A stretch of 47,190 nt of DNA from a virus, in the IMG/VR virus record IMGVR_UViG_3300012936_000026, positions 1-47,190 of that record; one strand, 5' to 3'. Numbering within the stretch: position 1 is the first letter of the stretch; each line of letters opens with the position of its first letter. The translations under genes and the position numbers were made by a program. Positions 1 to 47,190 of this stretch are shown here, in pieces. The notes below the pieces were generated by a model. The model did not search any database, was not told the origin of the DNA, and worked only from the letters and a program-made list of their open reading frames with translations.

Positions 1-32
1 ACTGTCATTTTTGATAGTGTTGAAATTGCCAT
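1..32 (-). CDS. gp19: Tail tube protein gp19 (start only, partial)
   Basis: The first 32 bases hold the start of a minus-strand gene, ATG at 32-30, reading MAISTLSKMT before the window edge. An AGGAG ribosome binding site lies about 7 nt upstream, and a late-type promoter element GATAAATA lies at 55-62. In T4-like phages the tail tube gene 19 directly follows sheath gene 18, and here it follows gp18 on the same strand. The identification rests on position and on the start signals; ten residues are too few for a family assignment. Confidence 0.6.
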   Translation of the reverse strand, partial: MAISTLSKMT

Positions 33-54
33 TATATTGCTCCTAATCTAATAT

Positions 55-62
55 TATTTATC
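55..62 (-). promoter_or_regulatory. T4-type late promoter (-10 GATAAATA) for gp19
   Basis: On the minus strand the octamer GATAAATA matches the T4-like late consensus TATAAATA. It lies between the gp18 stop and the gp19 ATG. A start site about 6 nt after the octamer would give a leader of roughly 17 nt with AGGAG in it, like the other late promoters in this window. Confidence 0.6.
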
Positions 63-66
63 ATAA

Positions 67-3000
67 TTACAGTCCTGCTATTTCTCCAGTATTTTTAAGT
101 CTTAGTGGAATGTAAATAAATTCTACAGCCTTAACAGGTTCTACAGCAATATCTAAATATAGCTCGTTCCTGTCAATTCTTGCAGGAGTGTTATTTGATT
201 CATCACAAACAACTAGGAAATCGTATAACGCTCTTTGTCCAACTAATTCAAGTAGTAAGCTCTCAGCTGCCTGCTTGATTTCATCACGTGTAATCTTATC
301 GTTTGGTTCAAACAAGTAAGGCTTAGCAAGCACATTAAGTTGACTTCTTAAGTAAATTACAAGTCTAGCAACATTAATTCTATCTAAAGAACTAGCTGTA
401 AGTTGTCTTGTTTTCTGTCCAAAGTTAACTAATCCTGCGCCTGTAATAAATGTAATTGGGTTTACATTGTTTGCATAAAGCGTGTCTCTTAAACCTTCAT
501 TAAGTGCTACAGATTTAAATTCGCCTTCGCTTGTAATAAAACCTGTTGAACTTGCGTTAGTTATACCACCACGTCTTGTTCCTGCTGGAGCAAACCATGG
601 AAATGAAACTTGATCACTTAATGCAATAGTTCTCATCATCATATGACTTGGTGGAACAACTACGTTGTTTCCAAAGTTGTCACTTGTAAATCCACTTGGA
701 TAAAATACTGCCAAATATGGATCAGTTGTAACAAGTCCTTTGTCATTATCTTCTAATGCGTTGTCTTGGTTAGTAGCCCAGTTGTTAATTTTAGTAGCAT
801 TTGGCTCTAATCTATAAGGTGAATCACCAACTACAAAAGCAGTTAAGCCTCTGTCATAGTTTAGTGATTTCATTTCACCAATTAGTTCTGGATAACCAGG
901 ACATGCCATCATGTTAAAGATTCTTGATTCATCATCTCTAATATCTTCATTGCTGTTAACTAGAGCTTGAAGAGCTTGCACAATAACTTTACGTTGTGCT
1001 TTACGTCCAAAGCTACCTGAACCATCTGCTTGGTTGCCTGACTCAGTTACCCAACGGTCTGCTTTGTAAGCAGCCATGCTTTGATCATTGTATCTTGGGT
1101 TATCTTCAGCTGTGCTAATATAGTTTCTTCTATATTTTTTTACATTGAAGCCACTTCTACGTAGATTGAACAACAACATTCCTTTAGGATATAGTGCAGG
1201 ATCTGGAGCATCTGGATCTACATAATCACTTGCTAGTAAATCTGCAATGTCTCCTGCTTTATCACTGTTTGCACCAGCTGTATTGTATCTAGCATCTGCA
1301 AATAAAATGCCTTCTTCAGTTGTTTGATCACCTGTATCAACAGCAAACCATCTATTTTCTACTGGTAAGTCTGTTCTTGCAGCATTAAACTTGTAAAGTT
1401 TTGGATAATTTTCTAAGTCTGATGTGTCAATCCACAAGTCGCCTGTAACTAGTGCAGTTGCATCACTTTGTGTTGTAGGTGCTGTTGCACTTACGATTGG
1501 TCCTTCTGGATCTGTAGTCTTTGTTGAGTCTGCATCGTAAAATGGACTTGCAGTAGAGCTTTCTCCACTTGATCCGTCATACAAGTAACCAACAAACTCA
1601 CTACCGTTGTGTACCATAATGTCAACTTCATCAACAGTTGAATCATACCATAGTGTACCTTCGGCTGTTGTTGCTGTCACTTCATTATCGCTTGCAGTGT
1701 AAGTTAAAACTCTCCATAAACTTGCTTGAAGTTGTAAAGGATTAGTTGTTCCACTTGTTCCTTGCACATATGAAACACCAGGTGTTCCACTGTTAGCATC
1801 AACAAATGGAGTAATACCTGCTTCTGTAAGCACACCGTTTGTGTCAACAAATTTAATTTCTCCGCCTAAAGCATGAGTAATTGTTACTTTATTTTGTGCG
1901 TTTACTGTAGCACTTACATTTTCAATATTTGCATTGTTAATTGCACCTGCTAGTACAGTAGCATCTGCTACAGCACCTGTGTAAGTTCCTGATACTGTAA
2001 CTGGTGTATTAAATGCTAATTGTGCATTGTCTGTTGAAGCAACAGTAAATGTTGATGTACCAGCACTTATGCTTCCTGCAATAATTTTTGAACTTGTAAT
2101 TGTTGTAGGAGCAATGCCTGTTCTACGGTAAATTTTGAAAGTAGCTAGAGGTTTTGTATCTCCTGCCACATTGCTCAACACATATAAATCACCTGCTAGT
2201 AAGTTTGCTCCGCCGCCGGACTTGTCCATGTTAAATATAGCTTCATTGTTTGAAGCATATATGCTAGGTGAAGAGCTTTCCCAAAGCTGTGTAGTATTAT
2301 TCCATTTTTTCACTACATATTTTGCACCCAAGTTAGGTGTTGTAGTTTTAATCCACACACTACCTGTTGGTCTTGAATATGTATCACTAATTTTATATTC
2401 TGGAATATTAGTATGTTTTGCAATGGTTAACGCTGGAGGATAATATGTTCCAGCAGTAATACCTAATTGTCCAAGTAATGTTGCATCACCACCAATTAAG
2501 ATGTCGCCACCTAGTGTTGAATCGTTTGAAGCACTACCTGTACCGTCGCTGTAAATTTCTAATTTACTGTCAACTGCTTCTGCAGTCACTCCGGTAATTG
2601 CAAGTCCATTAATTGTACTAGCTACATCTGATACTGTATCTGCACCATCAACTGCAACTGATGTACCATTAATAGTAATGTTAGCTGTGCTTAATGTTGG
2701 ATTAGAAGCTGTGCCTTTGATTGTTGGCCAGCTTTTTGCCCACGGATCACTTCCTACTAGTACCCAGTTTCCTGAAGTGTTTCTGTAGAATATTCTATTT
2801 AAAGTTGTTGTAGCAATAACAGCATAGTCGCCTACAGCTCCAACAGTATCGGCAGGAATAAAACCGCTGTAGCCATTGACTCCTAATGAGCCTGTGTTGC
2901 TTGTTTGTGTTTCGTCTGTAATAACAATTGGCACTTTGTTAGAAAATACTTGACCTTTGTCAACAACACTGTCTCCGTTCCATTGCTGGATGCCCCAAAG

Positions 3001-3426
3001 TGTGTTTTTTGTGTCAAACCAATAAGTTCCGTCTTGTGGATTTGCAGCCGGTGCTGTTACAGAAGCTTCAAGTTGCCCTAAGTCTATATCTGCTCTTACA
3101 ACATAAGCTCTGTTTGCTATACCCAAATATGAGTATGCAGCTTGTAATCCATATTCGTTTAATTCACTTCCATGAATTGGATTATTGTTTGTATCTGTTT
3201 TGAAGAGTGGATCTCCAAAAGTGTCAACTAAATCTCTTTGTGATGTTAATAAGTACGGTGTTCCAGCTGTTGCTGCTGTAGTTCCTGGTGCTGTACCAGT
3301 TCCTGCACCGTTTGTTTTATTTGATGCCGAAGCAACAAAAATCATTGGTAGGGTACCTGGTTCAGCCGGTGTATAAAAACTTTCGTCTACAACGCTTACC
3401 TGTACGCCTGGTGATACTAATGCCAT
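67..3426 (-). CDS. gp18: Contractile tail sheath protein gp18, enlarged
   Basis: This is the subunit of the contractile sheath that surrounds the tail tube and drives DNA delivery. The N-terminus (MALVSPGVQVSVVDES) and the C-terminal part (LFNLRRSGFNVKKYRRNYI near residue 745, then the segment ending in RLKNTGEIAGL) are typical of T4-like gp18. T4 gp18 is about 660 aa, whereas this protein is 1119 aa. The extra length lies between roughly residues 115 and 700 and reads as Thr/Gly/Ser-rich beta repeats with phrases such as TLWYDSTVDEVDIMVHNG, so it probably forms surface-exposed domains on the sheath. The start is fixed by AGGAG 7 nt upstream of the ATG. A late-type CTAAATA lies at 3482-3488. 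gp19 follows downstream. Confidence 0.93.
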   Translation of the reverse strand: MALVSPGVQVSVVDESFYTPAEPGTLPMIFVASASNKTNGAGTGTAPGTTAATAGTPYLLTSQRDLVDTFGDPLFKTDTNNNPIHGSELNEYGLQAAYSYLGIANRAYVVRADIDLGQLEASVTAPAANPQDGTYWFDTKNTLWGIQQWNGDSVVDKGQVFSNKVPIVITDETQTSNTGSLGVNGYSGFIPADTVGAVGDYAVIATTTLNRIFYRNTSGNWVLVGSDPWAKSWPTIKGTASNPTLSTANITINGTSVAVDGADTVSDVASTINGLAITGVTAEAVDSKLEIYSDGTGSASNDSTLGGDILIGGDATLLGQLGITAGTYYPPALTIAKHTNIPEYKISDTYSRPTGSVWIKTTTPNLGAKYVVKKWNNTTQLWESSSPSIYASNNEAIFNMDKSGGGANLLAGDLYVLSNVAGDTKPLATFKIYRRTGIAPTTITSSKIIAGSISAGTSTFTVASTDNAQLAFNTPVTVSGTYTGAVADATVLAGAINNANIENVSATVNAQNKVTITHALGGEIKFVDTNGVLTEAGITPFVDANSGTPGVSYVQGTSGTTNPLQLQASLWRVLTYTASDNEVTATTAEGTLWYDSTVDEVDIMVHNGSEFVGYLYDGSSGESSTASPFYDADSTKTTDPEGPIVSATAPTTQSDATALVTGDLWIDTSDLENYPKLYKFNAARTDLPVENRWFAVDTGDQTTEEGILFADARYNTAGANSDKAGDIADLLASDYVDPDAPDPALYPKGMLLFNLRRSGFNVKKYRRNYISTAEDNPRYNDQSMAAYKADRWVTESGNQADGSGSFGRKAQRKVIVQALQALVNSNEDIRDDESRIFNMMACPGYPELIGEMKSLNYDRGLTAFVVGDSPYRLEPNATKINNWATNQDNALEDNDKGLVTTDPYLAVFYPSGFTSDNFGNNVVVPPSHMMMRTIALSDQVSFPWFAPAGTRRGGITNASSTGFITSEGEFKSVALNEGLRDTLYANNVNPITFITGAGLVNFGQKTRQLTASSLDRINVARLVIYLRSQLNVLAKPYLFEPNDKITRDEIKQAAESLLLELVGQRALYDFLVVCDESNNTPARIDRNELYLDIAVEPVKAVEFIYIPLRLKNTGEIAGL

Positions 3427-3443
3427 TTTAAATCTCCTGCCAT
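3417..3443 (-). CDS. Possible 8-codon leader ORF overlapping gp18 start
   Basis: Upstream of gp18, and in another frame, an ATG at 3443-3441 is preceded by GGAG at a good distance. It encodes MAGDLKWH followed by TAG at 3419-3417, so it ends inside the first codons of gp18. Its second and third codons contain the gp18 ribosome binding site. It could couple translation to gp18 or only be a second loading site. It may also be chance, and there is no homology to support it. Confidence 0.25.
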   Translation of the reverse strand: MAGDLKWH

Positions 3444-3481
3444 GTTAATATTCTCCGTATGGGACATAATCATTCTACTAG

Positions 3482-3488
3482 TATTTAG
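3482..3488 (-). promoter_or_regulatory. Candidate late promoter (CTAAATA) for gp18
   Basis: The minus strand reads GCTAAATACT about 56 nt upstream of the gp18 ATG, a one-base variant of the late octamer. The leader (about 49 nt) would be longer than for other late genes here and would contain two Shine-Dalgarno/ATG pairs. Confidence 0.45.
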
Positions 3489-3556
3489 CAAAATAATCTT
3501 AAAATAGACTATCAAATGTTGTAAAAAAGGGGTGATAAAGGTGAGCTAAATACACT

Positions 3557-3892
3557 ATGAGACCATTATGTAAATGTGGACAGCATCCTGCCGCTATAAA
3601 TTATAGAAAAGGTAAAAAAATATACTATAGAAAGTTATGCGAAAGATGTTTGCGTCATGGACTTAATCATGGTATACCAAAATGGAAACAGGTAGGATAT
3701 GAAAAGAAATCTCAATGTGAAAAATGCGGATACAAAAGCAAGCACTTTGAACAATTTAATGTATTCCACATTGACGGCAATCTTAATAATTGTCACTATT
3801 CTAATTTAAAAACTATTTGTGCAAACTGCCAAAGAACTTTACATAAAGAAGGATCTAGATGGAAGCAAGGTGATCTCTCACCAGACTTTTAA
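3557..3892 (+). CDS. HNH endonuclease-like zinc protein
   Basis: A 111-aa protein with zinc-binding pairs C28-x2-C31, C54-x2-C57 and C88-x2-C91, and an HNH-type core: H71-I-D73-G, then N77/N78, N83-L, then the CANC pair and H96. Small proteins of this kind in T4-like marine phages are free-standing HNH nucleases, often homing endonucleases that cut a related phage lacking the gene. It is the only plus-strand gene in this part and its 3' end overlaps the convergent dNMP kinase by 38 bp. AAGGTGAG lies upstream at a somewhat long spacing of about 12 nt from the ATG. Function as a homing nuclease is inferred. Confidence 0.75.
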   Translation: MRPLCKCGQHPAAINYRKGKKIYYRKLCERCLRHGLNHGIPKWKQVGYEKKSQCEKCGYKSKHFEQFNVFHIDGNLNNCHYSNLKTICANCQRTLHKEGSRWKQGDLSPDF

Positions 3893-4448
3893 GATCTTCA
3901 AGCGTACTATCATTAGCTAATACATAATCCATTTGTACATTTGCCCAGGCCCATTCAGACTTATGTACATCTGCAGGTTCTTGCCCTAAATCCTTATAAA
4001 GTCTAAACCATAAAGGATCTGGTCCTCTACGCACTTGACAGATTTTACCACCTAATGATCTAATCATTTTTGCTTCATTTTCAAATCGTACATCAGGGAT
4101 AACATAATTTTGTTCTGGATTTTTTTGTAATTCTTGCTTTACAAGGCTTACCCATATACCATCATAAAATCCGTTACGCATACAATCTGTACCAAACAGT
4201 TGTAACACTAAACGAGGTGTAATTTCATTGCCTGTTTCTTGAGTCCAAAATTCGTCTTTTTGTTCACGCCATTTTCTAGATTCGGCATTGTCGCCTTCTA
4301 ACATCTGCCTATCCCAGCCAAATACAGAAGCAACACCGTCTTTCAGTTTATCTGCAAAAGACAGTTTAATATAATTATGTTCTTGTACTAGAATATCAGC
4401 TACAGAGCCTTTACCTGATCCGATCAGTCCACAAATACCAATAATCAT
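3855..4448 (-). CDS. Deoxynucleoside monophosphate kinase-like
   Basis: A 197-aa P-loop kinase. The Walker A motif is G7-L-I-G-S-G-K13-G-S at the extreme N-terminus. The LSFADKLKDGVASVFGWDR segment and the later VIPDVRFENEA segment are typical of phage dNMP kinases (T4 gene 1 type), which convert dNMPs to dNDPs to feed phage DNA synthesis. It lies between structural genes yet has its own promoter: a consensus sigma-70 promoter sits 26-54 nt upstream of its ATG, and AAAGGAT precedes the start. Early expression by host RNA polymerase is therefore likely, unlike the late neighbours. Its 3' end overlaps the convergent HNH gene. Confidence 0.88.
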   Translation of the reverse strand: MIIGICGLIGSGKGSVADILVQEHNYIKLSFADKLKDGVASVFGWDRQMLEGDNAESRKWREQKDEFWTQETGNEITPRLVLQLFGTDCMRNGFYDGIWVSLVKQELQKNPEQNYVIPDVRFENEAKMIRSLGGKICQVRRGPDPLWFRLYKDLGQEPADVHKSEWAWANVQMDYVLANDSTLEDLKSLVRDHLASI

Positions 4449-4473
4449 ATGAATATCCTTTAGTTATCATATT

Positions 4474-4502
4474 ATTATATACAATTATGTTTGATTTGTC
4501 AA
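4474..4502 (-). promoter_or_regulatory. Consensus sigma-70 promoter for dNMP kinase
   Basis: On the minus strand TTGACA (4502-4497) and TATAAT (4479-4474) are separated by exactly 17 nt. Both hexamers match the bacterial sigma-70 consensus at every position. The predicted start lies near 4467, leaving a leader of about 19 nt that carries AAAGGAT before the dNMP kinase ATG. This is the best bacterial-type promoter I saw in the window. Confidence 0.85.
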
Positions 4503-4509
4503 GTGGATT

Positions 4510-5268
4510 TTAGCCTATGGTGAAGCCGTATCCCATACCGCCCGGTACTGCTGTTGAAACTTCTTGTTCTAATTTTTCCATTTCTTGTGCGGCTTCGTTT
4601 TTGAGAGTGTCACCATTTAATTGACCGCCACCTTGTGGTCCTGCAATAGTAGCAAATTTGCTTCTGGCCTCTCCTAGCATATATTTACATGTTGCTACAG
4701 TGTAATCTTTAATCCACTGTACAGCCAAATAATCATCTAAAAGTTGTTCGTCTGGTCTATAATTATAGCAAAAAAGTAAAAGTGTTTCTTCTGCTCTAGG
4801 ACGTTGTAACAATGTTAATTTCTTTGTAGTCCTATTCCATTTAAATTCTATAAATGATCCAAACATTCTACCTACTAATTCTTGATATTGAGAAAAGTAA
4901 TCATATGTAGCAAGTCCTCCTAAATTACTAGAACTAAGCAAATAAGTATTAGTGTATGCTAAGTTAAATGGTTCAAAAAGTGTACCACCGTCGCCTCCAC
5001 CTGTACGTGATCCTATGCTTCTTCTAAATAATCTTCTTACTTCTATTACTTCGCTAGGCAATGTATAAGCATTTTGATCCACTACAGTTGGCATAAACAT
5101 ATAAGATTCTTCAACAGAATTATCAGAACGTTGTCTAAATCTAGTAAGAGCTTTTGTTAATGCTGTTTCATAATGAACTGGATCTAGTTCAACGTCGACC
5201 ATTCCACCGCCTAACATAGCGTTTACATAGTCAAATACTTCTTGTTTCTTTGTAGATAATGTTGCCAT
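4510..5268 (-). CDS. gp13: Neck protein gp13
   Basis: A 252-aa head-completion/neck protein that with gp14 closes the filled head and provides the tail docking surface. The family signature is in the C-terminal half: IKDYTVATCKYMLGEARSKF, then PQGGGQLNGDTLKNEA and a helical EKLEQEV, ending in GYGFTIG. This parallels the T4 gp13 segment with GVTLNG and a terminal GFxxG. The first in-frame start further upstream is a TTG at 5283, but ATG 5268 is the better choice because GGAG lies 9 nt before it and that GGAG would fall inside the longer reading. A late promoter GATAAATA at 5287-5294 gives a leader of about 13 nt that begins at the ribosome binding site. gp14 is divergent rather than downstream. 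Confidence 0.85.
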   Translation of the reverse strand: MATLSTKKQEVFDYVNAMLGGGMVDVELDPVHYETALTKALTRFRQRSDNSVEESYMFMPTVVDQNAYTLPSEVIEVRRLFRRSIGSRTGGGDGGTLFEPFNLAYTNTYLLSSSNLGGLATYDYFSQYQELVGRMFGSFIEFKWNRTTKKLTLLQRPRAEETLLLFCYNYRPDEQLLDDYLAVQWIKDYTVATCKYMLGEARSKFATIAGPQGGGQLNGDTLKNEAAQEMEKLEQEVSTAVPGGMGYGFTIG

Positions 5269-5286
5269 ATGTAGTTTCTCCAATAG

Positions 5287-5294
5287 TATTTATC
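5287..5294 (-). promoter_or_regulatory. Late promoter (GATAAATA) for gp13
   Basis: The minus-strand octamer is GATAAATA. Transcription starting 6 nt downstream would begin at about 5281, placing GGAG at the 5' end of a 13-nt leader for gp13. It forms the left arm of a perfect inverted repeat with the plus-strand element at 5299-5306. Confidence 0.7.
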
Positions 5295-5298
5295 GTAA

Positions 5299-5306
5299 GA
5301 TAAATA
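5299..5306 (+). promoter_or_regulatory. Late promoter (GATAAATA) for gp14, divergent
   Basis: The plus-strand octamer GATAAATA is the right arm of the palindrome and lies 4 nt from the minus-strand copy. With the usual late spacing the +1 base falls on or next to the gp14 ATG at 5312, implying a leaderless or near-leaderless message. No Shine-Dalgarno sequence is visible for gp14. Confidence 0.55.
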
Positions 5307-5311
5307 TGTTT

Positions 5312-6475
5312 ATGCCAAGACTATCATTATACAAACCTGAAAAAGGCAAAGATTTCGAATTTATAGACAACAGGATCTATGAGATGTTTACTGTTGGTGG
5401 TACTGATGTAAATGTACACAAGTATCTAGGACCAAAAGAAATAGAGACAGCTCAAGCTACAGCAGATGTTCCAAAATACGATGTCATTGCAGAAACTAAT
5501 ATACAAGATCTACTGTTTTTAGAAAATAGAGACAGAAAATATGATCCTGATATTTACACTTTACGTGGAATCTATAACGTTCAAGATATAGATTTTAACT
5601 TATCTCAATTTGGATTGTTTTTAAGCAATGACACTTTGTTTATGACAATGCACATAAATTCAACTGTAAAAACTTTAGGTAGAAAAATTATGTCAGGAGA
5701 TGTAATTGAATTACCACACTTACGTGATGAATATGCTCTAAATGATTTTGAAACTGCTATGAAAAGGTTTTACGTAGTTGAAGAAGTAAGCAGAGCTTCA
5801 GAAGGTTACAGTCCAACATGGTATCCTCATTTGTACAGAGTGAAACTGAAACAGATTATGGACAGTCAAGAATACAAAGATATTTTTGATAAACCAGCTG
5901 ATGAAGAAGCTCCAGGAGGAGATACACTCAGAGATCTTTTATCTAACTACAATAAACAAGTTGAAATAAATGATGCTGTAGTAAAACAAGCCGAATCAGA
6001 TGCTGCTAAAAGCGGATATGACACTACGAATTTATTTACTTTAGAAGTAGATGAAACTGGCAAGGTTGATATTGTAACTACAGATACAGCTGATCTTGAT
6101 GCTAGTACACAAAATGAGCTTGCAGACAGAGTCATGCAAACTCCAAAAAGAGAAGGCTATGATGGTTATCTTTTAGGAGACGGTATTGCACCTAACGGAG
6201 AAGCGTTTGGACATGGAATTAGTTTTCCAACAGCTCAAGTAGAAGGTGATTATTTTTTAAGGACGGATATGTTACCTAATAGATTATTTAGATATGATGG
6301 CAGACGTTGGGTCAAAATAGAGGATTCAGTAAGAATGGATATGACTCAAACAAATACTAGATCGACACAGAAAAGTAGCTTTGTTAATAACACCAAGACA
6401 GATAATATTGGTGGTGAAGTTGTACAAGAAAGACAAAGTCTATCTAAAGCACTTAAACCTAAGGCAGACAACTAA
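5312..6475 (+). CDS. gp14: Neck protein gp14
   Basis: A 387-aa neck protein that acts with gp13 at the head-tail junction. The recognisable core is in the N-terminal half: ENRDRKYDPDIY near residues 73-84, FNLSQFGLFLSNDTLF, GDVIELPHLRDEYALNDF, then YSPTWYPHLYRVKLKQIMDS. This pattern is typical of gp14 in marine T4-like phages. The C-terminal part carries a GDYFLRTDMLPNRLFRYDGR segment of the YDG-W type found in several virion proteins here. ATG 5306 is in frame but its A is the last base of the promoter octamer, so ATG 5312 (MPRLSLYKPEKGKDF) is preferred. Its stop overlaps the gp15 start as TAATG. Confidence 0.85.
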   Translation: MPRLSLYKPEKGKDFEFIDNRIYEMFTVGGTDVNVHKYLGPKEIETAQATADVPKYDVIAETNIQDLLFLENRDRKYDPDIYTLRGIYNVQDIDFNLSQFGLFLSNDTLFMTMHINSTVKTLGRKIMSGDVIELPHLRDEYALNDFETAMKRFYVVEEVSRASEGYSPTWYPHLYRVKLKQIMDSQEYKDIFDKPADEEAPGGDTLRDLLSNYNKQVEINDAVVKQAESDAAKSGYDTTNLFTLEVDETGKVDIVTTDTADLDASTQNELADRVMQTPKREGYDGYLLGDGIAPNGEAFGHGISFPTAQVEGDYFLRTDMLPNRLFRYDGRRWVKIEDSVRMDMTQTNTRSTQKSSFVNNTKTDNIGGEVVQERQSLSKALKPKADN

Positions 6476-7947
6476 TGCAACACTTTTATGATGGACAGAT
6501 TAGAAGATATATTACACAAATTGTAAGACTGTTAAGTAATTTTTCTTATAAAGATAGTCAAGGTAATTTAGTACAAATTCCTGTGTTATACGGTGATATG
6601 ACACGACAAGTAGCGTCAATTATTAACGACAATTCGGAAAATAAAGTTCCTAGTGCACCTAGAATGGCTGTATATATTACTGCATTAGAATTAGATGGTG
6701 CAAGATTAGCAGATAGTAGTTATGTGAGTAAACTTAATATTAGAGAACGTGCATATGATGAAGAGGGCAAAGAATATCTAAACACACAAGGAAAAAATTA
6801 CACTGTAGAAAGACTTATGCCTACACCATATAATCTAAGTGTAAATGTAGATGTATGGAGTACAAATACAGATCAAAAATTACAAATACTTGAACAGATT
6901 TTAATGTTGTTTAATCCTAGTTTAGAAATACAAACTACTGATAATTATGTTGATTGGACCAGTCTTAGTGTGGTAAACTTGACAAGTACTACTTTTAGTA
7001 GTAGATCTATTCCTATGGGTACTGAAACTGAGATTGATGTTGCAACACTAGGATTTACAACACCAATATATATTTCTCCACCAACAAAAGTTAAGAGATT
7101 AGGAGTTGTTACAAATATTGTTACAAGCATATTTGATGAAAGCAAAGGTACTATTAACTTAGAATTATCTAATCCACAACTACTACAATTTGCAGATACA
7201 AGTAAACCACAAGCAACAGGAAAAGCAAAAGTTAGTATAGATGATGACGGTAATGTAGCTACAGAATTTGATACAATGACGTCAGGTAAAACCGGCACTT
7301 CTATCTTTACAAATACAACTTATCATAATTATGATTTATTAGTGTTAGGCAACACAATAAAATTAATAGATAATGGTATAGCTGGAAAACGTAGCTGGCC
7401 GGAATATCTCAAAGCACACGGAGGAGATGGAATATTTCAATCAGGTATTACTGAAGTACGCTTAGATAGATCTGATTTAGATAATGAAATAGTTGGTTAC
7501 TTAGCTCTTACTACACTAGATGATTATACAATGACTGTAAATTGGGACAGTGATACTTTACCTACTGATACTATCATTACAGGACCTAGTGGTGACAACA
7601 GCAAAATTAATTTTATAATAGATCCATTAAAGACAAGCCCAGTAAATTTAAAACAAACAGGCACTAGAATTTTATTATTAGACGAGTCAATAGGAGATCC
7701 AAGCAACGAAGATGGAGCAGATGCTTGGAAAAATGCAGATGGTAGTGACTTTGTTGCAAGTGCTAATGACATAGTAGAATGGAGTGGCACTAAATGGAGT
7801 ATTGTATTTGATGCAAGTAGTAAAACTACAGAAACTATTTACACTACAAATCTTAACACAGGTGTGCAATATAAATGGACTGGCACAGAATGGTTATTAG
7901 CATTTGAAGGTGAATATCCACATGGGACTTGGCGTTTAAAGTTCTAA
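6475..7947 (+). CDS. gp15: Tail terminator/sheath stabilizer gp15, extended
   Basis: A 490-aa protein. Residues 1-190 match the conserved gp15 core: MQHFYDGQIRRYITQIV, PVLYGDMTRQVASII, PSAPRMAVYITALELDG, RLMPTPYNLSVNVDVW, and LQILEQILMLFNPSLEIQTT. In T4, gp15 (272 aa) caps the tube and sheath and connects the tail to the neck. Here about 200 extra C-terminal residues follow, ending in YKWTGTEWLLAFEGEYPHG, so the tail terminator probably carries an extra beta domain. The start is coupled to gp14 by a TAATG overlap. Marine T4-like gp15 proteins are often longer than T4's, but the role of the extension is unknown. Confidence 0.85.
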   Translation: MQHFYDGQIRRYITQIVRLLSNFSYKDSQGNLVQIPVLYGDMTRQVASIINDNSENKVPSAPRMAVYITALELDGARLADSSYVSKLNIRERAYDEEGKEYLNTQGKNYTVERLMPTPYNLSVNVDVWSTNTDQKLQILEQILMLFNPSLEIQTTDNYVDWTSLSVVNLTSTTFSSRSIPMGTETEIDVATLGFTTPIYISPPTKVKRLGVVTNIVTSIFDESKGTINLELSNPQLLQFADTSKPQATGKAKVSIDDDGNVATEFDTMTSGKTGTSIFTNTTYHNYDLLVLGNTIKLIDNGIAGKRSWPEYLKAHGGDGIFQSGITEVRLDRSDLDNEIVGYLALTTLDDYTMTVNWDSDTLPTDTIITGPSGDNSKINFIIDPLKTSPVNLKQTGTRILLLDESIGDPSNEDGADAWKNADGSDFVASANDIVEWSGTKWSIVFDASSKTTETIYTTNLNTGVQYKWTGTEWLLAFEGEYPHGTWRLKF

Positions 7948-7960
7948 GATAATTACATAT

Positions 7961-8392
7961 ATGCAAAAGATAGTATGTAGCGGCGCATTGTTGTATGCTC
8001 GGGACACAAAAAGATTCTTATTTTTACATAGGACCAAAGGTAAACAATCAAATTTATGGGGTCTTGTTGGTGGTACTAATGAGAATGAAGAAACACCCTG
8101 GTCAGCATTGCAAAGAGAAATAAATGAAGAAATAGGAAATATAGATATTAAAAAATCTATTCCTTTAGAAACATTTATAAGCAATGATAATAAATTTGCT
8201 TTTCATACTTATTTGTGTATAGTAGATCAAGAATTTTTACCAACACTAAACGAAGAACATAACGGGTATGCTTGGACAACTTTTGGTGATTGGCCCAAAC
8301 CTCTACATCACGGATTGCGTAACACATTAAATAACAAAACAAATGTTACTAAATTAGAAACAGTATTTAAACTTGTGGAATTTATAGAATGA
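7961..8392 (+). CDS. Nudix hydrolase
   Basis: A 143-aa protein with a Nudix box at residues 38-60: G38-x5-E44-x7-R52-E53-I-N-E56-E57-I-G59, which supplies the metal-binding REIxEE core. Nudix enzymes hydrolyse nucleoside diphosphates linked to another moiety. The substrate cannot be read from sequence. The box ends G-N rather than G followed by a hydrophobic residue, a small deviation. It begins 13 nt after gp15 with no clear Shine-Dalgarno sequence, and its stop overlaps the cupin start by 4 nt (ATGA), so the two are probably translated together. Confidence 0.85.
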   Translation: MQKIVCSGALLYARDTKRFLFLHRTKGKQSNLWGLVGGTNENEETPWSALQREINEEIGNIDIKKSIPLETFISNDNKFAFHTYLCIVDQEFLPTLNEEHNGYAWTTFGDWPKPLHHGLRNTLNNKTNVTKLETVFKLVEFIE

Positions 8393-8775
8393 AACTAACT
8401 GATAAAGGTGTAGTAAAACATGAATGGGGTTATGAATTACTATGGGCACCTGCTGATACATACAGCGGAAAGATACTTGTATTTGAACAAATACATGCTA
8501 AAACTCCAGTACAAATGCACAAAACAAAAAATAAAACACTATTTGTAAACAGTGGTAAATTTAAAATAAGATGGATTAACACAAAAGACGCAGAGGTGTT
8601 TGAAACAGAAATACCTGAAGGTCACACTTTTGAGATAAAGGCTATGGTACCACATCAAATTATAAATTTATCTCAAAGCGGAAGTATAACAGAAGTAGGT
8701 GATAAAGATGATCCTGCGGATTTATACACTATAGTAAAACCTGATAATGTAGGTCAACATGCTCCCACAACTTAA
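8389..8775 (+). CDS. Small cupin-fold protein
   Basis: A 128-aa single-domain cupin. The N-terminal HEWGYELLWA, the QMHKTKNKTLFVNSGKFKIR strand pair (H44, G56) and the IPEGHTFEI...MVPHQI segment (P76, G78, H89) resemble the mannose-6-phosphate isomerase type II / sugar-nucleotide cupin group found in marine phages. Metal ligands are probably H44 and H89, with K49 where many cupins have Glu, so catalysis is uncertain. It overlaps the Nudix gene upstream (4 nt) and the next small gene (17 nt). A role in sugar or capsule chemistry would be a guess. Confidence 0.7.
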   Translation: MKLTDKGVVKHEWGYELLWAPADTYSGKILVFEQIHAKTPVQMHKTKNKTLFVNSGKFKIRWINTKDAEVFETEIPEGHTFEIKAMVPHQIINLSQSGSITEVGDKDDPADLYTIVKPDNVGQHAPTT

Positions 8776-9034
8776 AAATGGAAAAAACTTTACAAAAAGT
8801 GTTGCAGAATTTGAACACAAAAGCTCTTTTATCGAAAACGAAGAAGTTAAAAAAGAACTACAAAAACTTATAGCTTTGTTAAAAGAACAAGTGGGTGATT
8901 TAGAACAGGCTCATAGAGTAAGGACTGCTGGAGATTTAAAACCAAGTTTGTTTGGTCCTAACAGACAAAATATTTCAAAGACAAGAAAAGCAATTCTTAC
9001 TATTTTTTCAGAAAATAATATTCCTATATCGTAG
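8759..9034 (+). CDS. Hypothetical small helical protein
   Basis: A 91-aa protein of unknown function. Residues 20-55 are charged and helical (ENEEVKKELQKLIALLKEQV), followed by a basic tail containing GPNRQNISKTRKAI. There is no signal peptide or membrane segment. It overlaps the cupin by 17 nt and is the last gene of the plus-strand run. Its 3' end overlaps by 11 nt with the convergent structural gene ending at 9024. Confidence 0.6.
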   Translation: MLPQLKNGKNFTKSVAEFEHKSSFIENEEVKKELQKLIALLKEQVGDLEQAHRVRTAGDLKPSLFGPNRQNISKTRKAILTIFSENNIPIS

Positions 9035-10649
9035 ATATTTGTTTGATATTTATAGTGCCTAACATGCCGCCATGGCTTGTGCATTGATATCTATAATTTC
9101 CGGAGATGTTTTGTGGAATGCGCCAATACAATACTCCTCCTGTTTTAGCATTAGCACTTGCTCCTTCAGTGACAGTTCCTCCAGCAGTGATATGTAACAG
9201 TCCAGTGTCATAAGACGCTCCGCTACCACTTTGTATTTGGAATGGGTGAGATGCACCTATATTTGTAAGGTCAAATGCTATAGTTGTTCCAGATATTGCA
9301 TAGATTGTAGGATTGTCTGTATTGCCGTAATGGCTTGTAAATCTATATGAAGATGCTGAATTGTTTGTAACAACTAATCGTGCTATTGCAGATTCAACAA
9401 ACATATAAGGTGTGTATCCTGTTGGTCTATCAGATAAACCTTGGAATGATGTAGCACCTCCTGATACTGTGCTTGTTATTGTTAGTGTATCTGTTCCTGC
9501 ATTGGTTGTAATGCTTATTCCTGAACCTGCTGCAACTGTCAAAGTGTCTGTAGATGTATCAGCTTCGATAGTGCTTTGTCCTGCAACTGCTAGATTAGAG
9601 AAAGCATTTTGATTTGCTTCTCCTCCACCTCCACCACCGGATACTGTTGCTGGCTTCCAATATCCGTTACCATTGTCCCAACTTAAAACCTGTCCGTCTG
9701 TTGGTGCTTGTGTAGTTGTGTTTACATCACTTAGAGCATCTATACTAATACTGTTTAAATCACTTGCTGACACTGATGTAAGATAATTTTGTAAATCAGA
9801 TATTTGGCCTTCAAGGATTGATAATGCAGCTTGGTGTTGTGTAACTGATGTTTGTGTAATATTTGCATCAGGAACATTTGCCCATGTAACTGCCGCTGTA
9901 AGATCATTAACTTCTGATGCTATTGCACCTATACCTGCCGCTGTTGGAGGTGTATACCTAAACACACCTGTAGTGTTATCATATGATATAGCACCATTTC
10001 CGCTTGCAGTATTTTCCACACCAACACTAATACTTTCTAATGTTAAAATAGCTGGCTTATTTGACAAATTATTATAATCTAAATAATATGAGCCATCAAA
10101 GCCGTCTAAAGTATCTGCATCTGTGCCTGCACCACCAGTTGTTGCGTCAATTCCAGGTGCCCATTGTGAGCCATCCCATTTTAAAACTTGACCTGTACTA
10201 GGTGCTGTAGATGAAACATTACTTAATCCGCTAATTGGAAAAGTATCTAAATTAATTGTAACATCTTTTGTGTCAGTTGGTACTGTAGTTGAAATGTTAG
10301 TACCGCCTAGAATTCTAAGTGTATCTGTTGTTGATGATGCTGTTGCTGTACCGTCATCAGTGGTAACTTTATCAAATAAATTTTGTGTACTACCTACAGA
10401 GCCACTAAAATTAATTGTTAGTGTATCGTCTGTTACTTCTGTGGTGATATTTGTACCGCCAGCTACTGTTAATGTGTCATTCTGTATATCTGCTGTGGTA
10501 GTTCCTGTATCACCTGTTACTGTTGTATAGATATTTCTTGCACTTGATGCTTGTGTTACATTCCAAGCAGTACCGTCATATATCCATGTTGTAGTACCTT
10601 CTGTGTAGGTATCGCCGTTAGTTGGATTAATTGGAAAATTTAAAGCCAT
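9024..10649 (-). CDS. Virion/fibre protein with C-terminal cupredoxin-like domain
   Basis: A 541-aa protein. The N-terminus MALNFPINPTNGDTYTEG and WIYDGTAWNV (to about residue 31) is a common start of marine-phage fibre proteins. It is followed by repeats of the form GGTNIxTxV..DTLTI (about 50-130) and two segments like SxxxPxTGQVLKWDGSQWAPG. The last 80 residues read as a cupredoxin fold with a complete type-1 copper ligand set: H468 (SHPF), C523, H526 and M529 (QCTSHGGM). It is last in a three-gene operon and starts 1 nt after the protease stop, with AGGA upstream. It is probably a tail or fibre component. Copper binding is inferred from the motif only. Confidence 0.7.
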   Translation of the reverse strand: MALNFPINPTNGDTYTEGTTTWIYDGTAWNVTQASSARNIYTTVTGDTGTTTADIQNDTLTVAGGTNITTEVTDDTLTINFSGSVGSTQNLFDKVTTDDGTATASSTTDTLRILGGTNISTTVPTDTKDVTINLDTFPISGLSNVSSTAPSTGQVLKWDGSQWAPGIDATTGGAGTDADTLDGFDGSYYLDYNNLSNKPAILTLESISVGVENTASGNGAISYDNTTGVFRYTPPTAAGIGAIASEVNDLTAAVTWANVPDANITQTSVTQHQAALSILEGQISDLQNYLTSVSASDLNSISIDALSDVNTTTQAPTDGQVLSWDNGNGYWKPATVSGGGGGGEANQNAFSNLAVAGQSTIEADTSTDTLTVAAGSGISITTNAGTDTLTITSTVSGGATSFQGLSDRPTGYTPYMFVESAIARLVVTNNSASSYRFTSHYGNTDNPTIYAISGTTIAFDLTNIGASHPFQIQSGSGASYDTGLLHITAGGTVTEGASANAKTGGVLYWRIPQNISGNYRYQCTSHGGMLGTINIKQISTI

Positions 10650-10650
10650 G

Positions 10651-12216
10651 TTATATTCCTATGTTTTTCATTATTAAACCTTGTCTATTATATCTATTGA
10701 ACAGCATATTATTAGATGCACCCATTAAACTTGTACTACTTGCAGTGTAATCTGTATCACTGCTGGTATCTTGAATAACATTCTTTGCATCACTAATTAT
10801 TCTTGCTTTTAGTTGTGCTGGTGTCAATCCTGGATTAGCTTGTAAATGTAATGCACCAACGCCTGCTACTTGTGGACACGCCATACTAGTGCCGCTTATA
10901 CTTGTAATTCTATAACTTGCATCTTCAGGATGATTAGCTGTTGTATATACATTTGTAGTGCTACATGCACTAACAATGTTACTACCTGGTGCCCATATTT
11001 GAACACTAGGACCTCTAGAACTACTACCTCTTGGTTGGTCTAAATATTCTGCACCCGATAGGTAAACGGTTGATTCTATATTACCAACACGCATACTATT
11101 GTCACTGTAAGGACTTGATCCTCTTGCGTAATTTATTGTATCAACTCCATATACGATAGTGTTATTATAATCATCCCCTGTGCTTACATCGCCTTTGTAA
11201 TAATCATTACCTGCTGCTATACACACATGAACACCGTCGGTAATCATATCTTCTATTTCAGCATCAACCGATGCTACTCTTATAGGAATACGTCTTGCGA
11301 TGCCACTTATTGTAGGAACAACAATACCTGTGTTAGCCCATAATGTTGCGTTATCACTGTAGTCAACTCCCCATGTCCATCCAGAACCTCTATAATTGCC
11401 ACTGTCTGGATCTCCAACTCGTGTAGAACCATACCCCCAACTCATATTAACAATGGTTGGTCTTTTAAAGCCTGTTGCAGGATCAACTGCTTTATTATTA
11501 TGCCATACTCTAATAACATCAAATGCATCTGTTATACTAATTCCTGTACCGCTATCGCCACTTCCTTCTAAACCTGATAATTTTTGAGCATATATATGTG
11601 CATTTTTTGCCCAACCATATGTTTTTCCTGCAGATGTACCTGCACAATGCGTTCCGTGTCCATCATAATCTCTGTAATGGTTTGGACTTTGACTGCCTGC
11701 TAATCCGCTTGCTGTGTACCAGTCTATTTGTTTAAGTCTACTTTGACCTGCATAATTGTTCCATTCAGGATGACCTGCTTCAATGCCACTATCTTGTACA
11801 ACAACATCTACACCAGTGCCATCTAATGCATATTCAAATATATTTGTAGCAAATGCAGATTGCCCAAAATCATTTTTTTGCATATTACATCTGACTAAAC
11901 CCCAATTTACTAGATTAGATGTAAGTACGCCAGGCTTTGTAAATTCAGATACTTGTGTTGCGTGAAGCCCAATTTGTATATCATCTCTCTGTTGTGGTGG
12001 AATTTCCACTGCCATTATTCTTGAATCTTTAGATAATTCTTTAGCTTCTTCATCTGTTAATGCAAAATGTGTTTGTCTACGACTGCCCGGTCTTGGATTT
12101 GCAATATCAACTGATCTGTTAGGTATAGGTCCTGATCCTGTAGAAGCTGTAAGTTCTGATTCTACTTGTTTTAAATCAACACCTGCGTTTACAATTACTG
12201 TATATTCTCTTTCCAT
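10651..12216 (-). CDS. Subtilisin-like serine protease (S8 family)
   Basis: A 521-aa subtilase with an intact catalytic triad: D142 (VVVQDSGI), H187 (DGHGTHCAG) and S444 (GTSMACPQVAG). The oxyanion Asn is N337 (AAGND). Residues 1-90, containing FALTDEEAKELSKDSRI, look like an I9-type propeptide, which would allow self-activation. No secretion signal is visible. It lies between two virion genes, starts with a TAATG overlap to the upstream one, and is followed 1 nt later by the other. Likely roles are maturation of a virion or fibre protein, or a virion-carried protease acting on the host surface; context does not decide. T4's own prohead protease gp21 belongs to a different family. Confidence 0.9.
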   Translation of the reverse strand: MEREYTVIVNAGVDLKQVESELTASTGSGPIPNRSVDIANPRPGSRRQTHFALTDEEAKELSKDSRIMAVEIPPQQRDDIQIGLHATQVSEFTKPGVLTSNLVNWGLVRCNMQKNDFGQSAFATNIFEYALDGTGVDVVVQDSGIEAGHPEWNNYAGQSRLKQIDWYTASGLAGSQSPNHYRDYDGHGTHCAGTSAGKTYGWAKNAHIYAQKLSGLEGSGDSGTGISITDAFDVIRVWHNNKAVDPATGFKRPTIVNMSWGYGSTRVGDPDSGNYRGSGWTWGVDYSDNATLWANTGIVVPTISGIARRIPIRVASVDAEIEDMITDGVHVCIAAGNDYYKGDVSTGDDYNNTIVYGVDTINYARGSSPYSDNSMRVGNIESTVYLSGAEYLDQPRGSSSRGPSVQIWAPGSNIVSACSTTNVYTTANHPEDASYRITSISGTSMACPQVAGVGALHLQANPGLTPAQLKARIISDAKNVIQDTSSDTDYTASSTSLMGASNNMLFNRYNRQGLIMKNIGI

Positions 12217-13661
12217 TATACTATACCCGAGTCATCTATGCGTCTCCACACACCATTAATATATGCTTGTATTCTATTGTCTTCAGTATTATAAATCATA
12301 TCACCGTTGTTTGCTGAATATGCATCTCTTTGTGAATTTGTAAAATTAGCTAGTCGTAATGCACCTAAGTTAATTACAACACCGTCAGGTGCTTTTAATG
12401 TAATAGTACTTGCACTATCAAACGTTGGAGTGCCTGTGCTTGTGTTTACAAATTCTGCAGCACTGATCTTGTTAGCTACAACAACATCATTTTCTACTAT
12501 TACATCACTTGAAAATTTAGAGCTAGGTGTAAACACAATTTGTGAACTATCATCTGAATCTATTGTACTACCTGAAAAAGTAATTGAACCTGTTTCAGGA
12601 GTAAATGCACCATTTTCCCATTTACCACTTGTGCTATTGTATACAAGTGTTTGTCCGTTTGCAACACTAGAAATATTAACATTTTGTATATCGTTTAGGT
12701 TATTAATTGTGCTACCTGTATTTGTACTAGAGATAGTTAAAGTATTTGTGCTAGGATCCGAACTTACTTCAATACCAGGGCCGTCAACAATGTTTAATGT
12801 GTCAGATCCGGAACTTGATAATTGTGAACTATCGTTTAATGTTATATTACTAAATGCATTTGGTATACCTAAAGGCACACTTGGTTGCACCCATTGGTTG
12901 CTGTCAGTATCATTTACCCACACATACAATCTTCCGCTTGTGCTGTTAAACCAAATTGTTCCTGCATCTGGTGATTCTGGAGCAGTAGCAGATACAGAAA
13001 TAGTTCCTCCGCCTGTTCCTGATCCTGGATTAGCTTTGGTAATTGTAGCACCCATGTTAGTATGATTTTTACACCAGTAGTAAAGAGTAGCTGGTGTTGT
13101 GCTTTTTATAGTAATTTGCACACTTCTTTGTGTAGCGGCATTGAATCTATCCCAATATTCTTGTTTAGTCACAGGATCATTGTTTATTTTATAAACTACT
13201 CCATCTGTATATGTGGTTCCGCTACCTAATTCTCCGTTAGGATCGTCACTACTAAAATTTAAAGGATGTGGATTTGCCGTTGTGCCATTAGCATTAGGAT
13301 AATATACATTTGTTTGATCTGTTTGATCAAATACATAAGTGTATCCAACAACAAAAGTTAAATCTGGTTTGTAGGTAGTATCACTTACACCATCTGAAAT
13401 ATTATATTTGTTACCAACGTCTGATCCTTGGGCAGACACAACTGTTGTAGTCAGAGATACAGTAGCAACGCCTGAATTATATAATTCTTCAGGCATATTG
13501 AAAGCTGTTAAAACAGTAGTTCCGCCTGTTTGTTTACCATTATAAAGTCTTAGTGTGTTGGCTTGTGCATCATAAAATACCTCACCGACACTGCCGACGT
13601 TCCTGTCTAAAAAATCATCTGGGCGTGGTATTATTCGTATTCTGTCAAAAATCTGCGTCAT
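12216..13661 (-). CDS. Virion/fibre protein with internal cupredoxin-like domain
   Basis: A 481-aa protein, first of the three-gene minus operon. After an N-terminal segment (GEVFYDAQANTLRLYNG, residues 26-42) come beta-rich sequence and a cupredoxin-like domain at about 95-210. That domain has copper-type ligands H132 (NPHPLNFS), C197, H200 and M203 (WCKNHTNM). The second half has fibre-type repeats (SNGQTLVYNSTSGKWENG, PDGVVINLGALRL) and ends with GDMIYNTEDNRIQAYINGVW. The reading can be extended to a TTG at 13673, but ATG 13661 with GGAG 8 nt upstream is better. The AATAAATA late element at 13680-13687 gives a leader of about 13 nt. Confidence 0.72.
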   Translation of the reverse strand: MTQIFDRIRIIPRPDDFLDRNVGSVGEVFYDAQANTLRLYNGKQTGGTTVLTAFNMPEELYNSGVATVSLTTTVVSAQGSDVGNKYNISDGVSDTTYKPDLTFVVGYTYVFDQTDQTNVYYPNANGTTANPHPLNFSSDDPNGELGSGTTYTDGVVYKINNDPVTKQEYWDRFNAATQRSVQITIKSTTPATLYYWCKNHTNMGATITKANPGSGTGGGTISVSATAPESPDAGTIWFNSTSGRLYVWVNDTDSNQWVQPSVPLGIPNAFSNITLNDSSQLSSSGSDTLNIVDGPGIEVSSDPSTNTLTISSTNTGSTINNLNDIQNVNISSVANGQTLVYNSTSGKWENGAFTPETGSITFSGSTIDSDDSSQIVFTPSSKFSSDVIVENDVVVANKISAAEFVNTSTGTPTFDSASTITLKAPDGVVINLGALRLANFTNSQRDAYSANNGDMIYNTEDNRIQAYINGVWRRIDDSGIV

Positions 13662-13679
13662 AAAATTCTCCAACTAACA

Positions 13680-13687
13680 TATTTATT
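13680..13687 (-). promoter_or_regulatory. Late promoter (AATAAATA) for protease/virion operon
   Basis: The minus strand has AATAAATA followed 6 nt later by GTTGGAGAATTTT and the ATG at 13661. The spacing from octamer to GGAG to ATG is nearly the same as at the gp13 and 2879-aa fibre promoters. Confidence 0.65.
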
Positions 13688-13729
13688 CAAAACAAACACT
13701 GTAGAGAACTTAATTAAAATAAGTACTGT

Positions 13730-14356
13730 ATGCAAAAAGTACCTATATTTCCAACTTTGATATACACTTTTCAGAACGATGATATTGATAACACTAAGTT
13801 TATCGAACTCCTTTCTGCAGAAACACTTAAAGAACATACTGCATTAAGTTCTACTGAAAACTTACATTGTAAACCAGAATACAATGATTTGTTTGCATGG
13901 TTTGACAAATGCTTAGAAGAGCTTAGACAAGAAAACAAGTATGATTGTGATAAAATAGAAATTACAAGCAGTTGGGCAAACAAATATTATGCTGAATCTG
14001 GTATGTACCATTCGCCGCACAAACACAGTATGAGCATGTATAGCGGTGTGTATTACCTAACAAAAGGTGCAGCAACTGTGTTTGAAGATCCTGTTCATCA
14101 TCGTGTACAAGCACAGATTGAAGTTTTAAGGCACGATTTTGAACCTTTTGAATATATAGAAGCAGTTCCTGGAAAATTAATTTTATTTCCTAGTTGGATG
14201 TTTCATTCTACCACATACAATACTGTGCCTATTGACAGATGGAGCATAGCTTTTAACACTTTTCCTGCAGGAAAAATAAATTATAATTTAGCTAAAGATA
14301 GTATAGCAATTTTAGATGTTAAATCTAAAGTTTCTAAAGAGGTTTTTGATGATTAA
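13730..14356 (+). CDS. Putative 2OG-Fe(II) oxygenase (TIGR02466-like)
   Basis: A 208-aa protein of the PF13759/TIGR02466 type. The predicted iron ligands are H97 and H99 (SPHKHSMSMYSGVYYL) and H159 (LFPSWMFHS), with R170 (DRWSIAFN) to hold 2-oxoglutarate. The N-terminal PIFPTLIYTF is typical of the group. Such enzymes use O2 and 2OG to hydroxylate a substrate that is not known for this family. It is the first of two plus-strand genes at the left edge of the oxygenase/halogenase island, and its stop overlaps the halogenase start by 8 nt (ATGATTAA). No strong promoter is visible in the 56-nt gap upstream. Confidence 0.8.
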   Translation: MQKVPIFPTLIYTFQNDDIDNTKFIELLSAETLKEHTALSSTENLHCKPEYNDLFAWFDKCLEELRQENKYDCDKIEITSSWANKYYAESGMYHSPHKHSMSMYSGVYYLTKGAATVFEDPVHHRVQAQIEVLRHDFEPFEYIEAVPGKLILFPSWMFHSTTYNTVPIDRWSIAFNTFPAGKINYNLAKDSIAILDVKSKVSKEVFDD

Positions 14357-15830
14357 AAAATTAACTGTACTGGGTGGAGGCACAGCTGGTTTATCTGCGG
14401 CTTTATTGATTAAACATAGCCTGCCTTTTGTTGATGTTACTGTGATAGAATCTAAAGAAATTGGCATTATTGGTGTTGGTGAAGGATCTACTGAGCATTG
14501 GCGACACTTGATGAATCATGTTGGTATAAGAGCAGATGATCTTGTAAAAAATACTGATGCAACATACAAAGTAGGAATAAAATTTACAAATTGGCATGGT
14601 GATAACACAGCTTACTGGCACAGTTTAGCTGAGTGGGTAGGACGCAGAGATTCACTTAGTGGCATATACCATATATTTCAAAAACTTATAGGACAAGGAA
14701 AAGATAATTCAAGTTCTATATGGCCAGAAACAATGAAGAGCCTACACGCTGCACCGTTTGACACAGAAGTAAATCAATGGCATTTTGATACAAACAAGCT
14801 GAATTCATATTTTCATAAATTATGTACAGATAGGGGAGTAAAGTTTGTTGATGATATTGTGAATGATGTAATACTAGACCAAGAAGGTTTTGTCAAAACA
14901 CTTATAGGAGACAAAAATCAATATAATGCTGATTTTTTTATAGATTGTAGCGGTTTTAAACGAGTTATAGCAAGCAAACTAAACGCAAAATGGATAGATT
15001 GTAAAAAGTATCTACCAATGAACAGTGCTATTGCTTTTCCAACAGAATACAAAGAAGATATTCCTTCGTACACAGAATCAACTGCCTTGTCAAGTGGGTG
15101 GATGTGGCGCATTCCTACTCAGCAGAGGTTTGGAAACGGATATGTTTATTGTGATGATTTCATAAATGATGATAAAGCACTAGAAGAAGCACAGCAACAT
15201 CATGATAAGGAAATACAGGTTGGTAAAAAAATAAAATTTTCAGCAGGTTACGTAGAAAAATTTTGGATTAAAAATTGTGTAACAATGGGACTAGCAGGAA
15301 TGTTTGTTGAGCCATTAGAAGCTACAAGTATAGGTAGCACAATTCAACAAATTTTAGGATTACTTAGTGCTTTACCGTATTGGTCTAAAACAAATACAGT
15401 AGAAGCTGACACATATAATAAACTTTTCAGTGAAGTTGCTGATAATATAATTTCTTTTGTACAGGTGCATTACATTACCCAGAGAAGAGATAGTGAATTT
15501 TGGCGTTGGGTAAACAATGAACTAGAGTTGACTGACTGGAATCAAAAATATTTAGAAACTTTCCAAAATCATTTACCTGGATTGAACATGTTTAAGAATG
15601 AGTTTGTAATGTTTAGTCATATGAACTGGTTACAAGTTATGTGGGGTTTGAGAATGTTTAAAAATACAGAACAAATTAACAAACTTTATACAAGACATTT
15701 TGCAGAAAGATTAGATCCTGATTACAAATATCAAACTATGTATATACCAAAAGAATATTTGCCTCATAGACAGTGTCTAGAAAATATTAAAAAAGGTATT
15801 GATTGTGAATTTTCAGGATATATCTCTTAA
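14349..15830 (+). CDS. Flavin-dependent halogenase (tryptophan-halogenase family) 1
   Basis: A 493-aa flavoenzyme. The FADH2 site is GGGTAG at residues 9-14 and GVGEGST at 42-48. The catalytic Lys is predicted at K74 (ATYKVGIKF), the family motif WxWxIP is W251-M-W-R-I-P256, and the catalytic Glu is E324 in EPLEATS. Ala325 stands where PrnA-type enzymes have Ser. These enzymes form hypohalous acid from FADH2, O2 and halide and pass it by tunnel to the Lys. A viral member (VirX1, cyanophage Syn10) is known to iodinate diverse compounds. Start 14349 has AGAGG upstream; an in-frame ATG at 14316 would overlap the oxygenase by 41 nt and has no support. No flavin reductase is visible in the window, so one would come from the host or elsewhere in the genome. 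Confidence 0.9.
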   Translation: MIKKLTVLGGGTAGLSAALLIKHSLPFVDVTVIESKEIGIIGVGEGSTEHWRHLMNHVGIRADDLVKNTDATYKVGIKFTNWHGDNTAYWHSLAEWVGRRDSLSGIYHIFQKLIGQGKDNSSSIWPETMKSLHAAPFDTEVNQWHFDTNKLNSYFHKLCTDRGVKFVDDIVNDVILDQEGFVKTLIGDKNQYNADFFIDCSGFKRVIASKLNAKWIDCKKYLPMNSAIAFPTEYKEDIPSYTESTALSSGWMWRIPTQQRFGNGYVYCDDFINDDKALEEAQQHHDKEIQVGKKIKFSAGYVEKFWIKNCVTMGLAGMFVEPLEATSIGSTIQQILGLLSALPYWSKTNTVEADTYNKLFSEVADNIISFVQVHYITQRRDSEFWRWVNNELELTDWNQKYLETFQNHLPGLNMFKNEFVMFSHMNWLQVMWGLRMFKNTEQINKLYTRHFAERLDPDYKYQTMYIPKEYLPHRQCLENIKKGIDCEFSGYIS

Positions 15831-16427
15831 ACTTAATTGGTCATTAAGTTCTTCTTTGACAAAATCACTTTTATATCCAAATGGTAAGCCTAATTTTGGT
15901 CTACCGTCATAGACCAAATCTGCACTGTCACCGTTCTTATCTACGTATTGAATAAAAACTTGAATTTGTTCGTCCCCTTGGTATGGTCCTTCACGCCAAT
16001 GGGCAAAATCTCTACCACAGTAAATCAAAATATCTCCTACGTCTAGATCTACACTTACTTTGTCTTCTTTAGTTTCGACACTTAAAAACCAAGGTGTGTT
16101 ACCTTTCTCTAAACATACACTTACACTTACTTCACTGCTTCTTCTATCATAATGTTTATCTAATTTAGCACCAGGCCTATAAATTCTACCATATGTATAA
16201 GAAGGTAAAAGCTGTTTTCCAACTTGTTTTTCAATAATAGGCCGTATAGTAAGGCTCAGTGCTTCTAAACAAGGTGGACAATATGCATTAAAACTATCTT
16301 CAAAGCCAGGTTCGTACTTGCCTTCAGGATTAAATTCTTCAATTACACCTTCTAGTATACGCATTTCTTGCGATACAAACTTACAAAGTTCGGGGCTTAC
16401 TTGTTTATGTAAAATAATTGGCTTCAT
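15813..16427 (-). CDS. Putative prolyl-4-hydroxylase-like 2OG-Fe(II) oxygenase
   Basis: A 204-aa protein. The segment YGRIYRPGAKLDKHYDRRSSE gives the facial-triad start H92-Y-D94, VGDILIYCGRDFAHWREG gives distal H143, and EQIQVFIQYVD closes the fold. This YGR-...-HxD-...-HWRE-...-QVF pattern recurs in marine phage 2OG oxygenases related to prolyl hydroxylases. The usual 2OG-binding Arg/Lys is not obvious after H143 (R145 is a candidate). It is the last gene of the 13-gene minus operon, starts with an ATGA overlap, and its end overlaps the convergent halogenase 1 by 18 bp. The substrate is unknown. Confidence 0.8.
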   Translation of the reverse strand: MKPIILHKQVSPELCKFVSQEMRILEGVIEEFNPEGKYEPGFEDSFNAYCPPCLEALSLTIRPIIEKQVGKQLLPSYTYGRIYRPGAKLDKHYDRRSSEVSVSVCLEKGNTPWFLSVETKEDKVSVDLDVGDILIYCGRDFAHWREGPYQGDEQIQVFIQYVDKNGDSADLVYDGRPKLGLPFGYKSDFVKEELNDQLSLRDIS

Positions 16428-16966
16428 ATTGGCATCAAACTAAAATGATCAAAAGGAAAATCCGGCTCATCTGTAATATCAAAGCCTAACGTAATTCTTG
16501 GTGTGTCAAAAGGATGTATTACTTCTACTTTGTGCATTCTATGTCCAGGTCCTATGTATATATTTCCTAATTCGTTTTTTATTCTATATGTTTCAAATAC
16601 TGTGTCAGTTTTTTTTGGGTCTACACTTATATATCCGTGATATGGCCAGTCATGTCCGTGCCAATCAAGCACTTGATCTGGCATATGATAGTTCAACCAG
16701 CATTGCATCCAAAGTTTATCATCGTGTCCTACAAATTCTCTAATATAGGTTTTCAATTCTTGCAATAGATCGTACCACAATGGACTAGGAGATGTTGCAT
16801 TAAACACATTATAAAATTTATATGCCCATGTACTGTCACTATTAGGAAAAGTTTGACAGAAAAAGTCATGTACTTGATTAAGATCTCTAATCATTTGAGA
16901 ATGATGATCACATATTAGTTGTGATTTGTAAACTTTGTAATCAGCGTCCAAGTTGCATCTCCGCAA
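16424..16966 (-). CDS. Putative 2OG-Fe(II) oxygenase
   Basis: A 180-aa protein with iron-site candidates in DWHGHDWPYHGYISVD (H103-G-H105-D106), distal H145 (GPGHRMHKVEVI) and R157 (TPRITLGFDI). The LWMQCWLNYHMPDQ strand before the motif is typical of phage 2OG oxygenases. The first start in frame is a TTG at 16966 with no good Shine-Dalgarno sequence; the next ATG is residue 25 (16894). The N-terminus is therefore uncertain. It overlaps the upstream gene by 26 bp with the TTG start, and the next gene by ATGA. Confidence 0.72.
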   Translation of the reverse strand: MRRCNLDADYKVYKSQLICDHHSQMIRDLNQVHDFFCQTFPNSDSTWAYKFYNVFNATSPSPLWYDLLQELKTYIREFVGHDDKLWMQCWLNYHMPDQVLDWHGHDWPYHGYISVDPKKTDTVFETYRIKNELGNIYIGPGHRMHKVEVIHPFDTPRITLGFDITDEPDFPFDHFSLMPI

Positions 16967-17555
16967 AATTAATATTTAAAACAATTCTATAAGGATCTTT
17001 TTTATTAGGACTACTTGCATGATAGTAATGTCCAGGAAAAGCAACTATTTTTCCTTTTTTTGGTGTAATTCTTTTCTTTACAGTCCATTCTGTGTTCTTT
17101 ACGTAATCTATATCATTAACGTCATACGTTTTATTTGTTTGATCCATGATAAAAGTGTCACCGTCACCGTCATTCATATAATATATTACATTAAAGTGTT
17201 CATACCATGAATCAATATGTGGCAAATGATGTTCTTTAGTGTTGTGTGGGGATCGTTCAGTAAGATTAGCTCTCATTCTTTCTAAAGAATTATTAGGAAA
17301 TAAATTTAAATCCTGGATTGTCATAACTAATGGATGTACAAATTCAAACATTGGACTTACAACTTTGTTTTCTTCATATAAAAAATGGTTCCATCCTACA
17401 GGATTGTAATCTTTGTCATTTTCGCTTGTAAACATATCAGGTGATACAAGATTTTTGTTTAGATACCAAGGAAAATCCTTAGCTGTAAATCTTTCAAGTA
17501 TAGAATTTTGGTATGTTTTTCCAATTATATTCTCTATTTCAATAATTTCGTCCAT
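16941..17555 (-). CDS. Putative 2OG-Fe(II) oxygenase
   Basis: A 204-aa protein with a clear triad: H113-I-D115 (LPHIDSWYEHFNVIYYM), H179 (FPGHYYHASSP) and R190 (YRIVLNINF). It shares architecture with the gene ending at 18892 (DFPWYLN near residue 27, GDTF after the triad, YHAS, RIVLxxNF), so the two look like diverged paralogues in one operon. The ATG directly follows the upstream stop (TAA ATG) with AGGAAA before it. The substrate is unknown; the fold is that of small hydroxylases common in T4-like marine phages. Confidence 0.82.
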   Translation of the reverse strand: MDEIIEIENIIGKTYQNSILERFTAKDFPWYLNKNLVSPDMFTSENDKDYNPVGWNHFLYEENKVVSPMFEFVHPLVMTIQDLNLFPNNSLERMRANLTERSPHNTKEHHLPHIDSWYEHFNVIYYMNDGDGDTFIMDQTNKTYDVNDIDYVKNTEWTVKKRITPKKGKIVAFPGHYYHASSPNKKDPYRIVLNINFAEMQLGR

Positions 17556-18257
17556 TTATCTTTTTCCTGCCTGTGCATAAAACACTAATGTCAATCTTGA
17601 GTCGTCTAAAGTAGTGCCAAAAAAGTTATCAGCACTATGCCACGTTTTTGGATCAAACATTACACATCTGTTAAACACATTGTCTACATTTATACTAGGA
17701 GTAAAACAAGATCGTTGTTTATCTCTATGGTTTGAAAAATTTTGTCTTTCTTCTGGTGTAGATTGCAGACAATCTTTTTGAATAATTTTATGATATTCGG
17801 AATATTCTTCTGCAAAACGATCATCATACATAGTAGTACCAGAATTTAGTGGGGGATCAGGATTTAAGTAGACAATACCAGTTAAAGTTGTATCTGGATC
17901 ATCGTCATGCACCCAACCTTTTATAAATGTTTCGTCCACACTGAAAAAACTTGCGTTACAATAATAAAATCCATTATACATAGGTAAAAAATGAAGCAAT
18001 CTTTCACAAAATGTTCCAAATATGTTTTCATCTATTTCTGCTAATGGTTTTGATCGCTGTCCTGGAAAGGTTGTGTTAAAAGCAGGCTTATATTCTTGTT
18101 GTAAAGCTAAATTTCTCCACATTAAAGGCTCTTGAAAGAAATCATCAATCACTGTTGTAGGAAAACGTGGAAATTTTTTCCTATTTTTGAGGTCAAACTG
18201 CTGAATTTTTTGTGATGAATTAATGGATGTGTTTTCTATAGTATCAATGTCTATCAT
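17556..18257 (-). CDS. Putative 2OG-Fe(II) oxygenase (DUF6445-like), copy 2
   Basis: A 233-aa protein that resembles the DUF6445 group: VIDDFFQEP near residue 37, GWVHDDDP with H117-D-D119, GIVYLNP, SGTTMYD, then FDPKTWHSADNFFG with H207 and SRLTLVFY with R221. It is a clear tandem paralogue of the next gene upstream (18254-18946), sharing each of these segments. The start overlaps the upstream stop by ATGA. The intact ligand set suggests a working enzyme. The substrate is unknown. Confidence 0.82.
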   Translation of the reverse strand: MIDIDTIENTSINSSQKIQQFDLKNRKKFPRFPTTVIDDFFQEPLMWRNLALQQEYKPAFNTTFPGQRSKPLAEIDENIFGTFCERLLHFLPMYNGFYYCNASFFSVDETFIKGWVHDDDPDTTLTGIVYLNPDPPLNSGTTMYDDRFAEEYSEYHKIIQKDCLQSTPEERQNFSNHRDKQRSCFTPSINVDNVFNRCVMFDPKTWHSADNFFGTTLDDSRLTLVFYAQAGKR

Positions 18258-18946
18258 TTGTATACTCCATTACAGAAAAATACCAAAGTCATTCGTGAAT
18301 CTGTCTTATCTTTACCAAAAAATCCTTCAGCACTGTGCCACTGCCTCGGATCAAACATTATACATCTATTCATTCTTGATTCTGCTGTAATATTTGGTCG
18401 AAAATGTGACTTCTGTTCTTGTCTGTGTTTTTCAAAGTCTATATTTTTCTCTTCTGAGTTCACATCTTGTCTAAATATGTCTGTGTACTTTTGCATATTT
18501 ACATCAAGTTGTTGATCATAAATTACAGTACCAGATCCTTGCACAGTTACATCATTTAAATAAATTACTCCAGCTAAATCATGTTCTGGATTATCATCGT
18601 GTACCCAACCAGAACCGTAATGTTCAGAAATAATTTGAAATGTCATATCTGACTTACTGAAAGATTTAAACACGCCTATAGTATCTAACAATTTATTTTC
18701 CACTGTTTCAAATAGGTCTGCATCTAGTTCTTGTATCATATCGGATCTAAGTCCAGGCCAAGTTCCTCTATCTCCTTTGTAATACTGTAAACTCAAAGCA
18801 TAAGCCCTTACCAATTGAGGTAATTCAAAAAAATCATCTACAATAATTGTAGGTAGAAGGGGCTTTTTACTTTTTCCTTTAAAATTTTGCATTAGATTGT
18901 AAAGTTTACTGTTAAAACTATCCTTTTCTGATGAATTTTTGGACAT
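18254..18946 (-). CDS. Putative 2OG-Fe(II) oxygenase (DUF6445-like), copy 1
   Basis: A 230-aa protein with IIVDDFFELP, GSGWVHDDNP (H116-D-D118), AGVIYLND, GSGTVIYD, FDPRQWHSAEGFFG (H204) and SRMTLVFF (R218). It is the tandem partner of 17556-18257. The start is ambiguous. ATG 18946 overlaps the upstream gene by 55 bp with no clear Shine-Dalgarno sequence. ATG 18892 (residue 19, MQNFKGKSKK) forms a TAATG overlap with the upstream stop, a junction type used at several other places in the window. The shorter form would have 212 aa with the whole conserved core. Confidence 0.82.
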   Translation of the reverse strand: MSKNSSEKDSFNSKLYNLMQNFKGKSKKPLLPTIIVDDFFELPQLVRAYALSLQYYKGDRGTWPGLRSDMIQELDADLFETVENKLLDTIGVFKSFSKSDMTFQIISEHYGSGWVHDDNPEHDLAGVIYLNDVTVQGSGTVIYDQQLDVNMQKYTDIFRQDVNSEEKNIDFEKHRQEQKSHFRPNITAESRMNRCIMFDPRQWHSAEGFFGKDKTDSRMTLVFFCNGVYK

Positions 18947-19467
18947 GTACTAGCATGATATCTTGATCCGTCAAACACAATACAACTATTTTGTTCTGCT
19001 TCGAATGATTTGTGTTGAGAATAACTTTTATTATTAGGTTGTTCTTCTGTTTCATTAAACACAAAAGTTTTACCATCTGTATGCCAGAAATGATAACAAG
19101 CAGTAATGTGAGGGAAATCGGCATCTACATGAGGCTCGTTATAAACATATGGCATCTGTGGTGTTAGATATCTTGTGTTTAACAAAAATCCTAAACGCAT
19201 TCTAAAAACTTTTATAGGGGTTATCTCTAATTGATCTACAATACTTTCCCAAATAGGTGTAAATTTATCAAGGTACGGACTTCTATGTCCATCATTACCT
19301 AAAAGTAAATGTGCAAATGCGGAAGTTTTTATACTTTTTTTACTTGCATTTTCATATGTTGTATCCTCTAAATAATGCCAGGGAAAATCAGTTCCGAGCA
19401 TTAAGTCTGTGCATTCCTTAAACGTTTCAGGATCAGCTACTCCGTATAACATTTTAGTTTCAAACAT
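18892..19467 (-). CDS. Putative 2OG-Fe(II) oxygenase
   Basis: A 191-aa protein with H113-V-D115 (YNEPHVDADFPHITACYHFW), H171 (FDGSRYHASTCP) and R182 (KRIVLTVNF). It belongs with the 16941-17555 gene by motif order and by the FPW segment near residue 28. Its start is coupled to the upstream JmjC-like gene by an 8-nt overlap ATGTTTGA, with AAGGAG 7 nt before the ATG. Target unknown. Confidence 0.82.
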   Translation of the reverse strand: MFETKMLYGVADPETFKECTDLMLGTDFPWHYLEDTTYENASKKSIKTSAFAHLLLGNDGHRSPYLDKFTPIWESIVDQLEITPIKVFRMRLGFLLNTRYLTPQMPYVYNEPHVDADFPHITACYHFWHTDGKTFVFNETEEQPNNKSYSQHKSFEAEQNSCIVFDGSRYHASTCPKIHQKRIVLTVNFTI

Positions 19468-20185
19468 TATTTCTCCTTATATTATATATATTTCTATCTA
19501 TTTGTGTAGTTGGTTCATCACTAGGAAGTTTATTCCAACAAGGAACACTAACACTAATACGCTCTCCTTTAGGATAAGCACAATGATAAGCTCGTGACGG
19601 TATATATAAAACATCACCTGGCTTGAGATTTACTTCTATATCTAATTCTAGATCTTCTTCTGCTAATTTACCATTCATTGTACCAGTTCTATACAAATAA
19701 CTTATTCTATTTTTAAATATTTTCCATTTTGTTTCGCCTTCAATCTGAAAAATAAAATTTGCTGGATAATCATCATGTATTGTAAAAGATTTTGTGTCCT
19801 CTAATCCGCAATAAACGTGTGCAGAAGCATGTATATCAAACAGATTTTCAAGTGTACCTAACAAATCATTTATAATATTATTATGAAACCCGTAGTTCAT
19901 TATAATTAGTGTAGCACCATTATTAAATTTGTCAAATAAAAAACCTTTATCTTGTACAAATTTATTGCTTATCCATGCTTTTTTGTGTGAAGGTATTTGA
20001 ATTTTATTGCTATTTTGATCAATCAGTTCGAATTCATAAAAGTTTGGATTATTCAAACATGCTTCTATGTCATTCCAGGAAGCTAAAGCACTAGGTTGTT
20101 TTAATAAACCTTCGAACACATGAGCTTTATCATTTGCAAGAAGATCAGTTGTGTTCATTATTACAGTACCGATATGATCAAACAT
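19460..20185 (-). CDS. JmjC / Cupin_4-like 2OG hydroxylase
   Basis: A 241-aa protein unlike its neighbours. It resembles the Cupin_4/JmjC group that includes the bacterial ribosomal oxygenase YcfD/RoxA. The signature is TIHDDYPANFIFQIEGETKW: H137-D-D139 as iron ligands and K153 before W154 as the likely 2OG contact. It is followed by LKPGDVLYIPSRAYHCAYP with distal H201 and ERISVSVPCW. Characterised relatives hydroxylate protein side chains (Arg or His), so this member most directly suggests a protein substrate. Its start overlaps the upstream stop by 8 nt (ATGTTTGA) with AAAGG ahead. The N-terminal 90 residues are diverged. Confidence 0.78.
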   Translation of the reverse strand: MFDHIGTVIMNTTDLLANDKAHVFEGLLKQPSALASWNDIEACLNNPNFYEFELIDQNSNKIQIPSHKKAWISNKFVQDKGFLFDKFNNGATLIIMNYGFHNNIINDLLGTLENLFDIHASAHVYCGLEDTKSFTIHDDYPANFIFQIEGETKWKIFKNRISYLYRTGTMNGKLAEEDLELDIEVNLKPGDVLYIPSRAYHCAYPKGERISVSVPCWNKLPSDEPTTQIDRNIYNIRRNNV

Positions 20186-20801
20186 CTCTAACCTTTAAAT
20201 TAAATGCAATACTTATACGTGGTTCATTTGTTTCGCTAGGTAAAACACCATGTTGTAGCCAAGCAGGAAATAAAACTACTCTTTTATTTCTTGGTCTGTA
20301 TCTTGCTGTTATACCGTTTATTGGAGTAATTCTTTCAAAGTCGCCTGAGTGAGCGTATAAAGCATATTCTTCCATGTAGTTTCTATAAAAAATTATTTCT
20401 CCTGCACCATTTGGTATAGACAAATAGTATGTACCCGCTAGAAATGATCCGCCATGAATATGTAATTGATTTACATCTTTACCTTTGTTTTCATTAAACC
20501 AAATATTTCCTAATTTTAGTTTGTGTTTATCTGGTGATAGTCCATAATCTTCTAAGCAAGCAATTGATAAGTCTTCCATTATTTTTGCAAATTCGTTAGT
20601 AGCAGGAAAATCTTCAGGTAAAAATGCTCTTGATTGCCATCCACCAAAGTTGCTTAGTTCTTTTCCTTTAGGATCATCTTTTTTCAGCCACTCATGTAAT
20701 TTTAGTAATTCACTATCATCATATTTTTTTAAATCGTTCCACCAGACAGGCGTAGGAAAATAGAAATCACAGTTTAATTTATTATCTATGGGCAAATGCA
20801 A
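20178..20801 (-). CDS. Putative 2OG-Fe(II) oxygenase (TIGR02466-like)
   Basis: A 207-aa protein of the same subfamily as the genes at 13730 and 21533. It has FYFPTPVWW at the N-terminus, H114-I-H116 (QLHIHGGSFLAGTYYLSIP), H184 (LFPAWLQHGVLPSETNEPR) and R195 in PRISIAFN. The start is a TTG at 20801, supported by GGAG 8 nt upstream; the next ATG is far inside the protein. It overlaps the upstream gene by 20 bp. Confidence 0.84.
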   Translation of the reverse strand: MHLPIDNKLNCDFYFPTPVWWNDLKKYDDSELLKLHEWLKKDDPKGKELSNFGGWQSRAFLPEDFPATNEFAKIMEDLSIACLEDYGLSPDKHKLKLGNIWFNENKGKDVNQLHIHGGSFLAGTYYLSIPNGAGEIIFYRNYMEEYALYAHSGDFERITPINGITARYRPRNKRVVLFPAWLQHGVLPSETNEPRISIAFNLKVRDV

Positions 20802-21540
20802 AAGTATGACTCCATCTAAATTTTACTTCATCTTCTATATAAGCTAAATGACAAATATTTGACTTATAAACAGTCATAGTATTCTCTACACTGTCGGCCA
20901 TTCCTAAATATTCAAAACCCCATCTCTGCAATTCAGAATCATCAAAATTAAACCATTTACTGTTTCTACCTTGTTTTAACAAGTCTTGATAATCGTCATA
21001 GCACTTATGACTAGGATTAACAACAAATTCGTATTCGCCATTTATATTATTACCTATATACTTATAGAACTTTGTACCCGACGTTCTCTTTTTATGGTTA
21101 GTAAACCATAAGTTTCCTACTATGCCGTTATCGTAATCTCTGTGTGGTATTCTATATGCTTTAATTGGTCTTGTATTTTTACTGAAAAATACATTACCCC
21201 ATTCAAAAATGGAAGGATCTTGTATTTGATTGTTTATTTCACTCAAATAAAAGTCTCTTAAAATTAAACAAATATCTTTGTGTAGCCATGCAGGTATGTG
21301 TATAGTATCAAACGGATTAGGATCATTATTTGAATCTAAATTATTATTTTTACAAATAGGAAAATTACTCACTGTAGATCTAAATTTGTGAAAACTTTGA
21401 TTATCCAAAAACGGAGTATCAAATATCCAATATCCTATATCGTTATCTAATTTAATATATTCTTTGTCTATGTCTTCAAAGTTTTTAAATTTAACAACGC
21501 TGTCAAATGTATTTGCATCAGGATCACAATACTTAAACAT
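20782..21540 (-). CDS. Putative 2OG-Fe(II) oxygenase, divergent
   Basis: A 252-aa protein, one of the largest oxygenases of the set. H133-R-D135 (RIPHRDYDNGIVGNLWF), SGTKFYKY, H231 (SNICHLAYIEDEVKFRW) and R242 with TFAF form a plausible triad and 2OG site. The central part (about 160-220) is variable. Its start overlaps the upstream stop by 8 nt (ATGTTTAA), with AGGAAG ahead of the ATG. It resembles hydroxylase-like phage proteins near fibre genes, but I cannot assign a subfamily. Confidence 0.75.
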   Translation of the reverse strand: MFKYCDPDANTFDSVVKFKNFEDIDKEYIKLDNDIGYWIFDTPFLDNQSFHKFRSTVSNFPICKNNNLDSNNDPNPFDTIHIPAWLHKDICLILRDFYLSEINNQIQDPSIFEWGNVFFSKNTRPIKAYRIPHRDYDNGIVGNLWFTNHKKRTSGTKFYKYIGNNINGEYEFVVNPSHKCYDDYQDLLKQGRNSKWFNFDDSELQRWGFEYLGMADSVENTMTVYKSNICHLAYIEDEVKFRWSHTFAFAHR

Positions 21541-22132
21541 TTACACTTCCTATATTCATAGTCATTACAATTCTTCTATTGTTTGTTGTATTAGGTTGTG
21601 TTCGATGTTTTAGCCAACCAGGAAAAATAAGAATATCATTTGTTTTACAAGGAACTTCTTTCCATAATTCTAATTCTGGTTGTATATACGTGTTTGCCTT
21701 ATGATATTCCAAAGGATCTCTAAACTCTATATACCCACTTCCTTCTGGCAAACTCAAATATGAAGTTACTACAAAGTCTGTATGGTTATGAAAATGTTCT
21801 AGTGTTTCTCCAGATTCATCGTGTATATTAATCCAAGAATTTAAAATACCATTTTGTTTGTCAATTATATTGTGTAATTGATATACCTTAGGTAAATGTA
21901 TATCTAAGAATTTTCCAAAATCTTTTAGTTCATCCCATTGATGTGGTGGCATATCTTGCCAAGCTACAGATGAATATGATTCGCCTTTTTCCAATAAAGA
22001 TCGAGATTCAGGCTCCATTTTTATAAAATGGTTTATAAATTTTTCTATATTTTGGAAATCAAAATCGTACGAAGTTTTATATATTAGGGGCGGAAAAGGA
22101 TCTACTAAAGATACATTAGTCGGCAATCTCAC
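21533..22132 (-). CDS. Putative 2OG-Fe(II) oxygenase (TIGR02466-like)
   Basis: A 199-aa protein with DPFPPLIYKT at the N-terminus, H115-N-H117 (LEHFHNHTDFVVTSYLSLP), GYIEFRDP, H176 (ILIFPGWLKHRTQPN) and R187 with IVMTMNIG. The best start is a GTG at 22132 preceded by AAAGGA at 8 nt. It overlaps the small coiled-coil gene by 17 bp. Together with 13730 and 20178 it makes three members of one subfamily in the island. Confidence 0.84.
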   Translation of the reverse strand: MRLPTNVSLVDPFPPLIYKTSYDFDFQNIEKFINHFIKMEPESRSLLEKGESYSSVAWQDMPPHQWDELKDFGKFLDIHLPKVYQLHNIIDKQNGILNSWINIHDESGETLEHFHNHTDFVVTSYLSLPEGSGYIEFRDPLEYHKANTYIQPELELWKEVPCKTNDILIFPGWLKHRTQPNTTNNRRIVMTMNIGSVNV

Positions 22133-22361
22133 TGTAAGTATCCTTTGCTAATTGTAAACCCATTAGCGTGCCTTCCATTTTTAAAATATCTTCAATGACT
22201 TCTTGTCTTTCTGAAAAATCAATAGAAGTAACTCCGTATGGATTTAATTTTGTATCAGATAAATTTTCTTCAATTGTTTTAAGTTTAAGTTCATTGTTTT
22301 CTTTTTCTAAAGATACTTTTTTAATAACTTCGTCTAAGCCTTCTACATAACTTTGCTTCAT
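22116..22361 (-). CDS. Hypothetical small coiled-coil protein
   Basis: An 81-aa charged helical protein with no recognised family. Residues 10-35 (DEVIKKVSLEKENNELKLKT) look like a coiled coil, and SERQEVIEDILKMEGTLMGL suggests a second helix. It resembles small phage accessory factors that recur beside fibre-modification genes. The start is well supported by AAAGGAG 7 nt upstream and an ATGA overlap with the DUF6065-like gene. It lies between halogenase 2 and the oxygenases, so a scaffold or adaptor role is possible but unsupported. Confidence 0.65.
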   Translation of the reverse strand: MKQSYVEGLDEVIKKVSLEKENNELKLKTIEENLSDTKLNPYGVTSIDFSERQEVIEDILKMEGTLMGLQLAKDTYSEIAD

Positions 22362-23143
22362 TTATTTCTCCTTTTACTACGATACTTATGCAATACTTTT
22401 CTCACTCTGTCTAGTCTAGACTTTAAGATATCTGTATTTTGAAATACAGACCTTAATGCATAATCAAATGCCCTTTCGAGCTTTCTATCATCTTCAGTTG
22501 CAGGCACACAGGAAAAATCAAATTGATTTGACATATATGCGTTTTTGTGTATAGGTATATACTGCACCAAAGGTGTTCCTGCTTTTATTAAAGTTTCTCC
22601 CTCCATCACATGCCAAAACAATTGAACATTTATTTCATGTGAATATGAAGGATCTAAAATACCTGTAGCAGGTGTAAACCTATCTTCGTTATTATAATGT
22701 ACAGGCATTTGGATTAAAAAATAATCGGGATCTATTTCAACACGCCAGGGTGTATGAACTTTTACCACTGTTTTTAAATCTTTTTTTGGATTATCTAAAA
22801 TACGTTCAGATTGTTCTTGATCATGAAATCCAATATATGTTGCATCAAATGCTTTTTCATTTTGAAATCTCACACTTTCTACAAAATCAAAATGTATGCC
22901 GTCACCGTTAGTAGTAATTTTAAAATCAGCTGGTACAGGTATTACCCAACCTGCTGACATAAGTAAATTCATTCCTGGACAATTTTTTGTATAATTACTA
23001 CCGTGTTCAGGATTAGGATTTTGTGATTTAGTACGCCAGTTTCTTTTTACTGATGCGGCTGGAATTACTGGCCATACATCTTCTAATCCTTTTTCAAGAC
23101 TATACCATCTAGCTATAGGTTTTTTCTTTAAAAAATTAAACAT
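22358..23143 (-). CDS. DUF6065-like protein
   Basis: A 261-aa protein resembling the DUF6065 group seen near oxygenases in phages and marine bacteria. It has CPGMNLLMSAGWVIPVPADF near residue 55, HTPWRVEIDPDYFLIQMP, TGILDPSYSHEINVQLFWHV, then GTPLVQYIPI. The repeated short beta strands fit a beta-sandwich, and no catalytic residues are obvious. The best start is ATG 23143 (MFNFLKKKP), which overlaps the halogenase 2 stop by 8 nt (ATGTTTAA). The reading can be extended 7 codons to 23164, but that has no ribosome binding site. It always sits with the modifying enzymes here, so a substrate- or cofactor-related role is likely. Family name moderately sure. Confidence 0.6.
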   Translation of the reverse strand: MFNFLKKKPIARWYSLEKGLEDVWPVIPAASVKRNWRTKSQNPNPEHGSNYTKNCPGMNLLMSAGWVIPVPADFKITTNGDGIHFDFVESVRFQNEKAFDATYIGFHDQEQSERILDNPKKDLKTVVKVHTPWRVEIDPDYFLIQMPVHYNNEDRFTPATGILDPSYSHEINVQLFWHVMEGETLIKAGTPLVQYIPIHKNAYMSNQFDFSCVPATEDDRKLERAFDYALRSVFQNTDILKSRLDRVRKVLHKYRSKRRNK

Positions 23144-24755
23144 CGTGTTCGTCAACACCACCATATATGTTATCTCTTAAGAATTCATAATGTGTAGGTA
23201 ACGTTTTAATATAATCCGTATACTTCTGTCTTTCTGATAAAAATTTATCTTTAATTTTCTCTAATTGACGTTTTCTAGATTCTGATACGCCTGTTTTATC
23301 ATGTTTAGCTCTAAACATCGCTTCGCTGCTTACTGGACGGATTCCCATACCTGCCATAATAAAATTCATTCCTTGATTAACTGGTGTAAATGCATTGTTT
23401 CCTATCACTGTGGCCATACTGTTTACCCAATGGTCGTTTTTAGGAACAAAAACTCCGTGCATTTCAGGATCGTATTCGTTTTTTTGTGTTGCCCAACGCC
23501 AGTAACTTGTATCTTCTCGCATAGATAAACCGTAATGACTAGAAACAAATGTTGCAAAATTATCTATAGCGTGATTTACTGTGAAATTAAAAATTTCTTT
23601 TTCAGTTCTTGTTACATATCCACCCCTCATATTTAGAATATGACATAAATCTATTATGTTTTCATGTGTAGTTAACAATCCTGTTGACTCTAAAGGCTCA
23701 ACAAATCCATAACTTAAACCTATGCCGACGACATTACCTAACCATGCTCTAAGCCTTTTGCCATGTCTAATATCAATATGGAAATAATCTCTATCTTCTA
23801 CATCAACTTTGTGTTGTGTTTTTAAATGTGCTTTAAATTCAGTTAAGGCATCATCTCTACTTACAAATTTAGAGCTGTATACGTATCCTGTGCCTATCCT
23901 ATTCCATAATGGAATATTCCAAACCCAGCCATTTTGTATAGCATGACAATCTGTAACATTATGCATTTGTGTTTTTCTATCGCTGTAAGGTAAACGCACA
24001 GCCCATGCACTGTCATTGGCTAATATATCTTTGAATGAATGGAATGGCACTCCTTGCCAACCTTCTAATAATACTGACCTAAAACCTGTACAATCAATAA
24101 ACAAGTCAGCACCGATATCATGTCCGCCTGAAATAAGCACACTGTGAATAGTACCTTTATCATCATGCTTATGAGCTTTTACATCTGCTTTGTAATGTTT
24201 TACTCCGCCAGGTAAACATATTTTATCCCTAAGATATATTCCAAAAGCTGTTGCATCAAAATGATAAGCAGTGTCGTAGTCAAAATTAAAATATCTTAAT
24301 TTAGAATCGTCATTGTAAGTTTGTCTATTGTGCGTTGCTAAAAGAGTATTACTTAGTGCATAAAATTCAGCAAAAGTTGTTGGGCCAAAAATATCTGGAT
24401 ATAAAGCAGATAATTCTGTCCAAGTAATAAGTTGTTCTTCGCCCGCGGTAGAAAAATCATAGTCATTTACAAAAGGATATTCAAAGTGAGTACCATCATT
24501 TTCTCTAAAATTTGTAAATCTAATACTGTTTTTATATGTAGCTTGACATGCAGGCATCCAGTCTTTATCTTCAAGACCTAGCAACCTCATAAATCTATTG
24601 ATATGCCCAAGTGTAGATTCTCCTACACCTACAGTTTTAATGTTTGGTGATTCTACTAAAGAAACTTGTAAATGGGGACACAGTTTTGTTAGAGCCGCAG
24701 CAGTCATCCAACCACTAGAGCCGCCTCCTACAATACATACTCTTTTTATTTTCAT
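23136..24755 (-). CDS. Flavin-dependent halogenase (tryptophan-halogenase family) 2
   Basis: A 539-aa halogenase, first gene of the 13-gene operon. It has GGGSSGW at residues 10-16, GVGEST near 43-48, catalytic Lys K75 (ATYKNSIRF), W277-V-W-N-I-P282 as the WxWxIP motif, and E356-S357 in EPLESTGL, the canonical Glu-Ser pair. It is closer to classical tryptophan halogenases and marine viral halogenases than copy 1 is, and the two are diverged. GAGG lies 9 nt before the ATG, and a GTTAAATA late-type element lies at 24780-24787. It needs FADH2 and a halide; the substrate is unknown. The C-terminal 90 residues (SRKRQLEKIKDKFLSERQKY) are a helical extension. Confidence 0.92.
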   Translation of the reverse strand: MKIKRVCIVGGGSSGWMTAAALTKLCPHLQVSLVESPNIKTVGVGESTLGHINRFMRLLGLEDKDWMPACQATYKNSIRFTNFRENDGTHFEYPFVNDYDFSTAGEEQLITWTELSALYPDIFGPTTFAEFYALSNTLLATHNRQTYNDDSKLRYFNFDYDTAYHFDATAFGIYLRDKICLPGGVKHYKADVKAHKHDDKGTIHSVLISGGHDIGADLFIDCTGFRSVLLEGWQGVPFHSFKDILANDSAWAVRLPYSDRKTQMHNVTDCHAIQNGWVWNIPLWNRIGTGYVYSSKFVSRDDALTEFKAHLKTQHKVDVEDRDYFHIDIRHGKRLRAWLGNVVGIGLSYGFVEPLESTGLLTTHENIIDLCHILNMRGGYVTRTEKEIFNFTVNHAIDNFATFVSSHYGLSMREDTSYWRWATQKNEYDPEMHGVFVPKNDHWVNSMATVIGNNAFTPVNQGMNFIMAGMGIRPVSSEAMFRAKHDKTGVSESRKRQLEKIKDKFLSERQKYTDYIKTLPTHYEFLRDNIYGGVDEHDV

Positions 24756-24779
24756 GCAACAATCCTCTAAGTTATAGCA

Positions 24780-24787
24780 TATTTAAC
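24780..24787 (-). promoter_or_regulatory. Candidate late promoter (GTTAAATA) for the island operon
   Basis: In the 63-nt gap upstream of halogenase 2 the minus strand reads GTTAAATA, a variant of the late octamer. A start 6 nt downstream would leave a 19-nt leader with GAGG before the ATG. The spacing matches the other late promoters, but the octamer has a mismatch, so confidence is moderate. Confidence 0.45.
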
Positions 24788-24793
24788 TATAAT

Positions 24794-24814
24794 TTATGAA
24801 CCTAGAGGTTATAA
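24794..24814 (-). terminator. Weak stem-loop after the fibre operon
   Basis: TTAT-(g)-AACC, loop TAGA, GGTT-ATAA: an AT-rich 8-bp stem with one bulge, 5 nt beyond the stop of the 24819-25070 gene on the minus strand. There is no following T-run, so this is at most a weak terminator or processing hairpin. It may separate the fibre transcript from the island. Confidence 0.25.
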
Positions 24815-24818
24815 GTGG

Positions 24819-25070
24819 CTATGATTGTACTGCTCTAAATCTTGGATTCATGCATCTAAACAAGTTACCGCTGTGTGTAGTCATATAACAATTATCATCT
24901 ACGTTGTATTGTAGTGTTAAATTTTGTCCAACAGCAAGTCCTGCGGGCATAGGTCCTACAGTCATACTTACTTTTTTCTTAAATTCTATAAGAGGAACAT
25001 TATCGTAAATTTTAGCATTATGTACATTTTCTACTTCTACTGGTCCGTATGCAATAAAATTAACTGGCAT
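24819..25070 (-). CDS. Hypothetical small protein
   Basis: An 83-aa protein of unknown function and beta-rich composition (MPVNFIAYGPVEVENVHNAK, GQNLTLQYNVDD). It has two Cys residues (61 and 73) and no signal or membrane segment. It starts with a TAATG overlap to the upstream gene, preceded by GGAGGAG, so it is translated with the fibre genes. Position suggests a small virion or fibre-tip component. Confidence 0.6.
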   Translation of the reverse strand: MPVNFIAYGPVEVENVHNAKIYDNVPLIEFKKKVSMTVGPMPAGLAVGQNLTLQYNVDDNCYMTTHSGNLFRCMNPRFRAVQS

Positions 25071-25576
25071 TATTCTCCTCCTCCGTTGTTATAACCCCAC
25101 CATCCTGGAAATCTCTTCCATGCTGGCATGTCATCACTTGAAAACTTCATAGGCTCATTCGAATTAGGTTCTCTTATTTCATCAAGTGCTGCTTGTTCTT
25201 CAGGAGACATATCTTCTTCCACTGAAGTTTCAGGAGCAGGAATCGAACTTTTTACAAGGTCAATATGATTAATCCAAGAACCTTCTGTTAACGGCACACC
25301 TGATTTTAAATCATGATATAACATGTCTAATTGAGCACCTACATCTCCGTATGCAACTCTTCTCTGCATTTCCCTATTTGGATGTGGTTGGTCTCTTTCT
25401 ACAAAAACCATTTTTTGTTGTGATGGACTATATTCTAGTGTCCAAAACAGTGATACGTTATCTGGTGCATCAACCCATTGGAACGTTGCGTCAGGCCCAT
25501 TGTAGATTTCGAATTGATCTTCGGGCTCTTCAATTTGCATAACGTAACCTTCTTGACTTACAAGAACTTTTTTCAT
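25070..25576 (-). CDS. Fibre-associated protein with QLDxLYHD domain
   Basis: A 168-aa protein. The segment RRVAYGDVGAQLDMLYHDL (residues 72-90), followed by W101-I-N-H-I and VK, is a short helical motif found in many phage tail-fibre operons (YGDQLDxLWHD type, as in XkdW-like proteins). The C-terminal 50 residues are acidic and low-complexity, ending PGWWGYNNGGGE. Its role is probably at the fibre or tail tip, or in fibre assembly. It starts by TAATG overlap with the glycine-rich gene upstream, with GGAG ahead of the ATG. Confidence 0.6.
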   Translation of the reverse strand: MKKVLVSQEGYVMQIEEPEDQFEIYNGPDATFQWVDAPDNVSLFWTLEYSPSQQKMVFVERDQPHPNREMQRRVAYGDVGAQLDMLYHDLKSGVPLTEGSWINHIDLVKSSIPAPETSVEEDMSPEEQAALDEIREPNSNEPMKFSSDDMPAWKRFPGWWGYNNGGGE

Positions 25577-26433
25577 TATCTATACTCCGTTACTACTATC
25601 ATTCCTTCTCTGCCTTGTGCTCCGCGATTACCATGAAAGTAACCTCCAGTGCCGCCACTGCCTTGAGCTGAATGATTTCTATGATTATAAGTGAATTGTC
25701 CACCCTGAGGATGTCCTGCGGCTGTATTACCTCCCCAATATGAGTGTCCGCCCGGTCCGTGACTTTGGTGATGGCTTCCACCTCCACCTCCGTGGACGTT
25801 TAAGTTTCCACCTGATCCATTACCACTTACTCCGCCTGAGTGTTGATTATTTCTATTTGCGCCGTAACCACCACCTGCTGATAAATATGGACCAAATGAA
25901 CTTGATCCCCCATTACCACCCGCTCCCGAGTAGTAACTTTGTCCGCCTCTACCGCCTATTGAGATAGAAACGCTGGAAATACTTTGTACATTAATAATCT
26001 CTTCTGAATATCCGCCAGCGCCGCCTGACTCTCCGTGTCCGGAGCCACCGCCGCCACCGCCTACAACTTGCACATGAATATATCTTGTACCAGATTGTCT
26101 ATTCCAAGTATTATTACCTGTATATACTACTTGTCTGTTTATTCCAAAACTGTTTGCCCATTCTAAACCATTAGCAGATGAATTCACTCTTAGTGTCTGT
26201 CCACTGCTACCAGTTGAAGTTTGATTTGTTCCACCTCTATTAATTGGTAACGTACCTGATACTATGTTTCCTGTCACATCTACAGCATTAGTAGCAATTT
26301 TATCTGCGTTGACAGCATTGTTAGCAAGTTTATCTGTGGTCACAGCATTATTTTCGATATCTACTTGTTTTACCTCAGTATCGATAATTGCTTCTGTTGT
26401 AAACTTTTTTAGTGTTTGATAATCAAATGCCAT
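25576..26433 (-). CDS. Glycine-rich fibre/adhesin paralogue C
   Basis: A 285-aa protein, third of three tandem paralogues. The N-terminal module MAFDYQTLKKFTTEAIID (to about 100) carries NNAVTTDKLANNAVNADKIA-type repeats. It is followed by a strand YTGNNTWNRQSGTRYIHVQV and a glycine-rich domain (125-275) of short GG runs. Such Gly-rich blocks in T4-like gp38 adhesins form polyglycine-II sandwiches that present host-binding loops. A loop at about 207-231 (HGGGGGSHHQSHGPGGH) differs from the other two copies, while the flanks (NNQHSGGVSG; WGGNTAAGHPQGGQFTYNHR) are nearly fixed. It probably forms the distal receptor-binding tip. AAGG precedes the ATG. Confidence 0.75.
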   Translation of the reverse strand: MAFDYQTLKKFTTEAIIDTEVKQVDIENNAVTTDKLANNAVNADKIATNAVDVTGNIVSGTLPINRGGTNQTSTGSSGQTLRVNSSANGLEWANSFGINRQVVYTGNNTWNRQSGTRYIHVQVVGGGGGGSGHGESGGAGGYSEEIINVQSISSVSISIGGRGGQSYYSGAGGNGGSSSFGPYLSAGGGYGANRNNQHSGGVSGNGSGGNLNVHGGGGGSHHQSHGPGGHSYWGGNTAAGHPQGGQFTYNHRNHSAQGSGGTGGYFHGNRGAQGREGMIVVTEYR

Positions 26434-27546
26434 TTCTATCTACCTTAATAATATTCATAAACTACTATGCACCCTTGTCTTCCTTGAGCGCCTCTATTAC
26501 CGTGAAAGTATCCACCACTTCCACCACTGCCCCACGCTGAGTGATTTCTGTGATTATATGTAAATTGTCCACCTTGTGGATGTCCTGCAGCTGTGTTACC
26601 TCCCCAGTATGATGGACCTCCTGGTGATGATCTTGTATGGTGTGGTTGTCCACCTCCTCCATACACATTTATATTTCCTCCAGAACCATTTCCACCTACA
26701 CCACCTGAGTGTTGGTTATTTCTATTTGCACCATATCCACCACCTGCAGATACATAAGGTCCAAATGAACTTGATCCTCCGTTTCCACCAGCTCCTGAAT
26801 AATAACTAGGTCCTCCACGGCCACCTATTGTGATACTTACTGAACTTATACTTGTAACATTAATTACTTCCTCTGCATAACCGCCGGCACCACCTGATTC
26901 ACCATGTCCTGATCCTCCACCACCTGAGCCACATACACAGACTTTTATGTATCTTACTCCGCTTGGTCTACTCCATGTTGAATTACCTGTGTACACACTC
27001 ATGCTTCTTAAACCTGTATTTGCATATGTATACCCTGTACCTCCGCTATTTACAGTTAAAGATTGATATGCACTTCCTAAACTTGTTAAACCTGTTCCAC
27101 CTCTTGATGTCGACAGTGTTCCTGTCACAGCATTACCAGTTAAACTAACAGCGCCAGTTCCAAATTCTGCAGATCCAACTGCTGAGTTTGCAATCTTACT
27201 TGTAGTAACTTGTAAATTATCAATATCGCCTGTTTTAATCTGAGCATCAACAATTGATTCTGATTTAATATTTTTCAATGTTTGATAATTAAATGCCATT
27301 TTCTATTCCTTATGCAAAAGCTGTAACAACAATTACACCTTGTCTCCCTTGTGCTCCACGGTTACCATAAAAGTATCCACCACTTCCTCCGCTACCCCAT
27401 GCAGCGTGATTCCTGTGATTGTATGTAAACTGTCCACCTTGGGGATGTCCACCTGCTGTGTTGCCACCCCAAAAACTGCTTCCACCGTATCCTGATCGTT
27501 GGTGATGATTACCACCTCCTCCTGTGTGGATATTTAGCGAACCTCC
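25741..27546 (-). repeat. Variable loop set within tandem glycine-rich genes
   Basis: Three in-frame variable segments of about 24 codons lie at 25741-25815, 26610-26681 and 27472-27546. They sit at the same place in paralogues C, B and A between near-identical glycine-rich flanks. The flanks are similar at the DNA level too, so they could serve as recombination sites for swapping loops. Confidence 0.65.
26445..27299 (-). CDS. Glycine-rich fibre/adhesin paralogue B
   Basis: A 284-aa middle paralogue with the same layout as its neighbours: MAFNYQTLKNIKSESIVD, TSRGGTGLTSLGSAYQSL (a common phage-fibre repeat), SVYTGNSTWSRPSGVRYIKV, then the glycine-rich domain. It differs by C121 and C123 in KVCVCGSGGGG where the others have QV-x-GGGG. 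The variable loop (207-230) reads VYGGGGQPHHTRSSPGGPS. The ATG has AAGGAAT upstream. Placement in a series suggests a set of alternative adhesins or a heterotrimeric tip. Confidence 0.75.
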   Translation of the reverse strand: MAFNYQTLKNIKSESIVDAQIKTGDIDNLQVTTSKIANSAVGSAEFGTGAVSLTGNAVTGTLSTSRGGTGLTSLGSAYQSLTVNSGGTGYTYANTGLRSMSVYTGNSTWSRPSGVRYIKVCVCGSGGGGSGHGESGGAGGYAEEVINVTSISSVSITIGGRGGPSYYSGAGGNGGSSSFGPYVSAGGGYGANRNNQHSGGVGGNGSGGNINVYGGGGQPHHTRSSPGGPSYWGGNTAAGHPQGGQFTYNHRNHSAWGSGGSGGYFHGNRGAQGRQGCIVVYEYY

Positions 27547-28161
27547 TGATCCCGATCCACTTACTCCACCTGAGTGTTGATTATTTCTATTTGCTCCATA
27601 TCCTAAACCAGCTGATAGATATGGACCAAATGAGCTTGAGCCACCATTACCACCTGCTCCTGAATAATAACTAGGACCACCACGTCCTCCTATTGTAACA
27701 CTTACTGAACTAATATTGGTTACGTCAATCCATTCTTCTGCGTAGCCACCTGCTCCGCCGGCTTCCCCGTGACCAGAGCCGCCACCACCTCCACCTTGTA
27801 CTTGTACTTTAATCCATCTACATCCTGAAGGTCTGTTCCATGTTGAATTACCTGTATACACACTCATATTAATTATTCCGTGTACACCACTTGTCACTGT
27901 TCCATTGCCGTTTGATCTAATCATGTTATAAGCAGTGGTTTGTGTACCTGTACCTAAACCACCCTTGCTTGTAGGCATTGTGCCTGTAACTTTGTTTCCA
28001 CCTAAATCTACAGCACTGTTAGCAAGTTTTCCGCTTGTAACGTTTCCGTCAGCTATCTTATCTGAATTAACAGCTGAGTCTTCAATATCGCCTGATTGAA
28101 CAGTCAAATCAACAAACGATTCTGATTTGTATTTTTTAAGTGCTTGATAATCAAATGCCAT
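27310..28161 (-). CDS. Glycine-rich fibre/adhesin paralogue A
   Basis: A 283-aa first paralogue. The N-terminus is MAFDYQALKKYKSESFVDLT with VNSDKIADGNVTSGKLANSA repeats, then MSVYTGNSTWNRPSGCRWIK and the glycine-rich domain. The variable loop (206-230) reads IHTGGGGNHHQRSGYGGSSF, while GGNGGSSSFGPYLSAG and NNQHSGGVSG are shared. The C-terminal strand GRQGVIVVTAFA parallels the other copies. AAGGAAAAAAC precedes the ATG. The function as a host-binding fibre tip is inferred from composition, position and the loop pattern. Confidence 0.75.
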   Translation of the reverse strand: MAFDYQALKKYKSESFVDLTVQSGDIEDSAVNSDKIADGNVTSGKLANSAVDLGGNKVTGTMPTSKGGLGTGTQTTAYNMIRSNGNGTVTSGVHGIINMSVYTGNSTWNRPSGCRWIKVQVQGGGGGGSGHGEAGGAGGYAEEWIDVTNISSVSVTIGGRGGPSYYSGAGGNGGSSSFGPYLSAGLGYGANRNNQHSGGVSGSGSGGSLNIHTGGGGNHHQRSGYGGSSFWGGNTAGGHPQGGQFTYNHRNHAAWGSGGSGGYFYGNRGAQGRQGVIVVTAFA

Positions 28162-28170
28162 GTTTTTTCC

Positions 28171-28626
28171 TTAGATTGCTTCTACTTTCCAACCTGCTGC
28201 TGTACCGTGATATATCAACGTAAATGAAGCACCAGGTGTGTCAACAGTCATATCATCTGCTGTTCCTGAAATTAATTCTCCATTTCTTGCTACTGTTAGT
28301 GCGTTTGTTCCAAATGAGTTATGAGCATCTGTAAATTTCACTCTATCATATTGTGTAGGACTAGCCGGCAACGAAGCTGTCACTGGACCACCTGCTGTGT
28401 CTACCCAATAACTCCTATTTGCTGATACACCTGTACTAGATGTAATGTTTATATTGAGAACTTCGTGAATTGCATGCCACCCTTCACCATTAAATATCTC
28501 TAACTGATTACTATCAGTGTTAAAAAATTTTACACCAGCATTAGCAGTAGTAGGCCGATCCGCAGTTGCTCCTGTTAGAGTACTATCTGTATTTGGATAT
28601 ATTCCTAAACTAATTTTTCTGCCCAT
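28171..28626 (-). CDS. Fibre-type virion protein
   Basis: A 151-aa protein. The N-terminal half has GVKFFNTDSNQLEIFNGEGW (residues 32-51), a short motif recurring in phage fibre and collar proteins. The C-terminal half, ending in VARNGELISGTADDMTVDTP and LIYHGTAAGWKVEAI, resembles a beta-sandwich tip domain. AAAGG lies before the ATG. It sits between the 106-aa structural gene and the glycine-rich paralogues, and is probably a virion adaptor or base piece of the adhesins. Confidence 0.6.
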   Translation of the reverse strand: MGRKISLGIYPNTDSTLTGATADRPTTANAGVKFFNTDSNQLEIFNGEGWHAIHEVLNINITSSTGVSANRSYWVDTAGGPVTASLPASPTQYDRVKFTDAHNSFGTNALTVARNGELISGTADDMTVDTPGASFTLIYHGTAAGWKVEAI

Positions 28627-28636
28627 AATCTTTCCT

Positions 28637-28957
28637 TTACAATGTTGATGTTTCTACACCATATACCATTGCACCTACTGATCCTAAAGTTGATCGTACA
28701 ATGATTTGTTTCGTAGCATCCATCACAATTCCTGTTCTCTCTAATACACCTTTTGGTAATAGCTGTGCATCGTATTCAATGTATTCCTCGTTTGCAGGAG
28801 TACCTGATGCTGCAACTGCTATCCTAACTGCTGTTGTACTTGTGCCTCTGTTAACAATGTTAACAGATACAACACTAAAAGTATCAGCTGGAACTGTGTA
28901 TACAGAGGTATCAGCTGCTGGTGATAAATCTGATGCTCCTAATCTTCCTGTTGCCAT
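28637..28957 (-). CDS. Small beta-sandwich virion protein
   Basis: A 106-aa protein with no signal. VNIVNRGTSTTAVRIAVA, EYIEYDAQLLPKGVLERTGI and IIVRSTLGSVGAMVYGVE give an immunoglobulin-like strand pattern seen in small phage virion proteins. A second protein with similar strand order lies at 43567-43896, also next to a giant fibre gene. GGAG precedes the ATG. The exact role is unknown. Confidence 0.6.
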   Translation of the reverse strand: MATGRLGASDLSPAADTSVYTVPADTFSVVSVNIVNRGTSTTAVRIAVAASGTPANEEYIEYDAQLLPKGVLERTGIVMDATKQIIVRSTLGSVGAMVYGVETSTL

Positions 28958-28973
28958 TTTCTTTTCTCCAATT

Positions 28974-31900
28974 TTATCTTAACATATAGTTAATTGCTAA
29001 TGGTAGTCCTACTACACCACCTTTAAAGTTTACAGTAGCATTGATATTTATCGTCGTACCTGTTACTGTAGTTATTTGATTGGTACCAATGAATATATCA
29101 CCTGCTGTTACTGTGTTAACGTTAAGTGATGCACCACCTCCACCAATTTGTGCCTCAATGTATGCCTTGACTGCTCTTTGTGTTGGAACAACACTATCCG
29201 AGTTAGCAGTCATAAACGGATCTGTACTAAATTCTGAAACTGCTGCAGAGTTACCACCTAGTGTTACTTCACCTAGTGTAAGTTCTTGTAGTCCTGCAAT
29301 GTTAAATGCATCAGCATTCAATGTTGCAACACCAGTTGACTGTTCAACGCTGAACAATTCACCAACCCTAAAGTTACCATCTTGGTCAGTGCTTGTAAAG
29401 AACACCCTACCACCATTGCTTTCAGTAGTTTCTCTATTTGGATCAGGATCTATAGCCGGTGTTCCAGGATAATTTGTACTTGTAAATCCTCCTGTACCAA
29501 TGTCTAAGAAATCATGTCCTGTTAAACGTACCTGTGAGTAACGTATTCTCATTGTTACCGGATCACCGTGTGGTGGTGAATCTGCTGGTTCCATATTTGG
29601 TGATACATTTAGGAATGTTGTATAACTTCCATCTGCTGTACCTAAGAACGTTACTGTATTGACAAGTTTAAATACTTTGTTAGGTATACTGTCAAACACA
29701 ATGTTAGAACCTGGTGTTGGTTTTTCACTTAATCTTCTTACAGCCATAAATGTGCCATTTTGGAAGAAGTCTGCAAATCCGTTATTTCCTGTGGTTGCAA
29801 GTTCTGCACTTGCTGCTTCGTATCCACTACCTCTACTTACAAAAGTTGGTGTAGCTAAACAGCCTTTACCTAATCGTACTGTTGTTTGTACATCGTAAAT
29901 ATTACCTGGATCAGTAATAGTCATTGTAGGTGCACCATTTACATAACCACACCCTGGTTCAAACAATCTTACTTCAAATACTTTTTCACTTGCAACACCT
30001 ACTCTACCTAATGTTTTTACACCAGTTTGTATACGTGCTAAATGATCTTCTGCACTTCCTTCACCTTTAGCTATCCAGTAACCAATTTGATTTGGATTAC
30101 CAAATGCCACTGCTTGGAAGCCTGTTGTAGCTCCGTCTGGATCACCTTGAGCTCCTCTTACTTCCCAATTAAGTCCGTCTGGTGAAACTGCAACACTGTT
30201 GTATGCTTCTAAGTCTGCACTTGATCCAGTACCTACTGCCATGAACAACCCTTGTGCGTATTTAATCTGTTTGTAAACAACTATCGAAGAGCCGTCAACA
30301 TCAGGTGCTGTTGCATCAATCCATGTTTCGCCTCTATCCATACTGTATGCTGCTTTGTTATCGTCATTAGCAATACAAACAAATGTGTTGTTACCGTGTG
30401 CTATACCAACCCATGCACTTGTGCCAGGAAGTGTTGTAGTTGTCCACGTATCTGCATTATTAGTATTTGCGTATGCTGATACAGTAGTACCACTTCTTAC
30501 AGCAACAATTCTCTTACCACCATAAGCTAAACCTGTATAACCAGTTGTAGCTAGTGCATCAGTATGTTTAATCCATGTTGCTCCACCGTCGCCTGTTTCA
30601 AAAACGTGTCTCTGGTTTTCAAATATTACAAAGAACTTGTTATCTCCAAAACAAATATGTGGAATGCCATTAACAGGACCTCCTGGTAAACTCTGTGCAG
30701 TCCATGTTGCATGTCCATCTTGACTGTACCAAAGTTGATTTGCACCAGAACCCTTTTGTCCAATTATAATTGTAGCACTTGTTCTCTCTACTGACGACCC
30801 GTCATTAATTAATCCGTTAGCAACTTTCACAGGACCACTTGGTACAAAGCTACCTAATGCCTGAGTTGACCATGTTGCACCATCTGAACTTTTCTGAATT
30901 GTTGCTGATGCATTTTCAACTGCAATAAATTCTCCTGACAGTCCTATACCATCATTGTCAACAAATGTAACTGCTCCTGTTGTACTGTTAACACTTGTAA
31001 CAGTTAAAAGTAAATCGTTAGCAGGAGTTGCACCACCTAAGCTAGTACCTAAAACATTTATTGTGTCACCTCTTGCATAATTAGCTCCGCCTACTGTTAC
31101 TACAGGAACATATTTCATTCCATTTCTGTACACAGTAAATCTTGCTCCACGACCGTTAGTTGTTGTTTCTGTACCACTTACGTTTGTGTATATAGCTGCT
31201 GATTCACAATATTCCATATCAGTTGTATTTTGTGTCGCTGCTAGTGTTTGTGCAGTCGAACTATGTGGAGGTGCTGTAAATTCACAGTTAGGTTCAATCA
31301 AATAAATTGAACTTGCATTAGGAGCAACTATAGGTGTTCCTGAACGTAAGTGTTCCCAACCTGCTGTGCCATCATTTTTAAGAACATTTGCTAACTTAGC
31401 ACCACTGTTGTATGTGCTAATCTTACCATACTGTCCTACACCTTGACCGCCTGTAATAACGACTCTCATTCCTGGATATGCTGTATCCGGTTCACCGTCT
31501 GTAGCGGCAATAGTAATACTATTTGTAGTACCTGCCTGTGCAGTGTTTGTAGCAATAGTGTATCCACTACCACCTAAGTCACCGCTTGAATCATCTAAGT
31601 CAAGTATTCGAATCCTATTTACAGCATTGTCTCTAAATTCATCAACTTCAGTTTCAGCACCTGTACCAGCACCAAATATTCCAATGTTACCTTCTGTGTA
31701 ATCATTACCTGCATGATCGTATTCTAACACAATCGGTTTATCACCATCTGTTTCAACTTTGCTAATTGTAGCTTTAAATTGGAATTTGTTATCAACAATA
31801 GCAGTAACAGGAACTTCAGTGTTATCAACACCTTCTGCTACAGAACCAAAGCTACCATAAGAGTTGTTACCATTAGTAGCACGTATTCTACCACCACTTT

Positions 31901-34900
31901 CTGCAAGGTATCCTATGTGTGAGTAATATGTAAACACTGACACAAGTTCAGCTCTACCATTGTTTAAAATGTGTGCGCCAATACCATCTGATATAACCTG
32001 TGTAAAGTCGTTACTAACAATCGAATCATTACCGCCATCATGTAACGCACCGTCAATTCTTTGACCTGTTGCAGCATTACCGAATGTAGTTAAGTTTTGA
32101 ACATACGGTGATCTTGTTAAAATCCATACACGTTGATCTGCTGGTCCCCAACCTGGATCTAGTGAAGCATATGCACCTGCTGTAGGTCTACTTGTGCCAA
32201 AAGCGTTTGCAGGTCCTAAGTCGCCATCTAGTCCGTCAAGTGTTTGTAACCTTAGTCCTGTTGCATTACGTAGGTAATACATATCTTCTTCTTTAGAACC
32301 AATTACTGCATTTACATAGTATCTTGCACTAAATTTAGATCTATAGTTTGCTGGAATAATTATTTCAACACTGTCTGTATAATCTCTTGTGTAGTCTTTA
32401 GGATATACTAGATCCCATTTCATTCCATCTACAATTTCTCTTACATCTCTAGCACATGCACTATCAAATTGATTGTCATATGCACGTTTTACAATACAAT
32501 TATTATTACCAGCTGTAAGTGATTTCACACTACCAAATGGTGTTTCCGAAATTGTAAAATCATTATCTGAAACAACTTCTTTCACATAATAAGTTGTTCC
32601 TACAACAAGTCCTATGTCAGTAACTGAAGTTGTACTATCTGCTTCATCTTCAAATTTCACAGCTAATCCTTCGTACATCCAACTTGTGTTTTGCGTTCTT
32701 ACACTGTCTGCTGATGCACGTACAAATGTGTGAGCATACTGTTTATCTGCTGGTGATGATCCTATGTCTACTGTAATTGTATTAGCAGCCACTACGCTTT
32801 TGATTCTAAGCATTTTGTTGAATCCCATATCTGAAATTCTAGGATATGAAACTTCTTGGCTGTTACCGTCTGACGTACATGTAAATGTAATACTTTCTCT
32901 TTCAATTTTTACATATTGTCCTGCAGCAAAATCGTGTCCTGGAATTGTTAATACCAAATCACCTGTTGCCGGATTATAAGTTGCATTTGTTGGAGTAAAG
33001 TTTCTACCAATTGTAATTCTTTGATTTGTAACTTCTGCTTCTTCTACTCTTGACTGGTAATGTATATCTGTATATCCAGTTACTTCTTCAACTATAAATT
33101 CTTTGTTTAGTTCAAGCAATCTTGATACTGCATGATTGTTTAGTTCGGATATAACATCATTATTAGCTTCATTACTTCCGCCAAATATAATATCATTTAC
33201 CCAATTCCAGGTATAGTTTATACCTGCTTGTGCTTTTTGGTTGAAGTTAATATGCTTTATTGCTTGTGTTCTTGCAAATTCATTAGCTGCTAATGTTGCA
33301 TCTTTCTGATTGCCTGTGACCTTTTTGCTTGGCTCTCTTAAATATGAATAAGCTGCTACCATACTCGCAAAGTTTGTATCAAGCATCCAATCGTATTTGG
33401 CTGCATCAATAATGTATCCTATGTCTCTTGTACATTTTGCATGATTATAATCAAATCCACTGTAGTTTGTTTGTAAATGTTGTATAACACTTCTCACAGT
33501 GTCTTCGCTGTCACTCAAAATATCTGAGTGTGCAGTTTGATATTCTGCATCTGCCCATGTAATCGAAGGATATGTTATTGCTGATGGTAGTAAAGGTAAA
33601 ATACTATTTGCTACGCCTGAGCTCCAAGTATAAGTTCCTGTGTCAGCAGATCTTCCTACATTTACTGAAACTGTAGTAGAAGTAACTGCATCAATACGTA
33701 ATCTTGTACCAAATGCGTCTGTTGGTAGTGCTTTGTTCATTACTATACCAGCAGATGCAATTCTTATTTCTCCTCCTACTCCTAGTGTATGTGTACCAAT
33801 AGTAATTGTAAGCACACCCGAAGTTGGATTGTAAGTTGCATTTGTTGGAGTTCTAGGAGTTAATTGATCTAATACTAAATCTAATTTTCCTTCTAACTCT
33901 GTACCTTCTGTACCTGTTGCAGCAGTTCCCGGAGTAACCTGTGTTTCACTGTTTCCGCTTTGTGCTGATACTGAATTTTCTTGGACAATATCACTTACAA
34001 TAGATTTGAAATGTGTATAAGCCGCTTTGTTGTATTGTGTATCAGTACCGTCAACTCCATAAACATAAGTGAGGTCATCATCAATAAAACTGTCTGCAAT
34101 TCTCATTGTAGCTTGATTACCACCGTACAGTATGTCATATGCTAAAGCGTCTACTAAATATCCTGTGTCTCTTGCACATTTTGCTGTATCATATGTGTAA
34201 GACGGATATGTATTTGCAATGTAAGCATTAATATCTGCCGCAATAAACGTTTTGTTTGCAATAAGATTATCTTTTGCGTCAACTCTGTTTTGATCAACGC
34301 CTACAGGATTTACAAAACTAATAGCATCAACTACACCATCTCCTGGTATAGCATTAGACAATGTTCCTCTCTCAATAATATCAACAATCTCATTGTAAGC
34401 TGTAGTAATTCTTGTTGAAGCATTGCTAGAACCTGTTGCACTTGAACCATCAGTAGTAACAGAAACTTTTAATAAATCCCTTGCTTTTTCAATACCTGCT
34501 ATAGTTTGTGTTCTTTGACTTTCGTTATTGTAAGCATTGTTTCCTCTTTTGTATGCAATACCTGTGTATAATGCATTAAAGTTAGTACCTAACGCAACAT
34601 CATATGCTGTGTCGGTCATAATTTTTCTTAAATCTCTTCTGCACAAAGCACTATTGTATCTATAGGTTCCAAAGTTTTTACTAACAAAATCAATAGTTTT
34701 ATCACCAATGCTTTGTTTTTCGTTAGATAGTGTGTCTGCTGCATCACGTAGTGCAATGTCTACATTAGACACATCTGGATATGTGATACTTGCCTGTCCA
34801 GGACCGTTATCTACAATATCTATCATATCAGTAATAAGTGTGTTAATTACTGCTGACGTAGTAGCATTACTATTTTTTGCTCCTAACACTTGTGCAACTG

Positions 34901-37613
34901 TTGTTTGTTCTACAGGGTTTACTGCAATATTTTGTCCAGTTGTTTGTAAAATAGTTTTTAAATATCCATAGGCTGCTATAGTAGCCGCTTTCTCAGATGA
35001 TGCAATTTGTAATGTCCCTGATACACCGTCATAATAAGCCAAACCAGCATTTTGAGTTTGCCAGTTTCCGCCATAAGTTAAATCATAAGCTAAAGCATCA
35101 ATAATATATCCAACATCTTGTCTACATTTTGTTTTGCTGTATTTGATTGATGAATAATTAGTAGCAATATAACCAATAACTTCTTCTTGCAAAAATGCTT
35201 TGTTGGTTAAAATGTTATCTCTAGCATAACCTCTTTCTGGTGTAGCCATGTCATAAGCTGGTGTAAAGATAGCTTCTACTTTATCACCAATGCCATGGTC
35301 GATATTTCTTCTAATCACTCTTGCAAGTTTTTCAGTTGAAGATTTTTCTTTGTGGCTACCAATTGGCCAATCTGTATCCTGTGAATTTGTTAAACCAGTT
35401 TTAGTTGTTGTAACACTTTTTCCTGTAGAAATATCACCAACAATATCTGCCAAACGTGTTAAAGATGTTAAACTAAATTTAGCATCTGTTCTAGATGTTA
35501 AATCAGCGGCATCTTTCATCGGTTTTACTGTAACTGATCTTAATTCATCTCCCATTACACAACATTGTGCAGGAACCCTAATTGGAAGAACTTCTTTATA
35601 AGATCCTGTTGCAACTCTTATAAGTGTATTTTTTTCTATCCTTGCAGGAATTCCTGTATCTACTCCTGCTGTAATAGCATCAGTAATGATCTTTAATAAA
35701 GCTGTAACTTCTGCTAAAGCACCCGATTCAGCTGCTAATGATGATGCTTTGTATTGTGTTACAATAGCTGTTGAATTATCACCGTTAGTAGTTTGATAAT
35801 TTACTGCTGGATCAGTTTGTGCTAATACATTACCCATAATAGACAATGCATAATTTAAACTTGCAACAGTTTCTTCTTCTTGTCCTAAAATATAAAACTG
35901 TCCTGGCTGATTTACATAACGTAACGCTGCTTCTCTACTTTTCACATTACCGCCGTGACACAAGTCATATACTATAGCGTCAACAATGTAACCTACGTCT
36001 CTTTCACACTTTGTTTCTTGATATGTAAAAGCCGTTGTGAAAGGTGCAGTGTCGTTAGCTACTTGATAATCGGTCCACTCAACTGTTTCTCTTTGTATCC
36101 AAATTCTGTTAAGTTCTAATAACTTTCTTGCTTCAGGAAATTTTGTTCCATTTTCAACTGCTAAACATGCGTATCTAATAGTTTTCCATGGAGCTTCTAA
36201 TGTAGTTCCTCTAATAGGTGCAGGTGTATCTACCCCCGACGGACTTACATAGTAAACGTCTGGGTTTTCACCAAAGTATGTCCATTCTGGTATACCAGCA
36301 TTTGACACTCTTAACACTTGGCCATCTGTACCAATTGGAAGTCTTGTTGGTCCTGCTCCACCGTAGTATACTAAATCACCTTTAGTAGTTAATACTGATG
36401 TTTCATTACCTACAATTAAAATATTCCAATATGCACCAGTAGCATCTAAGTCTGGTCTTGAATTTTGTGCACCACCGCCAGCACCTGCTTGCGTTTCTGT
36501 GGAATAGTCATCACCTTCTGAAACATGTGATTGAATACATACATATGAATTTGTGCCATACTTAACAACGTCACCTATTACATAATACGCATCATCTAAC
36601 CATGCATTTCTCCATCTAAAGCCACTGTTTAATCTGTCCCAATATGTGGTCCAGTCTCCTGCTTCACCAGGTTCTTTGTTGTTACTGTCTGCTTTTGCAA
36701 TGTAAGTGTGTCCGCCAACTGTTACAACATCACCTGTTAAATAATCTTGTGCAGATGAATCATCACCCCATTCTCCTCTAAAGTTCATTCCTTTAGAAAA
36801 TACTTTCCAGTCACTTGTGTTATTGTAACATTTTACTCCAGTGTTTTGTCTTAATGCAATATATTGGTATCCACCATATTTTACAATGTCGCCTTTTTGG
36901 TATGTTCCGTATGGTCCCCATACATCTTCAAATTGAATTCCTTCAACAAATTCTGCCCAATTTGCTGTATCACTTGCAAATGCAGTTGAAGTGTGATAAG
37001 TTGTACAAATATATAAACTTCCACCATACTTTACAATGTCGTTTACTTTATATCTAACAGCCGTTGCCCAATCAGTTTTATACTCTACACCAGCGTTAAA
37101 TTCATCCCACTTAGATTGATCAGCTTCTAATCCGCTTGCAGCACTAGCGTTAGATGTATGAGCTGTGTTACATACATATGTTTTTCCGCCATATTTAACT
37201 AGGTCGTCAACCTTATATCTAGTGCCAACTGCCCAATCGCCTTTCCATTCTAGTCCTGATCCAAACACATCCCAGTTGGAAATATCTGCTTCTAAGCCTG
37301 CAGATGCAGATGAGTTTGAAGTGTGAACTGTGTTAGCAATATAAAGATTTGCACCGTACTTAACAATATCATTAATTATATAAGATGTACTAGTTGCCCA
37401 ATCGCCTTTCCATCTTTGCCCGTCACTTACAAGGTTCCATTTTGTAGGTGTAATATCTAAATCAGTAAAAAAGTCTACTGCACTTGTATGTCCTATCACA
37501 CAAATGTAAACTCTACCACCATATCTAATTACATCATCTCTGTAATATACAGTAGAAGAGGCCCACTCATTTTTCCAAACAAACCTAATTCTACCTAGTT
37601 TAAATTCTGCCAT
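28974..37613 (-). CDS. Giant tail-fibre-like virion protein (2879 aa)
   Basis: A single open reading frame of 2879 codons. In order: seven W-Y-GD-V-YGG-Y repeats (about 10-400); a beta-helix start, APWKTIRYACLAVENG (near 478); six CxRD-YIxDAxxYD modules (about 533, 827, 989, 1143, 1391, 1718), the first placed inside the beta-helix; a right-handed helix core with SNDFTQVISDGIGAHILNNG (about 1867-1924); and Asp-box (BNR, sialidase-like) repeats at about 2247-2504, such as SMDRGETW. The C-terminal part has TSTDQDGNFRVGELFSVEQ and the end LPLAINYMLR. The 1840-aa neighbour is a shorter paralogue. It is probably a long tail fibre. GGAG and a late promoter precede it. A catalytic sialidase function is not shown. 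Confidence 0.8.
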   Translation of the reverse strand: MAEFKLGRIRFVWKNEWASSTVYYRDDVIRYGGRVYICVIGHTSAVDFFTDLDITPTKWNLVSDGQRWKGDWATSTSYIINDIVKYGANLYIANTVHTSNSSASAGLEADISNWDVFGSGLEWKGDWAVGTRYKVDDLVKYGGKTYVCNTAHTSNASAASGLEADQSKWDEFNAGVEYKTDWATAVRYKVNDIVKYGGSLYICTTYHTSTAFASDTANWAEFVEGIQFEDVWGPYGTYQKGDIVKYGGYQYIALRQNTGVKCYNNTSDWKVFSKGMNFRGEWGDDSSAQDYLTGDVVTVGGHTYIAKADSNNKEPGEAGDWTTYWDRLNSGFRWRNAWLDDAYYVIGDVVKYGTNSYVCIQSHVSEGDDYSTETQAGAGGGAQNSRPDLDATGAYWNILIVGNETSVLTTKGDLVYYGGAGPTRLPIGTDGQVLRVSNAGIPEWTYFGENPDVYYVSPSGVDTPAPIRGTTLEAPWKTIRYACLAVENGTKFPEARKLLELNRIWIQRETVEWTDYQVANDTAPFTTAFTYQETKCERDVGYIVDAIVYDLCHGGNVKSREAALRYVNQPGQFYILGQEEETVASLNYALSIMGNVLAQTDPAVNYQTTNGDNSTAIVTQYKASSLAAESGALAEVTALLKIITDAITAGVDTGIPARIEKNTLIRVATGSYKEVLPIRVPAQCCVMGDELRSVTVKPMKDAADLTSRTDAKFSLTSLTRLADIVGDISTGKSVTTTKTGLTNSQDTDWPIGSHKEKSSTEKLARVIRRNIDHGIGDKVEAIFTPAYDMATPERGYARDNILTNKAFLQEEVIGYIATNYSSIKYSKTKCRQDVGYIIDALAYDLTYGGNWQTQNAGLAYYDGVSGTLQIASSEKAATIAAYGYLKTILQTTGQNIAVNPVEQTTVAQVLGAKNSNATTSAVINTLITDMIDIVDNGPGQASITYPDVSNVDIALRDAADTLSNEKQSIGDKTIDFVSKNFGTYRYNSALCRRDLRKIMTDTAYDVALGTNFNALYTGIAYKRGNNAYNNESQRTQTIAGIEKARDLLKVSVTTDGSSATGSSNASTRITTAYNEIVDIIERGTLSNAIPGDGVVDAISFVNPVGVDQNRVDAKDNLIANKTFIAADINAYIANTYPSYTYDTAKCARDTGYLVDALAYDILYGGNQATMRIADSFIDDDLTYVYGVDGTDTQYNKAAYTHFKSIVSDIVQENSVSAQSGNSETQVTPGTAATGTEGTELEGKLDLVLDQLTPRTPTNATYNPTSGVLTITIGTHTLGVGGEIRIASAGIVMNKALPTDAFGTRLRIDAVTSTTVSVNVGRSADTGTYTWSSGVANSILPLLPSAITYPSITWADAEYQTAHSDILSDSEDTVRSVIQHLQTNYSGFDYNHAKCTRDIGYIIDAAKYDWMLDTNFASMVAAYSYLREPSKKVTGNQKDATLAANEFARTQAIKHINFNQKAQAGINYTWNWVNDIIFGGSNEANNDVISELNNHAVSRLLELNKEFIVEEVTGYTDIHYQSRVEEAEVTNQRITIGRNFTPTNATYNPATGDLVLTIPGHDFAAGQYVKIERESITFTCTSDGNSQEVSYPRISDMGFNKMLRIKSVVAANTITVDIGSSPADKQYAHTFVRASADSVRTQNTSWMYEGLAVKFEDEADSTTSVTDIGLVVGTTYYVKEVVSDNDFTISETPFGSVKSLTAGNNNCIVKRAYDNQFDSACARDVREIVDGMKWDLVYPKDYTRDYTDSVEIIIPANYRSKFSARYYVNAVIGSKEEDMYYLRNATGLRLQTLDGLDGDLGPANAFGTSRPTAGAYASLDPGWGPADQRVWILTRSPYVQNLTTFGNAATGQRIDGALHDGGNDSIVSNDFTQVISDGIGAHILNNGRAELVSVFTYYSHIGYLAESGGRIRATNGNNSYGSFGSVAEGVDNTEVPVTAIVDNKFQFKATISKVETDGDKPIVLEYDHAGNDYTEGNIGIFGAGTGAETEVDEFRDNAVNRIRILDLDDSSGDLGGSGYTIATNTAQAGTTNSITIAATDGEPDTAYPGMRVVITGGQGVGQYGKISTYNSGAKLANVLKNDGTAGWEHLRSGTPIVAPNASSIYLIEPNCEFTAPPHSSTAQTLAATQNTTDMEYCESAAIYTNVSGTETTTNGRGARFTVYRNGMKYVPVVTVGGANYARGDTINVLGTSLGGATPANDLLLTVTSVNSTTGAVTFVDNDGIGLSGEFIAVENASATIQKSSDGATWSTQALGSFVPSGPVKVANGLINDGSSVERTSATIIIGQKGSGANQLWYSQDGHATWTAQSLPGGPVNGIPHICFGDNKFFVIFENQRHVFETGDGGATWIKHTDALATTGYTGLAYGGKRIVAVRSGTTVSAYANTNNADTWTTTTLPGTSAWVGIAHGNNTFVCIANDDNKAAYSMDRGETWIDATAPDVDGSSIVVYKQIKYAQGLFMAVGTGSSADLEAYNSVAVSPDGLNWEVRGAQGDPDGATTGFQAVAFGNPNQIGYWIAKGEGSAEDHLARIQTGVKTLGRVGVASEKVFEVRLFEPGCGYVNGAPTMTITDPGNIYDVQTTVRLGKGCLATPTFVSRGSGYEAASAELATTGNNGFADFFQNGTFMAVRRLSEKPTPGSNIVFDSIPNKVFKLVNTVTFLGTADGSYTTFLNVSPNMEPADSPPHGDPVTMRIRYSQVRLTGHDFLDIGTGGFTSTNYPGTPAIDPDPNRETTESNGGRVFFTSTDQDGNFRVGELFSVEQSTGVATLNADAFNIAGLQELTLGEVTLGGNSAAVSEFSTDPFMTANSDSVVPTQRAVKAYIEAQIGGGGASLNVNTVTAGDIFIGTNQITTVTGTTININATVNFKGGVVGLPLAINYMLR
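32400..36012 (-). repeat. Six-copy CxRD / YIIDAxxYD protein repeat in the giant fibre
   Basis: Six recurring segments in the 2879-aa protein are centred near 35947-36012, 35066-35131, 34580-34645, 34116-34185, 33370-33440 and 32400-32460. Each begins with C-x-R/Q-D (CERD, CRQD, CRRD, CARD, CTRD, CARD), runs through a hydrophobic helix like VGYIIDALAYDL, and usually ends in a GGN or similar turn. They recur at irregular spacing, so they look like copied modules inside a larger unit with Ile/Leu-rich helices. Confidence 0.7.
36414..37580 (-). repeat. Seven W..Y..GD.V.YGG..Y repeats at the fibre N-terminus
   Basis: About 400 residues made of seven units of 45-60 aa. Each has a WK(G/N)(D/E)WA start, Y-x(4)-D-x-V-x-Y-G-G-x-x-Y-x-C, and often a following HTS. 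The pattern is like small carbohydrate-binding or chitin-binding type modules (CBM5/12-like), and the 1840-aa protein has the same kind of array. Sugar binding is inferred. Confidence 0.6.
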
Positions 37614-37632
37614 TTATTTGCTCCAACTGTAA

Positions 37633-37640
37633 TATTTATC
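37633..37640 (-). promoter_or_regulatory. Late promoter (GATAAATA) for the 2879-aa fibre
   Basis: The minus strand has GATAAATA followed by 5 nt, then GTTGGAGCAAATAA and the ATG at 37613. The leader is about 14 nt and starts just before GGAG, nearly the same design as at 13680 and 5287. It lies in the 47-nt gap between the two giant fibre genes. Confidence 0.65.
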
Positions 37641-37660
37641 CATTTCCAATATCAATGCAC

Positions 37661-40600
37661 TTAATCTGTATCTTTCAAGAACAATCTCATGTACAATGGG
37701 TTTCCTGTTACTCCTGCCTCTGGTCCTGCAAAATTTGTAGTTTTTGGAAATACAATTTCAAAACCAGCTGTATGTTCAATGACGTTGTTTTCACCGCCAA
37801 GTCTTACTAGACCAGCTGTTAACTGGTTAGTTTCTATCTCTGATCCGCCTTCTGAAAGCCTAGTTGCTAAAAATGTTGTTACTGCCCTTTGCGTAGGAAC
37901 AATGTTGTTAGAATCTTCTAAAAATAACGGATCTGTTGAAAATTCTCTAACTACTGTACCTGATCCACCTAGTCTAACACCACCTAATGCTAGTTCTGAT
38001 AAGCCATCTAGGTCAAAGAAGTCTGCACTAATTGTAACAATACCTGTGCCTTGTTCAACGCTGAACAATTCGCCTGCTCTAAAGTTACCATCTTGGTCAG
38101 TACTTGTATAAAACACTCTGCCGCCGTCTGCTTCATAGGTTTCATTTTCAGGATATGTATCAAAAACATTTCCTTCTACATATAACTCAGGATAATTTGT
38201 TTGTTCAAAGTTTCCTGATCCAATGTCAAGTAAATCGTGTCCTGTAATTCTACACTGACTATATTGTTCTCTAATCGACACAGCAGTACCATGCTGTAAA
38301 TTTGCTTTGTTTTCGATCTTAGGTGAAATTCTAAATTTTGCTCTAAATGTATTACTTCCTAAACCATCATCTCCTAAAGGAGTTATTTGGACAAGCGTAT
38401 GAATTTGTAAATCATCTGGATCTTCTGTGTCTTCGTCTAGTATTCCTGTAATTGTAATTTGGGCTCCAGGTCCAGGATACCTATTTAATCCTGTGACAGT
38501 TATATCTGTACTTTCACTAGGAATAATATCTGCATATCCATCACCTGTAATTGTTACAATAGTTGTACTAGTTCTGTATCCAATACCTCTGTTAACAAAA
38601 GTTGGTTGTGCTAAAACTCCGTTACCTAATCTTACTTCAATTTGAGCATCAGTTGTTGCTTTATTATCAATAAGTTGAATTAACGGAGCTGAAGTGTAAC
38701 CACTACCTGGGTCTAAAATTTTCATATATTGTATTGTTCCGCTTGCTATCTGAGGTCTTAGGATTGCTTTTTTACCTGTTCTAACAGATGCAGCATCATT
38801 TCCTCCTCTTGCTAATAGTAACCATTCACTTGTAGTATTAGCACTTTTACCATAAGAAGCAGAACTCCATTTTACATTAAATGTTAAGTCCCTAGTAGTC
38901 CAATCAACACCGTCAACTGATGTTGCGGCTAAGGTTGTTTCACCTGTAGTTTGTCCTCCTGCATCGTCACTCATTAATCTGTTTCCTGTATCACATACAG
39001 CAAAAAATACACCGTTAGCGTATCTTATTCTATTCCAATTCATGTGTGTACTTCCATCTGAGTTTGGAAGATTACTTGATGCAATCCAATCGCTAGTAAC
39101 AGGATCGCCTAAGCAAATTACTGATTCTCCACTATCTCTAGTAATAGCAACAAATCTTCCATTACCAAAAGTAAGTCCAGTCCAGTCTCTACTTTGATCT
39201 CCTGCGGGTAATTTATCTTCTGTAACAGTCCATGTAATTGCATCAGCTGAAGTTGCAATAGCTCTGTCACTTCCTGACAAACATGTCCATTTACCGTAAC
39301 CGTAGCTTAAAGCTAACCATTGTTTTGAAGCAGAAGATCCATCATCTGCTGTGCTTGTAGGAATACTTGTTTGTGTCCAAGATGACCCATTTGTACTGTA
39401 AAATACTCTGTTGTCATCTTCACATATAATAACAAATTTACCATCAGCAAAATGTATATCTTTAAGCGGAGCTGAACTAGGTAAATTTGTTGTTACCCAT
39501 TGTTTACCTGTTCTATTGTATACAATAACATCTGTAACAGTATTTGATATTGCTACAAACACATCGTTACCATGTGCCATTGTTTTCCAAGGAGCATTAT
39601 AAGGTGTAAAAATTTGTGTCCAACTAATACCATCATCTGACCAAGCACTGTAAGTGCTTTCTGATATTGCTAGCCAACGTCCTTCGTAACCTAGTCCTGT
39701 TGCTTCTACAGTAACAATACTGTTTGTACTATCGTCACTTACTTCTGTAACTCTTACTGTACAATCGTTTGTAGGTGTAGCACCATCTAATTGATTACCT
39801 GGAATCACTGTGGTATCTCCTACAGCATATCCAACTCCGTTACTGATTAAATTTATTGTGTATGTTTTACCTGTCTTTACAACTCTTACAACGGCAGGTT
39901 CTGGTGTCAAATCAATAGTCGTGCCGCTTCCAGAACTTAATACAAGATTGTTAAATTCTTGTCTTGTTGATCCCCAAGCTGAATCACTCCACTGTTGAGG
40001 ACTGATTTCAGTGTTTGGCATTGTTCTAGAGTTAACAGTAAAAGGCGGTTCACCTACAACTACTCTAGGTTCAATTCTATATTGGGTATTTGTTGACAAA
40101 GATGATTCTATAGGTGTACCTGGAATTATATGATCCCAACCTATTGCGTCATTTGTTTCTCTGTAAATTGTTGCAACTTTGGTACTATCATCATATGATT
40201 GAATATAACCATATTGTCCTGTACCAACTCCTGACGTAAGGATAATTCTCTGTCCAACATATTCAGCTGTAGTGCCTTTATCATTACTTGCAATAGTAAT
40301 TTGTGTCGATGAACCTGTTTGTGCGTTATTACCAACATTAGTATATCTTGCACCACCAATAGTTGTACTATCTTCAGGTTCTATTAGTCTAGCTTCAAAC
40401 ATTGAATCGTCTCTGATATCATCAAAATCTACATCAATAAAGTTACCAGAACCAACAACATTTACTCCTGCTGTAGTGTATTGTTCGCCACAATTTTTAT
40501 ATTCAAAAGCTAAAATTTTATCTGTAATTTCACCTGCGAAAGCAAAAGCTACTTGAGCTTCATTATTTCTATTATCAATATTACACTCTTTTGGAACTTC

Positions 40601-43183
40601 GTTTTGGTCAATACCAAGTGCTACTGATCCAAAGTTACCGTATGAGTTGTTACCGTTTGTAGCACGTATAGCACCACCGTTTTCTGCCAAGTACCCCATA
40701 TGTGCATAATATGTAAACACCGACACAAGTTCTGCCCTACCGTTGTTTAGAATATGAGCTCCTATGCCATCTGATATAACCTGTGTAAAGTCGTTTGATA
40801 CCATTGACTTGTTACCACCATTGTGCAATGCACCGTCAATTTTTTGTCCTGTGGCTGCTGTTCCTATTGTAGTAACACCTTGGATATATGGTGACCTGTT
40901 TTTAATCCAACAGTTTTCATCGTCGGGTCCCCAACCTGGATCTAAACTACAGAATGATCCTCCTGTTGGTCTTTGTAAGATTAATGAAGTTCCTGCTGGT
41001 GCTAAAGATCCATTAAGTCCTTCAATAGTACAGTTTCTCAATCCTGTAATATCTCTCAAATAAAACATATCTTCTAATTGAGAACCATTTACATTACTTA
41101 CATAAGCTCTCGCTGCTTGAATGGATTTGTAGTTGCCTGGATATCTCAAATCATAACGTATGCCTCTGATAAATTCTCCAACATCAGTTTTAACTCTTTC
41201 TTCGTCAAATACATATTCGCTATCAACTTGCTTCATATATGCAATAGCTTCTGCTTGTAAAAATGCTGTGTTAAGTTTTAAAATTTCACTTGCGTACACT
41301 CTGTTTATTTCTGATGTCAAATCATTTGTTCCCGTCATAGTAGGAAGAGTTGATCCACTTGCAACTTTGTTTGAAATATATTCAGTCATATCAGAAATTA
41401 AATCTTCAATAATTGGGGCAGTGTCTGTGCTTGAAGGTGCTGATGTTTTGACTTGTGTCGCTGTGTTACCTGGAGATGCTGTTACATCTGCATTTGTAAT
41501 TAAACTTGGCATGATACCAATAAACCTGTTTAAATAGCCTAACACAAAAGAATAATCATCTGCATATTCAGGCTTAGCACTATTAGCCACAATAGTTACA
41601 GCTCTTAATTCATCACCCATTACTACTGTGTAAGCAGGAACAACTATAGGACATGTTTCAATATATCTGCCTGTTGATATTGCAACTTTAGCAGGACCTG
41701 TTATATTATCTTCTACATATTGACAAGCATATTTTATTGTTTTGAAAGGATAACGCACATCGATTCCTCTGTACGCTTCTAAATCATCTGTACCATCTGG
41801 TGCAACATACACTACTGTAACTTCGGTAGTATACAAATCTCTATAATAGATATCTTCTTGATTTTGAATTGAAAGAACCTGATCTGTATTTCCAATAGGC
41901 ACATTGCTTGGACCTAAACTACTGCCATCTTCAAGAGTTTTGTATGTAAGAATATCACCTGGATAATTCAAACCAGCTTGTGTATCACCTGATTCAACAA
42001 GTTTTGACCAAAAAGCATATGGTCTACCATCACTATAAAATGTTTCATTACCTGGATAATTGTTTACTGTAGAACTATGTGGTGTGTTACACTCAAATAA
42101 TCCGCCATAGTAGTAAACCAAGTCGCCTTTGTTATATGAAATATTAGCTGAAGACCAATTGTTTGCCCATCTATCTCCAGGAACAATTAGTTCCCATTTG
42201 GATGTATCTGTGTAATCTGTAAGCACAGCATCTGAACTGTCGTCTGAGCGTCTTATAGTGATTAACGATTTGTATAATTCTCCGCCTCTTCTTACTAAAT
42301 CGCCTGGCGCATAATCGTTGTCTATATTCCAATCACCTCTAAAGTTATAAGAATATAACATTTTAATAAAATAAATTACACTGTCAAATCCTGTGTCTGT
42401 TGGATATATTCCTCTAATTGGCCTTGTTACATAATATAGATCACCACCATATCTTACTATGTCACCTGTTGCATAATCTGTATTAGTGCTGAATTCTTGA
42501 ACTTCATTGTAACCAGGTAGTTCTACATCAAAAAAGTTTTGTTCAAAATATTGTGTACTTACATGTGTTTTATTAACTTTAAAAATAGAACCGCCAAATT
42601 TTACATAATCATTTTTTCTATATAATGTTGCAGTTGTCCAATACCCATTATAATATGCAGCTGAATTTAAAACTGTCCAGTTTGCAATATCATCTTCTAA
42701 ATATGTTTGTGAAGTATGTGCAGTAATACATTTGTAAGAAATACCATTATATGTTACAACTGCACCTTGTCCATATCCTGTTGCTGATGCCCAAGCACCT
42801 TGATGTTCAATGTTTAGTGCAATTACGCTCCAGTCTGCTGAATTATTTTCAAAAGTTGTAGATAAGTGTCCTTTAATACATACGTGAATACTACCGTCAA
42901 ATGTAACTATATCACCTTCTTGATATTGTATAGCAGTAGCCCAAGTTCCTACAAACTTGCGACCATCCATCATTAGCACCCATTTTGGTTGGGGTTGCGG
43001 TGGATCACTTCCAGGTACAGTAGCAAGTAAGTCAGTGTTAAAGTCTGCATTTGCTGTGTGCGTAATTAAACACACATAAGTTTTACCACCAACATTTACA
43101 ACATCGTCACGGTTATAAGTGGCAGAGGTAGTCCATACACCTTTCCAATTATACTTAAACCGTTCTAATTTAAATTCAGCCAT
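37661..43183 (-). CDS. Large tail-fibre-like virion protein (1840 aa), paralogue
   Basis: An 1840-aa paralogue of the 2879-aa protein; both begin MAEFKL. Its parts in order: a W-Y-GD-V-GG-Y repeat array (about 10-400); the beta-helix start PFKTIKYACQYVEDN (near 482), continuing directly to GRYIETCPIVVPAYTVVMGD; one degenerate form of the CxRD module without Cys (RVKTDVGEFIRGIRYDL, about 660-684); the helix core VISDGIGAHILNNGRAELVS (about 795); Asp-box-like repeats at about 1174-1441 (SDDGISWTQ, SVDGVDWTT); and TSTDQDGNFRAGELFSVEQ near 1700. It lacks the extra CxRD copies. Probably another fibre or base component. It starts with AGGAG and follows the 43193 gene closely. Confidence 0.8.
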   Translation of the reverse strand: MAEFKLERFKYNWKGVWTTSATYNRDDVVNVGGKTYVCLITHTANADFNTDLLATVPGSDPPQPQPKWVLMMDGRKFVGTWATAIQYQEGDIVTFDGSIHVCIKGHLSTTFENNSADWSVIALNIEHQGAWASATGYGQGAVVTYNGISYKCITAHTSQTYLEDDIANWTVLNSAAYYNGYWTTATLYRKNDYVKFGGSIFKVNKTHVSTQYFEQNFFDVELPGYNEVQEFSTNTDYATGDIVRYGGDLYYVTRPIRGIYPTDTGFDSVIYFIKMLYSYNFRGDWNIDNDYAPGDLVRRGGELYKSLITIRRSDDSSDAVLTDYTDTSKWELIVPGDRWANNWSSANISYNKGDLVYYYGGLFECNTPHSSTVNNYPGNETFYSDGRPYAFWSKLVESGDTQAGLNYPGDILTYKTLEDGSSLGPSNVPIGNTDQVLSIQNQEDIYYRDLYTTEVTVVYVAPDGTDDLEAYRGIDVRYPFKTIKYACQYVEDNITGPAKVAISTGRYIETCPIVVPAYTVVMGDELRAVTIVANSAKPEYADDYSFVLGYLNRFIGIMPSLITNADVTASPGNTATQVKTSAPSSTDTAPIIEDLISDMTEYISNKVASGSTLPTMTGTNDLTSEINRVYASEILKLNTAFLQAEAIAYMKQVDSEYVFDEERVKTDVGEFIRGIRYDLRYPGNYKSIQAARAYVSNVNGSQLEDMFYLRDITGLRNCTIEGLNGSLAPAGTSLILQRPTGGSFCSLDPGWGPDDENCWIKNRSPYIQGVTTIGTAATGQKIDGALHNGGNKSMVSNDFTQVISDGIGAHILNNGRAELVSVFTYYAHMGYLAENGGAIRATNGNNSYGNFGSVALGIDQNEVPKECNIDNRNNEAQVAFAFAGEITDKILAFEYKNCGEQYTTAGVNVVGSGNFIDVDFDDIRDDSMFEARLIEPEDSTTIGGARYTNVGNNAQTGSSTQITIASNDKGTTAEYVGQRIILTSGVGTGQYGYIQSYDDSTKVATIYRETNDAIGWDHIIPGTPIESSLSTNTQYRIEPRVVVGEPPFTVNSRTMPNTEISPQQWSDSAWGSTRQEFNNLVLSSGSGTTIDLTPEPAVVRVVKTGKTYTINLISNGVGYAVGDTTVIPGNQLDGATPTNDCTVRVTEVSDDSTNSIVTVEATGLGYEGRWLAISESTYSAWSDDGISWTQIFTPYNAPWKTMAHGNDVFVAISNTVTDVIVYNRTGKQWVTTNLPSSAPLKDIHFADGKFVIICEDDNRVFYSTNGSSWTQTSIPTSTADDGSSASKQWLALSYGYGKWTCLSGSDRAIATSADAITWTVTEDKLPAGDQSRDWTGLTFGNGRFVAITRDSGESVICLGDPVTSDWIASSNLPNSDGSTHMNWNRIRYANGVFFAVCDTGNRLMSDDAGGQTTGETTLAATSVDGVDWTTRDLTFNVKWSSASYGKSANTTSEWLLLARGGNDAASVRTGKKAILRPQIASGTIQYMKILDPGSGYTSAPLIQLIDNKATTDAQIEVRLGNGVLAQPTFVNRGIGYRTSTTIVTITGDGYADIIPSESTDITVTGLNRYPGPGAQITITGILDEDTEDPDDLQIHTLVQITPLGDDGLGSNTFRAKFRISPKIENKANLQHGTAVSIREQYSQCRITGHDLLDIGSGNFEQTNYPELYVEGNVFDTYPENETYEADGGRVFYTSTDQDGNFRAGELFSVEQGTGIVTISADFFDLDGLSELALGGVRLGGSGTVVREFSTDPLFLEDSNNIVPTQRAVTTFLATRLSEGGSEIETNQLTAGLVRLGGENNVIEHTAGFEIVFPKTTNFAGPEAGVTGNPLYMRLFLKDTD

Positions 43184-43192
43184 TCATATCTC

Positions 43193-43567
43193 CTAGTATC
43201 CCGGACTTGATATATTTTCTGGATATGTATATTTTTCACTTACACGTAATACAAGATAACCATCATCATCTACATAATATAATAGTCCTCTATCATCCCA
43301 TCTAAATTGTTGATATCTCAAGTTTTCATATACAATATCATGAGTTTCATTTATTCCATCTAAAAAGTCAATACCTTCTTCAAAGTCTGGATAGTTCTGT
43401 GCCGCATCGCCTAATTCGTTAATTGTTAAAGCATCTTCTCCACCTTTAAGTTGATCCGAGCTTACTAAAAATAATTCGCCGTCATCATTTCTTCTAATTC
43501 CATAAAAATATCTTTTTATAAAACTGTTGATAACATCAGTTGGTCCTGTACCTATATAATAACTCAT
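43193..43567 (-). CDS. Virion protein of unknown role
   Basis: A 124-aa acidic protein (MSYYIGTGPTDVINSFIKRY, GELFLVSSDQ, FEEGIDFLDG, then RWDDRGLLYYVDDDGYLVLR). The name is unknown, but small proteins of this shape occur beside large fibre genes in marine T4-like phages, and the segment YFYGIRRNDDGELFLV is typical of a beta-rich virion component. It overlaps the upstream gene by TAATG and precedes the 1840-aa fibre by 9 nt. Confidence 0.65.
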   Translation of the reverse strand: MSYYIGTGPTDVINSFIKRYFYGIRRNDDGELFLVSSDQLKGGEDALTINELGDAAQNYPDFEEGIDFLDGINETHDIVYENLRYQQFRWDDRGLLYYVDDDGYLVLRVSEKYTYPENISSPGY

Positions 43568-43896
43568 TATGTTGTCTCCACAAAGCTAACAATACAATCT
43601 ACTGAATCGTCTGCACTTGATTGTACTTTCAATGCATTGTTAGTACCTAATACTAATTTTTCTCCTGTTGACACTGCTCTCAAACTAGAACCTGCTGGTA
43701 ATAATGTATCTTTCAAATAAAATCCTGTAACTGAAGTGTCATCTTGTAGTAATACACTTACATACAGAAATCCATCTGTTAAGTTTGTTATACTTAGTCC
43801 TAGCACGGTTTGTCTCTTACTAGGGTCGGTTTCTGTGACAGTAACCGGAACTGTGCCAATGCTTTTAATAACTTTATTTTTTACTTGTACTGCCAT
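43567..43896 (-). CDS. Small beta-sandwich virion protein, second type
   Basis: A 109-aa protein with VLGLSITNLTDGFLYVSVLL, TGFYLKDTLLPAGSSLRAV and LVLGTNNALKVQSS. Its strand order is similar to that of the 106-aa protein at 28637-28957, and both sit next to giant fibre genes, so they may be distant paralogues. It begins 4 nt after the large fibre gene and ends in a TAATG overlap with the next gene. Likely a small tail or fibre-base component. Confidence 0.65.
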   Translation of the reverse strand: MAVQVKNKVIKSIGTVPVTVTETDPSKRQTVLGLSITNLTDGFLYVSVLLQDDTSVTGFYLKDTLLPAGSSLRAVSTGEKLVLGTNNALKVQSSADDSVDCIVSFVETT

Positions 43897-43899
43897 TTT

Positions 43900-46800
43900 C
43901 TATCCTGCTATCAATGCCATTTCAATTGCTAATTCTTTTGCTTGTCCAAAGTTAACACCGCCTGAACTACCTGCAACACTAGTCCAACTTGTTCCATCAT
44001 ATAATTCAACTCTTTCATCATCAGTGTTATACCTTATCATTCCTTGTGCTACAGATCCTCTAGCACTTGAGTTTCCTACAGGTAATACTACCCCGTAAGT
44101 ACCGCTAAATTGCACATATCCTGTACCTGAATTTTCAAAAACACTAACTTCATCAGCTACAGTATTTGTAATTGTGCTACCACTTACTCCAAAATTCTCA
44201 AACTTTACTTGTCCAGTTCCTTGTGCAGAAAATTGAAGATCTGTATTACTTGTAGTAGTACTTATCACATTTCCGTTAATATTAATATCATCTACTTGTA
44301 CTTCTGGCACAACAAATTTTGTTGTATCAAGCGTTGCTACTACATTGTTTTCAACTATAAATCTAATAGTGTTGTCGTTTGCACCTGAAGTAAGTTCAGG
44401 TGTAATTTTTGTATCTCCGTCTAAATCTTGTATGCCTGTCAGATTAAACCAATTTGTTCCATCGTATCCTTCAAACTGTGTCAAATCTGTGTTGTATCTA
44501 ATTATACCAGCTCCTAAAGTAGTATCTCTTTGTGCTGTAGTGCCTTTAGGAATAGCAAAAGCACCTGTACCAATCATGTTTACAGATTCACCACCTGGAG
44601 CAAAAGTCAACGTAGAGCTTGTTGTAATTGTTGATTCGTTTACATTGATACCTTCAATGTTTATTCCGCCTGTCCCTGCTGCTCTAAGATCTAAATCACT
44701 ATTTGAATCAGTAGTTGTAATATAATTTTGAGTGATTAACAAATCCGAAGTTGCAAATTCAGTTCCAGTAATTGTGCTAGATGTGCTTAAATTATCAGCT
44801 GTAATAGTTCCTTGCACAATTAAGTTATTTTGAACCTCTACATCGTTGTTGTAAATGTTTACCACACCATTATTACTTGCATTCAGTGACAAAGGAGCAT
44901 TACTATCTGTAGTAGTAATCGAATTACCACTTATCAAAATACCTTCAAACGTTGCATCTGAACCTACAGTTAAATTGTTTGTAACATTTGTATTTCCGGT
45001 TATAGTGATACTTCCACCTTGCGTAATATTTCCAGTGATGTTTACATTACCGTTGACTTGGACATCTTGCATTGTAGTTGTACCACCAACAGTAAAGTTT
45101 TGATCAGTTTGTAAGTCGCTGGACGGAATAACAACTTTTCCTGTACCACTTGCATACAATTCTAAATCTGCATTAGAGTTTGTTACTTGAATTGTATTTG
45201 TGTTAATGTTAAAGTCATCTACATTTAACTCATTTACCCATAATTGCTTCCATTTGTAATCACTTGTTCCTAAAGAATACACATTATCAGTTGTAGGAAT
45301 AATGTTGCTCGCTATGTAAGCAGGCACCGTTACATTTATTAATGACGGATCAGTAATTGTAACTCCAGCATCTAGAGTTACGTCACCTGTAACAGTTAAA
45401 TTATTTTGTATGTTAGTAGGATCTTGCAATATTATATTATTTGTAGCAGAATCAATCTGTATATCTCCTGCTGTAGATTCTAAAGTATTTCCACTAAGTC
45501 TTAAATTTCCTGTATCGATTCTAGATCCATTAATAAAAGTTGTGTTAGATCCATCTGTAAATGTTGCGCCGCTTGTAAGATCAATATTCAATGCATCTGC
45601 ACTGAAGTTTACTGTTCCAGTATCTTGTTCAACATGAAATAAATCACCAACCCTAAAATCACCTTTGTGGTCAACTGAACTAAATCTAATTTTTGCATCG
45701 TTAGTAGCTTCAACTTCATTTGCTTGAATAGCTTCGGTAGGATCATTTGTTACTTCTTTTCCTGTACCAATGTAAGCTAGATTGTGTCCTATAGCATACA
45801 CTAACACACCCGGACCGTCACCTACTAAACCTTTGTTTCCGTACACTGATGCAGATGCTATTGTTCTTAATTCAGCTCCAAAGTCTTTTACATCAACGTT
45901 TTGTATTGTTGTTGCTGTTGCGCCTCCACTTGATACAATGCTTTGGGGTGTTGTATCAAAACTAAGTAGATCTGTATCTTTTCCATCTATAATTAATACT
46001 TCGTTGTTGTCAACACTTTCAATTGTTTTTGCATATACTGTTGATGCATCTCTTGATGTGAATGTTACAGTTTCACCTGCACCAAATGTTCCTGTAACTC
46101 CGCTAACTCTAATCCTAGTTTTACCATCACCTTTTTTACCGTCATTGCTATCAAAACAGTATATGCTTCTATTTGCAAAATATGTAAAACAATTTAACCA
46201 TTCTATTCTTGCACCATTTGTAGCAGTTAATCCGTCAACGCCAGGCGTAATAAAAGTAACACTATGGAACAACATACTTGCTTCTCTTGAAGATGCTGTT
46301 GCATATGCTCCGTCTACATAAGCACCTTTACCTGCATCTCCACTTGCAAAACCTCTTGGATCTGATATAGATGTTGTAGTTCCTTTTGTAATTACTGAAA
46401 CGTTTCTAATGTAAGGAGAACGAGACGATACTGTAAAGTCTGTAGCAAATCTAAATCCATATCCATCATTTGGAAAAATTTGATTTCCTCCGTTACAACT
46501 AAACGTTAAATCTTTTAAGAAGTGCCTTGCGCCTAAAAAAGAATCATGCACGCCATCAATAGTAATTGTTAAATCGCCGCTGAGATGATTATAAGTAGCC
46601 GCAGTGATATTTGCTTGTGTACTGTCACCTACTTCAAAAATTCCACCACTCACATAAGTATGAGCAAATGGAGCAGTACCCACATTAAAAGTAAGTTGAT
46701 TATTTGCAGGCATTGCTGTGACAACATGATAATTTCCTCCACTGTAAAAATCTTTTACAGTTAATTCTTCTACAGTGCTTTCTCCGTTAAGTAAAAAAGC

Positions 46801-47190
46801 ATTATTGTATCTAGTATCTGATGTTGGTTTAATTGTTACTGATCTTATTCCAGCCCCTCTGACTGTAACACCAACCGGAACTGTTAACGGAAATACTTCT
46901 TCATATTCTCCTGAATTAATATACACCATATCTCCTGAAGTTGCCTGTGACAAAGCATGGCTAACTGTCTTAAATGGGTCTGCTGGATGTATACCATTGT
47001 TTGTGTTAACACCATTTTCGGCAACAAATATTGTATTGCCCGGTGTATTTGTTAAATCATTTATACCTGCAACTGATATTGAATTTGTGTTTACATTACT
47101 TGCATTGAAGTTTCGGACATAAACTTCGTCCCAACGCTTGCTAGGACTTCCTAAGTTATATGTGTCTGTAGCATCAGGAATAATATCACT
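43900..47190 (-). CDS. Large fibre-type virion protein, 5' end off window
   Basis: At least 1096 codons; the frame is open to the right edge (reading SDIIPDATDTYNLGSPSKRW there), so the true start lies outside. A TTG at 46953 is internal. It holds a beta-helix segment (ADPFKTVSHALSQATSGD, then GEYEEVFPLTVPVGVTVRG), HKGDFRVGDLFHVEQDTG near nt 45,640, and repeats of the type NNLTVGSDATFEGILISGN and TTTDSNAPLSLNASNNG. It ends with two GxIRYNTDxxxxExYDGTxW units. The layout follows the two giant fibre proteins without the W-Y arrays or CxRD modules in the visible part. It is probably a long-fibre or baseplate-attached virion protein. Confidence 0.78.
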   Translation of the reverse strand, partial: SDIIPDATDTYNLGSPSKRWDEVYVRNFNASNVNTNSISVAGINDLTNTPGNTIFVAENGVNTNNGIHPADPFKTVSHALSQATSGDMVYINSGEYEEVFPLTVPVGVTVRGAGIRSVTIKPTSDTRYNNAFLLNGESTVEELTVKDFYSGGNYHVVTAMPANNQLTFNVGTAPFAHTYVSGGIFEVGDSTQANITAATYNHLSGDLTITIDGVHDSFLGARHFLKDLTFSCNGGNQIFPNDGYGFRFATDFTVSSRSPYIRNVSVITKGTTTSISDPRGFASGDAGKGAYVDGAYATASSREASMLFHSVTFITPGVDGLTATNGARIEWLNCFTYFANRSIYCFDSNDGKKGDGKTRIRVSGVTGTFGAGETVTFTSRDASTVYAKTIESVDNNEVLIIDGKDTDLLSFDTTPQSIVSSGGATATTIQNVDVKDFGAELRTIASASVYGNKGLVGDGPGVLVYAIGHNLAYIGTGKEVTNDPTEAIQANEVEATNDAKIRFSSVDHKGDFRVGDLFHVEQDTGTVNFSADALNIDLTSGATFTDGSNTTFINGSRIDTGNLRLSGNTLESTAGDIQIDSATNNIILQDPTNIQNNLTVTGDVTLDAGVTITDPSLINVTVPAYIASNIIPTTDNVYSLGTSDYKWKQLWVNELNVDDFNINTNTIQVTNSNADLELYASGTGKVVIPSSDLQTDQNFTVGGTTTMQDVQVNGNVNITGNITQGGSITITGNTNVTNNLTVGSDATFEGILISGNSITTTDSNAPLSLNASNNGVVNIYNNDVEVQNNLIVQGTITADNLSTSSTITGTEFATSDLLITQNYITTTDSNSDLDLRAAGTGGINIEGINVNESTITTSSTLTFAPGGESVNMIGTGAFAIPKGTTAQRDTTLGAGIIRYNTDLTQFEGYDGTNWFNLTGIQDLDGDTKITPELTSGANDNTIRFIVENNVVATLDTTKFVVPEVQVDDININGNVISTTTSNTDLQFSAQGTGQVKFENFGVSGSTITNTVADEVSVFENSGTGYVQFSGTYGVVLPVGNSSARGSVAQGMIRYNTDDERVELYDGTSWTSVAGSSGGVNFGQAKELAIEMALIAG

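Follow-up and report, generated by a model that had tools for sequence, protein, structure and literature searches.

VirX1, the iodinating halogenase of cyanophage Syn10 (6QGM), is an enzyme of biocatalytic interest. Its active site is large and open, and in vitro it accepts many free aromatic compounds for halogenation; the review describing it gives no native pathway (PMC8407142). Its natural substrate and the abundance of 2OG oxygenases in marine phages have been open questions since the genomes appeared; published guesses range from metabolism to DNA repair and antibiotics. Genes of this kind are already visible in known cyanophages: ten 2OG genes together with prnA have been published for S-CREM1 (PMC9964418) and 24 2OG genes genome-wide for S-SCSM1 (PMC9602691), and in Syn10 two flavin-dependent halogenases (FDHs) are followed by a cassette of like kind. 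Enzymes of the FDH family that act on peptides or proteins have been described, namely ChlH (PMC12518702), a RiPP brominase (PMC10286304) and QhpG (PMC7876137). Recognition of the host receptor has been ascribed to the Gly-rich domain of the Pam3 fibre (PMC9608196), and the Gly-rich adhesin class of the haloarchaeal virus HRTV-5 is a host range determinant (PMC8651126). A role of such gene sets in tip modification is proposed here.

The locus resides in a window of 47,190 nucleotides of viral DNA, and a frame check of this window located all 15 open frames (g01-g15) of the predicted island at 13730-24755. Their products comprise ten small 2OG-Fe(II)-type oxygenases, one JmjC hydroxylase, two FDHs, a DUF6065-like protein and a coiled coil. 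These counts agree with the original prediction; g14 reaches DUF6065 (PF19541) only below the cut-off (14.8 versus 26.6 bits) and is placed in phrog_7084 instead. The boundary of the unit had to be corrected from 24755, as it extends upstream past the adhesin genes to approximately 28957: the island forms the downstream end of a larger operon, which in its virus group is headed by three glycine-rich adhesin genes. The predicted fibre neighbourhood is present, with the adhesin genes upstream in the same operon. The features are as follows.

29045..29051, minus strand: core of a T4/cyanophage-type late promoter (ATAAATA), 88 bases ahead of g22
28637..28957, minus strand: g22, fibre-block protein, 106 aa, first gene past the late-promoter motif; homologues near adhesins in relatives
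28171..28626, minus strand: g21, fibre-block protein, 151 aa
27310..28161, minus strand: g20, Gly-rich adhesin 1, proposed substrate (PF21722, E 2.2e-8)
26445..27299, minus strand: g19, Gly-rich adhesin 2, proposed substrate (PF21722, E 5.2e-10)
25576..26433, minus strand: g18, Gly-rich adhesin 3, proposed substrate (PF21722, E 1.9e-7)
25070..25576, minus strand: g17, 168 aa (phrog_1787)
24819..25070, minus strand: g16, optional small gene, 83 aa (weak Phage_depo_C match)
23136..24755, minus strand: g15, FDH-A, predicted flavin-dependent halogenase, VirX1 orthologue (6QGM, E 7.7e-192)
22358..23164, minus strand: g14, DUF6065-like (phrog_7084; predicted dUTPase-like fold)
22116..22361, minus strand: g13, coiled-coil-like protein, 81 aa (order conserved; no family match)
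21533..22132, minus strand: g12, 2OG oxygenase (PF13759, HxH..H..R)
20782..21540, minus strand: g11, 2OG-type oxygenase (phrog_1644/3234, HxD..H)
20178..20801, minus strand: g10, 2OG oxygenase (PF13759/TIGR02466)
19460..20185, minus strand: g09, JmjC hydroxylase (JmjC_2, PF08007; profile matches to NO66, MINA53, YcfD)
18892..19467, minus strand: g08, 2OG-type oxygenase (phrog_274)
18254..18946, minus strand: g07, DUF6445 2OG-type oxygenase (DUF6445/phrog_1644)
17556..18257, minus strand: g06, DUF6445 2OG-type oxygenase (DUF6445/phrog_1644), paralogue of g07 with 37% identity
16941..17555, minus strand: g05, 2OG oxygenase (PF13640)
16424..16966, minus strand: g04, 2OG-type oxygenase (phrog_2696, HxH..H..R)
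15813..16427, minus strand: g03, 2OG-type oxygenase (phrog_2954, HxD..H)
14346..15830, plus strand: g02, FDH-B, second flavin-dependent halogenase, convergent to the operon; start probably at 14346
13730..14356, plus strand: g01, 2OG oxygenase (PF13759), pairs with g02 in relatives

The island set is found again, its order unchanged, in dozens of marine viral contigs, as expected of genes that form one unit, and this order spans approximately 12 kb in diverged contigs with a mean pairwise protein identity of 47-67%. Using the adhesin as bait (about 50 distinct loci after dereplication), FDH-A was located within 3 kb in 52/52 contigs whose downstream DNA reached 3 kb or more, the remaining genes usually following in order to the contig end, and exactly three adhesins were present in 76 of 79 contigs. 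With the JmjC gene g09 as bait, FDH-A was found upstream in 66/66 cases and the adhesins in 64/66. Fifty contigs with the sister (Syn33-type) Gly-rich adhesin harbored no FDH, no g09/JmjC and no g14/DUF6065-like gene. Of the 33 Gly-rich matches in 24 phage genomes, 17 lay at most 3 kb from an FDH, compared with 1.0 expected by rotation; a counterexample is S-B64, where a VirX1-class FDH sits far away from the Gly-rich gene. The cultured cyanophages Syn10, S-CREM1, S-RIM44 and P-TIM40 carry a reduced or rearranged set. A nucleotide-level search revealed no near relative among isolated phages, and the host marker psbA was not found in ten relative contigs of 68-266 kb. The original prediction had regarded the accumulation of oxygenases and halogenases as far beyond what is usual, which is overstated: eleven is the commonest number of oxygenases in the relatives (39/58 loci), most of which possess three g02-type halogenases versus one here, a single contig holding as many as five FDHs, and S-CREM1, S-SCSM1 and the Syn10 cassette preceded it. 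A point it had missed is that the set is locked to the three upstream glycine-rich adhesin genes.

Given this lock, the likely purpose of the set is modification of the tips, and the island most likely chemically modifies those used to grip the host. The frequencies obtained with both baits (52/52 and 64/66) and the absence from 50 sister contigs count for this reading, and we assign a probability of roughly 0.6 to the proposal that enzymes produced late in infection hydroxylate and halogenate the tips of the adhesins. Alternatively, the linkage of adhesins and enzymes could reflect co-inheritance of a fibre module, because these phage genomes also carry 2OG genes beside other fibre genes and at further sites. 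Oxygenase proximity is by itself not specific: in genomes without the FDH cassette, closeness of PF13759 and Gly-rich genes did not reach significance at either 3 kb (p 0.12) or 6 kb (p 0.27).

Searches of each island protein against Pfam, PHROGs and NCBIfam profiles placed the oxygenases, the JmjC protein and the two halogenases in the families originally claimed, and the metal-ligand pattern, which had been predicted to be intact, is kept across orthologues in 11/11 oxygenases. The PF13759/TIGR02466 type is represented by g01 (H97xH99..H159..R170), g10 (H114xH116..H184..R195) and g12 (H113xH115..H176..R187), all of which exceed the PF13759 cut-off, that of TIGR02466 being reached by g10 only. 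The ligands are H113xD115..H179..R190 in g05 and HxD..H..R in g06 and g07 (H116xD118..H204..R218 in g07). A conserved HxD/H..H triad marks g03 (H92xD94..H143), g04 (H103xH105..H145..R157), g08 (H113xD115..H171..R182) and g11 (H133xD135..H231..R242) as candidates for the 2OG-Fe(II) superfamily. The weakest placements are those of g03, g04 and g11, for which a sequence search yielded no significant solved-structure match; their predicted assignment rests on PHROGs and the ligand pattern, plus marginal profile-profile matches for g04 and g11 (P 8e-4 and 5e-4). Several island oxygenases are distant paralogues of one another. Some PHROG labels were dropped as the ligands are those of 2OG enzymes, namely 'DNA endonuclease V' for g05/g08 and 'minor coat protein' for g06/g07/g11; 'ferrochelatase' for g03 is apparently a misnomer by the same pattern. 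The closest solved relatives of g09 (H137xD139..H201) are the protein hydroxylases NO66, MINA53 and YcfD, which share the JmjC core with HxD..H (E 6e-14 to 4e-7), and this counts for a protein target. However, g09 comprises 241 aa, of which about 110 are matched, versus 340-490 aa in ribosomal oxygenases, and the additional dimerisation and winged-helix domains, which go with chains of about 370-490 aa, are absent; by sequence, g09 is classed as a JmjC hydroxylase and not as a ribosomal oxygenase.

Both g02 and g15 match Trp_halogenase (PF04820) over their whole length (E 1.5e-103 and 1.6e-99, respectively) and possess GxGxxG, WxWxIP and the catalytic Lys and Glu. The conserved FDH marks are K75, E353/E356 and W277xW279 in g15 and K75, E322/E325 and W252 in g02. 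By family match and catalytic residues, g15 is a predicted halogenase of the VirX1 subgroup.

The adhesins g18, g19 and g20 all exceed the PF21722 cut-off, and a g19 model, based on an alignment of window and related-locus sequences, matches the Pam3 tail fibre 7ypx (Foldseek E 4.9e-9, TM approximately 0.5). They are putative host-binding fibre tips of the virion. As a point against, one published virion proteome, that of S-SZBM1, lists neither the orthologous adhesin products SSZBM1_48/49 nor the enzymes (PMC9146016). The three adhesins appear to be old paralogues that are separately maintained, because the nearest neighbour is the same-position orthologue in 142/150 cases; concerted evolution, which would have hinted at a single enzyme set keeping them alike, was rejected on the same numbers. 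In cassette-type tips, H132, Y141, Y167, R193, H220, P241, H250 and R269 are invariant and specific to the subtype, which counts for the proposal, although these residues may instead have a structural or metal-binding role. Compared with sister-type tips, the cassette type contains more His, Phe, Arg and Pro but shows no enrichment of Tyr or Trp, both being higher in the sister type, a comparison confounded with adhesin subfamily descent. Conservation is 0.73-0.76 in the tip domain versus 0.47-0.67 in the enzymes; this is not counted as evidence because the loci were picked by similarity to the tip. With regard to the accessory genes, g17 comes after the adhesins even where relatives have no FDH (48/50), and its S-CREM1 orthologue is annotated yorD-like. 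A g14 homologue resides 0.9 kb from the Gly-rich adhesin in HRTV-5, with no annotated FDH in that stretch.

The late motif of S-PM2 has been reported as NATAAATA (PMC2984593). In the window, ATAAATA occurs in 8 copies versus 25.6 expected by shuffling, mostly beside gene starts, and that at 29045..29051 (minus strand) is the sole operon-strand copy from there to the end of g03; the exact motif is absent before g17 and g15. In the relatives, at a chance expectation of 0.02 per 151-base start window, 33/50 g17 windows and 36/60 FDH-A windows contain it, but only 4/418 of those of g14-g03. As motifs precede g17 and FDH-A, are rare before g14-g03, and the genes overlap nearly everywhere, the enzymes are probably expressed as one late transcript.

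In the mechanism proposed here, the adhesins g20, g19 and g18 and the enzymes would be co-produced late in infection, and g14, perhaps also g13 and g17, would hold or assemble the adhesins. The oxygenases would then hydroxylate side chains of the glycine-rich tip, while the VirX1-type halogenase(s) with halide would halogenate tip aromatics, both ahead of tip attachment to the virion, and the modified tip would gain binding chemistry beyond the twenty amino acids. We consider the odds about even that this constitutes a virion-protein maturation system in a widespread group of marine T4-like phages, involving three adhesins, up to eleven dedicated oxygenases and one to several flavin halogenases before assembly, which has no described counterpart. 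The idea of a protein target, which lay behind the mass spectrometry originally proposed, gains support. The constant association of the operon with one adhesin subtype points to one directly testable answer for both the substrate of VirX1 and the abundance of the oxygenases. If true, viruses take receptor-binding protein chemistry past the genetic code, and the operon would be a source of many new protein-tailoring enzymes.

It is unlikely, but the best-surviving alternative, that the enzymes act on other virion proteins within the fibre block (long fibre or baseplate), the adhesins being mere neighbours at its end. Large fibre genes do lie upstream of the adhesins, the candidates being g23 (2879 aa), g24 (1840 aa, with carbohydrate-binding modules) and f1-f3, and 2OG genes are common beside fibre genes in these phages; however, FDH, g09 and g14 follow one adhesin subtype (52/52 versus 0/50), and the relatives' late motifs nearest the enzymes sit right downstream of the adhesins. 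A multi-step pathway towards a halogenated, hydroxylated small molecule made during infection, e.g. a tryptophan-derived antimicrobial, appears rather improbable. The range of free aromatics accepted by VirX1 in vitro (PMC8407142) and the published speculation on cyanophage prnA and pyrrolnitrin (PMC2984593, PMC9964418) speak for such a product, but it would leave the adhesin-subtype lock unexplained, and no recognisable scaffold-forming enzyme or transporter was found in the operon. Eleven parallel oxygenases without a scaffold gene would make an unusual metabolite cluster. Quite doubtful is a takeover of host metabolism by oxygenases directed at host proteins, e.g. ribosomal ones, or at 2-oxoglutarate levels, the latter having been proposed for cyanophage 2OG enzymes by Sullivan et al. 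(PMC3037559). The similarity of g09 to ribosomal oxygenases would fit, but g09 is much shorter, late motifs and adhesin linkage suggest virion maturation, and 2-oxoglutarate drawdown requires no eleven divergent, order-conserved families. That the genes share no role and accumulated by hitch-hiking at a fibre hot spot, as scattered 2OG genes and several distant paralogues might suggest, is very improbable, being already largely refuted by a gene order kept for about 12 kb across dozens of diverged contigs and by the conserved ligands.

With tip modification as the preferred reading, the locus can be set against known systems. The JmjC core of g09 is common to NO66, MINA53 and YcfD, but g09 is far shorter and a ribosomal substrate is not indicated. 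RiPP clusters with FDHs, such as that of chlorolassin (ChlH), follow an analogous logic of an encoded polypeptide and a tailoring FDH; here, however, an entire fibre protein would be modified, with neither a leader peptide nor export genes, and no short leader-bearing precursor, peptidase or exporter gene was recognised in g01-g22. Pam3 gp24 (7ypx) and S16/T-even gp38 share the Gly-rich receptor-binding domain and a similar predicted fold with the present adhesins, but in Pam3 there is a single fibre gene, accompanied by a Tfa-like chaperone, and no described halogenase/oxygenase set, in contrast to three separate paralogues here. VirX1 is orthologous to g15 by sequence and synteny and shares the catalytic Lys/Glu positions. 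In the literature on the Syn10/Syn9 and S-CREM1 (SCREM1_67-80) cassettes, we found no proposal of adhesin modification. These cassettes likewise comprise Gly-rich tips, phrog_1787, FDH(s), a DUF6065-like protein, a coiled coil and approximately 8-10 oxygenases including JmjC, mostly in the same order as here, although g04 has moved, g06 was not detected, and FDH-B, unlike here, adjoins FDH-A in Syn10 and is absent from S-CREM1.

The fifteen genes of the original prediction are present at positions 13730-24755 of the window, a complete IMG/VR virus contig of 47,190 bases in which no tRNA genes were found and in which T4-like myovirus genes (tail sheath, head-tail adaptor, sheath stabiliser, baseplate wedge and fibres) flank the island. 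Eleven encode oxygenase-type proteins, seven of them placed by PF13759, PF13640, DUF6445 or JmjC_2, and for all eleven, conservation of the ligand residues is 95% or higher, or complete in the family alignments. The observed stack is confirmed, with these assignments:

g01, g10, g12: oxygenase-type, PF13759
g05: oxygenase-type, PF13640
g06, g07: oxygenase-type, DUF6445
g09: oxygenase-type, JmjC_2
g03, g04, g08, g11: oxygenase-type, caught by PHROGs models only
g02, g15: full-length flavin-dependent halogenases (FDH-B and FDH-A)

As only few protein pairs within the island are recognisably similar (g06/g07, 37%; g02/g15, 29%; others about 25%), recent tandem amplification is ruled out as its origin. 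Elsewhere in the window, the following were observed:

67-3426, minus strand: tail sheath protein of 1119 aa, phrog_10581 match, far longer than the T4 sheath
8389-8775, plus strand: small cupin near the sheath stabiliser gene, phrog_7851 'cysteine dioxygenase' match, possibly another oxygenase outside the island
10651-12216, minus strand: 521-aa protein of the left fibre block with a subtilase (Peptidase_S8) domain (E 1.4e-29), possibly a protease associated with the fibre or a fibre component that cleaves itself
37661-43183, minus strand: fibre-block protein of 1840 aa, containing five carbohydrate-binding stretches of the CBM_5_12 type

The island forms the last part of an operon that extends further upstream. 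Read along the minus strand, the fibre-block genes g22 and g21 are followed by the three adhesin genes g20-g19-g18, then by g17, g16, g15, g14 and so on to g03, with overlaps or gaps of at most 11 bases except for 63 bases before g15. The adhesins, each of about 285 aa, all possess a Gly_rich_2 domain. An AlphaFold2 model of g19 (mean pLDDT 80, above 90 over much of the tip) matched the Bxb1 tail tip and, with E 4.9e-9, the cyanophage Pam3 tail fibre, a trimeric fibre in which receptor recognition is ascribed to the Gly-rich domain (PMC9608196).

The whole gene set recurs in the same order in other viral genomes. With enzymes as bait, 62 IMG/VR loci were obtained for g15 and 17 for g02, several in complete order. 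The critical test took the adhesin (alignment A1) as bait instead of an enzyme, using the 80 top-ranking loci out of at least 319, which sample one adhesin subtype and include near-duplicates from related samples (about 50 remain once identical adhesins are removed). Three adhesins occurred in 76 of 79 loci and two in the other three, and a VirX1-type halogenase lay within 3 kb past the last adhesin in all 52 loci with at least 3 kb of following DNA. Where the contig permitted, the halogenase was followed by g14-g13-g12-g11-g10-g09-g08-g07-g06-g05-g04-g03, with occasional gains, losses or swaps. Conversely, g09 as bait recovered FDH-A in 66/66 loci and upstream adhesins in 64/66. Among the 58 of these with 10 kb downstream, eleven was the commonest number of oxygenase genes (39 loci), and 45 carried three g02-type halogenases. 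Whole-contig searches gave up to five halogenases per contig. Thus, the stack, which had been thought far beyond the usual, is real, but the window is a typical member of a group with a conserved operon, with fewer halogenases than most of its relatives. Several relatives, among them contigs G005 (L177/L332; array at 96219-102072) and G007 (L200/L330), have three to four FDH-B genes in tandem at the operon's distal end. Since psbA was absent from ten related IMG/VR contigs of up to 266 kb (G001-G010), the hosts of this group may be other than cyanobacteria.

The homologous Gly-rich adhesin of phage Syn33 belongs to a sister subtype, and Syn33 has no halogenase. As a control, 50 IMG/VR loci with sister-subtype adhesins contained no halogenase, g09 or g14 and only 0-2 oxygenase-type genes, g17 being present in 48; the enzyme set is, therefore, tied to one kind of adhesin, a link that does not extend to all Gly-rich adhesins or to every fibre block. 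Across 24 marine phage genomes, selected partly for halogenase presence and not for its position, 17 of 33 Gly-rich hits lay within 3 kb of a halogenase (1.0 expected by position rotation). The exception is S-B64, whose VirX1-class halogenase is far from its adhesin.

The window holds 8 copies of ATAAATA, the late-promoter core, where 25.6 were expected; the operon strand has one 88 bases before g22 and no other as far as g03. In the adhesin-bait loci the motif was present in 33 of 50 distinct start windows of g17 and in 36 of 60 of FDH-A (0.02 expected per window), mostly 24-35 bases ahead of the start, and in 4 of 418 windows of g14 to g03. In Syn10, S-CREM1, P-RSM6, S-WAM1, S-SZBM1 and Sf-FR1 it stands about 30 bases ahead of adhesin genes or g17. 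This motif placement suggests late, joint expression of adhesins and enzymes.

The proposed multi-step oxidation/halogenation pathway, whose genes form one set of conserved order, can be narrowed to the hypothesis, to which we assign a probability of roughly 0.6, that the island enzymes tailor the adhesins. The adhesin tip would be the most economical common substrate, a putative role favoured by several properties of the island proteins. g15 is an orthologue of VirX1, an enzyme whose halide preference runs from iodide through bromide to chloride, whose active site is large and open, and for which the cited review gives no native pathway (PMC8407142); peptide- or protein-modifying members of this halogenase family are known (PMC12518702, PMC10286304, PMC7876137). 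The profile matches of g09 (NO66, MINA53, YcfD) are protein hydroxylases. For g14, a dUTPase-like fold is predicted (best E 1.8e-4, a modest match), and a homologue lies in the haloarchaeal virus HRTV-5 (L092), two small genes (0.9 kb) from a Gly-rich adhesin:

7848-8690: g14 homologue
9604-10809: Gly-rich host-range adhesin

Such an adhesin determines host range in that virus family (PMC8651126), and the proximity hints at an assisting role of the g14 family for the Gly-rich adhesins of unrelated viruses. Candidate target sites (g19 numbering) are H132, Y141, Y167, R193, H220, P241, H250 and R269, which are invariant in cassette-type tips and differ in the sister type, a split that tracks subfamily descent; these residues could just as well serve in structure or metal binding. 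The virion proteome of S-SZBM1 lists SSZBM1_51 to 54 and not adhesins 48/49, halogenase 46 or oxygenases 42-44. That the enzymes are not listed is consistent with their acting before assembly; the adhesins may be missing owing to low abundance, few tryptic peptides or unexpected masses, or may not be virion proteins.

Among cultured phages, Syn10 has adhesins, g17, two halogenases (the second a VirX1-class FDH-A), g14, the coiled-coil-like g13 and roughly ten oxygenases one after another. The run of S-CREM1 comprises one halogenase, one JmjC gene and eight genes annotated as 2OG; its second adhesin frame (OP535465.1, 54758-55282) has five in-frame TAA stops, so that one adhesin copy appears to have decayed in a phage with a single halogenase. 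Shorter versions occur in P-TIM40, S-RIM44, P-RSM6, S-WAM1, S-SZBM1 and Sf-FR1. Such genes have been classed as auxiliary metabolic genes (PMC9964418, PMC9602691, PMC3037559, PMC2984593, PMC9146016), and we found no link to fibre or adhesin modification in the openly accessible literature. The separate enzymes, and their position near fibre genes, could already be seen in sequenced cyanophages, and VirX1 has been characterised; the fixed arrangement of the operon, its tie to a single adhesin subtype and its interpretation as adhesin tailoring appear to be undescribed. As known here from its genes, we rate the system as a putative protein-tailoring gene cluster, a class that is not categorically new.
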